The notes under the pieces were generated by a model. It searched no databases. It was given only the letters and a program-made list of their open reading frames with translations, and had not been told where the DNA came from. The position numbers and the translations under genes are program-made. DNA of 64,000 bases from Sipunculus nudus (lineage: Eukaryota > Annelida > Sipuncula > Golfingiida > Sipunculidae), in the NCBI GenBank assembly GCA_026874595.1, contig CM049306.1:16079019-16143018 (forward strand), in the 5' to 3' direction. Shown in pieces: positions 1 through 64,000 of the stretch; the first letter of the stretch is position 1, and every line of letters begins with the position of its first letter.

Positions 1-3000
1 CTGAATAAATCTACACAATATATCAGGCAACAACATAGTACACAGGTGGTTTTATCACCAAGTGTGAATTCTACAAAATATGTTACAACCATTTTCCTGT
101 CAGGTATGACTGAAATATTTCTTTTCTATCATATTCCCTGGAAAGAACTACTTAGACTATAATTACTGTTTATATATCCTTTTGTTACTGCCATGTGCAA
201 ATTTTACTGAGAAACCATATGCTGGTAGCTAGAAAGTCCACTTATGCTGCACCCTAAAAAGGAAATGCCTAGCCTAATTGATTTTTCATAAAAAAGAAAC
301 CAAGTCCATAGAAAAAGATACCAGAAGTCTTGAAGCCTGGAAACAAATAAAACCTTGGTACCTAATGTAGCACCTGCCCATCCCATGAAGCAGCCGTCTG
401 CTAATTTAGAGCTCAGGACTTCTGGTGAAGACGGTTTTCATTTGTACCTGCTTGGGCTCTCCCTCTCAGTGCTGGTGCTTATGTATAAATTGAAAGACAG
501 GATAGATTAATCCTGTCTGCTTAATGAGATACAGCTGTATGGGCAAGTATTGATTTGGGGGCTTCAGTGTCAGTCTGTTGAGATTATCTACTATTTGAGA
601 CCCCTCTGCTTAGTGTACGCAAGGTGCTGTGACGGATTAATACTGCCATGAGTTATTTTCATGGCCTGACAATCCATCCAACTTAGGAGGGCTTATAATC
701 TTGCTTTTGAAAGCATGTCAGGACATTTTCCTGGCTTTGGGGTTTATAACTTTTGAGCCGCTGTAGAGCCATTGAATGTAACAGCTTACTGTTATTGTAA
801 TTCTGGTTTATGCTGCAAGACGTCTTTAATTCTAAGAAAGGAGCAGACAGTGACACATGAGCTAGGCTCGGTCAAAAGGTTGAGACTTAATTTTGCCCCA
901 GAGCTCTCAATACAGCTAAATCAGTGATAAGACTTAAGGGCATTTACTGTTCCTCTTCTTGAAGTAATCCCTAAACCTACTATCCTATACTCCCATAAAA
1001 ATGTATTAATTTTTCTCCAGCTCTAACAGAAGATTTCTGTTTCTTTTTGGAAATTCAAGGTTAAATGTTTTCCTGTTAAATTTTAAAATTATACCTCCAT
1101 AAAATGTTATTTATCCTGTTACATTTCTGTCAACAAATGTTTCATGTTATGATTACATAAAAAACATGTTATAACCATAATGAAATATTTTTTATTGCTA
1201 CTGAAGGGAATGACAGAAAACATGGGCATAGCTAAGTGTTGGTTATAATTGGTGATAATTTAACACAATTAGTAAACATATTTAAACACAAGGGTCATAC
1301 TAATCTTAAGCAAGGGTCTATGTTTTTATAAATGAAACTTTTGGAAAACATGGAGGATCACCAAGAGATGCTGTGAACAGTGCCAGTGTTAATTTCACAG
1401 CGCCAGTGTTAATTTTATCTTATGGGTAAGAATGACAAATGAGGTAAATTAGTGCCTCAAAGTAAATGAGAAAGAAATATTGAGCAGTCAGCATTCTGTT
1501 GGTTTTTATACATGGTTTGATTGATGGGCCACCATGCATTAGTGTTACTGCCATGAGTGTGTTTGATTATGACGAGACCCCGTATGAAAAAATGCAGAGG
1601 GTGTTTGAGACAAAAATTCAAGTTGAATAAACAAAAAACAGATCTAGAAGGGGCTCAGTAGTGAGAAATGTATCTTGACTGTCACAGATGGAAAATTCAA
1701 ATGATCCCTTGTAAAAGAAAGTGAAAAAATATATAGCCTGTCAACATGATGTTAATTTTATGAACCCGGCAACTTATAACTTGGCAAGTGACAGAAATAT
1801 CCCAAGTCTGATGTTTACTTCCCTTTTGGTGGAAATTTGATTATAACATTTGTAAGTGATCCAACAAACAGACAAACAAAATGAAAACATTGGAGACACA
1901 GAGCCTACCTTGGCAATTAAAGGTAATAACCAGTCCAGAAATTTAATATTGTACATATTCACAACTCTTGAATAAGCCAGATTGACATCAGCTTTAGTTG
2001 CTTTTTTCAGCAACGGCATTCATTATACTAAGTGAAAGCAGCAGATACATCACCTGATGTTAGTTCCCTGTGGGTTTCACCTTTGGATGTGCTTTATGCT
2101 AAATATTGGTTTTGTGCACCTTCGGGTTTTTGGTGTGCTCATCTCAAAGGCTTTTAAATGAAGTGACGTGGGACACAGACATACATTGTTACTCTGTTAG
2201 CCATTTGTGTACTGGGTATTGTAAAAGACTGGTAGACTAACTTCTAATCTATGCATATTACCATTTCCTTTGTTGCTTTATTTCCCATTGGTTTAAGACA
2301 AGACTGCAGGAAACCAGAACAAGCATACACAAAGCTCAGTATTGTGTAAACTTTCTAAAAATATTGATATTACATTTTTTTCTGTCAGGTGATCCTTCAT
2401 GCTGTGTTTCCCACAGGGAGCTGGTCATAATAGATGTTACATCAATATCTTTAAGACTCGCATGCCTTTTTCATGTGCCACTTCCTTAATGAAAAGTGTT
2501 TCATTGGTATTTGGGATGGCACCCTTCACTTAACCATCTATCATAAAAAGTAAAGTACACTGCTTCATAAGGACATAGCTGAGATAATGTGCTGACAACT
2601 TGTCTTTCATTGCTTTCATTTTCTTGCATTTACAAGCCTTCATTTTCTAATTTATCTGGGCCTGGGTTATGTAAATGCCTAAGATTTTTATGTCCATGCT
2701 TCACTGGTCTTCTACACTGCACGCTAGGCCAAATAAAATGAAGTTCTATATCATTCAGAAGGGTTAATTATCTCCACAGGCTGCCATTTTTTCCTGTTCC
2801 CTTTTTTATCTACTACAACTTATAGGTGCCAGCACTTGTGTGGATGTTCTTGTAGAGAGTGCAAGCTATAGAAGCTACTTATTCCTGAAACATAATAAAG
2901 CCTCACTGTTTTTTGTTATGGATCAGAACTTCCAAAGACATATATCTGTTCACAGCACCTGCTGTAGTGTGTCACCAGTTAAAAACTGACAGTGCTGTCC

Positions 3001-5559
3001 ATGATGTTCATGAGACATTTTTGACAGTCTCTAGTTGTCAACAGCCTGATCATACTTTCTGAATATATATGGATGACTTGCCACTGTTTGAGACCACTTT
3101 CTCTGCCATCAGATAAAGGAGTGCACTTAAGTGTTCCCAATATGAGACTTTTATAAAACAGGTTGTTTCATCTGATATGAAAGAGAAATTCTCATATAGC
3201 ACCACAGTCTTCAAGGAAAACGCATATTTTCTTGTTCTGTATGAATTTGAATTAAGGTGGCTTTTCATGTTAGTTTTTTCTCCCCATTTCTTGCCTCAAA
3301 TGGAATGGTTTCAATCATTCCTCACAAGGTACCCACATCAAAAGTTTCAAATCTAAGTTTGACATTGAGGTTTTTATTTTATTATTTCTTTTTAATCAAT
3401 GAATGTGACCAATGTAATGTTACCAAACTGGCAGTATAATATTTTACAAAAGAAAGATATAAACTCACTTAAAATGTTAATGTTGGTACATACTTTAAAA
3501 ACAACAAAAATCCTGATGTTACTTTTCTTATCCAGTAATGTTACAATCGAGTCCAAAGCGTTATATATTTCATTTATAGTGATTTGATTGTTACTGGATG
3601 AAATTTATAATCACTTAATGAAATGCCAATCAGTTTTGTGAAACACTGACAAAGTTTGTATTTCTTGGAGCCTCACCAATTCCAAAATCAATTCATAAAG
3701 ATAAATATTCACCATGAAATTCCTTTTTTAAGTGTATAGTATATACTATTTATACACATTATATACTATTGCTTATAAAAAAATAACAATTTTGAGAAAG
3801 TCTAATGGAGCAGCACGGTCAGTGCTTACACATGAAGTGCTTCTTCACATTAGGACAGCCACAAATAAGTGTGTCTTTATTTTAAAATTCCCTAAAAGCG
3901 TCCAACATTATTAAATCTTGTGTGTTTCATGTATCACACACTAACATGGATCTTGCTGACATGAATTGAGTTAATTTTTTAATGTCCATGACACATGATT
4001 ATTCAGTTGTTAATTTCTGTTGCCCCAGCTCTATTCAGTCTCGTCACTCAGCCTCCAGCAATGACCAGGCACATACTCCCATCCATCTGGACACAGTTTG
4101 TTAAAGACATGTGTACTGGGAATGTGGTTATTACCATACACCATGTTTTATTTGCAAAATGATAGGTGAACCATTAGTCTGTTTGTTTAATATCTGAGCC
4201 ACCTATTTCATGGTAATTAAATAAATTTAATTAAGTTGTATTAAACAAAGTACTCTGGTAAACTGTACATGGGGTCTTTCCCATATCATCTGTAGATGTT
4301 TCAGACTCTAGTTCAGAGTTTCACAGCCATTGTTAATCATATATATAAAACTTAGATGCAGGGATTTATATTACAAGAATTAAGAAGACCAGATCAGAGG
4401 TTCTGTTTCATTAGAAAGATTACTCAAAATGCTATAAATTGAAATTATTTACTTTCTCATGTGTTAATAAGAAATTATCAATACTCTATGAGGTATGTCT
4501 ATTATTTAATTTCCCATGTGTTAATAAGAAATTATCAATACCCAGTGAGGCATGATTTGGCAGACATTTGCAATACTGATGATATCAAATGTATCTAAGT
4601 ATTTCTAAGTTATATCTGTTCACATAAATATTTTTTTTTTTTACTCTGTTTATGGTCCATACATGACACTTTCTTTAAATAACCAGTACAGATGAACAAT
4701 AAATCAGTTTCTAATTGTGAAATCCAATATCTGCTGAACTATGATTTTTTTTATAAAGATATAATCATTTCAAGTGTAATATTTTGAAGTTAGTCCTACC
4801 TGAAATTATCTGTCTGCCAGCTTATTCAAAGGACAACACATTATCTCCAACCTATGCTTAAAATCCTGTCGAGTGTCTAGACACTGAAAAGCTTGTTTTG
4901 CATATACACCAGTACCCAACTAATGAACTAAAGTTTTGGTGATATGTTGAGTTGCAGACACATCGTTAAGGTGGTGACAAACCTGTATCTATTATTAAGT
5001 TTGGTTGGTGACAACATTTTTATTCCAGATATAGATGGTTTTTCTAGATATAACGTTTAGTCATCAGTATGAGGTTACCATAAAAATCAAGCCAAATTCA
5101 GAGCTCAATAAAGGAATTGTAAATTTTATATAATGAATAATATTACAAAGTTAAATATGAACCTTGAGAGGTATGCTGATTTAGACTTTTTTTTGTAATT
5201 GAAGGTTTAACTTTGACCTTGCCTCTTTGGACTTATTTACTGTAATAAGTCTATATGATTCAGCTCATCAGTTGAGTAGTTCTGTGTATTAATTAATTGT
5301 TATCACCAAGTTTTGTAGATGAATAATTTTTTCTGTTAAAAGTTCCAGGCCTCTGTTTAGCTTGGCTGCTTCATCCAACAAAGTGATATACAAAACCCTG
5401 CTGTCAACATTGTTATTTAACATGAAATTCAGCAGTTTGGTGATCAGTAATGAAATATCATCATGCAGACTGGTAGTGCAACCTTTTTTTTTAATTTTAT
5501 GCAGATTTTGTTAATTTTTGAGATCTTAAAATAAAGCAATCTGGCTGTTCATTGGGCAC
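1..5559. other. Upstream AT-rich sequence (probable 5' intron or intergenic)
   Basis: No convincing exon or repeat family was recognised. One small feature is a near-exact 57-bp-period duplication at about 4450-4550, each copy containing CATGTGTTAATAAG. Short open frames here lack splice context or domain similarity. The missing half of the first FN3 domain is not visible. Confidence 0.4.
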
Positions 5560-5960
5560 AAATTGAAACAATTTAACCTAGAATCTTCTTACTTGACATC
5601 CAGGGAGGTCCTAGCCAAATCTCCTTGGAAACATGAAATTAGGTCATAGTGACTTATATTCTGCAAGATATCTGAAAGAACATGATTTGAGCACCCTACA
5701 GGACAGATTTGCATGATTGGTTACAGTTGGACATAGAAACTCTAAATTGATTAAGCTCCAAGGAGGTTCCTGTAAAAGTTTCTTGGAAACCTGAACTAAT
5801 GTCACTGTTACCTATATTCTGCAAGCTGTGAGAAAGAACATGAATTTAACAATCTCTCAGTCAGATGGGCACAAATGGTAGCAGCTGGATGTAGAATAAG
5901 GTCACTGTAACATATATCTAAGGTCTATTGACAAAATGCATGATTTTGAGGACTCTTGGA
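5560..5960 (+). repeat. H3b core-repeat fragment
   Basis: About two and a half degenerate units of the roughly 155-bp core repeat seen in full at 16260-17060. Recognisable phrases are CATCCAGGGAGGTCCTAG, TCCTTGGAAAC, TAGGTCATAGTGAC and GATTTGAGCACCC. Both termini are missing, so this is an eroded fragment. Confidence 0.6.
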
Positions 5961-6610
5961 GTCATGTTACCCATGCATGTTCAAGCTCATCTGTGAAAGC
6001 ACTAGGGAAGTTATGAACATTTCAAAACATCCGTGGTGTTTGACGGTCCAAGAAAATTCAGCAGGCATCATGGCAGATGACAATGCCACAGACTCTCTCC
6101 GATTCCCTATGGTTCACTAGGGATTATCAGTGGATCGCCAGGGATGGTCCTTATAATTAGCTGCCCATCCATGATGATCCATGGTGAGATCCGTGACAGT
6201 GTGACCTAGGCTTTACTGTGCTACACTTACAGTATAATATAGAAATATGTGCCCTCCAGGCTGTATAACCATGCAGATATATCCATATCAAGCATATTTG
6301 ATACAGCTTGGCTCATGCAGGTTCAAGTTGTGCACATGCATGGAGATTAAGGAAATTACAAATCCAGCCATTATCAACGACCATTATGTTTTAGTCTTTG
6401 CTACCAAGGTGCTTTGATATGTCAAGACCTTAATAAAGCAAGAGGTTCATCAAGAATTCTGATCAAAGGACATCATACTTAATTAAAATACCCTTTGAAA
6501 CACTGCATGTTCCCCTTTCTTCTTTCAATATTAGTTTGACCAATAAAGATGGTTTCATAAAATAAACCATCCCAGCTATCTTCACCCAATCATGAAGCAG
6601 GGTTATTTTT
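5961..6610. other. Non-coding stretch, slightly GC-richer at 6010-6200
   Basis: No gene or known repeat was recognised. The part at 6010-6200 is compositionally different from its surroundings and may be the remnant of another element. Confidence 0.3.
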
Positions 6611-7179
6611 AGCAAACCTGTGACCTTATGTGATGGTGTGGCGTCGTCCGGCGTCCTTCATCCGTTGTCCGTCGTCTGTATGTTAACCTATACTATCTTG
6701 AAAACGGCCGAAACTAAGGCCAATTTTTTTAATATTTTACAGGAATAATCCCCTGAATAATTCTTATAATAATTGTCTTTTATGGTTCTAAAAAATGAAT
6801 TTTGGCTGAATTATAAAGATTGAATTGAGTCATTTTACCATGTTAGCTGTGTGAAGCAGATACGTCTAGCCTGGCACCAGTTTATCAGCATCCGTTACAT
6901 AATGCCTCTTGACATTTAGATTTCAGGTTATCTATGGTTAATATTGACAAGAATGTTTTTTAAAAGCTTTTAAAAAATGTAGATTTATGATTTAAGATAT
7001 TCTTAATGCCAGGCATTGTTTAAAACCACAGGTAAACAGCTCTCTGTGGGTGTATAAAGATGGCTGTACATGGATTATAAATAATTGGTATCCATACTCA
7101 ACATTATTCAAGATTTTACCATCAGGGAGATGTATCTGTATTATAATTTTGCATTCAATATGCATCTGTAGTAATTTTC
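6611..7179 (+). mobile_element. H2 element copy a (5' part)
   Basis: Begins AGCAAACCTGTGACCTTATG followed by a GGCGTCGTCCGGCGTCC-like GC-rich run, the 5' signature shared with 7180, 43308 and 58425. It has no 3' end before the next H2 start at 7180, so two H2 5' ends lie head to tail. No coding capacity is seen. Confidence 0.6.
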
Positions 7180-9340
7180 AGCGAACCTGTGAGCTAATGT
7201 GATGGTTTGGCATCGTCTGTCGTCGTCATTAACCCATACTATTTTGAAAACAACTGTTGCTAGTATCATGAAATTTAATGCAACCTAATGAAATTTAATT
7301 AGCCATTTGAAAAATTTTGCATTTTCTTAGATTTTATAGAGAAAAAGCTAAAAAAAAATTTAAAAATCTTCTCCTCTGAAACAGTCAAGCCAAATTGTTC
7401 AGTATTTCACAGAAATTATCTTTTATACCATCTCTCTCAAGTTTGTTCGAATGGTTCAAGTTTGGTGAATTTTGGCCGAGTTACAGAAAGTTAAACTTAG
7501 CTAACTGTCCAAAAAAGCATACTAAAATGACAATCTCAGAAACGGCTAGAGCTATCATCACCAAATTTTATGCCAGTGTTGGTCACATGAGTCATTTATG
7601 AAATTCAGGTATTGGTGTTGCCACCTGCATTGACCTTTTTTTGTACGGGGGTCATTGGTCATCTGTACATTAATCCATTATTTTTCAGGAATAGCAGGAG
7701 CTACCATCCCTAGATTTAATGCAATAATCTGTCACATATCAAATGTTGTGGGATTCAGCTTATTTTTTTGCTATCTGCATTTGCTTAGATTTTATGGGGA
7801 AAAAGCTAAAAAAAACCTTTAAAAGTCTTCTTCTTGTAAACGTTCCAGCCATGTTGTTCAATATTTTACAAAAATGATCCCAGAGGCAAGCCCTCTCAGG
7901 TTTGTTCAAATAGTTTGCATTTGATGATTTTAGTGGTGTTACACAAATTTGAACAGTCATTTGGCCAATTAGGCATACATACATATTAATCTCAGAAATG
8001 ACAGAAGCTAGAATTACCAAGTATTGTGCAAATGTTGGTCACATGACTCATATTTGAAGTTGCAGATTTTGTGGTGCCACCTACATTGACCTGTTTTTTA
8101 TGGGCAAAAACCTTATAATTTTAGCCTCTTTCAGCTTAAAATGTTTATGATGAAACTGTCAAGTTGAATCGTTCAATTTTTTAAAAGAATTATCCTAGGA
8201 CATGGTTCTTTCAATCATGTCAGAAAAGCTTAAGTTGGTCTTATGGCCATTATTACGTCTATTTTAAACTGAGGACTGCAAAACTGTTCTTCTACAAAAT
8301 TATTGTTTCAATTATAACTTCTGTAACATTGCACAAAAATTATTCTTAGGTTTACTTGAATGATTTTTGGCAGATTATTGGACCTTTAACAATGAAAGAA
8401 CTGCATATTTTGTTATTTTAGATATTTTGATAAAAAGTTTATGAATATGTCAGCTTGAAAAAAAAGCATTTTAGCCAAAGTCTTTCAGTATGTGTAAACA
8501 GATTTACCAACAGACCAAGATTGAGTTTGTATCTTTAAATAGGTTGAGAAACTGCCAACTGTTTCAGATTTGACAACAGATCAAGAGTTCATTCAGTGCA
8601 GCCAGATATAGGTAGAGATCAGTCAGTGCAGCCAAGCTCGAGGAATGTGATCACCTCATGGGTGACATGTGAATGCTCATGGCCACCATGTGATCACCTC
8701 ATGGGTGTCATGCCCCTCAGGGCTGCATGTGGACTACCAACTGTGTCAGAATTTGCAACAGGTCAAGAGTTCACTCAGTGCAGCCAGGTATAGGTCGAAA
8801 CTTCACTCAGTCTAGCCAGGTGCAGGTCATGAGTTCACTTAGTGCAGTAGCCTTAGCCAGCTAGCAAATTTGTCACAGTTCACTCGGGGCAACTGCCTTT
8901 CTCACCCCTATGCCTGGTCAGCCCCATGCATCAGACTCAAGGTAGGTTTGATGTATTGGCCTGATATTTTGACCTATCTATGTGTCTTTTATGGCTTTTT
9001 CGTTCACAAGACAGGTGTCCCACCTACAGTGACTTTTGCACAGTGTATGTGCCTGCTTATTTCTACAGAGGAATTTGATATATCAGCCTGAAATTGGGCA
9101 TATGTATATATCTCTGATAGTTTTGTTGCATACAAGACTGGTGGTGCCAGCTACAATCATTTTTGTGTTGTGTGCACCCATGCCAGAATTTCAGCAGTGA
9201 TGTTTGTGTAATTGTTTCTTATTCAAAATGTTTAGTACTTGCATTGTTCATATACATGAGAAGTAATGGTCCAGCATTGAAGCATTATACCTGGTGTATT
9301 TCCCAATGCACAGGTTCACACTAGGCCTGTAGGCCTTGTT
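7180..9340 (+). mobile_element. H2 element copy b, near full length
   Basis: Starts AGCGAACCTGTGAGCTAATG and ends with CACAGGTTCACACTAGGCC and the hairpin AGGCCTGTAGGCCT at about 9323-9336. GAACCTGTG at the 5' end recurs inverted (CACAGGTTC) near the 3' end, a subterminal inverted repeat. The interior contains repeated phrases (TTCACTCAGTGCAGCCAG near 8590-8830) and no intact protein. The layout fits a non-autonomous Helitron/Helentron-like element of about 2.2 kb. Family naming is mine. Confidence 0.6.
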
Positions 9341-11180
9341 TAACTCTGCATGAATACGCATTGTGACTTGAATTTAATATATAAAATAGAATAAATCCAG
9401 AGACTAATGAAAATTAATATATCCTAATATCCATATAATAATAACTATTGTGAATTCATTATACCAAAAATTTAAATGTTATGTAATCATGCATGGAAGG
9501 ATTGATGCATGTAGCATATGTATCTTATTTTGAAGTGAATAATTGATTGCAATTGCTTAAACTAATAACTAGTTAAGCTAATCTCAAAGCTTAGTTTTGA
9601 AAGTGCACCTGTGTGGACATCTCCAGTGCTGTGCTTAAATGTTCACTTAATATATTATTTCATTTCTTTTAATGATATAAGTGTCAAATTCAGCATTTTC
9701 TTTACACTTTCCATGTGAGCCCTTTTATATTCACAATTCTGTTATTCCAACCAAACAGAACTAGTTACGCACCTGCTTTGCGTAATTAGTGATCTTCTCC
9801 GAGTTGCAGTTTTCTATGCCATTGAGGTTTATGGGCACCGTAGTACATCCAAGCTTATCTTTAACAAATATTGTGAGTCCAAATTAAAATATATTCACTC
9901 AAGAAGCAAAGAAAATGCTGATAATCATTATAAGATCAATAAAAAACTGTTGCTACTTTTATGCAAATTATGAAGCAGTCCACCATTTTTCCATTTATAA
10001 CCATGCAGAAACCTTGTGTAAATTACGTATTTCATTTGAAATTTGATCTTTATTAAAAAATATATATATATTTTTCAAAAGATTCAATTTTTATTCCACA
10101 TATAATCAGTCCAACTCAGGAAAAGTACTATATGCTAACCTGAGTTTTATTTATTTAATACATTACTTAAATTCCCTTATTCCTAAGGATGCTTTAGATA
10201 ACTGCTGCCATTAGCTCCTTATAAATGTATTAATTAATATCAGTTCTTATTACACACATCCTGTTTGGATTTGGGGAATTCATTCATATCTTTAGCTCTC
10301 TCAGATATAGTAAGTTATCCAGCCACACACTCATGCACCCACTGTTACACAAAGAGAAGACCAATGTTGATAATTATGTCATTTATTTAAATGACCAAAA
10401 ATATTAGTAAAAACTATCTGGCTGTGCCATTAATATAAGTGGACATTCCAGGTGTAAATAGAAAAGCCTGTGAATAAAGAGTCCTTGGCTTTATGGCTTG
10501 GATGCTATTATCTGTAATACAATGATTTAAACAGATTTTAAAGGAGCACTTCCAGTGAACTAAAGCACAACACATATACATATATATACAGTAGACAAAA
10601 TACATGTGGAGTGCTGGGGGAAAATCTAAAATGGCCCCCAGCTGTAAAGAAAGCAATGGAAATACAAAAGCAAGCATATATAATAAGAACTGATAAAAAA
10701 ACAAGGTGTGAAATGTACTAATATATATACACAGATTGGTTGGAGGATGGGAGCTGGAAAGTAGAAATTCTTAGAAAGTGATTCCAATTGAAGCCACAAG
10801 CAGAGTAACCAGTAACGCTGCCCTAGGGTCATGATAAAGATTTTATGCATGTGCAGTGTGGCACCAGAGAATTGGGAGAAAATTTTCAGCCAATCAGCAA
10901 TAGTTACCAAAGGCCAGTCAGGGCTGTTAATTAACATCCAATTAGATTTGCGGAGGGTCCACCCAAGCTGTGCTTGGATCCTAATTAAGTGATAAATAAA
11001 AACCAGCAGTGCACGTTGTGGTCATATATAAATTCTTGAATGGTCCTCCCACCTTTAAAGGTTATTAGTCCTTTTTCATATCTTTCGAATAACCACAAAT
11101 TAAACCATAAACATAATTTGAACTATTAAACCTGCCATGAAATCTATAACTAATCCAGAAGAGCATGATAAGGATCCATC
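9341..11180. other. Non-coding AT-rich sequence
   Basis: No exon, RNA gene or shared repeat was recognised. Minus-strand open frames at 10414-10937 have low-complexity hydrophobic translations without domain similarity. Confidence 0.4.
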
Positions 11181-11189
11181 AAAGGGATC

Positions 11190-11293
11190 ACCCTTTGTCC
11201 GTCGTCCATTTGGTTTTCCAGCCATCCATCTGTTAACAGGGCACATCAAGTCAAATTCAGCTGAGAGTCATGGCCCATGGGCCACTTGTTTAA
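11190..11293 (+). repeat. Truncated H3-type 3' terminus
   Basis: Contains CCCTTTGTCCGTCGTCC, GTTAACAGGGCACA and then TTCAGCTGAGAGTCATGG with the hairpin GGCCCATGGGCC and CACTTGTTT. The last parts match the 3' ends at 17305-17342, 24165-24199, 21840-21880 and 62478-62514. It is an internally deleted copy of about 100 bp. Confidence 0.6.
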
Positions 11294-11437
11294 ATCTGAT
11301 ACCTATGTACCATTCTAAAAAAAAAAAACAGTAAGTGGCACATTCAGCACTCTTACTCTTAATTAGTCTTATAGAACTGTCATATTTGGATCTGTGTTTT
11401 TCTGTATTAGGATGCATCTTATCCCCTCCCTGTGTCA

Positions 11438-11460
11438 CCCCCCCCCCTTTTTTTTTTTAA
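11438..11460. repeat. C-tract/T-tract simple repeat
   Basis: A run of ten C is followed directly by eleven T. Similar pure C tracts occur at 20852-20869, 30390-30416 and 38252-38268. Confidence 0.8.
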
Positions 11461-11492
11461 AAAGCTTGTCCTTCACTTTACCTGTGTCATGC

Positions 11493-12545
11493 TTATAGCA
11501 GCTGCTTTTGACAAACATGTATATGTTTATGTTGTGAATCCACAGATACATACACTTTGTCAAAGCTATAGTACATACAAAATAACAAAATGATAAGAAA
11601 AGATAGATATTTTAATTTCAGGTAAAAAATCCATAAAAAAAAGAAAACAATAAAAGATAGATTTACATTAAGAATAATAACTTCATGGATGCATAGCATG
11701 GCCCCTGGTTTGGTGTTTGCAAGTTTGCCAGGTAGACCACAGGACTTCAGACTTGATCGTGTTGTTATCATATAATGCTTTATAATGATATTTGAACTGT
11801 TTTCCAATCTACACATTAATCTATAAATAGTTTTCAATATTACCACATCAAAATTATCTAGTCCATTAGATACATACATTCCCTTGGCACTATTCATTCT
11901 AGAATAGTTAAGAAACTGTCTGAGTACATTATAACAACCAATCCAGATTTGACTGTACATCTGTTTTGAATAATAACACCTCATTGTGACATTATAAAAA
12001 TTAGAACAGTATGCTTGGTACAAGGATGCAAGGACTGGCGGTGAATAATTACTAAATTTATGCAAAAGGATATTACTTTGTTCATATAAACTTCTTAATT
12101 GCTTTTACATATCTTCTTGATCTTGCAGAGTATCTTGAATAACAACACCTAAATATTTCACCAAGGGTACAAACTTAATTTTCAAACCTAATGTCACCTT
12201 TGGCAGACAAGATTGTAACCTATTGGTCTGATTACCAAACATTCTGTTTTCTGAGGATTATACATAAAATCACAAGAAATACCACTGTTTTGACAAATGT
12301 CAAGATATTCTGCAGTCCCTTTGCACTTGGGGCAATAAGGCAAAGGTCATCTGCATAAAAGATATAATTTACTGAAAGATCATTACTTTGACATCCATTT
12401 TTACTCCTGTTTAGTAAATAGTTCAGGTCATCCAGATATAAAGCAAACAGGTATGGAGATACAATACTTCCTTATCTAACACAATTAGTCACATAGAAAA
12501 TTTCTGATGTACATGAACCCAATTTCACACAAAATTGTTGATTCT
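11493..12545 (-). mobile_element. Non-LTR retrotransposon (LINE) relic, RT domain and C-terminus
   Basis: On the minus strand, a stretch at about 12310-12470 encodes YLDDLNYLL followed by NYIFYADDLCLIAPSAKGL, the catalytic YADD block of LINE reverse transcriptase (YADD codons at 12346-12357). Downstream on the same strand, 12065-11493 encodes about 190 residues with MYSQIWIGCYNVLRQFLNYS, SAKGMYVSNGLDNFDVVI and YRLMCRLENSSN, the usual C-terminal region of such polymerases in invertebrates. The two parts are in different frames with stops between, so the element is 5'-truncated and dead. Confidence 0.8.
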
Positions 12546-12764
12546 GGTACCAGTACAAATGGATATGAACAACAAGTATAGGTATATTTCTGGCAATAAG
12601 CTTTCAAACAATGAATGAAAGGTGATTTTTAATATTATAGCACATGTCAGAATAAAATATATATTTAAAGTTTCAAGGCATTTTGAACCATTTTATGGTT
12701 AGTAAAGTGATTATGCAGGATGTGCACATACTTAGCAGACTGGGGCCAAAGATGTAATGGTCAT

Positions 12765-13512
12765 GTTGTGTATACATCCTGGATAGATTTCTTGATTTTA
12801 TTACAAGTGGCACCACCTACATTCATGTTCAGGTTGCAGACATTCAGGCTTATAACTCAGGACTGGTTTGACGTATCCTCCTGAAATTTTGCATGTGTAT
12901 ATATCTCACATAGTTCTTTATCATATTCAAAACTGGTGGCACCACTTGCAACCATTTTTGCACAGCGTCCATCTGTTTGTCTGCAGTGGGGTAAAATCAC
13001 TCATATCTCAGCAGTAGTTTGACTCTTTTGCCTAAAATTTGGCATGTATATACATCTTGGATAGCTTTCTGGATTTTGTGGCGGGTGGCCCAACTTACAT
13101 TTATGTTTATGCTGCAGACATCCGTGCTAATATCCAAGGACTGGTTTGACGTATCCCCCTGTAATTTTCATGTGTAAAGATCTCACATAGCTCTTTATCA
13201 TAAACAAAATTGGTGGGGCCACCTGCAACCATTTTTGCACAGCATCCTTCTAATTGTCTGCTGTGGAATAAAATCACTCATGTACAAGCAGTGGTTTGAC
13301 TTATCTGCTTACAGTTTTGCATATGTATACAACTTGGATAGCTTTCTGGATTGTGTGGCAGGTGGCACCACCTACATACACATTTCAGCTGCAGACATCC
13401 ATTCTAATATGCAACACACCTCACTATATTTCCCCATGCCACTGAATCCATGCCTTACCTCACCCGTCCCACTCTGATACATGTAGTTGCTTGTCGACTG
13501 CCTGTATTCTAG
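12765..13512 (+). mobile_element. H1 element, 3' part with core repeats
   Basis: Two and a half diverged 278-bp core units (phrases GACTGGTTTGACGTATCC, ATTTTGCATGTGTATA, GTGGCACCACCT) are followed by the H1 3' terminus: TCGACTGCCTGTATTCTAG ending at 13512. The 5' terminus is absent. Confidence 0.7.
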
Positions 13513-14893
13513 TTAAAACCAGGACTGACACGTTCATTCTTTACAGTTTAATAAAAAAACTTTTTAAAACTTGTATGCCAAGAAAATAATTCAGGAAAAG
13601 TGTAGGCTAAAAACTTATAATTTGAATAATAAGGGGAATTTTATTACACCTCTACAAATGTCAGCTGGTCATGGTCCACTTGAAGTCATTTTAAACTTAA
13701 AAGGCTGATGGCTGACATGAAAGTGTGACCAGCAGCATATTGTATTAGCTTTGTTACAACACAGAATGGTGAGATCATAACCACATCAGTTATATAATTC
13801 TGTGTACTTGACCCAAGCTTTGGTTTTATAGAAAAGGTTGATTTGATGAGGCGGAGTTCACAATCCTTCATTTTGTTTTAGTCCAAGTATTAAAGAGTTT
13901 TGATTGGTTTTAAAAACAGAACTCTCATCAAGTTCATGTTGCCAGTGAGATGTGGTGGTCTCTCTCAGTTATTAAAACTCCCTTGAATAATGGTTGTAAT
14001 TATTGGTGGCATGAGCTGATCAATCTTAGTGCTGCTTCATTTGTAGTCAGTAGAAAAGAGGAATAGTTCCATTCAAGTACATTCAGTGGGCACTAATTGC
14101 CATTAATAAATGGATTTCAATATTATCTTCTATAACTGATTATCTTGCTTCACTTCCACACAGAATCAAATATTGGCAAAGAGCTTACTGTGGTTTTAAG
14201 ATAATTTATGCAAAGATGTTAATAGGATTAATCACCATGTGGTTTAATTGCTGGAAAGATATTATGCCATTATCAATATTGTGTTAAAACCTGTTGAAGA
14301 AGTGATTCAGTACTTGCCAGTATTTTTTAATGTGATTATTATTTTGTGGCTAATGTTCAGACCTTTAGCAGAGAGTCATTATTATCTTTGCACAAGGTGA
14401 CACAAGGGCAGTTTTTATCTTCAGTTGATCCATTGAGTTTCGGTGTGTTGATGTGCATATTTGTGTATACATGTGTCTGCATAATGTGAGAGTTTTCAGT
14501 GAAATTTAAGCTGTAAGTTCAAAGTGTTAATACCAAGAATTCATTGCAGTTGAGAGTTCATCTGCCCCACAATAACCCCAGTGTAATAATTTAGGTGCTT
14601 TCAGCAAGTTTGTGTATGCTTGCACTCCAAAGGGCTGTCATTTGTTTACGTATTCAGCTGTCTACAAAATGTATGTCATACATGTCCTCATGGAGAATAC
14701 TGACATCATCATGTAGTATACAAGATGTGACACAATAACAGCATGTCATTCACTTTAATCACCAACAGATTAGTTATATTTGCCAAGTACCTTGTAGAAT
14801 TACAATATCAAGGGTACTACATTTTTAGGCATTTAAATTTTGATTTAGTTCTTTTTTTTTAAATTAAAGAAAAGAGAACTATTCTATTTTCAG
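13513..14893. other. Sequence upstream of exon A, probable intron
   Basis: No gene or repeat family was recognised. It ends in the polypyrimidine tract and ttttcag acceptor of exon A. Confidence 0.4.
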
Positions 14894-15122
14894 ATTCAAT
14901 TCTGGAAGACTGCAGAGGGACAAGACACTAAGAGAGAACACACTATTATATACCAAGAGGCTGATCCATGTGGTTTAGGTGGCAGACAAAAACGAGAAGC
15001 CAACTCTGGACATGTATATAACCTGTGGCCATATACTAACATCACGGCACAGATCATGGTGCTTAACGTCAAATACGAAGGGCTGCCAAGTAATAAAATC
15101 ATTTTTATGGCTAAGGAAGGAG
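14894..15122 (+). CDS. Exon A: second half of an FN3 domain
   Basis: A pyrimidine-rich tract and ttttcag precede the exon, and gtaagc follows it. It is read in phase 0 at the 5' side and leaves one base at the 3' side. The 76 residues hold an IQFWKT strand, a basic loop (GGRQKREAN), then the E-F-G strand region NLWPYTNITAQIMVLN and a closing KIIFMAKEG. NIT is an N-glycosylation sequon. The usual Tyr of the FN3 F strand (L.P.T.Y) is Ile here. The first half of this domain should lie in an upstream exon ending in phase 0. I did not find it in 1-14893, so that intron probably exceeds 14.9 kb. The minus-strand open frame across this exon is a shadow. Confidence 0.8.
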
Positions 15123-15894
15123 GTAAGCTCATTTTTTATAACAAAAATTCAGGTATACTTGAATTGCTATTTACAATTAATTTTCAGTTTATAATAAATA
15201 TTTCATTCATCATGTAGGCATATTTGGTTAAAAATGTTATGTTTAAAAGTTAGATTGTTCTCTTAACCAAAGGACGGGTTTACCTTACCTGCATTCTTGC
15301 AAGGACATCAACAATTAATCAGTTTTCCTATACATGTAATACATTAACAGTTATTAACAGAAAGAAAATGGTAGCAGTTTTTACCATTATTGAAGCCTTA
15401 GTTTTAATGCTTCCATAGCTATAGGAATTCCAGACCTTCAATAGCATGAATATTTTGTGATCAAACTCATCATATCATACTTAACATTCTTGGACAGTCA
15501 TACAAGATTGTGGTATTGATAAAGAGATAAAGAGCAAAAGAAACCAGGTTTTATCTTATGGTCACCAAGTTTGGGATCACATGAATTGTTGTGTTTTCCT
15601 ATCCCATGATATTTGTGAATTACTGAAAAAAAAACTTCTTATCAAGAGGTAGTGCTAAGTACATGTGGTGTTAAAATCAACTCAGCTGATGTACTATTGA
15701 CGTCAGATCACTTGATGTAATGTCCACATCAGATCAGTTAATATATAGAGTGTTGAAATACAATTCTCTCATTGTTACAATCAACTTTAAGTTACGATAG
15801 GTTTATATCATCTAGCTATGTTGTGTTAATTAAGCTGAATTTATATAGTGTTGATTTCTCCTCTTTTAATATTGCATTTTGTTTGGCATTTCAG

Positions 15895-16014
15895 TTCCTG
15901 GAGAGGTTGAAGGTGTACATACAAAAGATATAACATCCAGTAGCATGAATGTGGAGTGGTCACCACCGGCCCACCCTAATGGTGTAATAAAGTCCTATAT
16001 AGTCTCTGTGCAAG
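15895..16014 (+). CDS. Exon B: first half of the second FN3 domain
   Basis: The exon follows tttggcatttcag and is followed by gtaaac, with phase 1 on both sides. It encodes 40 residues starting VPGEVEGVHTKDITSS, with the B-strand VEWSPP (the conserved FN3 core Trp), an HPNGVIKSY turn and the C strand YIVSVQ. With the last residues of exon A it forms the EGVPG interdomain linker seen in L1-family proteins. The next exon is 16.5 kb away, the longest intron in the window. An H3b element starts 163 bp after the donor. Confidence 0.85.
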
Positions 16015-16177
16015 GTAAACACTTTCTTATGTATAGTATAATACCATAGTTTTCCTATTATATTACAATAATATGCTAAAATCATGTTCCACATACTACT
16101 GTGGTCTGATAGTGGTTGATGTAGCTCATTTATCTGTAGTTGTAACCAACTTGAGGGAAGTCTTTTTTGTGACTAGT

Positions 16178-17342
16178 TTTTAGCTAAGCTGACTGTAAGT
16201 CATCTGAGCTGTAGCAATCACCCTTGTCCAGCGAACAGCTGGCCAGTTTTCCGGCCAGCCCTCCGTTAACAGGGCACAAATGGTAACTGCTAAACTTAGA
16301 AACTACTAACTGTACATCCAGGCAGGTCCTAGGCATATCTCCTTTGAAACCTGAAATTAGGTCATGGTGACCAATATTATGTGACCTATGGGCCAAAAAC
16401 ATGATTTGAGCACCCAGTCAGTCAACCAGAGCACAAATTGTATCCATTTAGCCCAGAATCTTCTAACGCAACATTCAGGGAGGTCCTGGGAAACTTTCCT
16501 CAGAAACAGGGTACTAGGTCACCCTGACCTATATTCTGTGACTTATAGGAAAAAGATGTCATATGAGCACCCAGAATGTAATATGGGTACATATAATATC
16601 TTTTAGGCCTAGAATCTTTTACCGCAACATCCAGGGAGGTTGTGGGCAAATCTCCTTGGAAACCTGAAATTAGGTAATGCTGACCTATAATCATTGACCT
16701 AAGGACCAAAAATATGATTTTGAGCACCAGAGGGGAGTCAGATTCTATCCATTAGGCCTAGAATATTCTTACGTTACATTCAAGGAGTTCCCTTGAGAAA
16801 TGTTTTTGCAAACATGATATTGGGTCACCATGACATATATTTTGCAACCTATAGGAAAAAGATGTCAAATGTGCACAGTGAATGCCAGATGGGCACAAAT
16901 CCTTCCTGTTACGCCTAGGATCATTTAACGCAACATCCAGGGAGTTCTGGGCAAATCTCCCGGGAAACCTGAAATATGGTCATGTTTCTGTGACCTACGG
17001 GGCTGAAAACATGATTTTGAGTACCAACTCAGTCAGACAGGCCACAAATTGTATCCCCTAAGCCTAGAATCTTTGATTTGTTTGATTTCTTGAATATCAT
17101 AATTTTCCATACTTTGCTGATTTGTTTTTAGGGGAAGGGGTTTCCTGGAGAATCCGAGCCCAATGAAATTTATTTCATGAACAATAATATGCGACATTCA
17201 TTCAGTACCTACCAGCTCATTTCAAAACTATTTATCATATAGGACCATGGATTTTTTCACGGGTGCATCTAGTTAATAATTAATACATGCATCATCTATA
17301 TGTCAAATTCAGCTGAGCATCATGGCCCATGGACCACTTGTT
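16178..17342 (+). mobile_element. H3b element, complete, with five tandem core units
   Basis: The 5' end TTTAGCTAAGCTGACTGTAA is followed by GTCATCTGAGCT, forming a 5' hairpin. The 3' end TTCAGCTGAGCATCATGG repeats the AGCTGA motif inverted and is followed by GGCCCATGGACC and ACTTGTT. Between them lie about five imperfect units of about 155 bp (landmark CATCCAGG near 16314, 16475, 16628, 16779, 16934). It is 1.16 kb, non-coding, in intron 2. Confidence 0.7.
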
Positions 17343-18565
17343 GACCTGCCAAATAATGTGTATGAGAAATACATTTTGCCAATTGTCTTAATGTAATAAT
17401 GTAATATCATTTTGGTTAATATGTTTAGGAAGTACTTAGCATGTACTTTTCAAGTTTCCATCACAAATCCTTTAAACAGACAGTGCCAAATTCCTGCAAG
17501 ATGCCTGTAGTATGATACCTGTATTGTTATGAAGCATTGTAATATCATTGTCTTTGTATTTCCACTTATCCTTGCTATATAGGTGTATATATTTGTGTTT
17601 AGACCATCGTTAGATGCTGTAAATATATCACATGTATTGTTATGATTATTTGTCATATAATTTCATATAATTTTCATATACTTTTTAATATTTTGTTTTA
17701 TTTTATTACAATAAATCTTTGTAATTCTGGTATTTATTTTCTCTGCTATTGAGTTTAAAACTAAACAAAGAAAGAAAAAAGCCAGATTTACAAGTTTAAA
17801 AGGAGTATATGACTGATGCTTTGAATGCAAGGCTGACACAGCTGATACGGACAAATATTGTAGAAACAATGCAGGACAATGCAGCCAGTACAGACCCAGG
17901 GTACACTGGATAGCTGAGCCAGACCCGTAAAAACCCATTAAAAGCTACAGTTTTATATACCTGGCAGTGTATTGCACAAAAGCAGATGAATCTTTAAATC
18001 TGCTTAATTACATGTGATGGCCCTAGTAAGGAGTAGAATACTAAAGTAGTGACAGTCTTCTCCAGCTGTTAGAAGGAATGATCTAGTGAATGTAAAATCT
18101 CCAGTATTGTCACTCATGAACACCTGGTCCTGTCTCAAGCACTGTGTGGGCGTTCAATCAGGGTACATGTTCTTAGCAGTGTAAAGTAAAGAAGTGTTTA
18201 TATGAAGAACCTGGTAATGTGGCACATCAATCTCTCAGCCATCACAGTACACCTGCCTAATTTCCTCTGTCCATTAACAAGGTACATGTGGTCATCTGTA
18301 AAAGCTTCATCTGTTAACTTTCTTGTATTCTTATATACAGAAATCAATTCCAGGCCAAAGTCAGTAATTTTTCTGAAGCAAAAGTTAGATTTTTCCTGAT
18401 TTGATGCATTCGGATTAGTCTGAATTAGCTGTTAACATTTCATCATATATTTTTACATATTATCAATGTTTATTTCCTGTTTAAATAAATGAGTGATAAA
18501 ATGTTTACAGCACTGTTTATATTTACAGACATGACTCCTTTTGAGATAAAATAGACCATATATTT
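17343..18565. other. Intronic sequence between elements
   Basis: No exon, RNA gene or shared repeat was recognised in this part of intron 2. Confidence 0.4.
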
Positions 18566-19938
18566 GTATCCGCCAAAACAGAGTTTTGCAGATACTATGT
18601 TTTCAGCCCACCGCCGCCGCTGCCGCCACGTAGGTGTCTGGAGAACTCCTCCATAACCGCTAGGCGGATTTCTACGAAACCCAGATTATGTTCGGGTCAC
18701 ATATGAACGTGATTTTGTTTTGACCTCTGACCTTTCTTCAGCGCTCTGGGTCCATCTGTGCGTCTGTTTTGACATATCTCAGGAACCGTTTGACCAATCA
18801 GGAAAAAAAATTTGCACAAAGTAAGCCCTTTGATAGCTCTATAACATACATAAAAATGGTGGCACCACCTGCAACCATTTTTGCACAGCGTCCATCTGTT
18901 CATCTGCCTTGGGATAAAATCACTCATATCTCTGCTTTGGTTGGACTTATCCACCTGAAATTTTGCATGTGTATACATCCTGGACAGCTTTCTTGATTTT
19001 ATGACAGGTGGCGCCACCTACATTCATGTTTACACTGCAGACATCCAAGCTCATAACTCGGGACTGTTTGACCGATTGGGCCAAAATTTTGTATGTGTAT
19101 AGATCTCACATAGCTCTTTATCATAAGCAAAACTGGTGTCACCTGCAACCATTTTTGCACAGCATCCGTCTGTTTGTCTGCTGTGGGATAAAATCACTCA
19201 TATCTCTGCACTGGTTTGACTTACCTGCCTAAAATTTTGCATGTTTATACATCTTGGATAGCTTTCTGGATTCTGTGGCAGGCATATATCTCAGGAACCA
19301 TTTGACGGATTGGGCCAAAAATTTGCAAGTGTATAGATCTCACATAGCTCTTTATCATAAGCAAAACTGGTGTCCCCTGCAACCTTTTTTGCACAGCGTC
19401 CGTCTGTTTGTCTGCTGTGGGATAAAATCACTCATATCTCGGCAGTGGTTTGACTTTTCTGCCAAAATTTTGCATGTTTAGACATCTTGGATAGCTTTCT
19501 TGATTTTATGACAGGTGGCACCACCTATATTCACATTTACGTGGCAGACATCCAAGCTTATATCTCGGGAACCGTTTGACCGATTGGGACAAAATTTTGC
19601 ATGTGTATAGATCCCACATAGCTCTCTTTTATAGGCAAAACTGGTGGTACCACCTGAACCATTTTTGCACAGAGTCCGTCTGTTTGTCTGCCGTGGGATA
19701 AAATCACTCATATCTCCGCAGTGGTTTAACTTTTTGCATATGTATACAACTTTGACAGTTTTCTGGATTTTGTGGTAGGTGGCGCAACCTACATACACAT
19801 TTCGGTTGCAGAAATCCATGCTAATATGCAACACACCTCACTCTATTTCCCTTGCCACTCAATCCATGCCTCTCTTCACCCGTCCCACTCTGATTTCGGC
19901 TGATACACGTAGTCACTTGTCGACTACCCGTATTCTAG
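18566..19938 (+). mobile_element. H1 element, complete copy
   Basis: Starts GTATCCGCCAAAACAGAG with the second hairpin arm TTTTGCAGATAC, then a CCGCCGCCGCTGCC stretch. Four to five 139-bp half-units follow, each with TTTGAC, ATTTTGCATGT and a GGTGGCGCCACCT-like dyad. The 3' end has GGCTGATAC (inverted relative to the 5' GTATCCGC), the hairpin GTAGTC...GACTAC and CCGTATTCTAG ending at 19938. A hairpin about 11 bases before a CTAG end is the Helitron 3' signature. It is non-coding and an H3 element abuts its end. Confidence 0.75.
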
Positions 19939-19984
19939 TTTTTAGCTCAGCTGACTATAAGTCATCTGAGCTATAGTCGTGGTC

Positions 19985-20044
19985 CATTGTCCGTCGTCCG
20001 TCCGTCTGTCCGTCCGTCCGTCCGTCCGTCCGTCCGTCCGTCCG
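19985..20044. repeat. (CCGT)n microsatellite in H3
   Basis: About fourteen near-perfect TCCG units follow the H3 5' hairpin. The H3 copy at 59412-59466 carries the same tract with interruptions, so it belongs to the element. Confidence 0.9.
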
Positions 20045-20851
20045 TAGATGTGGCACGTTTTGAAACCCTAAGACCTAGGAATCCAAAATTCAGCATAATG
20101 TTAGATGTCCCCAAGATCTCCTACCAAGCCGAAAACTGGGTCTTTGCGGCTTCGTTCCTTTGAGAAATTAAGGAAAAACCTCAATTTTTTATTAAAATCC
20201 TATTTTCACACTTCAGGACTGCCTAATATCAAAACCACTCATCTGTTTTTCCTCATATTTACCATAAATATTCCTTCATATAGTTCCTATGTACATGCCA
20301 GAAATTAAGTCTCTTAAGTATAAATTCTTTAAGTTATGGGCCCAAACATAATGGACTTTGTAAAAAATCAGGAAAAATATTTACTCACTTAACATGAAAA
20401 ATTTTGAAACTAGAGTCTATTTTCCCAAGTATATAACTATGTTTAATTAAGATTCAATTGCTTACCCAAAATTAGATCTGAATTTTGTAAATTTTTTAAG
20501 TAATTAGCATAAAAATAAAATCAGTACCTTAAATTTTGCCCAACTTTGACCATGGCACGTTTTTTTCCTGTAAGTACCATTGATTTAATTTTCACAGCAT
20601 GTAAACATAAATATTTAATTTGTTTAAATCTGAAATTTGGAAATAAAAGCTTGAAAATTAAGCTAGTTATTGATTTTTTTCTTGAGGCTCTATTGTAGTC
20701 ATTTGCTTTGATTAGAGGTTACAGATGCAGGGTCCCACTCCAGGTCACTGGAAGTCAGCTATGCCAGGGTTTCTGATTTGTTACAGTCACTGGGGGAGAT
20801 CCCCTGCTGTGACAGGTGTACAGTTATTCTCATATCACCACCCCAATATCA

Positions 20852-20869
20852 CCCCCCCCCCCCCCCCCC
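20852..20869. repeat. Poly-C tract
   Basis: An uninterrupted run of 18 C within the H3 copy. Confidence 0.9.
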
Positions 20870-21881
20870 GCAAACCCAACCCACCAAGTGTTATGCAGTA
20901 TTGTTATTGTTTTCACTGTATCTCCTTAATTGTAATGCTGTTTCCACTCTGATATGCAAAAACTTTCCTTGAAAAAGTAATTCAAGGTGTAATCCAGAAG
21001 ATGCAATGTTGTGTAATGTAGCATTTTAAAAGAAATCATTTTTCCTTTAAATGATTTTACCAATCATAATGGAACCCATCAGTATGCTTAAATTATGATA
21101 AAATATGAAGCATATTATGGATAAATAAAGGCACAATTAAAAATTGTGAAATCTAAATCAAGTATTTTTTTTAGATATTTATTGTTTTGCAGATTTAAAA
21201 GATATATTTTTGTGGTAAAAAATAAATAAACATTTGTATGCATGATGTGGTGTTATCTGACAAGATTGAGATTTATGATGATGCAATTGAGAATTATGAA
21301 TCAACTTTTATATTCAGATATATATGTTATATTGAAAATGTATAGAAATATAAACTTAAATAAAAAAAAAATTGATGTGATAAAAAAATGAGGATTTATT
21401 ACAAACATTTGTTCATTATTTTCCTGCATCAGCAGAATTTGAGATCAGGCTTTGGCGGCTTTGTTTGCCATGTTTTATGTTGTTAATTAGTTATATTTCA
21501 ACTGTATACATTTCATAAAAAAAAAACGTATATTTAATAATATATATTATACAAAAAAAAAGATTCGATTGAACAAATGTTTAAACTACTGAAATGTCAA
21601 CAGTTAATTGAAAAGCCAACTAATGATCATGGTAATTGTACAGATCATTTGTTCACAAACTGCTCACATGCTTCAGTTTCAACATTAGGAAACACATGGT
21701 CAGGTCACAAAATATTATTTGCAACAATTTCTTGCTCATCAATACAAACCAATCATATAAACCAACCATGGCCTTTATTACCTCTTCCTCTTACACTTTA
21801 TCTCCATTTGATATTATTTTAGATTTTTACCTTCAAGGTTAACGTCAGCTGAGCACAGTGACCCATAGGTCCCTTGTTTTC

Positions 21882-22890
21882 ATTATATTCAGCATTCAGA
21901 CAAACATTAAGCATTCCTATATGCATGAACCATATCTGTTGTATTGCATAGTTAATGCAACGTCAACATATACCAGGGATCGTAATACTGATCAATACGA
22001 AGGTGAGGTCGGGAATGTCCCTTCCCATATCACGTACAGTTACTCCAGAACACAGAAACTGTACCAAGAAATCTTTACAGAATCATTTACACCTATTTAT
22101 GATGCATTTTATGTTGTAGTTTAATTACCAATATTTAAAGTTACCACTCCATGACAGTACTTTGGAATTTATACCTTTCCAACAGAAAGGCATTAATACA
22201 GGTTTGCCTTTCATCAGAAAAAATGCCTTTCCGCTAAAGATGCCTCCTATCATCATATCAAACATTAAGTCACATTCCGTTTAGTGGTAAGCCTGACCTG
22301 CATCCTTACATGCAATCCTTCATGCACACTTGCATGCTAAAAGAACTGAATGTTTTCAACAGTAACACTGTAATATCAGAAACATGATTGTCCAGTGAAA
22401 AAAAAATTTAGGAAAATATAGGAGATAAGGGCCTAAATGTTGTGAAAAATAAGAAATTTTAGACCATTTATATAGGAAAATATAGGAAATACAGGGAGTT
22501 GCTGGAAGACCGTCTGTAGTTTTGTATCATGTGTGTTCCTACTTATCAGCTACTAATGTGGAAAAGATCTAGGTGTTGACCTTTCCAATGGATCAATACA
22601 AAAAGAAAAATGCCTTTCCATGCACATGTTTGCCTGTCTGAGACAGGCTAAAAGGCGTTATTTCGACCCCTGCAAACAATCAGTTATTTATCTCATAGAG
22701 TGATGTAAATATAAATAATTACATGTCCATTTAAGCTTTGGACAACATTGTCAGAATATTAATATTCTGAACTTGAAAAAAAGATTTTACAGCACTTGAC
22801 TAAGGAGCTTAATGTCATTGGTAAAGTGCATGTACATAGAATTTAATCATCAATCCATGATCACTGTAATTTAATTAAGCAAAATTAAAA
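21882..22890. other. Intronic sequence between elements
   Basis: No gene recognised. The plus-strand open frame at 21858-22124 begins inside the H3 terminus and has no domain similarity. Confidence 0.4.
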
Positions 22891-24199
22891 TTTTTAGCTA
22901 AACTGACTATCTGAGGTAACAGTCATCTGAGGTAATAAAGCGATCACTTTTTATGTGTCATCCAGAGGACTAGCCATCTAATTATCTGTTAACAGGGCAC
23001 AAATCTAAACAGTTAGGCCCAGGAAGTTCAAACTTCACATGCTGACAGGTCATGATAGATTCTCTGTGTAAACTGAAAAGACAGTCACTGTGACTTAGCT
23101 GTATTCTCCAAGTTATGTTGTAAAAATATCGGAATTTATACATCAGTCTTTTAACAAGGCACAAATCATAACTGCAAGACCCTCGAAGGTTAAATTTCAC
23201 ATGCAGACAGAAACTGTGGAAATTAAAAAAATACAGGTCACTGTGACCCTGCATTGTGGAGAGAAAAACACGAAATAAAGCCATATTACTTCATTTTTCA
23301 TATAACTTCACAAGCACCACAATTCATAACAGCAAGTCCCAGAAAGTTCAAACTTCACATGCTCAAAGGTCCAGTTAGGTCCTCTGGGTAATATGTAGGT
23401 CACAATGACCCATATTCTTCAAATTATTGAGTAAAAACTCCAGAAGCCATCATCTGTCATCAACAGGTTACAGATCATAACCACAAGGCCCAGTACGTTT
23501 AAACTTCACGTGCTAACTGGTCAAGATAGGGCTGTTATTGGAAAATATAAGTAGGTCACTGTGACCTATATTTTCAGTGTGATTGAACAAAATACATCAT
23601 CAGGAAGTTTAAATTGGGTGGGGTTGCATCTGCATATTTTCAAACCCATTCTAGCTGACTGAGTATGAATTGAATTGAATTATTCTATGGGCTATGAGTG
23701 CCAGATTTTAAGTGCTTTTCCACTTCTTCCATGATTACAGTGTTTGATTTCCTGTGTGTGCTTGAAATATATATTGTTTGTTACAAACTATTTGATCTAT
23801 TTCCTGTTGGTATATTACACTTTTTCTTAATGGTATGCACATTTAGGCTGCAGTTAGCACTCCTTATCTAGGACTTCAGTATACTGCAGCGATTATGCAG
23901 TTTGGCTGTATTTTTACAATGTCACCTATTACTATGCACAGTTGTGCACAGATTGAATGTAAGACCCCCTAGAGTTCTAATGTTTAGAATGACAGACTAC
24001 AGCTATCAGTCTTAGAAGGGCACAAATGGTATAACCCTTAGAACTAGAATGTAAACACTTTTTAATATACAGACATGTTCTGATAAGCTCTTCTTACAAT
24101 TCCAAATCAGGTAACTTATGACCTGCATTTATGTGAGCACTATGGCCAAAAGTAGTGTGTCAGGTTCAGCAGAGTGTCTTGGTCCATGGGCCACTTGTT
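22891..24199 (+). mobile_element. H3b element, second copy
   Basis: Starts TTTTTAGCTAAACTGACTAT with CAGTCATCTGAGG as second arm, and ends GTTCAGCAGAGTGTCTTGG, TCCATGGGCCACTTGTT. The interior has repeated units headed AACAGGGCACAAAT with GTCACTGTGACC-type phrases (about 22990-23600). It is diverged from the copy at 16178 but has the same layout. No coding capacity. Confidence 0.65.
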
Positions 24200-24461
24200 A
24201 ATTTTATTTTATATCTGCGAAAGTCCAGGTTGTGCATGGACTTATTATTTAGTACACTTGAACTACCTATGTTACTTCCTTGAGAAGTTCTGGTGCGTAC
24301 TGAAGGTCAATTTTAATAATTTTCAACATATCTTGTTCCAAGCAATAGAAAATATATACAAATTTTGCTTTAAATATATGCTGTAAATAATATAATCTAA
24401 CATAACATTTTTATTGTCATGGCATTTTTTTGACAGCATTAACTGATTATGTTGCCAATAG

Positions 24462-25182
24462 TGTTATGGAGTAAGAAAGGGTGTATATGTGACTTAACAC
24501 ATATTTAAAGGAATATTTCAATATTTCATTAATTAAGATCTAAAATCATTCAGAAACAATAAAAATCAATTACGGTTTCAGTCTGTTCTGATATTCAGAC
24601 AGAGCCAAAGGAAATTAATGGTTCATCAGACGACCAAGTATCTAATGGAAATTCAGTATGTTTGTAGAGCCTAAATGTACTCTCACAAATTAGCTCTAAA
24701 TTGGTTTCTATGATGAGGCAGGCAGATTATGTTTATAGAGTTTGGAAATAGCATTGTAGGTCAGTCTATAACTGGATGCATGTCAGGTCAGACTTGGGAT
24801 TTTCCGTAGCACTTTTGTCGAATCAGATCTCACGAAAGTTAGGTAGAACACTTACAACTCTGATGTAATTGTGACCTACTTTGAGTCATCCAATAAGGTT
24901 TAGCTTTTATGACGAAATGCAGAAATATGGATATGTACATCTCATATGTCACGTGAAAGCTCTGTAACAAAACTATCTGTAGTGCGCGCTGAGAGTCAGA
25001 GAGAGAGAGAGAGGGACCATGTCTAGCTGGGCACTGCAGGGCCTCAGCAAAGACTGGCCCAGACTCTGTCCTGTGAATAAAGGCTTCTATCATCAAATTG
25101 GTCTTGGAACATTTGTCAGCCACCAACATCACCTACTGCTTGTGATACAGTGTGGGGACATCCTCAACCCCACATTGTATCA
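24462..25182 (+). repeat. 5' LTR
   Basis: Identical by eye to the 3' LTR over its first about 650 bases, then differing in a short patch (about 25114-25135), then similar again to the end. Contains a GA-rich microsatellite at 24998-25014. Confidence 0.8.
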
Positions 25183-27941
25183 TAATGGTGGAGACCGGGT
25201 CTCGTATCATTATGGTTGATGAACCGGGATTCACTTCCAGCACATCAGCGCCAGAAAAACCGACAATCCTTACAGCTGGAGTGAAGAATGAAGATCCCCT
25301 CTCGCAACCACAGGTGCCATTGACTGGTCTACCAACCCATGCATTGGAACTACAACCCAGGTACTGGATCACAGCCTAACATCAAGAATGTCATCTCTTC
25401 TGCTGAAGGTATCAAACTTTGCTATGAACTTTCTCTTCAAACTTTAACTTGGCTGCAGTTTCTCAGTGCTCTGCTTGAGAGGATCAAAGACTTCTCTTAT
25501 ATCTTTAAACCAAAAGAACACTGTACATCAGCATATTGCTTTAACAGTGACTTCAAGTTCTTAAAATGACATTTTTCGCTAAAAAACAAGTGCTGTGATA
25601 TCTCAACCTGAGATCATCATTGTTCCTGACCAGCCACATCAAAAAAATCCATATCGGGACAAGCCAGCTTCGGGCCTATGTCAACAATACTCCTGGCCAT
25701 ACCACGTGCACTGTGTTTTGTGTGACAACAAGTTCCTTGCTATGTTCCTGCAACTACTAGAAGCAGATTTGCTGTTATACCGCTATCTTCTGCATCACCT
25801 TCCATACCATGACTCCAGTGAGAAAAAGAAGCCAAATCAGCAGAGAAGACCACAGAAGACCTAAAGATGACAAGATTCCTGAGGTAATGAAAACAAAACC
25901 AGAGACTCTGAATTTTAAATACCCAATGTAAAATTTGGGGCATTACATAATATTTTGCATGTATATGTTGTAAACAAAAAAAATATGTATGTAGTACAAT
26001 ATAACTTTCTCTTATTGATGTGTCATAATTGTAACATCATATAATTTAATGTCTCTGTCTAATGGATAGGTTAGGACCAGGCTTATCACACCCTACTAAA
26101 CAGTAGAGAACTATCAATGTTAGATTTGATACAGTAATGTCTATCTTAGACGTTAATATGCAATGTCACAAATGACTATATTGATTTAAATACAATAATT
26201 CCTAGAGTAGAGCAATATGCAAAACCATCAGCATGTTAGCATTCATTTATCTTGAGATTTTCTCATGTGTTGTTCCATACCAAATCAATGGTTATCATAA
26301 TGCTCTCTTGGCTATAAATTTAATGGAATGGTAGCACATTGTGTAACCAATGCACAATGCGATGCTTATTTTCAATTGTTTCGTCACAGTTTCGTCCTCA
26401 AACACGGGTTCTTGGGAAGCCCCCCAATATACAGGGAATTGGACAAACTGGGGAGTGTGATGACTCCAAAAATCAATAATGCACCGACCTGTGGTCACAT
26501 TATTGCCTAAAACAAGGGTTTGATTTGGTTAACCTCATTAATAGCTGGAAATGCCAGGCAAGATATGTAGGTTAGCCCAGGAATTCTTCTCATAGGAATT
26601 CACATTTACGCGTACTATGACAGACATGTTTCATGAGCAAATGCATTCTGGTCATGCATTCATGATACTGATAACCCATAAACCAAAATGTGGAGTGACA
26701 AGGATTTCAAGCATTAACATTTTTCATTTAATTTAATCATCACTCTACAGATGTATGTTTGATCTTACACATAAATAGCATGCAATAAAATTACCATCAA
26801 AATCCTATAGGTATAGATCGATACATGCACCTGTCAGGGAATTATTTCATTATCATCACATTTTCACACATTTCGCCTTGTTCATGCACAAAAATTGGTA
26901 ATCAATGGGAATATATGTACAACATTCCTCTATCATTAGGAATGACCTCATTCTGTCATGTACTTATCCGCTGGTAAGGTACACCAGTTGTGTTATGCTA
27001 AAGGATTAGTAAATCAACCTTCCATTATTCACAATTCAACTTGTCCCAATGGCAAGTATGAAAGCCAAGATGTATTTTGAATCATTGGTACTGATCAACA
27101 CACAGAGCAGATTGTCATGTACCTATGTATATGTTAAACTCTTAGGCACAAGAGTATATAAACTTTGTCAGATTAGGAATTCATGATCACTTTTTCCATA
27201 GGAATTGTATGTTTAGCTACAGGCATTGCTAATTCACTTGTTATAATTGGTAATGCATATTGCTGTTCGACAGAACATCTTTCTGTAACATAACTTACTG
27301 TATGCTAGAATGGTTCACATACTTTGAATTATTCCATTGCTTACACGGTATGCATAGTACTTGTATATTCTAGCTGTGCATTCATTATGAACATGATGCT
27401 ATTATCATATCTATTAAGATATTTATTTATTAATTCTATTTAGATGTGTCATACTTACATCTGAAGTTTTAATGCTTATATTAGGATGTCAAATAATGTC
27501 ATCATGGTTGCGATGTTGTTCCTGATTCCTTATACATCAGCATTTTATCTTCTAGATATTGTTTAGGATTGTCCATTCACAAAAAACAAAAAGAAATTCT
27601 GTGTTAGTTAGCATATATGTGTAGCTATATATATATATTTCCTTTCTCAGCTTATTAAGCTTTAGCTTAGGCGTTGTTGTACTGCTACATAATTTTAAAA
27701 CATGCACTACCTTATTCCTTACACTGTTACATCTGGAAATGTGACATATTCATGTATTCCACATCTATATTGATATGTGTAATTCCATCAAAACACACAT
27801 CAGTGATGTAATACTTAAGGCATATATCCATCACATTTTGTATTTCTGTCATCTGTATCCCAGTTATATTTCTTGCAATAACTAAATTTTCTCCGACTTA
27901 GCCCATGAGGCCGGAGCCTCATTCTGAATACCAGAGGGATA

Positions 27942-28661
27942 TGTTATGGAGTAAGAAAGGGTGTATATGTGACTTAACACATATTTAAAGGAATATTTCA
28001 ATATTTCATTAATTAAGATCTAAAATCATTCAGAAACAATAAAAATCAATTACGGTTTCAGTCTGTTCTGATATTCAGACAGAGCCAAAGGAAATTAATG
28101 GTTCATCAGACGACCAAGTATCTAATGGAAATTCAGTATGTTTGTAGAGCCTAAATGTACTCTCACAAATTAGCTCTAAATTGGTTTCTATGATGAGGCA
28201 GGCAGATTATGTTTATAGAGTTTGGAAATAGCATTGTAGGTCAGTCTATAACTGGATGCATGTCAGGTCAGACTTGGGATTTTCCGTAGCACTTTTGTCG
28301 AATCAGATCTCACGAAAGTTAGGTAGAACACTTACAACTCTGATGTAATTGTGACCTACTTTGAGTCATCCAATAAGGTTTAGCTTTTATGACGAAATGC
28401 AGAAATATGGATATGTACATCTCATATGTCACGTGAAAGCTCTGTAACAAAACTATCTGTAGTGCGCGCTGAGAGTCAGAGAGAGAGAGAGAGGGACCAT
28501 GTCTAGCTGGGCACTGCAGGGCCTCAGCAAAGACTGGCCCAGACTCTGTCCTGTGAATAAAGGCTTCTATCATCAAATTGGTCTTGGAACATTGTCTGCC
28601 AGCACATGAGACACTGCTTGTGATACAGTGTGGGGACATTCCCCGACCCCACATTGTATCA
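27942..28661 (+). repeat. 3' LTR
   Basis: Same start (TGTTATGGAG) and end (TTGTATCA) as the 5' LTR, offset by 3480 bases until a two-base then one-base length change near the end. Confidence 0.8.
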
Positions 28662-28665
28662 ATAG

Positions 28666-30615
28666 CAACACAATGTATAAGCTGACCTAGTCACTGTTGT
28701 GCCTGTTCCTGTCCACACCATCTAATGTTTTCATTGTATAATAGAATTAGTTCTGAAATTGAATAGTAGATGACAGAAACATGTCTTCAATCAGGCCTGG
28801 AGAACTGTATCATATATTAGACAGTGCTGTCAGGACCACCTGTCTAGTCTGTGTTGCTGAATTAAAAGTTCTTTGAAGTGAACTGTTGGAACTGAGGATC
28901 ATCACAGGTTTGAACAGCTGGGATGTCTTCCTGTAAACATGACAAGGACACACCTCTATTTATGTACTTATATGCAACTCTAAGGGACTTGCCTTCTTCA
29001 TCAGTGTAACAGTGTGGAGAAATATAGGTATCACCCTTTTCTGCCGAAAACAATTTGTCAAAGCTTATAGCCATCGTTATAATTTATTGATGTTATGAAG
29101 GTAAATATTTGCTTTTTGGTTTGCATATTTTACAGTAAGATCTACGGAATTTCTCTTAAGGCAAATTAATGGCTTAAGCAATCAGATATTTTTTAAATAT
29201 TTTTAGTCAGGATGTAATATATACAAGGACCAATGTGGTTTGACTATGCTGGTCATGTCAGTGAGGCCACAATATCTTGCTTTTATTTTCTGAAATTTAC
29301 AGCTGTTCTGAAACACATGACATAAGCAAACGTGTTTTTAATGGTGCTGTATGTGTTACATAATAAGGCTGTGAAGCTGATTTAAAAGATGAAGGCTTGC
29401 CCATAAGTTTTCAACCTCAGGTTTGGTAGATGCCAATTTTAAAGATAAAATATCTGCTATCTGATGCCTTTGTAGGACATTTATGTATTTTATGATCTGT
29501 CTGTGGAGTCAGTATATATGACAAAGGACACTGCACCATCCTGCAGCTGCCTGGTGAAGTTTTCATGAGTTCTACAGCAGTGTTTTAGTTGTGGAACTGT
29601 CAGATACACACAGGCCCTGTCTCGGCACTGTTTTAAAGACTAGCTGCCAAACACACACCAGAAGAGAAATAGAACTTTTCCTGCATGAACTGAGTTTATT
29701 ACATGGACCAGCAGTTTGGAATTGGATTTGGAGTGAAGGACAATTCTTAGTGTCTGTGCCCTGTAGGGATCTGAGCTGCATAAAAAAAAGGCATGCCTTT
29801 TGTTGGAAGGACATTTGTCTGCTCACAATGGCACAGAATTATCAAAAGTTCTTATTGGAAAAATTAAATTTTCATTTGGAATATTATTTTTTTTAAATTA
29901 AAAGCAGGCTATTCATCTATGATGATGGAGTAATTGTATAAATTATTGCTGTAATTTGGTGAGTCAACCTTGTTAACTTTGATAGGACTTATATCATCAT
30001 TGCTTTTTAATAATAGCAGTTTTTGCTTGCTGTCCTACTAAAACAGTAAAAGATATCACCAAAGAACAATCTCTATTCAGTCACACAATCCAATTCCTTC
30101 TAAATTTCAGTAATTAAAGTGGGGATATATATTGTGTAAAAATTCCATAACAATTCTTTTATAATAATGAAGACACCAGATATTTCTGTTTCAAATTGTC
30201 ATCATTATAAAACCAAAGAATAGGACAATATTTCTTCACAAAGAATTCATATCCTTCCTGAAAAGTTGAAGTATAATCTGACTCTATAAAATGAATATAA
30301 ACATGAACAACTAACACAATTGTATTTGTAGTGTTAACAAGTGATTTGGAAGTTTAAATGTGTTAATTTCCATTTTTCTCTATAATGCTCCCCCCCCCCT
30401 CCCCCCCCCCCCCCCCTTTGATTTGTACTCAGTTTGCTTTAACTCAGTAGAGCTGTATACAGCAGTCCTGCGGTGTCTAGTTTCTGACCATTCATGTGGC
30501 TTTCTCTGCCACTTTTTTTTCAGCCCAAAACAGTTGCCAATACATTGGTCCCTTTCTATATATTTAATAAATCTGTGTGGAAGTAGAGAATCAGGCTTCT
30601 TTGAAGGGATTATCA
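28666..30615. other. Intronic sequence
   Basis: No exon or repeat family recognised. Paired open frames at 29572-29896 on both strands lack splice sites and domain similarity. A C/T tract lies at 30390-30416. Confidence 0.4.
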
Positions 30616-30940
30616 ACAGTGATCATGAACATATATTGTATACACAGTGATCATGAACATATATTGTATACACAGTGATCATGAACATATATTGTATACA
30701 CAGTGATCATGAACATATATTGTATACACAGTGATCATAACAATTATTGTATACACAGTGATCATGGACATATATTGTATACACTGTGATCATGGACATA
30801 TATTGTATAGACAGTGATCATGGACATATATTGTATACACAGTGATCATGGACATATATTGTATACACAGTGATCATGGACATATATTGTATACACAGTG
30901 ATCATGGACATATATTGTATACACAGTGATCATGGACACT
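30616..30940. repeat. 28-bp minisatellite, about 11 copies
   Basis: The unit contains CAGTGATCATG, ATATATTG and GTATAC. The first four units read CATGAACAT, the fifth is altered, and the later ones read CATGGACAT, so two subtypes are arranged in blocks. Confidence 0.9.
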
Positions 30941-32513
30941 GGAGTCTGTGTGTACGTGCATGTGTACGGGCTAATGCATGGGCAAGTTTCGAAACCAGGC
31001 ACAACTTAGGTTGCAGATGAGGTAGTTTTCAGAGGTCTTAGTTGATGGGGCATCTTATTCCCTAGGGTTTCATATTTGTGAATATTTTACATTCATGAAT
31101 ATCACGAAATTAAAACCCTTGCTAATAAAAAGGCAACCACAGTATTGTTATGCAAATAGAATAGAAGACCATGTTTAAAGTCTTAATACACATTCTTTTC
31201 AGAATGCACTCAATAAATGTAAGGCATATGTCTTTGGACATGTCTTCCACATTTTCCTCCTGTTTGTTCATAGTCAGAAACAGGTGGACAATTAACAGAT
31301 ATCCTCATCAGGATGCTCAAAGTCTTTTGGGGCAAGTGAGAATGCAAACTGGTTGTTCATTGATACTCATGCTTGAAAAGACACTCCCAAATGTTGTGGA
31401 AAATTTAGATTGTTAGGCCAAAAAAAGTCACAATCATTACTAAAAGTTGGTAAATATCACTCATTAAAGAGGACATGTTTATACTGAAAATTTGTTATCC
31501 TCATCGTTTTTCACATGGTGAGAATGTTGGAAATTTATAAGCACTGTGATGATCAGCCATACTTCAAGACCATTTGCTCTTATGGGTTTCCTGGGTATAT
31601 GCCCCTTTAAAGAAACTGATGATAAATTATAATAAAGTTCATATGTTTCAGGACCTAAATGTAACAAGTGCACTATGTTGAAGCGAAAGGGTATCACAAT
31701 ATTTTTTTATTTTAGTTTCAAGTCCTTAAGTTTATACTTTATTGCAATCATTAAATGTACACCCCAGGAACAAGTCAAGTATTTATTTTTACCTTTGCCC
31801 TATGCCTGTCTTGTATTCTTTTGACTTCCTGACATATGTTGGAACTTCATAGAAAAATTCTGAAGATACTCAAAATAACAAGGTAGCATGTCATGTTAAA
31901 ACATAGTCATTTTGATAAAGGTCAAGGCTTTAACTGCAGTTAAGGGAATAACTGGATGTCAGCCATGTTCAGCTGTCACCAAATTTCTGGGAGATCTAAT
32001 GTGAAATCTATATATCTCATTTTATATTTGACTCCACCCAGTATTTCTACAAACATTTCAGAACAGAAAGTGTTTCTCAGGGATGTGTATTCTAAGTTTT
32101 GTTTAGTTTTAAGCTTTTATTTATCATTAGAGCATTTATTTATCATTAGCGTATGAACTTATCTAAACATTTCACAACTTGGCATGCAGGAAAACATATT
32201 TTAGAATATTTTTCTTGACAAATCTTCTAGGATAGTTTATATTAATGTTCTACATTGTATATATTATGCACTAATCCCTAGTGCTGTTTCGAATTTCAAA
32301 TATGTCATTTTCGAAAAATTCAATACTGTATTTCAGAATTGTTTCAGCAGAATTGTTGTATGCTTATAACACAGTCAAAACCCATGTGGAAGACTGCTGA
32401 TATCTAAAGAGAGGATATTATTTCAGTGCATCTCTTTGGAATTCATCTGTTTGGCATTTCATGTAGGGGTTTTCATCATTTTTCCTTGGGTAAATTTTAC
32501 CTGTTTTCTACAG
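30941..32513. other. Intronic sequence before exon C
   Basis: No gene or shared repeat recognised. Ends in the exon C acceptor. Confidence 0.4.
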
Positions 32514-32690
32514 AAGTAGGTCGAAAGAGGCACAAACATACACAAGCGACAATGGTTCAAGCTCCCGATGCCACAAATATTGAGATGAATAATCTGAGTC
32601 CATTTACTACTTATGATGTGACCATATGGGCAAGGACAGGAGCAGGCCGAGGTCCTCCACACACTGTCAGAGTCACCACACAGCCAAATG
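32514..32690 (+). CDS. Exon C: second half of the second FN3 domain
   Basis: The acceptor is ctgttttctacag and the donor gtaagttg, phase 1 on both sides. It encodes 59 residues: a basic stretch GRKRHKHTQ, then NLSPFTTYDVTIWARTGAG and a closing VRVTTQPN. The L.P.T.YDV pattern with conserved Tyr and the following G strand are typical FN3. The frame is also open upstream of the acceptor, so an ORF start at 32426 is an artefact of read-through into the intron. The donor is the first of a tandem array of near-identical donors (see the 46-bp repeat). In-frame read-through past it meets TGA within a few codons. Confidence 0.85.
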
Positions 32691-32905
32691 GTAAGTTGTC
32701 CGCATGACACATTCAGAATCAGCACACATTCAAATGGTAAGTTGTGTGCATGACACATTCAAATACATCACACAGCCAATCAGTAAGTTGTCTGAATAAC
32801 TCATTCAAAAGCATCACACAGTCAAATGGTTAGCTGTCTCTATATAAAATTACAACATAGCCTAAATGGTAAGTTGTCTGCATGGCACATCCAAAACCAT
32901 CTCAT
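32674..32905 (+). repeat. 46-bp minisatellite whose unit includes the exon C splice donor
   Basis: Five successive units start with CACACAGCCAAATG-like sequence and continue GTAAGTTGTCTGCATGACAC. Candidate donors lie at 32691, 32737, 32783, 32829 (GTTAGC) and 32869. The spacing is exactly 46 for the first four and 40 for the last. The first unit overlaps the last 17 bases of exon C. Confidence 0.85.
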
Positions 32906-33000
32906 AGATAACTCTTTTCAAGTTGTATGCTATGGTCAAAAAGAACTAACAGCAGAACTGTGAAGTCTGTTGTACCTGTTGTGCTGCAAACAGAAATCCT

Positions 33001-33857
33001 CCACATGGCTAGCTGTTTACCATGTTTAGTCAAAGCCTTCACACAGCTGTCTTCCATGCTTAACAAAAGCCTTCACTTAGCTGTCTAACAATGCTTAGAC
33101 AAAGCCTCCACACAGCTGTCTTCTATGCTTAGTGAAGCCCCAACACAGCTGCATGTCAACCCTGCATAGTCCAAGGCTCCTGACAGCTGTCTACCCAGCT
33201 TAGTCAGAGCCTCCACACAGCTGTCGATCATGCTTAGTCAAAGCCTCCACACAGCTGTCTACCATGCATAGTACAAGCCTCCTCACAGCTGTTTACCATG
33301 CTTAGTCCAAGCCTCTACACAACTGTCTACCATGCTTAGTCAAAGCCTCCACACAGCTGTCTATCTTGCTCAACAAAACCCAACATACAACTGTGTACTA
33401 TGCTTAGTCAAAGCCTCCAAACAGCTGCCGTCCAAGCCTCCCTGCAGCTGCCTTCCATGCTTAAACAAAGCCTCCATACAGCTGTCTACCCTGTTTTGTC
33501 AGAGCCTCCATACAGCTTTCTAACCTGTTATGTCAGGGTCTCCACACAGCCGTCTACCATGCTTAGTCAAAGCCTCAACATAGCTGTCTCTCCTGCTTAG
33601 TCAGAGCTTTCACACAACTGTCTACCATGCTTAACCAAACCCTCTACACAGCTGTCTATTATGCTTAGTCAAAGCCTCCATACAGCTGTCTACCCTGCTT
33701 AATCAGAGCCTCCACACAGCTGTCTACCATGCTTAGTCTAAGCCTCCACACAGCTGTCTACCATGTTTAACCAAGACTTCCACACAGCTGTCTACCATAG
33801 TCAAAGTCTCCACACAGCTGTTATCATGCTAAACCAAAGCTTCCACACCTCCAGCTG
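33001..33857. repeat. 34-bp minisatellite, about 25 copies
   Basis: The unit is close to CCATGCTTAGTCAAAGCC plus TCCACACAGCTGTCTA, repeated with substitutions and small length changes. Plus-strand open frames over it are repeat artefacts. Confidence 0.85.
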
Positions 33858-34443
33858 ATTTGTTTGCCAAATGTCAACATGGAAACCACCAAAAGCCAAG
33901 CTTAGATTAGCTTCTGTACTAGCAGTGGGCTGAGAGAACTGTATTTTAGAATTGAAGTTTCACCATATGTCCTGATTTACAAGATAGTGCAGATTTGTAA
34001 TTTAAACATATAAAACAGTTTCACTGAGAATTAAAAAAAAATCACACAATGATTATAGATACCTAAAATGCTTGTTGTAGTATTTACTCACCCACTGCAT
34101 TTTACTGTTATCTCAGAAAACAAGCCACTTCAATTTCATCTGCTCAACTTACCATTATCCCAGGTACTTGTTTAATAAATGCAATACTTGGTATTGTATT
34201 CATGAGAATGAGTTAATTATCCTCGTACCTCCAAGCCTGATCTTCTTTCTATAGTGAAAGAAAATTGTCATGATTTCATATTGGAAAGGTGCAATTGGAA
34301 TTCTGCTCACACTAATAATATTGTAAAAACTTGATACATGCATACATTTTACCAGTTACATGCCCTTGTGTCATTCTGAATCAATGGCAGGAATAAGTCT
34401 TTCACTAATATACAGTTTTTGATGTGTTCTCACATTAACACAT

Positions 34444-34988
34444 TAAAAATTTGATAAACAGTTGAATTATTAAACTGGTAAAATGTGATCATCATCATAA
34501 TAGGAATTCACAGGTGAAGAAATGGCTCAGGGGTAAAGCACAGGACTCAATGTTAGGAGATTGTGAGTTCAAATCTCAGCTGAAGTGGTCAGCTCCCATC
34601 CAGGGTGAGCGCTCTGCAGGCTTAATGGGAAGGCCTTGCCAAATGGCCATGTTTCACTCACAAACAAGTGCACCCTTCGCAGGTTCCTCAGTAGTATGAC
34701 CCAGCAATGAGGACAATCACACAACAAGATGTGATGCCCACAGATGCAGTAGTCACAGGGCCTGGTTAACACCAGGATATAAAATGAGAGAAAGCATGTG
34801 GTACTGCCCTATCATGTAGTTTAAAACTGGAATGGAATTCTGCAGATGTTCATTCACTTAGAATTAAGCTAGCATTAAAACGTGGAGGTGGTTACCTCCA
34901 TCAACAAAATAGTAAAACAAAAAAATTTGATAAATGGTTGATTAATTAAGACTGGTACAATGTGATCCTCATCATAACAGGAATTCAC
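34444..34988. repeat. About 68-bp direct repeats flanking the SINE
   Basis: 34444-34512 and 34921-34990 share AAAAATTTGATAAA, ACTGGTA, AATGTGATC, ATCATCATAA and GGAATTCACAG with few changes. They are offset by 477 bases and lie on either side of the SINE. Confidence 0.75.
34514..34830 (+). mobile_element. tRNA-derived SINE
   Basis: The head contains an A-box-like TGGCTCAGGGGTAAAGC (34522-34538) and, about 30 bases on, a B-box-like GTGAGTTCAAATCTCAG (34562-34578), the internal RNA polymerase III promoter layout of tRNA-derived SINEs. A unique body of about 230 bp follows. The 3' end is not sharply defined. It lies in intron 3. Confidence 0.65.
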
Positions 34989-35232
34989 AGAAATGCTGAA
35001 GAAATGCTAAGAAATAGCACAATAATAATATTAAATACAAAGTACAGTGTACAGAAACCACAACCTCCACAAGGATCTTAATAAAGTGTCTTTGTGCCAC
35101 CCATTAAAATCCCATTCATGGCTGGTTCACAGGTCAGCTCTAGAACAAATGCAGTCCATGATACCAGTGAATAGCCTTGACCCTCAGCCAGGATTAAGAA
35201 ATCTCACAATGGTAAAGAATCTTGTAAATTAA

Positions 35233-35233
<1 letters not shown>

Positions 35234-35291
<58 letters not shown>
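35234..35291. repeat. (TA)n microsatellite
   Basis: About 28 uninterrupted TA units in intron 3. Confidence 0.95.
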
Positions 35292-35294
<3 letters not shown>

Positions 35295-36268
35295 ATTGAC
35301 CCAGGTTACCTCCAGAATTAAATGGATTGTCCCTCCCTTAACATGCATAATAAAATCCATCAAAATCTGTTCATAATGGTTGGTGTAAAGAGTCTGTCAG
35401 ACAAACAAGATAATTTAACAATATAATACTATGTCACCTGGAGGAGATATATTAAAACTTAAATAAAAAATGTGCATATTACATTTGCTCAAAGAATGAA
35501 AGGACCTCACTAGTTACATAATAATCCTTCAAACTGTTTTTACTTGCTTAATAAATCTAGTATTCCTATTGATTCCTTTCAGTTGATTTTTCCAAGATGT
35601 TCTTTTGGGAAACAATTTCATTGAAAGAGAGTTGGGTGATAGGATTGTCCTGGTACCAGATTGCAGATGTATAGCTTAACTTACACTCTCAGCTTTTAAT
35701 TAACAGCAGAGGAGTCAACTGAGTTTTTTAGAAACAGTGTTGCTTTTCATTATCATATGTATACCCTAATCAACAGAGGAGTACAGAAACTTCCAGAATT
35801 AAATTATGATGCCTGCAAGTCATGTTTTGCACAATGAAATAATTAAGTAATTCTTTAAATCAATTAAGAATATCTTTTTACTTGTTACCCTGAAAAGATG
35901 TAGTGTTATTCTGCTATCTTTGGCATGAAAATTAGGGGAAACCCATATGCAAATAATTGTTGTATGTTTCTCATCTGATGTTACACATGAATGTTCAATA
36001 CAACTAATAGAATAAATTCATAATTGAATAAAGGAAGACACACTTGTGACAGTGTATCATTGGATAAGTGTTTTCTACATGTACAATGATTTCATTGTTG
36101 TCAGAAAAATTGAAAAAAAATGTGTATATATATTAATTTTGTTTGGATATATGCTCTGATTCCTGCATACCATGTCCTCACTTTATAAATAAAATATCAA
36201 ATGTATTGCCAGTGCAAGTAAAATAAAATAATTTCTCCTTCATTTGTATTTTTTTTGCATTTTTCCAG

Positions 36269-36388
36269 TGCCAGAGCTTCCAAAGTTTAGTGCCATAAGT
36301 ATCAACGGTAACCAAGTGAATGTCTCATGGCTACCATCAGATGGTGGCCCCCTGAAGCACACTTACACTGTAGAATACCGTGAGCTGG
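36269..36388 (+). CDS. Exon D: first half of the third FN3 domain
   Basis: The exon is preceded by a T-rich tract ending ttttccag and followed by gtaagtac, phase 1 on both sides. It encodes 40 residues beginning VPELPKFSAISINGN, with the B strand QVNVSWLPSDGG (core Trp and an NVS sequon) and the C strand YTVEYREL. The G-rich turn and EYREL motif resemble the last FN3 domains of L1/neuroglian proteins. The size (120 bp) and phase match exon B exactly, as expected from domain duplication. Confidence 0.85.
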
Positions 36389-37033
36389 GTAAGTACATGC
36401 GGATATTCATTTACAGAAATAATAGTTGTGGCCCAGGAATTCACAAAGCAGCCCCATTTATTCATACAGTCACTGCCCTCCCAGCAGCACCAAGCCCCAG
36501 CATATTATACCCCTAAGCAGGACAATCTAGATGGATCTGTGATTGCGACAAGGTTATCCCTAAATATATCAGGATTTGCAGGAGTTCAAGGATCACTGTC
36601 ACCTGTAGGGGCATATCTCCTGCCACAGCAGTGTGGACATGAGTGAACATGTCTGAAAATTAGTACAGTGCTGGATTTACCTTCTTATCTCTATATATTT
36701 GAAGGGACAGTATGACATGCTTTCCTACAACTGATTCAAAGTTTTTACCCCACGACTGGCTTACCTAATTTGTACGTTGAACAGAAATGTGAAAATTCTC
36801 CCACTGACTACTTTCTCTGGCAAATTTTTTGTTTTGTCTTCTTGATAAAGGAAATATATGGATAGGCTGATTCATATGTTTTCACCCAAAAGCACAGGTT
36901 ACACTGGTTATTTTTGAGTAATCAGAGGTAGGACACCTGCATTTTATGCTTGCTATCCAGTTTCTATCCAGTTTATCTTTTTCATCATAGTTTTAGAAAA
37001 AGAAAGACATAAAATATATATATATATATATTT
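36389..37033. other. Start of intron 4
   Basis: No exon or repeat family was recognised after the exon D donor. Open frames reading through the donor at 36389 are intronic. Confidence 0.4.
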
Positions 37034-38219
37034 GTATCCGCCAAAACAGAATTTTGCGGATACTATGTTTTCAGTCAGACACTGCAGCTGCCGCCGCCAC
37101 CACTTAGGTTTCCAGAGAACTCCTGCATAACCACTGGGCGGAATTTTTTAAAATTCAGAATTATAATCAGGTCACATGTGAACTGCAGCACCCTCATTTT
37201 TGGTTGACCTCTGACCTTTCCTCTCTGCCTAGTGTCCATTTGTGCGTCTTTTTCCACACATAAACCCACATATCTCGGGACCGTTTGACATATCAGGCTA
37301 AAAATTTTGCACAAATGTAGCCCTTGGAAAGCTTTATAACAAATGCTAAAAATGGTGGCGCCACCTGCAACCATTTTTGCACAGTGTCCATCTGTTCATC
37401 TGCCTTGGGATAAAATGACTCATATCTCTGCATTGGTTAGACTTATCCAACTGAAATTTTGCATATGTATACATCCTGGACAGCTTTCATGATTTTATGA
37501 CAGGTGGTGCAACCTTCCTTCATGTTAATGCTGCAGATATCCAAGCTCATATCTCAGGAACCGTTTGACTGATTTGGCCAAAATTTTGTGTGTGTATAGA
37601 TATCACATAGATCTTTATCATAGGCAAAACTGGTGGCGCCAACTGCAAGTATTTTTGCATGGGGTCCATCTGTTCATCTGCCTCAGAATAAAATCACTCA
37701 TATCTCAGCAGTGGTTTGACTTATCTACCTGAAATTTTGCATGTTTATACATCCTTAACAGCTTTCTTGATTTTGTGACAGGTGGCACCACCTTCATTCA
37801 AGTTTACACTGCAGACATCCAAGCTCATCTCGGGGGACCGTTTGACCGATTGGGCCAAAATTTTGCATAGGTATAGATCTCATATATCTCTTAATCATAC
37901 ACAAAATTGGTGGCACCACCTGCCACCATTTTTTCACAGTGTCCTTCTGTTTGTCTGCTGTGGGATTAAATCACTCATAAACAAGTAGTGGTTCGACTGA
38001 TGTGCCTAAAATTATGCATATGTATAAAACTTGGACAGCTTTCTGGATTTTGTGGTAGGTGACGCAACCTACATACACATTTCCGCTGCAGACATCCATG
38101 CTAAAATGCAACACACCTCACTCTATTTCTCCTTGCCACTCAATCCATGCCTCACTTTACCCGTCCCACTCTGATTTCAGCAGATACAAGTAGTTGTTTG
38201 TCGACTACCTGTATTCTAG
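37034..38219 (+). mobile_element. H1 element, complete copy
   Basis: GTATCCGCCAAAACAGAATT with arm TTTTGCGGATAC forms a perfect 5' hairpin (8-bp outer arms GTATCCGC/GCGGATAC). Core half-units with TTTGAC, AATTTTGCATATG and GGTGGCGCCACCT follow. The 3' end has CAGCAGATAC, GTAGTT...GACTAC and CTGTATTCTAG ending at 38219. It is 1186 bp, flanked by TA repeats and TTT on the left and T on the right. Confidence 0.8.
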
Positions 38220-39879
38220 TTCATCTGTTTCTGCAACTGATTCATATACTTCCCCCCCCCCCCCCCCCAACACAGAATTTCATAATTTTTTAGATGTTTA
38301 TAAATAAGAGATTTGTCTGAACATTATAATAGTGTTTGATATATTTTTATTATATCTTTTATTATTTTTTTTTATTTATATTTTGATGCATGTATATTTT
38401 ATTGTTAGTTTATGAAAAATGTGTTTCTTCCATTATTAAAACTGTATGATCCACAACTGGATTTTGTTATTTTTGTAATGAGTAGAAAAGTCTGATCATT
38501 AGGACTGTTTCTTTTACCTTCTAATATGTGTTTTCTTTAAAAGAAGTATGATAAATTTATAATTCTTCATCTGTTACTGACATCTATTCATAATTTTTCA
38601 TCAACACTTGATTCTTCCATTTTTCAAGCAATTAAAAGTTGTAGGTTTGTGTTGCCTTAAATTAACAGCCAACACATGAAAGATTGCAAGTAATTTTTTT
38701 TTCTTTGTGTGAAGGAATATATATATATCAACTATACATCCTATATATTATTAAAATGGATTAAACTGTTTTACTCCACACTGGATTGTACAATTATTCT
38801 TGCAATTATAAGTAGGAGATCTTCTTAACTGTGTGATTTCAATGAATTGTATAAAATATACTTGTTTCATCAACTGATTCATATGTTTTACCCTGCCACT
38901 AGATGACAAAATTTTGTCTAGCAATTATAAGCTGGAGATATTCCTTGCTACAAATTAATGTAAAACAGCCAGCAGATCAAAAGGGTAATAACTGCTGTTA
39001 TCCACCTTCTGTATTCTTTGCCTTCCCATATGGAGTATTTTTCCTCAAAGCATCTGCCGTACACAAAGCATATTTATACCACCCCTTGCTGGCATGCAAT
39101 AGATCAAAGGTTCACTTTACCATCAATCACGTCTGTACCTTCAGCAGGATGCCACGATGACATTTACAATGTAAAACCATTTCTGAATTGGCCAAAGCCC
39201 AATCTGTTCTTGAACTGACATCCTGTCTGAGCCAGACAGCTGTAGTGTGCTGATTAACAGGCCAGTCAAGCTGACGACTGCCTCATTCCTTCGTACATAA
39301 GTTCCACAATGTCCAGCATCTTAACCTGTGTCAGCTATCCAGTCTACACAAACATCACAATACAGAGATTGTATACTTTCCAATGAATACTATTTCATGA
39401 CTTTTAAAAAATTTCCTCATTCAACCATTACCATGGAAAGCATCAGTAAAGATGCTGGCTTTGTTCCTTTTAGTGAATCTTAGACATTGTGTGAATGTGT
39501 TCTGTCATCTAGATTTGTCAAACTACTCAAATAGCAATACCAGGAAACCTCTCCTCGTGGGAGGCTCCTTATATAGATATGAACCAAGTCTCATGATAAA
39601 TATACTCTTATAGGTCCATCAGCACTTTATATAAAGATGCTTCTCTGTATTACAAACAAAGAAACTACAGCCAGTACTGGTGTCTGTATTTAGGAGGTTT
39701 AACCATATGTGATTATTTAACTTTTACTCGCCATCCTGGACTTTTTATATACTTGTTATGTGAACTGTGATGTCCTGTTAATCCTTTTATTGAGAAATAC
39801 CTGGAAGAGATAGTTAAGCAGTTTCATAACAAACCAGAAATATCAGTCATGTTGAACTATAGCAATGGGCCTTTGTCTG
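38220..39879. other. Intron 4 sequence
   Basis: A 17-base C tract lies at 38252-38268. Otherwise no gene or shared repeat was recognised. Confidence 0.4.
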
Positions 39880-40090
39880 TTGTTATGCCATCTAGCTGGC
39901 CAGCTGGCAATAAACAGAGCATAACAGTTGTAATTGTTTGACCTAGAAATTCCTTACTCAATTTCCACAGATGTCCTGGGGAATTCTTTGGAAACAAAAA
40001 AAACTATATGCCACAATGACCTATATTCTTTGAGCCTCACAGTAAAAACATGTCTTTAAGCACCATGAAATCAGACTCTTTTAGGAGTTT
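39880..40090 (+). repeat. H3b core-repeat fragment
   Basis: One to one and a half units with phrases TTGACCTAGAAATTCC, TTTGGAAAC, CAATGACCTATATTC and AAGCACC matching the core at 16260-17060. Confidence 0.5.
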
Positions 40091-40429
40091 TTTTTGCATA
40101 TTTTTTTCCCTCACATTTTTCCTGGACAACTGATGATCTTGACATGTAAGGTCAAATAGGATGAAATGTAGGCTTGTGAATCCCATAATTTTGAGGTTGT
40201 GCAATTTCCTCAAGTGTAATACACATGGTTATGTGTGTCTCTATCAGACTCCGCCAGAGTCGATTTACTGTGTAACGTCATATGGCTGATTAAATGTGTC
40301 AAGCCAGTCCATCTTTTTGCTTCTGTAAATCTGGACTTGCTGTGTATAATGTTAAATGCTTATTTGTCATGGTAGAGCATGAAAAACCATGTTGAAACAG
40401 TCAGGAAAGTTACTAATACTAGGTAAACT

Positions 40430-42240
40430 CCAAGTTCAGATGTGCTAAATATAGTACCACTAAAACTTGCAAATACTGTGGCTTACAGCATCCTATGAAA
40501 AAAAGAAATTTGTCCTGCGTGGGGCAGGAAGTTCAATCTATGCAAGAAGGACAACCATTTTGCCAAAATTTTCCCAGGCAAAAGAGACCAAAAGCCTGTA
40601 CATCAGATTGGGACTCGGAAACGGAAAGTGACTCTGAGAAAGAATCTCCACCACAGTGGTTGAATAAAGTAACTGAGGAAAACCCGCTAACTAACTCACT
40701 TAGAGACATTAAGTGTCATACGTTAGTCAATGGCAAAAATGTTACATTCCAGATAGATACTGGACCATCAGTCAACATATTGCCAGTTTGCTTTGCCAAG
40801 GAATACCAGCCAGAAACCCCTACCCTGAAAATGTGGAACGATACTGTCACAGGAATCTTTGAACAAATGCAAAATGTATTTAGTGACACTATTGGCAAAC
40901 TCTCAGGGAAACATCACCTACAAGTCAATAAGGATGTTATTCCTGTTGTAATGCCATTGCGCCGTGTCTCTTTATCTGGAGGCCTAAACTGAAAGCTGAA
41001 CTACAACAACTGGTCAGCCTAGGAGTGATAACGCCAGTCAGTAAACCAACCCCATTGGTGAGCCAGATGGTAATATAAATAAAGAAAATCAGCCAACTGC
41101 CCGTGTGTTCAGATCCACGTGAACTCAACTAATGGTTTATATGTGAACATTATACATTACCTTTACTGAAGAAATCCTTCAAGAAATAGGCACCTCAACT
41201 GTGATCTCCAAAGCAGACCTCGCAGTGGGATATTGGCACATAGAGCTGGATGACATGTCTAGCCTGCTTACCATGTTCCAAACATGTTAAGGCAGATATA
41301 GATGGTTACATTTACCATTCCGGACAAGTGTATCAGCTGAAATATTGCAAAGGAAGCTCATTGAACCCCTTGAAGGCCTCAAAGGAGTTGTATGTATAGC
41401 GGATAACATTGTGATACATGGAAAGACAATGGAAGATCACAATGCCAACTTTGAGAAATACCTGAGGTGCTTTTTTAAGAAAAGGGAATCAAGCTGAATC
41501 AAGAAAAACTGAGCTAAGGTTTCCACAAATCATGTAACATGGGCCATATCATCTTTAAATAAGGGCCGTCAAAGTGACCCAACTAAAGTGGACGCAATTA
41601 ATACTTGAATCCTGCCTCTAAACAACATTGAACAGCTTAGAAGGTATCTAGGCATGGTGAACTACCTCACAAAGTACCTACCAGGATTAACCACGACAAT
41701 AGAACCAATGTGAAATCTTCTCAAAAAAGATATGCAATGGTAATGGTCTTCTTCACAACATGCTGCCTTTGAGGAAGTAAAGATGTTAATTGCCAATGCA
41801 CCCATCCTCCAGGTTTATGACCCCAGCAAAGAACTTATCATTGAGAATGAAGCATCAGAATATGGTCAGCCATGTTCCAAGAAGGTAAACCTGTAGCTTA
41901 AGCTAGCAGATTTAATCTGATACTGAACGCTGCGATGCTCAGAGAGAAAAAGAGATGTCGGCAGTGTCCTTCGGCCTTGAGAAATTCCATCGCTACACTT
42001 ATGGCTGCAGAGTGAAAATAATCATAGACCATAAACCACTGGTCTCAATCAGCAGTAAACCACTTGCAACTTAACTGCACCAAGACATCTCCAAAATCTG
42101 CTCTTAAGAATGCAACAATATAACTTTGTGCTAAAAATAAGACAATAAGGCCATACCTGTTTGGGATGTACTCTCCAGAACACCACTGACATTAAAGTTA
42201 TTTGACCCTACAACAGCAAGAGGACATACTTGGTGTGTCA
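40430..42240 (+). mobile_element. Degenerate Gypsy-type LTR retrotransposon (gag end to RNase H)
   Basis: The order is that of Gypsy elements. A zinc-knuckle-like CKYCGLQHPMKK lies near 40470, and an acidic linker (SDWDSETESDSE) follows. A retropepsin block FQIDTGPSVNILP has its DTG codons at 40756-40764. RT start motifs (LQQLVSLGVITPV near 41005, a CSDPRELN-like block near 41100) lie in a shifted frame. The catalytic region near 41392-41410 reads IADN where an active enzyme has Y/IADD. A connection segment (RYLGMVNYL near 41645) and RNase H-type IIIDHKPL near 42015 follow. Several frameshifts and stops make it inactive. No LTRs or integrase were found. Confidence 0.85.
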
Positions 42241-42479
42241 TTTCTGCCAATTAAAGGTAGTTTTCTGGTCAATATACAGAAAGCAACAGAAACGGACTGC
42301 ACAATAAACCACTGTAAGAGGTCATAATGTCAGGATGGCCAGAGAATAAGTCAAACCTCGCTTTCAGGATGAATTTGCAATACAAGGCAGACTTTTGATG
42401 CCAAGTGACAGAATCATTATACCCGGGATCCATGAAAGTTGGGATGAAAAGTAAAATCCACATAGGCCTCATGGGGATC

Positions 42480-42745
42480 AATGCATGTCTCAGAAAGGTG
42501 ATAGAATTAATCCATGGTTAAACATATGCATGTTTTGATGACAGAGAAAAAGGGCCATTCTAGTTTACACATATATCATGCAAAATTTAAACAAAATTGG
42601 CCTAACCAGTGTTTCAAACTTCAAATATGTATAGACCCATCACTTAAGGAAGAACCTCATCAGATTTTGTGCCAGAAGGTCAAAGGTCAAGGTCACATGT
42701 GAAGCTAGTGTTACTCAGCTGAGCATCATGACCCATGTGTCACTT
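42480..42745 (+). repeat. H3-like 3' end fragment
   Basis: Ends with CTCAGCTGAGCATCATGACC, CATGTGTCACTT, matching H3/H3b 3' termini. The upstream part has AAGGTCAAGGTCACATGTGA. The 5' end is missing. Confidence 0.45.
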
Positions 42746-43130
42746 CTTTGGAAGTACTCTATTTAGGGCCATCACTTCATGACAAGCTGAAAGCAGCTTG
42801 TGGATAAATTAAAAATTTATTAAAAGTTCCCTCTTGATAAATGATGCCATAACTTTTATAATTAAGAATAAAGACTTTATTTGAAGCCACACAATGTAGT
42901 TGATAAGGGATTAAAATTCTCATGCCAGTCTATAATTAAATTATAGCACTTTAATTTGTGTTTATAGTACAATTTAGATTGCAGGCTCAACATTTCAGAA
43001 CTGCAGAACGCCAGCTGGTAGGATAAAGTTTATTTGGTGAATGTCTAGCTAGACATTTGACTTATATCAAGTAAAGGTTTTTGTTTTGAATGATATAAAA
43101 AAATTATCTCAAATAACCCATGGTTTGCAG

Positions 43131-43292
43131 GCAAGGTGACATGGAAGACCATGCTGACTGCCCAGGGTGATACATGGATTCTTGTGCCTGACGTTAAGCC
43201 TGGCCTCTCGTATGAAGTCAGAATCAAGGTCAATAATGGTCACAGGACAGCCACAAGCCGCCCTTTAAATGTCACTTTAAAACCTCTCCTCG
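43131..43292 (+). CDS. Exon E: second half of the third FN3 domain
   Basis: The acceptor is catggtttgcag and the donor gtaagtag, phase 1 on both sides. The 54 residues begin GKVTWKTMLTAQGDTW and continue with VPDVKPGLSYEVRIKVNNG and PLNVTLKPLL. The PG.SYEVRI pattern is the F strand of FN3, and NVT is a glycosylation sequon. A repeat element (H2 copy c) begins about 15 bp after the end of the exon, leaving almost no original intron behind the donor consensus. Confidence 0.85.
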
Positions 43293-43307
43293 GTAAGTAG
43301 CCTTTTT

Positions 43308-46300
43308 AGCAAACCTGTGAGTTATGCGATGGTGCGGCGGCATCTGTCCTCTGTCATCTGTACGTTAAACAATACTAAGGAGCTAGTATCACAAAACTTC
43401 ATGAAAAAAATCAGTCATCTAGAAAACTTTAGAGGATTTTGCTCTATCTGCATATACTTAGATTTTAAAGGGGAAAAGCTAATAAAGCTTTAAAAATCTT
43501 CTTCTGCGAAACTGTCCAGCCAAATCATTCAATATTTCACAGAAATAATCCCTGAAACAATTTTTCCTAAGGTTTGTTCATATGGTTCAAGTTCAGTGAA
43601 TTTTGGCCAATTTACTGAAACCATTAATCACTTGGCCAAAAAAGGATACTAAAATTATAATATCCGAAATGGCTGCAGCTGTCATCACCAAATTTTATGC
43701 AAATGTTGGTCACATGAGTCATATTTGAAATTGAGGTATTGTTGGTGCCACCTGCATCAACCTTTCCTGTACAGGGGTCATCCGTCATCAGTACATTAAC
43801 CCCTCATTTCTCAGGAATAGCAGGAGCTAGCATTCCAAAATTCAATGCAAAAATTGGTCCCTTATCAAATGGTGTGGGATTGAGCGTTTTGTGGTGCCAC
43901 ATGCATTAACCTATATTTTACAGGGGAAAAACTAAAAAACTTTGAAAATCTTCTTCTCTGAAATCTTTCAGCCAAATAGTTAATATTTAACAGGAAAGGA
44001 TCCCAAAGACCAGCTCTCTCAAGTTTATTCAGATGGTTTTGATGTGATGAATTTTGGCCAAGTTACAGGAATTCAAAATTAGTCGTTTAGCAAGTAGCAT
44101 ACTAACATAATAATCTCAAGAACAATAGGAGCTAGGATCACCAAATTTTGTGCAAATGTTGGTCATGTGACTCAAATTTGAAATTGCAGTTTTTGTGGTG
44201 CCACCTAAATCAACCTGTTTTTATGTTCAGAAAACTTTTAACTTAAGCAACTTTCAGCGAAAATATTTTTTAAGATGAAACTGTCGAGCTGAATGGTTTA
44301 TTTTTCACAAGAATATTCTAGGATAGGGTTTTTTAATTGTAAGAATAGGTTGGGTTTATGGATTTTTGTAAGAGTCACAGAATGCTTAAGTTAGTCTTTT
44401 GTAAGCCTATTTCAAATTGAGGGCTGCAATAGTCTTCTTCAGCAAAACTGTTGTTTCAGTTTGTGGAACATTGCACAAATATGATTCTTAGGTAGCCTTT
44501 GTTCAAGTTTACTTAAATGAATTTTGGCACAATTATAAGACCTTTAAAAATGAAAGGACTGCATCTTTTATTATTCTAAACATTTTTATAAAAACTCTTG
44601 TGAATACATCAGCATTTTGGCCAAAGTCTTTCAGTATGTGTTAACTGATGTACAGACAGGCCAAGATTGTGTCTGTATCTATAAATATCTTGGCAGACTG
44701 CAAACTATTTCAGATTTGGCAACAGGCCAAAGGTCAGCCCTGATCTATTTATAGCTGTTGCAGACTGCAGACTGTATCAGATTAGGCTACAGGTCAAGAG
44801 TACACTCAGTGCAGCCAGGTACAGGTCAAGAGTTCACTCAGTGCAGTAGCTGCATTCTATTTATAACTTTAGCAGACTGCCCACTGCATCAAATTTGGCA
44901 TAAGGTCAAGAGTTCAGTCAGTGCAGACTCAGATTACCAGAGATCAAAAGGTCATGTCACGTCTATGCCCAATCTAGGCTCTGGTCAGTTCCTGGGCACC
45001 TTTAGCCCTGGATACTCTCAGGGGTCATAAGTTCAGTTGAGTTTCTCCAAATTAGGTTGGGGGCTGTTCCTGGCTGCTGCAAGCCCAGGGTGACTTATAC
45101 ATAATCTGTGTATTAACTGAGGGAGGAAGATTATGCTTATGAACCAAATTACTGTTTATTTTAGGCAGTGAACATGTAATATATAGCCAGACAGTACATT
45201 CCATATGAAAGTGAAGGAAAGGTTCATATAAGCATAAGAGGAAAGTTACAACAGGCTGGAGCTAGTATTATTAAATTTTTTTGCAAAAAATGTCACTTAA
45301 ATAACTCTATCAGATGTTGCTTATTTTTTTGCTATCTGAATTTACTTAGATTTTATTGGGAAAAAGTTAAAAAAAAACTTTAAAAATCTTCTTAATAAGT
45401 TCTCTCAAGTTTGTTCAAATGGTATTGTTTTGATGAATTTTGGCTGAGTTATAAGAATTTGAACTTAGTTATTTCTCCAAGTAAGCATACTGACATAACA
45501 GTCTCATAAACAACAGAAGCTTGCATCACCAAGCTTTATGCAAATGTTGGTCACATGACTCATATTTGAAATTGCAGTTTTTGTGGTGCCAATTACATCA
45601 ACCTGTTTTTCTACAGACAAAAACCTCATTTTTTTGGCCTCATACATGTGAAAATGTTTAATGATGGAAATGTCAAACTGAATTGTTAAATTTTTCACAA
45701 GTATTATCCTAGGGTATGGTTCTTTCAGTTGTTTAAAAATACATTGGGTTTGTTGATTTGGTAGAGTCATAGAAAGCTGAAGCCGGTCTTGAAGTCATGA
45801 GTAAGCCTTTTTTAAACCAAGGACTGCAGTTGTCTTCTTCTGCAAAACTGTTGTTTCAACTTCTGGAACATTTCACAAAAATGATTCTTAGAAGGCCTTA
45901 GTTCAAGTTAACTTAAATGCTTGTTGGCAGAATTATTGGACCTCTATCAATGAAAGGACTACATCTTTTATTATTTTAAACAATTTGAAAAAATAAATCT
46001 TATGGATATGTCAGCTTGATAAAAAGCATTTTAGCCAGAGTCTTTCATTATCTATAAATAGCTTGGCAAACTGCCAACTATGTCAGATTATGCAACAGGT
46101 CACGAGTTCACTCAGCACAGCCAGGTACAGATCGTAATTTCACTCAGTGCAGACAGGTGCAGGTCAAGAGTTGATTCAGTGCAGTATATAGCTTGAGCCA
46201 GCAATTTGTCAAAGTTTACTCAGGGTAACTGCCTTTCTCGCCTTAGCCTGTTCAGCCCAATGCATCAAAATCAAGAGATGTTTGATGTATTGGCCTGTTT

Positions 46301-46520
46301 TTTTTACCTGTCATTTCATCTTTGATGGCTTTCTGGTTCACAAGACCGGTGTTGCCACCAACAGTGACTTTTGCTCATTGTATGTGCCTGCTTATTTCTC
46401 AGGAGGGGTTTGATATATCAGCCTGAAATGGGCATAATTAAACATCTCTGATAGCTTCGTTTTATACAAGACTGGTGGCACCACCTACAATCAATTTTGT
46501 GTTGTGTGTTGTGTTTGTCA
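43308..46520 (+). mobile_element. H2 element copy c (long, internally duplicated)
   Basis: Starts AGCAAACCTGTGAGTTATGC with GGTGCGGCGGCATCTG, 15 bases after exon E. Interior phrases match 7200-9200 and 55250-56800. The part from about 45250 repeats the order seen from about 43440 (AGATTTTATTGGGAAAAAG then CTTTAAAAATCTTCTT), so the element is duplicated internally or two copies are fused. The AGGCCTGTAGGCC end is absent. Non-coding. Confidence 0.6.
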
Positions 46521-46676
46521 TTTTGAATATACATTCAATGATTTTAGTTACTGAAATTATTTAGAATTTATTTAAAGAACAAAAGTGATGAATTTAATAA
46601 TTGTTTAATTCAGTACAATAAATTTTAATTTTTGAATGATTTTAGTGACAGCATATATTATATAAGGAAATTTACT

Positions 46677-47059
46677 CTCCTCACGCAGTGGTTACACATT
46701 GCAGTCATTTCAGATCTCCTCTCTTGTAACCCCTGCTTTGTACAGCTAGATTTTCTGGGTTTCAAACACCAGGGTGTGCACAGAGCAAAGAATTTTCAAC
46801 ATGCCACACCCACTCTCATTGGTCTGATAACATCATATTTGGCACAGGGCCAAGAATCAGACCAACTAGAGAAGGTGTCCATGTGTAATCAGACCAACCA
46901 GAGTAGGTGTCGCATGTTTAAAATTTTAAGCTGGATGCAAAATGTGATACCATGTTCTCATTGGTCTGCTAACAGTTCTTTGCTCACCCTGGTGTTTGAA
47001 CTCAGAAAATATTGCTATACCAAGACTGAGGAGATCTGGGACAACTGCTACATGAGGAG
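46677..47059. mobile_element. Foldback/MITE-like element with long inverted repeats
   Basis: The left arm holds CTCCTCACGCAG, CAGATCTCCTC, TTTTCTGGGTTTCAAACACC and AGGGTGTGCACAGAGCAAAG. The right arm has GTTCTTTGCTCACCCTGGTG, TTTGAACTCAGAAAAT, GAGGAGATCTG and ATGAGGAG, which is the left arm inverted. Arms are about 90-110 bp. The 145-residue open frame at 46632-47069 crosses this structure and is not a gene. Confidence 0.6.
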
Positions 47060-47429
47060 CATAAAGTGAAGTATACTCTCCAGGTGATTGTACATCCATT
47101 ACACAGAAATATAAAATACTCAAACTTAATTCTAGATTTGTTGCTATTTATCCATGCATTATACCAAGGTTGTGACATATTTTCATTTTAATATAATCTA
47201 TCAAGTATACTGATTGTGGTACCATAGCTTCGTGTGATTTTTAGTATAAAATTAAACTTGGAAGATGATCTACTAGTGATATTGATGTAAGATATCATGC
47301 AATTAAATGATCCTTCAAGTTTAGTGCAGCTTATAATCATTCTTTATCATACCATGACATTCATATTCTTTCTATCTTAATGTGAGACTATGTTACCTAA
47401 GCTTAATCTCTGTTTATTCCTTCTGCCAG

Positions 47430-47543
47430 GCCCAACCCTAGTGGATTTCAAGGTCATGTATATCGGGGACTCTTCTCTTGGACTTATTATTGATGATCCA
47501 AAAAATTTGTTCACAACATATTATATCCAGTATAAAAAAATGG
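47430..47543 (+). CDS. Exon F: first half of the fourth FN3 domain, lacking the core Trp
   Basis: The acceptor is ttccttctgccag and the donor gtaagtgt, phase 1 on both sides. It encodes 38 residues starting GPTLVDFKVMYIGDSS and ending YYIQYKKM. Length, phase and the final Y.IQYKK strand match the first halves in exons B and D. The B-strand Trp present in those exons (VEW, VSW) is replaced here: the corresponding stretch reads SLGLIIDDP. This is therefore a divergent FN3 half-domain. The call rests on position, phase and strand pattern more than on identity. Confidence 0.8.
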
Positions 47544-49204
47544 GTAAGTGTCAGTTTCTTTTATAAAACCCATTTCAGTAGGTAAATGTAGATTATATTA
47601 AAACTGTGTTCACAAACATTATGTATAGATCTCAGATACATGAGCAGAAGACACTGTATGTATAGGATATGTTACCTCTGGTCATATATTATTTCCGCTG
47701 TTTACACAAATTTCCATTTCTGATCTTATGTGGATAAATTATTGCTTTTCATTGCAGGATATATATTTTCATGATAAATATACATCTTCACAATGTAAAA
47801 TTCACTTTCTAGTTTTACCAAATTAACAGTGATCTCCTACACTGAAGTGCTTCTGATACTGGACAAACTATAGACAGGGTCCTGTCTGAAGGTGGCCCAT
47901 TTTTATTTGTTATTCTACAGCTAAGTCTCTTTCATTTTAACTCCCCCAGTGTCAGGTTGTAGTATATTAATTCTTTTTGTCATCAGTCAGTCTATCTGTC
48001 TGTCCATTAACTGAGCACATTTTCTGACCTTTCTAGCTTTTCAGACACAGTTTGGTCTAGAGAGAATTGCTTCAAATTTCTCATCAGATTAGAAATAGGT
48101 TGATTAATTAGCCTTGTATTATTTTGCATGTGGACTTCAATTTGTTAATTACACTTGGATTAGTCAGTCATTAAATATCAGTTGTTGTCATGATAATCAT
48201 CAGGTATACACATTGGAAACATTACCTTAATTAGACACTTTACTGTAAAATCTGTCCTGAGAACTTATTTTTTAAACTACCCATGAAAGTTTTACTTCAA
48301 TGGGAGATCAGACTGTAATCTAACTAGCTTTGAGTTGTTTTTTGCGCCAAAATTGTTGATTTATATTTTCTACTTGCAGCATCATTTTGCTTATTTTCAT
48401 GTATTTCACTCTGGTGAGGTCTTATTTATCAAGTAATCATAAAGTTTTCTTAAAACTTTCTGTTTTACCTTGGAGAATATTTTGGAACGGATTATGTGTG
48501 TTTTTATGTTATTGTATAGTGTCAACTTTACCTGAGGTTTAATAACATCACTTTTCCAAAGAGATTGAGTATGACAGATCTGAGGTAGTTTTAACTTGAA
48601 TATTATTAACAAAATTAAAACTTTAAAATCCAGAATGAGCCACCTTTCATAATTTCATTATATCATTGATAAAGTCTTTGCAGCTTTAAACCTTAAATAA
48701 ACCTTGAGAGGATTTAGCTAGTCCAGTGTGATTTGCATGTCAGCAAACCTTCCTTTACTAGTTTCATTATTATTGTATCCGCTGACTGAAATAATAAGAT
48801 TCTATATTTTTAGCACGTTTGTACTGCCACTACAGAGCATAAATTCAAGTGAGATGACTCAAAAATATTTCATGGATCTTTTCAAATTTTACATTGTAAA
48901 TTTTACATAGATCTCAATGAGAGGAAAAAGATGAGCCCTTGTCTAAATGTCAGGTTGACCAAAGAGCTTGGATATCTTTGTCTTGTATAGGAAACTGGTG
49001 GTGTCACCTGTAGCCCATATTCTTGCTTTAGTGTCATTTAATACATCATCACTGCCACCTCACAATAGTGGAAGCAGTATAATCAAAAAGCTAATGGACA
49101 GATTTTTTTAATATCATGCACATGTGTAGATATGGGTCACAGGACAAAGCCTGTTTACATTTGTTTCATGGCCTGTACTATATAACAGTTGGCTTGACCT
49201 TCAA
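47544..49204. other. Intron 6 sequence
   Basis: No gene or shared repeat family recognised. Confidence 0.4.
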
Positions 49205-49205
49205 T

Positions 49206-49394
49206 ATAGTGAAACCTTATTGTGTTGAAGTCGAAGGGACCCTCACAAAACTCAGACACATCCGAGGTTCCACACAAGTGGGTTCTATTTGGTAATAATT
49301 TAACTACAGTTTTCCGGAAAATTGAGTGTATAACTACCTTTAAATAAGGGGGGTATTTGACGTAAGCGAGTTCGACACAACGAGATTTCACTGT
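49206..49394. mobile_element. pogo/mariner-like MITE
   Basis: Left end TAGTGAAACCTTATTGTG and right end CACAACGAGATTTCACTG are inverted copies (consensus CAGTGAAACCTCGTTGTG), flanked by TA on each side as expected for Tc1/mariner-pogo target duplications. About 190 bp with no transposase. Confidence 0.65.
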
Positions 49395-49499
49395 AATTCC
49401 ATGTATGGTGAAAATCTTAGCTCAAGAATTGAGAGGTGGGTTGTTCTAGAAATCAGCCATAATACATACAGGATTATTTTGAGCCCAATAACTTGTGAA

Positions 49500-50190
49500 G
49501 TGCTGTATATCTTAATTTTTAATTTTGGTACCCGTATAATTTCAACCAAGTTGTTAAAAGAATCCAGAACTGGTGACCTTGACATATGTGACAGTGATGG
49601 GCTGCTCTTGTGACTATATGTGTGGTAGTGTTTTGGACTCTTTGTAATTTATTCATCTGAAAACTAAGCAACCCATACAGAACTGCATTGCAGTAGACCA
49701 GTCTAGATGTAACTAGTCCAGAAACAAGTGACATTGTGGCATTGTTATTCAGGTAGTTCCATTTTTCTTTTTTTTTAAAGAAGGAAAAGATGGTGCTCAT
49801 GCACTGTATTTGAGGAAGTTTGGGACCTCTGCCAAAAGGGCTCCTACAGCAACAATAAAGATAATAACTAAAGAGAATTTATATTATTATTTAAGGTAGT
49901 GCCTAATATGTCCAATCTTACATAATTGTGTGTTACCTGTTCTGCATATTGAATTCACCTGTTTTTGCCATATTCAGGGTATTATTTAACACAACACCAA
50001 GATTTCTTACTTGAGCTTTTAAAAAGACCAATGAACCATCCACATTGACGGCTTAAATGTTTAAATCTTTTACATTGTATTGTGAGGAGAATATCATTAT
50101 TTCCATCCTGTTGCCTTTCAGTTTTAACATATTTCTTTGCATCCATGTTTTAATCTCTACCAAACAATTTTCTAGGCAAGAGACAAGTTT
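49500..50190 (-). mobile_element. LINE relic (CR1/L2-like RT C-terminal part)
   Basis: On the minus strand, about 50165-50085 encodes TWMQRNMLKLKGNRMEIMIF, and 49750-49590 encodes SLVSGLVTSRLVYCNAVLYG followed by MNKLQRVQNTTTHIV. These match the W(M)..N.LKLN..KTE and SRLDYCN..LYGL...LQRVQN blocks of CR1/L2-type LINE polymerases. The blocks are separated by stops and frame changes. It lies in intron 6, antisense to the host gene. Confidence 0.8.
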
Positions 50191-50378
50191 AATTCTTATC
50201 TGTTAAAAACTTTTTTTGTGCTTTTTAAAATTACTTCTGAAATATCCCTCATTTTAAACTGAAAGTCTTTATATTCAAGTAAATTTGCTTATGTATTTGA
50301 CGAGATTAATCCAGCCATATTTCAGTTATTCAGCATGCATGTATGTGCTTTTATGAAGCGTCCTTATTTTCTTGACAG

Positions 50379-50546
50379 GTATTCCTAACTCAGAATGGCT
50401 GGAGACCCCAGTAATATCCCGGGATCATTGGACAACATTAAAAGGTCTTACCCCTGGATATTCATATAAAGTACGAATTGTTGCCAACACCAAAGATGGC
50501 AGAAAAGTTGGTTTTACAAGAAAAATAGTTGCAGGAGAATCTCCAG
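50379..50546 (+). CDS. Exon G: second half of the fourth FN3 domain
   Basis: The acceptor is ttttcttgacag and the donor gtaggt, phase 1 on both sides. It encodes 56 residues beginning GIPNSEWLETPVISRDHW, then LKGLTPGYSYKVRIVANTKDG and a closing TRKIVAGESP. LTPGYSYKVRI is a clear FN3 E-F strand pattern parallel to exon E. A LINE relic on the opposite strand ends about 190 bp upstream of the acceptor. Read-through past the donor gives a short open tail to a stop near 50582, most likely unspliced sequence. Confidence 0.85.
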
Positions 50547-51728
50547 GTAGGTCCAGGATTATTACATTTGAAGCAAAAAAATAAAGTGCTATAGATGTTC
50601 CTGTATTAAGCAGAAGGTAATTTCTAAGGCACACTTCTGCAACAGAACTATATTGTCTTGTGGTTTAGCATAATATGGCCATTCATTTCCTTTACATTTT
50701 TTTTTTATCTTCTTCCTTGAAAGGCTGTTTACCTGTTAACCAATGAAGAATTCCTTCAAAAAGGAAATATGATCCTTTTTTATGAAGATTTGTTTTTGTT
50801 GTGTCACTGTGATTTTACTGTTTATAATTATAAGTCTGTTAAGTCAAGATATAAAAGTGTGAAGGTGTCTTTCCATGCTCTGTTATGCTTCTTTTTTGAG
50901 GATCATTGTTTTGTCGTTGTCCAATTATCATTCATGAGATACTGTGGCAGATTTGGTGTGGGAGACCCCCCTTCCAGTGGAAACTCTTATTTAGGATTTT
51001 TTTGTGCTAGATAGCAAAATCCTAGATACAGAGAGATTTATAGTTCACTTTGATGAATACAAACAATAGATCTGTGGAAAGGTATCTTCACACCTCTCTC
51101 ACCAAGTTAATACAAAACAGCTTCAAACTGTTTTCATTAATTTCAAATGTTCACATAGCAATCTCAAGTAATGTGGATACACAAGGCCATATGGAGATAG
51201 TTTTAAATAAACTGATTCAATTACTATTGAAATGCTGAGCATTTCAGCACATTTCCAGAGGCACACAATTGTTTTAATTTAACCCATTACTGCTCAGAGG
51301 GCCACTATAACCATTTGAGTCTCAGGCTGATTCATGGAACTTTTTCAACTGACTAGATTTTCTTAAGTCAGTCATATTGCCATTTTATTCCTGTTAATTA
51401 CGTTTCCTATAACCAAAAACACGTCTGTAGTAACTATTAAAAAATGTAGTAAAGAAACTATGAAAACTGAGTAAGATACTACCTGTAATTTAAAGATTGT
51501 CACAATTTCATCCACATCTAGAATACAACTGAATTATAAAGGGTTTGACAATGCATGTTTTTTTTTTGAACGACTGATATATTATTTATTATGTACCAGA
51601 TTAAAATATGCCTGTGTTAATCTCTGAATCCTATTAAAAAATGTGAATATTTTAAATGATCTGAATGGTTTAAAGTTGATTTGAGTTTGGACAGAATATG
51701 TAAGGTGCATGAACTGTTTTTGTTTCAG
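50547..51728. other. Intron 7
   Basis: No recognised repeat or exon between exons G and H. Open frames at 50769-51238 have no splice or domain support. Confidence 0.4.
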
Positions 51729-51731
51729 CAG
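51726..51731 (+). promoter_or_regulatory. NAGNAG tandem splice acceptor of the last exon
   Basis: The acceptor reads tttcagcag followed by caag. Using the first AG gives Ala-Ala-Arg and the second Ala-Arg. The frame is kept in both cases, so this site can produce two proteins differing by one alanine just before the membrane-proximal spacer. Confidence 0.5.
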
Positions 51732-51829
51732 CAAGAATCCACAGCAACCAGGCCACAGCCACAAGGACTTGTAATATCTACCTCAGTGTTCTAGTATTAC
51801 TTCTTACAGGCAGGTGCTGGACATCTTGA
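51729..51829 (+). CDS. Exon H: terminal coding exon with hydrophobic tail (GPI-signal-like or end anchor)
   Basis: A pyrimidine tract ending tgtttcag precedes the exon, which runs to a TGA at 51827-51829. The 33 residues start AARIHSNQATATRT and continue with NIYLSVLVLLLTG, then RCWTS and stop. A polar Ser/Asn/Thr-rich spacer, a 12-13 residue hydrophobic segment and a very short end resemble a GPI-attachment signal, as in contactins. It could also be a single-pass anchor with a six-residue tail. There is no ankyrin-binding cytoplasmic domain as in vertebrate L1. Alternative 3' exons downstream were not found but cannot be excluded. The acceptor is a tandem CAGCAG, so the first Ala is optional. 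Confidence 0.75.
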
Positions 51830-52390
51830 CAAAAACACCAAATACAGAATCTATGTTCTGGATCCTTTCAAACCTATGCTGACTCTGTGATCTTTTACCG
51901 GTAGTGTGGGCTGCCTTCCTGCAGGCCTACGCATTCTTTGTGTTGTATACAAAGACTGATGGTAACATTCGCACATCCTGGATATAACAAAAATGGATAT
52001 TCTTACCATATGATGGCCATCAACTGTTGGACACTTGGTCAGGATTCAAATTTCTGAAGATACAAATTTTCATATTCAGTGATATGTTTCTCCACAAATA
52101 TGTTTCTCAGCCCTCTCACAAGACCTGTTCTGACCATAAATTTTTATATGATGTCCTATTTGTGCCGTCCACGTGACCTACAAGAACTGTTCATACTATT
52201 TGTGAGTATACAATGGATATTTATCAATTAGCCAACTACATTCAGCCCTAGCATTGATAAAGATGAAGTAATTATGTTTTCAGTTACACCAAATCTGAAC
52301 TTATGTGTATTATTATTAAGACCAACCTTTTTATGTTGCCATTGTTTTATATGTGCTGTTATCAGAATAAATCAATTTTTGATAACTTTT
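51830..52390 (+). other. Probable 3' UTR with polyadenylation signal
   Basis: Non-coding AT-rich sequence follows the TGA at 51827. The first canonical AATAAA downstream is at 52366-52371, about 540 bp after the stop. Further AATAAA or ATAAAA hexamers lie near 53330 and 53950. The true end of the transcript cannot be set from sequence alone. Confidence 0.35.
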
Positions 52391-53364
52391 GTGTCACAAT
52401 TTGTATTTTTGTGCCCACATTTGTTGACACACAATCTAATGACTAATCCAGGACTTCCATTAAGATACCAATCATCTATTCATGGCTGCTTAATCCAGTT
52501 CAGCCATGTGTACCTTTAAACCTTACTGTGGGACTAGTAGAAGTATTCATATTAGTGGGGTTGTTGTGGCAGACATATGTTACATGCTGATCATGAATCC
52601 TCAGCTTTAAGAGAAATGAGTGCTTGAGATAGAGGAGTGGTCATGTCACAGGGGTGGTAATCAGGCAGGTTTTTACTGTAGGTGACCTCTTAGATAAACC
52701 AATGATCATTTAATAAGCCTGTATCTGGTTTCATTAATTTGATGTTTGCTATGTTTAATTGCAGATTCAAATGTTTTAGGCTACCCCAACAAAATAATGC
52801 ATCAGTAACTAGGAAAATAATTAGATCCCAGAGAAGATTAATGAGCTTTTACCCATTTCATTTTAAGGTTTAATTATAAATAATAACATTTTCTGTTACC
52901 TTAGCTTCCCAGAATCTCATTCTGTTGTTTAGTATTTATACTGACATAGAGATTTTATTTCAACAGTTTTAAAATTAACCAATATAATAAGAAAATGATA
53001 GCTCTTTTGGATATAGAGGGTTATATTATGATTTGACTCTAATCAAGTGACAAGTACACTGTTTCATGCAGCAAGTATTAAATTTAATTGAAGGGCAGTG
53101 TATGTTATTAGATTTTTACCATACCATATGTCCAATATGATGTCCTATATTAATTCGTCATCCACAAATTCAGTAATCAATTTATAATGTCCATATGTGA
53201 TTAATCATTCAGTGCTCTGCTAATATTTTTTTAATATGAAGATTTGTTACTGTTTAATATTAAAATGAAATGCTGCATTCAGATGAATATGTTTAACAGT
53301 ATGTAACCCAGATTCACAATGCCCAAAACAAATAAAATCAGGAAGATGATGGTGAATTAATATA

Positions 53365-53399
<35 letters not shown>

Positions 53400-54360
53400 T
53401 GGCAGTTCCTGTCAATAACAATCTGTATGCATGGTGATTTTTAACCTGCTATTTTATTTATATTTCTATATGTTTTTAGCTATGACATCATGAGGTACAA
53501 ATAGTTTACCTATTTTTATGTTTTTTCATCATCATAAATCTTTTATATATAATATAAATAATATAAAATGATATAAATCAGAGAATATAAGAACATGGTA
53601 AATTAATGAACTAATTTCAAATTTATTTAATGTAGTTAATACATGTATACCCTTAGGTCAGGCAGAGTCAATTGTGGAGGTAGTGTTTTTCAAAATGTCA
53701 AAGGCTTTGAAGTACTCATAGAACACTCTGAAATCTCAATCCTGATGTTTGTACATAAGTCAACACTGTAACTTTACCAACACATTTTCATGCTGCAGGT
53801 TTTCTTTACCTTTGTTCTGCTGAAAAATATATCAGTTTAAAGAAAAACAGTCTGCTATTTAGGGTTTTGTTCACTGCCTTTGGACAAGTTAACTTTTTAA
53901 TTCCTTATGATGCATTTGTCCTCTTAAATTAAACATCTGTTGTTCCTCTTTATTTTAATAAAATAAAAACACATTTTTTCTGTAACTAATTTTCTTAATT
54001 ATACTTTAATATGCAGAATAAATTATGTTCATGGGAAGAAAATTACCCAGTTTTTAGGTATCTTTTTTATACCTTCTTATTGAAATTTATTATTTAAATT
54101 GAAAGCATACTTAACTGTTATGCACTATGTGAAATATAACAAATTCCTTTGATACCTTAGGTGTCTGTTTTCTTTGTCATTAAACTCCATCTTCCTGGAG
54201 TTGATGGCAACATATTTAGATCCTCATCTTTTTTTTTAATGTAACTTTGATATCTCTTTACACATATTTCCACCACCAGATAATTTGGTTCCAAAGGTCA
54301 AACATATACATGTATTTCAGTAGGGCTGGTACTACCAACCTGTGTTAGTAAAAAGTAGGG
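52391..54360. other. Downstream AT-rich sequence without recognised genes
   Basis: Apart from a TA-rich microsatellite near 53360-53396, I see no coding potential, RNA gene or repeat-family similarity here. It may be extended 3' UTR or intergenic DNA. Confidence 0.4.
53358..53398. repeat. (TA)n-rich microsatellite
   Basis: TATATTTA followed by about 12 uninterrupted TA units and TATTTA. Confidence 0.9.
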
Positions 54361-54364
54361 ATTA

Positions 54365-54636
54365 CAGAAGGTGTTTTGTTTAGATTAGATATACACTTCT
54401 CATACAGGACATAAAGCTGTAGATCCTCAAAAGTGGTAAATAGAGCAACAATCTGATTTATGAAGAATCACATTGAATAAAGTATCAGAAAAATTGTAGG
54501 TGAAGGAAATGCACAAGTAATACTTGATTTAAATCAGATATTATAGCAGGTGTATTTGGAATGTTTAGATAGAATATACACTTCTCATGGAGAACATAAA
54601 GTTTAGATCCTCTAAACTGTAAAACAGAAGAATCAG
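54365..54636. repeat. About 195-bp tandem duplication interrupted by H2 copy d
   Basis: TATACACTTCTCATACAGG, ACATAAAGCTGTAGATCCTC (near 54390) recur as TATACACTTCTCATGGAG, ACATAAAGTTTAGATCCTC (near 54585). The following AATAAAGTATCAGAAAAATT (near 54476) recurs only after the H2 element, at about 57022. Confidence 0.6.
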
Positions 54637-54705
54637 CTTAATAGTTAAATTTTTCACAAGAAGTTAGTATCCTAGGATAGGGTTCTTTCATTTGTATATG
54701 AATAT

Positions 54706-55214
54706 CAGTGTTGGGAGTCGGTTCCTTTTTCATAATCAATGATCAATGATCGATTATTAATCGGTTTAGACAAATACAAAGAAATATGCAACTATCTGTG
54801 AAACTGTACTTCGTTTAACCCAGCCGGCATGTCTGAGTAATTCTACCTTAAGAATATGAGTTCTTGCCTTTTTAATTTTCCTCTTAATACTAAGTTATGC
54901 TATTCCAAGTATCATTTTAATTAATTAAAATAATCAAGAATTCAACCATACTTTATTAAGTTCTCCGTTCTCGTATCTTCTGTGTCATGCTAATTTACAT
55001 ACAGAAGTTATTTGGGAACACAGACTCATTATATGAAGTGCGAAATAATGTAAAAAAAAAATGAATCATTCTTGCCTCTAACATAAGGCATTCTGGAAAA
55101 AAAAAACTAGCCATGATTATGATGTAATCGATAGTTGCCTTTGGTAATTGAGCGCTTGAAAGGGGCAGCAAACTGACTGACTTTCGATAAAACTTGATGA
55201 TCGGCCCATCATTA
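54706..55214. mobile_element. hAT-like MITE with 8-bp target duplication
   Basis: Starts CAGTGTTGGGAGTCGG and ends GGCCCATCATTA. Imperfect inverted ends (CAGTGTTGGG versus TAATGATGGG). ATGAATAT is present immediately before (54698-54705) and after (55215-55222), the 8-bp duplication typical of hAT transposons. No transposase. Confidence 0.75.
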
Positions 55215-56169
55215 ATGAATATATTGAGTTCGTTGATTTTTGGATAGTCATAGAAAGCTGAATTGATTCTTTGGGCCATTAGGCCATTAGTAAGCCTATT
55301 TCAAACTCTGAGGGCTGCTATACAAAATTGTTGTTTCAACTTCTGTAACATTGCACAAATATTATTCTTTGAAGGCCATTGTTCAAGTTTACTTAAAGAT
55401 TTTTGGATTTTTTTTTTACCTTTAACAATGAAAGGATTGCATCTTTTATTATTCTTAACATTTTGATCAACAATTCTTATAAATATATCAGCTTGAAAAA
55501 ACAGCATTGTAGCAAAAGTCATTCAGTATGTGTAAACAGATTTACCAACAGGCCAAGATTGTGTCTGTATCTATAAATAGCTTGGCAGACTGCTAACTAT
55601 TTCAGATTTGGCAACAAGCCAATGGTCAGCCTAGATCTATTCATAAATTTAGCAGACTGCCAACTGTTTCAGATTAGGCAACAGGTCAACAGTCAGTGCA
55701 GCAAGGTACAGGTCAAGAGTTCACACAGTGCAGCCAGGTACAGGTCAACAGTTTACTCAGTGCAATAGCTTCAGCAATTTGTTCTGGTTCACTCAGAGCA
55801 ACTGCCTGCCTGAGCAGGCAACTGCCTGCCTGAGCAGAGCTTGATCATCCCAGTGCACCTGACTCAAGAGAAGTTTGATGTATTAGCCTGATATTTTGAC
55901 TTTTCCATGCATCTTTGATGGCTTTCTTGTTCACAAGACTGGTGTTGCCACCTACAATGACTTTTGCACATTGTATGTCCCTCCATATTTCTCAGAAGGG
56001 ATTTGATATATCAGCCTGAAATTGTGCATATTTATACATATCAGGTAGCTTTGTGGTATACAAGATTGGTGGTGCTATCTACAGAAATATTTGCACTGTG
56101 TATTGCCCTGCTTATATTTTTAGGAGGGATTTGATATATCAGCTAGCCTGAAATTGGGCATATGTATAT

Positions 56170-56465
56170 GTCGCAGTGTAGATGGGAATCCAGTTGAGTT
56201 CAAACTCAACTGGTTGAGATAGGAATTCCCATCTCAACAATTGAGATGGGGATAGTCACTGTTATTCCCATCTCAACTAGGGAATATTCCAGTGTACACT
56301 AGTTCACATTGAGATATCCAGAAGTCAACCAGTTCAGTTTGGGATATCCTGAAATACACTAGTTTACTTGAGAATATCTGAATATTTTAGTTTAGATGTT
56401 ACCAAGTGAAACTGTATTTCACAATATCCTGAAATACACTAGTCTACTTAAGAATATCTTAACCA
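56170..56465. repeat. Hairpin-rich insert in H2 copy d
   Basis: Absent from the equivalent part of the copy at 7180. Contains CCAGTTGAGTTCAAACTCAA followed by CTGG (perfect 10-bp arms, 4-base loop), several inverted CCCATCTCAA/TTGAGATGGG pairs, and tandem ATCCTGAAATACACTAGT phrases. Confidence 0.5.
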
Positions 56466-57012
56466 TATTCTAAAGATATATTTTTCCCCTATTTCTTATA
56501 AGTGGACATATACATCCCTATTAGCATCATTGTATGCAAGACAGGTGGCGCCACCTATGATAATTTTTGCAGTGTTTGCTCCTGCCTATTCCTCAGCAGT
56601 GATTTGGCACATTAGCCTGAAATAATACATGTCAATACCTATCGGATAGTTGTTGTGTACAAGACTTGTGGCACCACATACAATTGTTTCATGCATCTGT
56701 GCACAAAGCTGAATAGTTGTTTGAAGTATCTGCTCGAAATTTTGCATATCCATACATTTTTTATGGCTTTCTCGTACACAAGACTGGTGGTGCCACCTAC
56801 AATCATATTAGTATTGTGTGCATCCATGCTAGTATTTTAGCAGTGATGTTTGTGTTATTGGTGCATGTACTCAGGTTCAAAATATTCAGTGCTTGCATTT
56901 TACATATATACATGTCACACATGTACTTGAAAAGTAATGGTCTAGCAAGGAAGTACATACCTTATGTATATCCCATTGCACAGGTTTGCATTAGGCCTGT
57001 AGGCCTTTTTAA

Positions 57013-57471
57013 GAAACAAATTTAATAAAGAATCAGAAAAATTGTGGGTGCAGCTAATGCAAGTAATACTTGCTATAAATCAAATATTTTATTGCATTTC
57101 CATTAACTGAACATTAACAAATTTTAACGTGGCCATTATTGTAGGTTTTACAAACTTTTGCCATGAATGTCATAGATTTGTGTATGTAATGTGACAATCT
57201 TGAGATAATCAGTATTTATAAAGAATTCATTTATAAAGATTAAAAATACAAAAAAGGTGAATTTATCAGAGGTTAAGCACATAAAGAGATATGTGACATT
57301 TAGGACAGGATTTGTTTTGCCAATCATAGTATGATTAACTGCCCATGGTAATTTTTTTAATGAAATAATTTTAAAATGTGCCATAAATTACCAAAAGGCA
57401 GTGATTTACATGTTTTGACTGAAAAAAAACTTAGGTATCAGCATTTTTTCAAAATATACTTTGCAATAATT
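57013..57471. other. Sequence between H2 and H1
   Basis: Begins with the displaced half of the tandem duplication (about 57022-57085). Otherwise nothing recognised. Confidence 0.4.
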
Positions 57472-58424
57472 GTATCTGCCAGAACAAAGTTTGGTGGATA
57501 CTATGTTTTTGACTGTGTTCCACCACCCCCCGCGTTCGTTCCTGGAAGAGAACTTTGAGACCACTGGACAGATTTTTCCAAAACTTTACACAATTATCAG
57601 GTCACATGTAAATTGGTGCCAAAATATTTTGCGTTAACCTCTGACCTTTCCTCTCTCCTGTGTATCCATCTGTGCATATGCTTTGATTCATTAACACACA
57701 TATCTTCAGACTCATTTGACCAATCAGGCTAAAAATTTTGCACAAATGTAGCTCTTGGATAGTTTTCCTGATTTTATGACAGGTGACGCCACCTTCATTT
57801 ACGTTCAGGCTGCTGGCACCCAGCTTTATATCTCAGGACTGGTTTGACTTATCCTCCTGAAATTTTGCATGTTTATAGATCAAACATAGCTCATTATCAT
57901 ACACAAAATTGGTGGTGCCACCTGTAACCATTTTTGCACAGGGTCTGTCTGTTTTTCTGCATTGGAATAAAATCACTCATATGTTGGCAGTGGTTTGACT
58001 TATCTGCCTAAAATTTTGCATGTATATACATCTTGGATAGCTTTCTCGATTTGTGGCAGAATGCGCCACCTACATTCATGTTCAGTCTACAGACATGTAG
58101 GCTTATATCTTAGGAATGGTTTGATGTATCCTCCTGAAATTTGCATGTGTATAGATCTCACATAGCTCTTTATCATACGCAAAATTTGTGGTGCCACCTG
58201 AAACCATATGTGATAAAATCACACATATCTTAGTAGTGGTTTGACTTATCTGCCTAAAATTTTGCATGTATATATAGCTTGGATAGCTTTCTCGATTTTG
58301 TGGCAGGTGGTGCCACCTACATTTATGTTTATACTGCAGACATTCATGCTAATATCTCAGCAGTGGTTTGACATATCCTCCTATAATTTTGCATGTGTAT
58401 AGATAACACATAGCTTTTTAAGCG
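57472..58424 (+). mobile_element. H1 element, 5' part
   Basis: Starts GTATCTGCCAGAACAAAG with arm TGGTGGATACTATG. Three to four core half-units with TTTGAC, AAATTTTGCATG and GGTGGTGCCACCT-like dyads follow. It breaks off at TAGCTTTTT, where an H2 5' end begins. Confidence 0.7.
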
Positions 58425-59280
58425 AACCTGTGAGCTTATGCGATGGTGTGGCGTCGTGCGGCGTCTGTACATTAACCATAGCTATTTAAAAAATGGCAGA
58501 AGCTAGCATCACCAAATTTTTTGCAAAAAAACAGTCATCTGAAAAACTATCGGATTTTGTTTATTTTTTTTTTTATCGCATTTTCTTAGATTTTATAGGG
58601 AAAAAGCTAAAAAAGCTTTAAAAATCTTCTTCTCCGAAACTCTCCAGCCAAATTATCCAATATTTCAAAGAAATAATCTCTGGAACAATTTCTCTCAAAA
58701 TTGTTCGAATGGTTCCATTTTGGAGATTTTTGACCGAGTTACAAGAGGTTGAACCTAGTCATCTGTCAAAAAAAAAACACATAAAAATTAAAATCTCAGA
58801 AATGGCTAGAGCTATAATCACCAAATTGTTTACCAATGTTTGTCACATATGTCATATCTGAAATTGAGGTATTGGTGGCGCCACCTACATTGATGTGTTT
58901 TTTACAAGCGAAAATGTAATTTTAAACTCTTCTAGCTTATACACTGATTTATGATGAAACTGTTAAGCTGATTGGTTTAAACTTTACATGAATTATTCTA
59001 TGGTAGGGTTCTGCCAGTTTTATAAGAATAGATTGGGTAAGTGCAGCTTTAAATAAGCATTGTAGCCAATTGAAAAAGGCTTTCTGTGTTGGAAAACAGA
59101 TTTGACATCATGCTGAGTTTCAGCAGCCAAGTCAAGAGGTAACTCAGTAAAAACAGGTGGAGTCCAGACATCACCATGGCAACTGGCCTGGCTCTGGCGG
59201 GTGTCTAGACAATGTGTCTAGACGTCTAGACACAATGTCTAGATGCAGAATTCCCAGAATATTGGAACTATATCTTTCAA
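58425..59280 (+). mobile_element. H2 element copy e (3'-truncated or diverged)
   Basis: Begins AGCGAACCTGTGAGCTTATG, CGATGGTGTGGCGTCGTGCG within a T-rich site of the H1 core, so it probably inserted there. The interior matches other H2 copies to about 59160. The canonical AGGCCTGTAGGCC end is missing; the end is approximate. Confidence 0.6.
59204..59243. repeat. 40-bp near-perfect palindrome without spacer
   Basis: The left arm TCTAGACAATGTGTCTAGAC is followed directly by GTCTAGACACAATGTCTAGA. The arms are inverted copies with one mismatch pair. Each arm itself contains two TCTAGA palindromes or near-palindromes. Confidence 0.85.
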
Positions 59281-59324
59281 CTGTTTTGAAAAAACTTGGT
59301 TTGCATTTTTAGTGAATCAGGTTT

Positions 59325-59356
59325 ATCATTAGGTCACATGTGAACTGCTGCGCCCT
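59325..59356 (+). mobile_element. H1 element, left piece of a copy split by H3
   Basis: AGGTCACATGTGAACTGC, TGCGCCCTCATT matches H1 at 37169-37196, and continues after the H3 insertion with GTTGACCTCTGACC. Confidence 0.6.
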
Positions 59357-62300
59357 CATTTTTAGCTCAGCTGACTATAAGTCATCTGAGCTATAGTCAT
59401 GGTCCATTATCCGTCGTCCGTCCGTCTGTCTGTCCGTCCGTCCGTCCGTCTGGATGTCCGTCCGTAAGACTGGCACGTTTCGACACCGTTGGACCTACGA
59501 ATCTGAATTTCGGCATACAGTTAGATGTCCCCATAATCTCCTACCATGCCAAAAATTGGGTCAATAGGACTCCGTTCCTTTGAGATATTAAGGAAAAACC
59601 TCAATTTTTTATTAGAAATCTATTTTCACACTTCAGGACTGCCTAATATCAAAACCACTCATCTGGTTTTCTTCATATTTACCATAAATATTCCTCTATA
59701 TAGTTCCTATGTACATGCCAGATATTAAGTCAGTATTGTATAATTTAAAAAAGTTATGGGCCCAAACATAATGGACTTTGTAAAAAAATCAGGAAGATAT
59801 TTGGTCACTTAAGACCGAAAGTGTTAAAGGAAGGGACTTTTTTCAAGTAATACAACTTTAATTAATCAAAATTTAATTGTATACCAAAAATTAGATAAAA
59901 ATTTGTTAAATTTTTTTAAATATTGGCAAAAATATAAAATTGGTACCTTAAATTTTGCCCAACTTTGGCCATGGCACGTTTTTTTCCTGTTAGTACTTTG
60001 GATTTAATTTTCACACCATGTATACATAAGGATTTAATCTGTTAAAATCTGAAATTTGAAAATAAAAGCTGCAAAATTAGGCTAGTTATTGAATTTTTTC
60101 GAGGCTCTTTTTGTATTCCCTTAAATTGTCAAGCAGTCCACTTTGATGACTGTAGGTCATTCAGTGCACATCTCTATGCTCCCCAGGCTGTTGACATAAT
60201 TTTAGATGTCCCCAAAATCTCCTACCATACCTAAAATTGGGTCATTAGGACTTTGTTCCTTCGAGATATTAAAGAAAAAAAAACTCTGTTTTCCATAAAA
60301 AAAGCCATTGTTACACTTCAAGGCTGCCTAATATCAAAACTACTGATCTGTTTTTGATCGTATTTAGTATTCACATTCTTTTATACATTTTCTATGAACA
60401 TACCAAAAATTAGGTCAGTATTGGGTATTATTTTGAAGTTATAGGCCAAAACATAATGCAATTTTAAAAAAAAATCAGGAAATATATTTACTCACCTAAC
60501 ATGAGAATTCCTGAACCTAGAGACTTTTTTTCAGGAATATAACTTTATTTAATCAAGATTCAATTGTTTACCCAAAATTAGATCTGAATTTTGCAAATTT
60601 TTCAAGTTATTAGCATAAATAAAAAATCAATACCTTAAATTTTGTCCAACTTTGGCACTGTTGATTTAATTTTCCCAGCATATATGCATAAGGATTTAAT
60701 CTTTTAAAATCTGAACTTTCAAAGGAAATTGATTGGAATGAATAGCTTTTATTCATGTTTTCATACACCATGTCAAGTGTTGTTTACATCTAGCCCACCT
60801 AGTAGTACAGCCTTCACTTGCATTATGTAACCCACCCCAGGCAGCTTACCTTGGCCCAGCTTAGCCACTACTAGCAGGCTTCCCCTCTGCCCTTCACTCG
60901 TCCCCCCAGCTGGTGCATAAACTAGATGAATGTTATAATTTTTCTGTATTTTATTTTATTCTTGGACATGCTACATTTTAGATTTTGTATTGAACCACCA
61001 GGGTTACAATGATTAAAGTGTACATTTAATTGTGTCCACAGAGTGGTGTATTGCTGTGAAAGTGTGGATGTTCATGAGATAAGTAATTCCTTACTTCAGA
61101 AGAGTAAAAACTTCACCAGGTGTGAAATTGACTATTAATTCCAGTAATTAATTAAAACTGGGATAGTAATTAGCACAATGATATTGTTTGTCCCTCATTC
61201 AACCAACAGTGTGTATACTTTATTTGAAAAGATGTTTTATTTTATCAAATTTACTTTTATTTTATTTTGGTGAATAAAATTAAGCATATCCTGAAAACTC
61301 CAATGTGCAAAACTGTTTTATAGTGATTCAAGGAATATTCTTGTAGATGCCATGTTGTGGCATTATTTTCTTTTAAAATCAGTTTAAACATTTATGATTT
61401 AAAAATAATAAAATATATGTGTATGCATAATATGACCCAATGTTTTTTACTCTGTATATATAATGATTGCAACTTTTGCAACAATTCTAATATTTTAACT
61501 TATATTTTCAGGTTTTTTAATTAAAAATTTATAAACCTGTTAATAAAAAAATGATTCAGATAAAAACTTCTTAATGGAAAAAGTGGATCTGCTTAAAAAA
61601 ATATGATTATATATAAACTTAAATGCATTATTCTCTTGAAAGTGAAATAAAGGTATTAGTCCATTCTGTCCACTTGCCTGTCCATCTGTAAACTTTCGTA
61701 TGCAACACAGTATCTCAAAACTTTTACTGTTTTTCTTCATGACAGTCTTGTCAGAGTATTAGTTTGCAATCATATATTTAGAACTTTACTATAACCAAGT
61801 AGGAGGGCCCCTTTCCTCTTAGCTTTTCATATTCTTATATAAATGAAAAACATTACAATAGAATATTTCTATATCCACCTTCGTGCTGCCCTCACTTTTC
61901 CCTTCTCTGAACCCCATCCCAAAGTCAGCCTCAGTAAGCAAGAACAAGATGAATCAGATATATTCATACTTTAATATTTTGTATAACTATTCGTCCATAG
62001 GTACCTATGTACATGCCAGAAATTATGTCATTATTGTGTAATATGTAGACATAGTGGGCATCACAATAATGTACCTTGTCAAGACTAAAGAGATATTGTG
62101 TCATAAAGTCACATATTCATAAATCACTTCATCAGCATAGTTAATCATAACATCATATCTGTCAAATTGAACGCTTGCAGACTACCATACACTTTAGATC
62201 CTTCAACAAATAGCCTTATCATCATTCTACTACTGCTAATTACTGCTGTCATTGCATTCATATTTGCTCAAATATATCAATTTTCAACCCCTCCTAAATA

Positions 62301-62514
62301 AATAAAAAATAAACCACTTTATTTGACTCTATTAATCCATCAGTCAGGTAATTTCATTTATCATTTACTCAAATATTACATTACATTTCTTTATAATAGC
62401 CCAACATGTACATGATATTTATAAGCTTTATCGACTCAATATAGTATCACAGTGGAGAAACATTTATAGTCTAATCACGATCAGCTGAGCGCCGTGACCC
62501 ATGGGTCCCTTGTT
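59357..62514 (+). mobile_element. H3 element, complete copy nested in H1
   Basis: Starts TTTAGCTCAGCTGACTATAA with arm GTCATCTGAGCT and a CCGT tract (59412-59466). Ends TCAGCTGAGCGCCGTGACCC, ATGGGTCCCTTGTTT. The interior to about 60110 parallels the copy at 19939. From about 60190 a second version of the same interior begins (AGATGTCCCCAAAATCTCC), so the copy is internally duplicated. At 3.16 kb it exceeds the other copy by 1.2 kb. No protein recognised. Confidence 0.7.
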
Positions 62515-64000
62515 TGTTGACCTCTGACCTTTCCTCGCTGACCAGTGTCCATTTGTGTGTCTGTTTCCTCACATAAACCCACATATGTCGGGAACCATTT
62601 GACCGATCAGGCTAAATATTTTGCACAAATGTAGCCCTTTGATAGCTTTATAACATTAACTAAAAATTGTGGCGCCACCTGCAACCATTTTTGCACAGTG
62701 TCATTCTGTTCATCTGTCTTGGGATAAGATCACTCATATCTCAGCAGTGGTTTGACTTTTCCACCTGAAATTTTGCAGGTTTATACATCCTGGACAGCTT
62801 TCTTGATTTTATGACAGATGGCACCACCTACATTCATGTTTACTCTGCAGACATCCAACCTCAAAATTCGGGAACCATTTGACCGATTGGGCCAAAATTT
62901 TGCATGTTTATAGATCTCACATAGCTCTTCATCATAGGCAAAACTGGTGGCGCCACCTGCAACCACTTATGCACAGTGTCCATCTGTACTTCAGCCTTGG
63001 GATAAAATCACTCATATCTCAGAAGTGGTTTGACTTATCCACTTGAAATTTTGCAGGTTTATACATCCTGGACAGCTTTCTTGATTTTATGACAGGTGGC
63101 ACCACCTACATTCATGTTTACTCTGCAGACATCCAAGCTCATATCTCGGGAACCATTTGACCGATTGGGCCAAAATTTTGCATGTTTATAGATCTCACAT
63201 AGCTCTTCATCATAGGCAAAACTGGTGGCGCCACCTGCAACCACTTATGCACAGTGTCCATCTGTACTTCAGCCTTGGGATAAAATCACTCATATCTCAG
63301 AAGTGGTTTGACTTATCCACTTGAAATTTTGCAGGTTTATACATCCTGGACAGCTCTCTTGATTTTATGACAGGTGGCACCACCTACATTCATGTTTACT
63401 CTGCAGACATCCAAGCTCATATCTCGGGAACCATTTGACCGATTGGGCCAAAATTTTGCATGTTTATAGATCTCACATAGCTCTTCATCATAGGCAAAAC
63501 TGGTGGCGCCACCTGCAACCACTTATGCACAGTGTCCATCTGTACTTCAGCCTTGGGATAAAATCACTCATATCTCAGAAGTGGTTTGACTTATCCACTT
63601 GAAATTTTGCAGGTTTATACATCCTGGACAGCTTTCTTGATTTTATGACAGGTGGCACCACCTACATTCATGTTTACTCTGCAGACATCCAAGCTCATAT
63701 CTCGGGAACCATTTGACCGATTGGGCCAAAATTTTGCATGTTTATAAATCTCACATAGCTCTTCATCATAGGCAAAACTGGTGGCGCCACCTGCAACCAT
63801 TTATGCACAGCGTCCATCTGTTCATCTGCCTTGGGATAAAATCACTCATATCTCAGCAATGGTTAGAGTTATGCACCTGAAATTTTGCAGGTTTATACAT
63901 CCTGGACAGCTCTCCTAATTTTATGACAGGTGGCGCCACCTACATTCACCTTTACTCTGCAGACATCAAAGCCCATATCTCGGGAAGCGTTTGACTGATT
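62515..64000 (+). mobile_element. H1 element, right piece with 278-bp tandem core, running off the window
   Basis: Resumes GTTGACCTCTGACCTTTCC and enters at least five units of exactly 278 bp. The same 61-residue minus-strand frame recurs at 62781, 63059, 63337 and 63615, which reflects the period, not a gene. Units from about 63000 to 63800 are nearly identical. Each unit consists of two related 139-bp halves and carries two GGTGGCGCCACC or GGTGGCACCACC dyads. Confidence 0.85.

What the first reader, a model, noticed from the sequence alone, without database searches (positions are those of the whole stretch)
32674..32905. A minisatellite that copies a splice donor five times
The 46-bp unit begins in the last 17 bases of exon C and contains the donor AATG|GTAAGTTG. 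Donor-like sites lie at 32691, 32737, 32783, 32829 and 32869, three of them almost identical to the real one. Since 46 is not a multiple of 3, and in-frame read-through from 32691 meets TGA within a few codons, use of a downstream copy would truncate the protein after the second FN3 domain or trigger decay. The array could act as a splice-site buffer or as a copy-number-variable switch. Its spread from the exon edge into the intron is visible directly; the function is inference.
Basis: partly seen in the sequence, partly recalled or inferred. Interest (0 to 1): 0.75.

Follow-up and report, generated by a model that had tools for sequence, protein, structure and literature searches.

The report
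Old repeat copying a splice donor
A 46-base piece spanning the end of an exon and the start of its intron has been copied several times in a row, leaving competing "cut here" signals whose use would give only a truncated product; it is real but most likely a harmless relic, and the human gene ABCA7 is already known to carry the same kind of arrangement.

Summary
A 46-bp unit (24 exonic + 22 intronic bases, not 17 exonic) repeats from 32667: four full copies, a 40-bp fifth and a decayed sixth without a donor. GTs lie at 32691, 32737, 32783, 32829, 32869. Two of four downstream copies match the real donor over ATG|GTAAGTTG, one keeps GTAAGTTG, one is weak. By a donor matrix from this genome the five rank 1-3, 5 and 8 among GTs of exon C and its intron.

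32691 is the likely real donor: six predicted exons join in one frame. Every downstream donor gives ...TTQPNGKLSA-stop, so a "buffer" cannot rescue the protein. Copies are 54-87% identical to the exonic one, which disfavours a copy-number switch. Conservation of the donor block is suggestive but depends on the block chosen. Donor-bearing arrays match near the control frequency genome-wide.

Human ABCA7 intron 18 is a direct precedent: a VNTR including the exon's donor, with one-unit retention giving a premature stop. Best reading: an old, near-neutral exon-edge minisatellite whose decoys leak slightly into decay-prone transcripts. Use of any site is untested: no RNA data.

The parts
32514..32690 (+). 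Exon C: second half of a fibronectin type III domain, phase 1 at both ends
   Evidence: Pfam fn3 E=1.3e-4 on the ORF, 22.6 bits, below the 25-bit cut-off; joins predicted exons 14894-15122, 15895-16014, 36269-36388, 43131-43292 and 47430-47543 into one open frame
32691..32692 (+). Most likely the true splice donor (ATG|GTAAGTTG)
   Evidence: Of the five array donors the only one that keeps the frame open into 36269; U1 duplex -9.1 kcal/mol
32667..32712 (+). Repeat copy 1: 24 exonic + 22 intronic bases, the presumed parent
32713..32758 (+). Copy 2, 87% identical to copy 1; donor at 32737 identical over ATGGTAAGTTG
32759..32804 (+). Copy 3, 76%; donor at 32783 is TCA|GTAAGTTG
32805..32850 (+). 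Copy 4, 70%; weak donor at 32829 (GTTAGCTG)
32851..32890 (+). Copy 5, 40 bp (6 bases missing), 75%; donor at 32869 identical over ATGGTAAGTTG
32891..32939 (+). Copy 6, decayed (54%), donor lost
32705..32707 (+). In-frame TGA met by read-through past 32691; common to all four downstream-donor products
36269..36388 (+). Next exon (first half of the next FN3 domain), long pyrimidine tract at its acceptor
   Evidence: Pfam fn3 E=7.2e-4, below cut-off
33011..33848 (+). Neighbouring 34-bp minisatellite in the same intron (TRF rows of 12.1 and 12.5 copies); descent from the 46-bp unit not shown
   Evidence: relation tests

Best explanation
A tandem duplication across the 3' edge of an FN3-coding exon copied the last ~24 exonic and first ~22 intronic bases, splice donor included, into the intron. 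Repetition and decay left five donor-bearing copies and a sixth without one. The first copy remains the working donor because it alone keeps the reading frame; the others are decoy donors. Most likely the array is an old, near-neutral relic: the decoys can pair with U1 and are used at a low rate, and those transcripts carry an early stop and are probably destroyed by nonsense-mediated decay. Shown: the repeat, donor quality by sequence, the frame, the stop. Inferred: order of duplications, low use, decay, neutrality.
For: 46-bp repeat with donors. Identity to the exonic copy mostly falls with distance: 87, 76, 70, 75, 54% for copies 2-6. The exonic part ends an FN3-like ORF and the six-exon chain stays open only with 32691 among the five array donors, so the exon is taken as the source. 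Decoys look like real donors: two at the 90th percentile, the others at the 53rd and 17th, of 30 unique inferred donors of this genome. RNA not unusually structured (z +0.56), no Rfam match. Triple-GGTAAGT patterns match 3754 times genome-wide against 3314 for the reversed-pattern control (matches, not arrays), so nothing marks donor arrays as favoured or purged. Precedent with measured use: ABCA7 one-unit retention, about 2% as I read the paper's numbers; stop-containing transcripts rise under cycloheximide.
Against: The donor block GTAAGTTG keeps more identity than the rest of the unit: 2 of 32 against 39 of 146 mismatches in copies 2-5, Fisher p 0.007; with copy 6 included 3 of 40 against 59 of 184, p 0.0007. 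This could be constraint. But the block was chosen after looking, copy 6 needs a gap placed beside it, -3..+5 gives p 0.105 (0.067 with copy 6), and sliding blocks starting at -3 rank only 12th (9 columns) and 7th (11 columns) of 46. Also, by the recalled rule that the intron-proximal of two equal donors is favoured, downstream copies should be used heavily, which would be costly unless something restrains them.
Confidence: 0.7

Rival explanations
1. Regulated unproductive splicing: the decoys form a poison exon extension that lowers expression of this FN3 gene in some tissues, set by SR proteins (SRSF1 type) and perhaps by an RBFOX-type protein at GCATG sites that start at intron position +12 of the three strong donors.
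For: Two decoys are as strong as the real donor and all four yield the same stop; GCATG at 32702, 32748 and 32880, one after each strong donor; GTAAGTTG retained in three of the four downstream donor-bearing copies, with mismatches rarer in that block (p 0.007, or 0.0007 with copy 6).
Against: GCATG was noticed afterwards, is copied with the unit, and occurs 76 times on the + strand of the window; the motif's meaning is recalled; the conservation signal depends on the block chosen; no transcripts.
Confidence: 0.12
2. Copy-number-variable switch: alleles differ in repeat number and so in splicing, as in ABCA7.
For: The arrangement resembles the ABCA7 VNTR, whose length affects exon 19 skipping.
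Against: The six copies are only 52-87% alike pairwise, unlike hypervariable arrays; in ABCA7 one-unit retention did not change with length; one assembly only, with one match to the locus.
Confidence: 0.06
3. Splice-site buffer: spare donors rescue splicing if the first is lost.
For: Identical donor sequence at 32737 and 32869.
Against: Each of the four downstream donors includes TGA at 32705-32707, so there is no rescue of the protein beyond this FN3 domain.
Confidence: 0.02
4. Chance placement: a minisatellite of independent origin whose edge overlaps the exon.
For: Minisatellites are dense here; about a 5-10% chance over six donors.
Confidence: 0.1

Closest known systems
ABCA7 intron 18 VNTR (human; PMC5954066, passages and section 21 read)
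   Same: Tandem repeat next to an exon that includes its donor; use of the donor one unit downstream retains one unit and gives a premature stop
   Different: 25-bp unit whose first two bases are the donor GT, 23.7 repeats in the reference, known to vary in length; here 46 bp with 24 exonic bases, five to six diverged copies, another gene, no polymorphism or RNA data
Tandem / competing alternative 5' splice sites (PMC2423196, passages read)
   Same: More than one donor at an exon end, out-of-frame use predicted to give decay targets
   Different: The passages seen deal mainly with donors four bases apart; here spacing is 46, 46, 46 and 40 and the sites arose by tandem copying
[quoted passage not shown]
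   Same: Tandem duplication that copies splice signals
   Different: There an exonic duplication creates a new intron; here copies lie inside an existing intron and no new intron is indicated
Other minisatellites of this genome that carry GGTAAGT (L048, L049)
   Same: Tandem arrays with 45- and 58-bp units and donor-like motifs
   Different: The 180 nt before their first GTAAGT hold stops in all three frames, though decayed units run further upstream so the true edge was not fixed; this one starts on an open exon

Membership tests
Minisatellite | Tandem head-to-tail copies of a unit of about 10-100 bp | tested here: met
Exon-edge repeat of the ABCA7 kind | Array includes the exon's own splice donor | tested here: met
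   32691 lies in copy 1 and is the only in-frame donor of the array; by sequence, not by transcripts
Exon-edge repeat of the ABCA7 kind | A downstream unit carries a usable-looking donor whose use gives a premature stop | tested here: met
   (by sequence only)
Exon-edge repeat of the ABCA7 kind | A downstream donor is actually used | not testable with these tools
   no RNA data
VNTR | Copy number varies among individuals | not testable with these tools
   one assembly only; divergent copies make it less likely
Intron gain by tandem duplication | A new intron bounded by duplicated AG|GT sites | not tested
   copies 1, 3 and 4 have AG 7 nt before the donor, but no pyrimidine tract was seen by eye; the frame uses the existing intron only

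The most novel reading that the evidence does not exclude
The array is a maintained set of decoy donors: U1 (and possibly an RBFOX-type protein at the GCATG that follows each strong donor) loads on several copies, and the balance between the first and the later copies tunes how much of the FN3-gene mRNA is destroyed.
Probability: 0.1. Interest if true: 0.65.

Novelty: new member of a known kind. Interest (0 to 1): 0.33.

Why it matters
It is a natural experiment in donor choice: one exon end followed by two donors identical to it over 11 bases, 46 and 178 nt downstream, plus weaker ones, where only the first gives a full protein. Junction counts would show how a cell ignores equally good downstream donors, and would test whether the ABCA7 type of repeat acts likewise in another gene and genome. 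If the decoys are silent and neutral, it shows how little donor duplication costs.

Tried and rejected
Descent of the adjacent 34-bp array from the 46-bp unit by a 12-bp deletion removing the donor (46-12=34; CACACAGCTGTCT looks like a join): attractive, but 219 of 1500 dinucleotide shuffles and 175 of 1500 window 34-mers score as well as the consensus pair (16.0); single copies score up to 21, still below the shuffle maximum of 32.5. Position 33002 is the best + strand match to the unit outside the array and the exon-edge stretch overlapping it (16.3), but the minus strand of the window reaches 17.2, and nhmmer gives E=4 there. Left open, not claimed.

Donor-specific conservation: suggestive, dependent on the block (numbers in the Against line). 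RNA structure: none beyond shuffles. Rfam: no match up to E=1 in 32400-33900. tRNA: none by ARAGORN.

Gene identity: unresolved. It does not look like an L1-family adhesion gene by the one test made: the two Bravo/FIGEY matches lie at C1:85.46M and on C5, not near the window. PDB hits (best 60 of 116 shown) are assorted FN3 proteins. A strict filter for phase-1 exons, not checked against the known exons, gave one doubtful segment in the next 30 kb and none in the preceding 20 kb.

Repeated donors elsewhere: 0 of 26 control FN3 donors (inferred from 30 loci; 4 gave none) and 0 of 5 other donors of this gene have an ungapped copy of the 46-mer above 55% within 400 bp downstream. Most control loci lie in a few genes, so this is not a genome-wide rate. 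One search lists only the first 100 or so of 3754 matches, all in the first 1.73 Mb of C1; three of those arrays were fetched, and L050 was array from end to end. Seven paralogue or FIGEY loci (L006-L012) were scanned for 40-mer repeats at offsets 30-79: best 31/40 in L008, at most 24/40 in the other six.

Literature: nine accepted queries, listings capped at 10-20 rows; ABCA7 was the only direct precedent among the titles seen. An earthworm metallothionein paper with first-intron minisatellites (PMC12783039, passages) showed no donor-copying array in the passages read. The library holds open-licence papers only.

Full report
WHAT IS THERE. The window lies in a 1.43-Gb genome in 153 contigs. 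Six predicted exons on the + strand (14894-15122, 15895-16014, 32514-32690, 36269-36388, 43131-43292, 47430-47543) join in a single open frame, all five junctions in phase 1. Of the six ORFs covering them, four match Pfam fn3, one above the cut-off (E=1.4e-7), the others at E=1.3e-4, 7.2e-4 and 0.069; the first and last match nothing. Half-domain exons explain low scores.

THE REPEAT. Across its 3' edge runs a 46-bp tandem repeat. Full copies start at 32667, 32713, 32759 and 32805; a fifth of 40 bp at 32851; a sixth, decayed, at 32891. Copy 1 holds 24 exonic and 22 intronic bases with the donor between. Identity to copy 1 is 87, 76, 70, 75 and 54% for copies 2 to 6, a rough decline with distance that fits growth from the exon edge, although conversion between neighbours would look alike. 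The 281-bp stretch found no second match in the genome (the tool warns that this does not prove rarity). A pair of AATGGTAAGTTGT 28-40 bases apart occurs once, here; the reversed control pattern occurs four times.

THE DONORS. U1 duplex energies are -9.1, -9.1, -5.6, -4.1 and -9.1 kcal/mol for 32691, 32737, 32783, 32829 and 32869 (U1 5' end recalled). A matrix from 30 unique inferred donors (26 from 30 FN3 loci, 5 of this gene without 32691, one duplicate removed) puts them at the 90th, 90th, 53rd, 17th and 90th percentile of those donors, and at ranks 1-3 (tied), 5 and 8 among GTs of exon C and its intron. The control donors were inferred from reading frames and U1 pairing, not from transcripts.

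CONSEQUENCE. Splicing at any of the four downstream sites inserts 46, 92, 138 or 178 nt and meets the same in-frame TGA at 32705-32707, giving ...TVRVTTQPNGKLSA-stop. The stop lies 29 to 161 nt before the altered junction and 149 to 281 nt before the next, so decay is expected by the usual 50-nt rule (recalled). This removes the buffer idea: a spare donor here cannot give the protein back. That 46 is not a multiple of 3 is beside the point, since the 138-nt product also stops.

IS IT MORE THAN A RELIC? The donor core GTAAGTTG differs in 2 of 32 cells in copies 2-5, the rest of the unit in 39 of 146 (Fisher p 0.007); with copy 6, 3 of 40 against 59 of 184 (p 0.0007). The result depends on the block chosen: -3..+7 gives p 0.024 (0.008 with copy 6), -3..+5 gives 0.105 (0.067), and sliding blocks starting at -3 rank 12th (9 columns) and 7th (11 columns) of 46. 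The exonic CACACAG part is also little changed. Three strong donors are each followed by GCATG at intron position +12 (32702, 32748, 32880), the core of the RBFOX motif as I recall it; this is copied with the unit and is a lead only. The RNA is not unusually structured.

GENOME BACKGROUND. Three GGTAAGT at 26-56-base gaps match 1172 times forward and 2582 times in reverse, against 2026 and 1288 for the reversed pattern. These are matches, many to one array, so they show only that donor-like arrays are about as common as the control. Two others (L048, L049) have stops in all three frames in the 180 nt before their first GTAAGT, though decayed units run further upstream. A rough estimate gives a 5-10% chance that another array edge falls on the last 24 bases of one of six exons. 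So the repeat is real, but an array touching an exon edge is not very improbable in such DNA.

PRECEDENT. [quoted passage not shown] the 25-bp retention shifts the frame. The frameshift isoforms are given as 14 and 2% 'respectively', which I read as 14% for the exon 18 cryptic acceptor and 2% for one-unit retention; cycloheximide raises the stop-containing transcripts, and retention did not vary with VNTR length (PMC5954066, passages and section 21 read). I take this as the best guide to what the present array does.

MECHANISM AND DOUBT. I hold that copy 1 does the work and the others leak. A tension remains: for equal donors the one nearer the 3' splice site is often favoured (recalled; the title of Krainer 1990, seen in the reference list of PMC8724738, says SF2 activates proximal sites; the title of PMC5585400, seen in a listing, says SRSF1 suppresses an intron-distal site). 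If that rule applied here the gene would mostly make truncated transcripts. Either exonic enhancers in exon C hold the choice, or the decoys are used more than I think. Only RNA data can say.

ORDINARY OR NOT. The arrangement is real and neat, belongs to a known kind, and gives a clear test of donor choice; nothing here shows a function.

Noticed in passing
30616-30938: 28-bp minisatellite, 11.6 copies, 96% matches, in the preceding intron (16015-32513): a better candidate for copy-number variation than the 46-bp array.
   Followed up: no
33011-33848: 34-bp minisatellite in the same intron, 34 = 46-12; its unit shares CACACAGC...TGTCT with the 46-bp unit, but descent is not statistically supported.
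   Followed up: partly
34500-34800: Sequence that reads by eye like a tRNA-derived SINE (box-like motifs recalled); ARAGORN finds no tRNA in the window. It holds the highest-scoring GT of this intron outside the array, 34605.
   Followed up: partly
40423-40989 and 41291-41494: ORFs that look like broken gag/protease and reverse-transcriptase pieces of an LTR retroelement (by eye).
   Followed up: no
12235-12471: Minus-strand ORF resembling a non-LTR reverse transcriptase fragment (by eye).
   Followed up: no
12767-13414, 37348-38102, 62662-64000: Tandem repeats with a 277-278-bp unit at three places in the window; at least the last two look like the same unit, and the last is 95% alike and runs off the window.
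   Followed up: no
L050, G000:C1:1729000-1732200: 61-bp array filling the whole 3.2-kb piece, 52.5 copies at 96%, with GGTAAGTTC in nearly every unit on the minus strand; its edge was not reached.
   Followed up: partly
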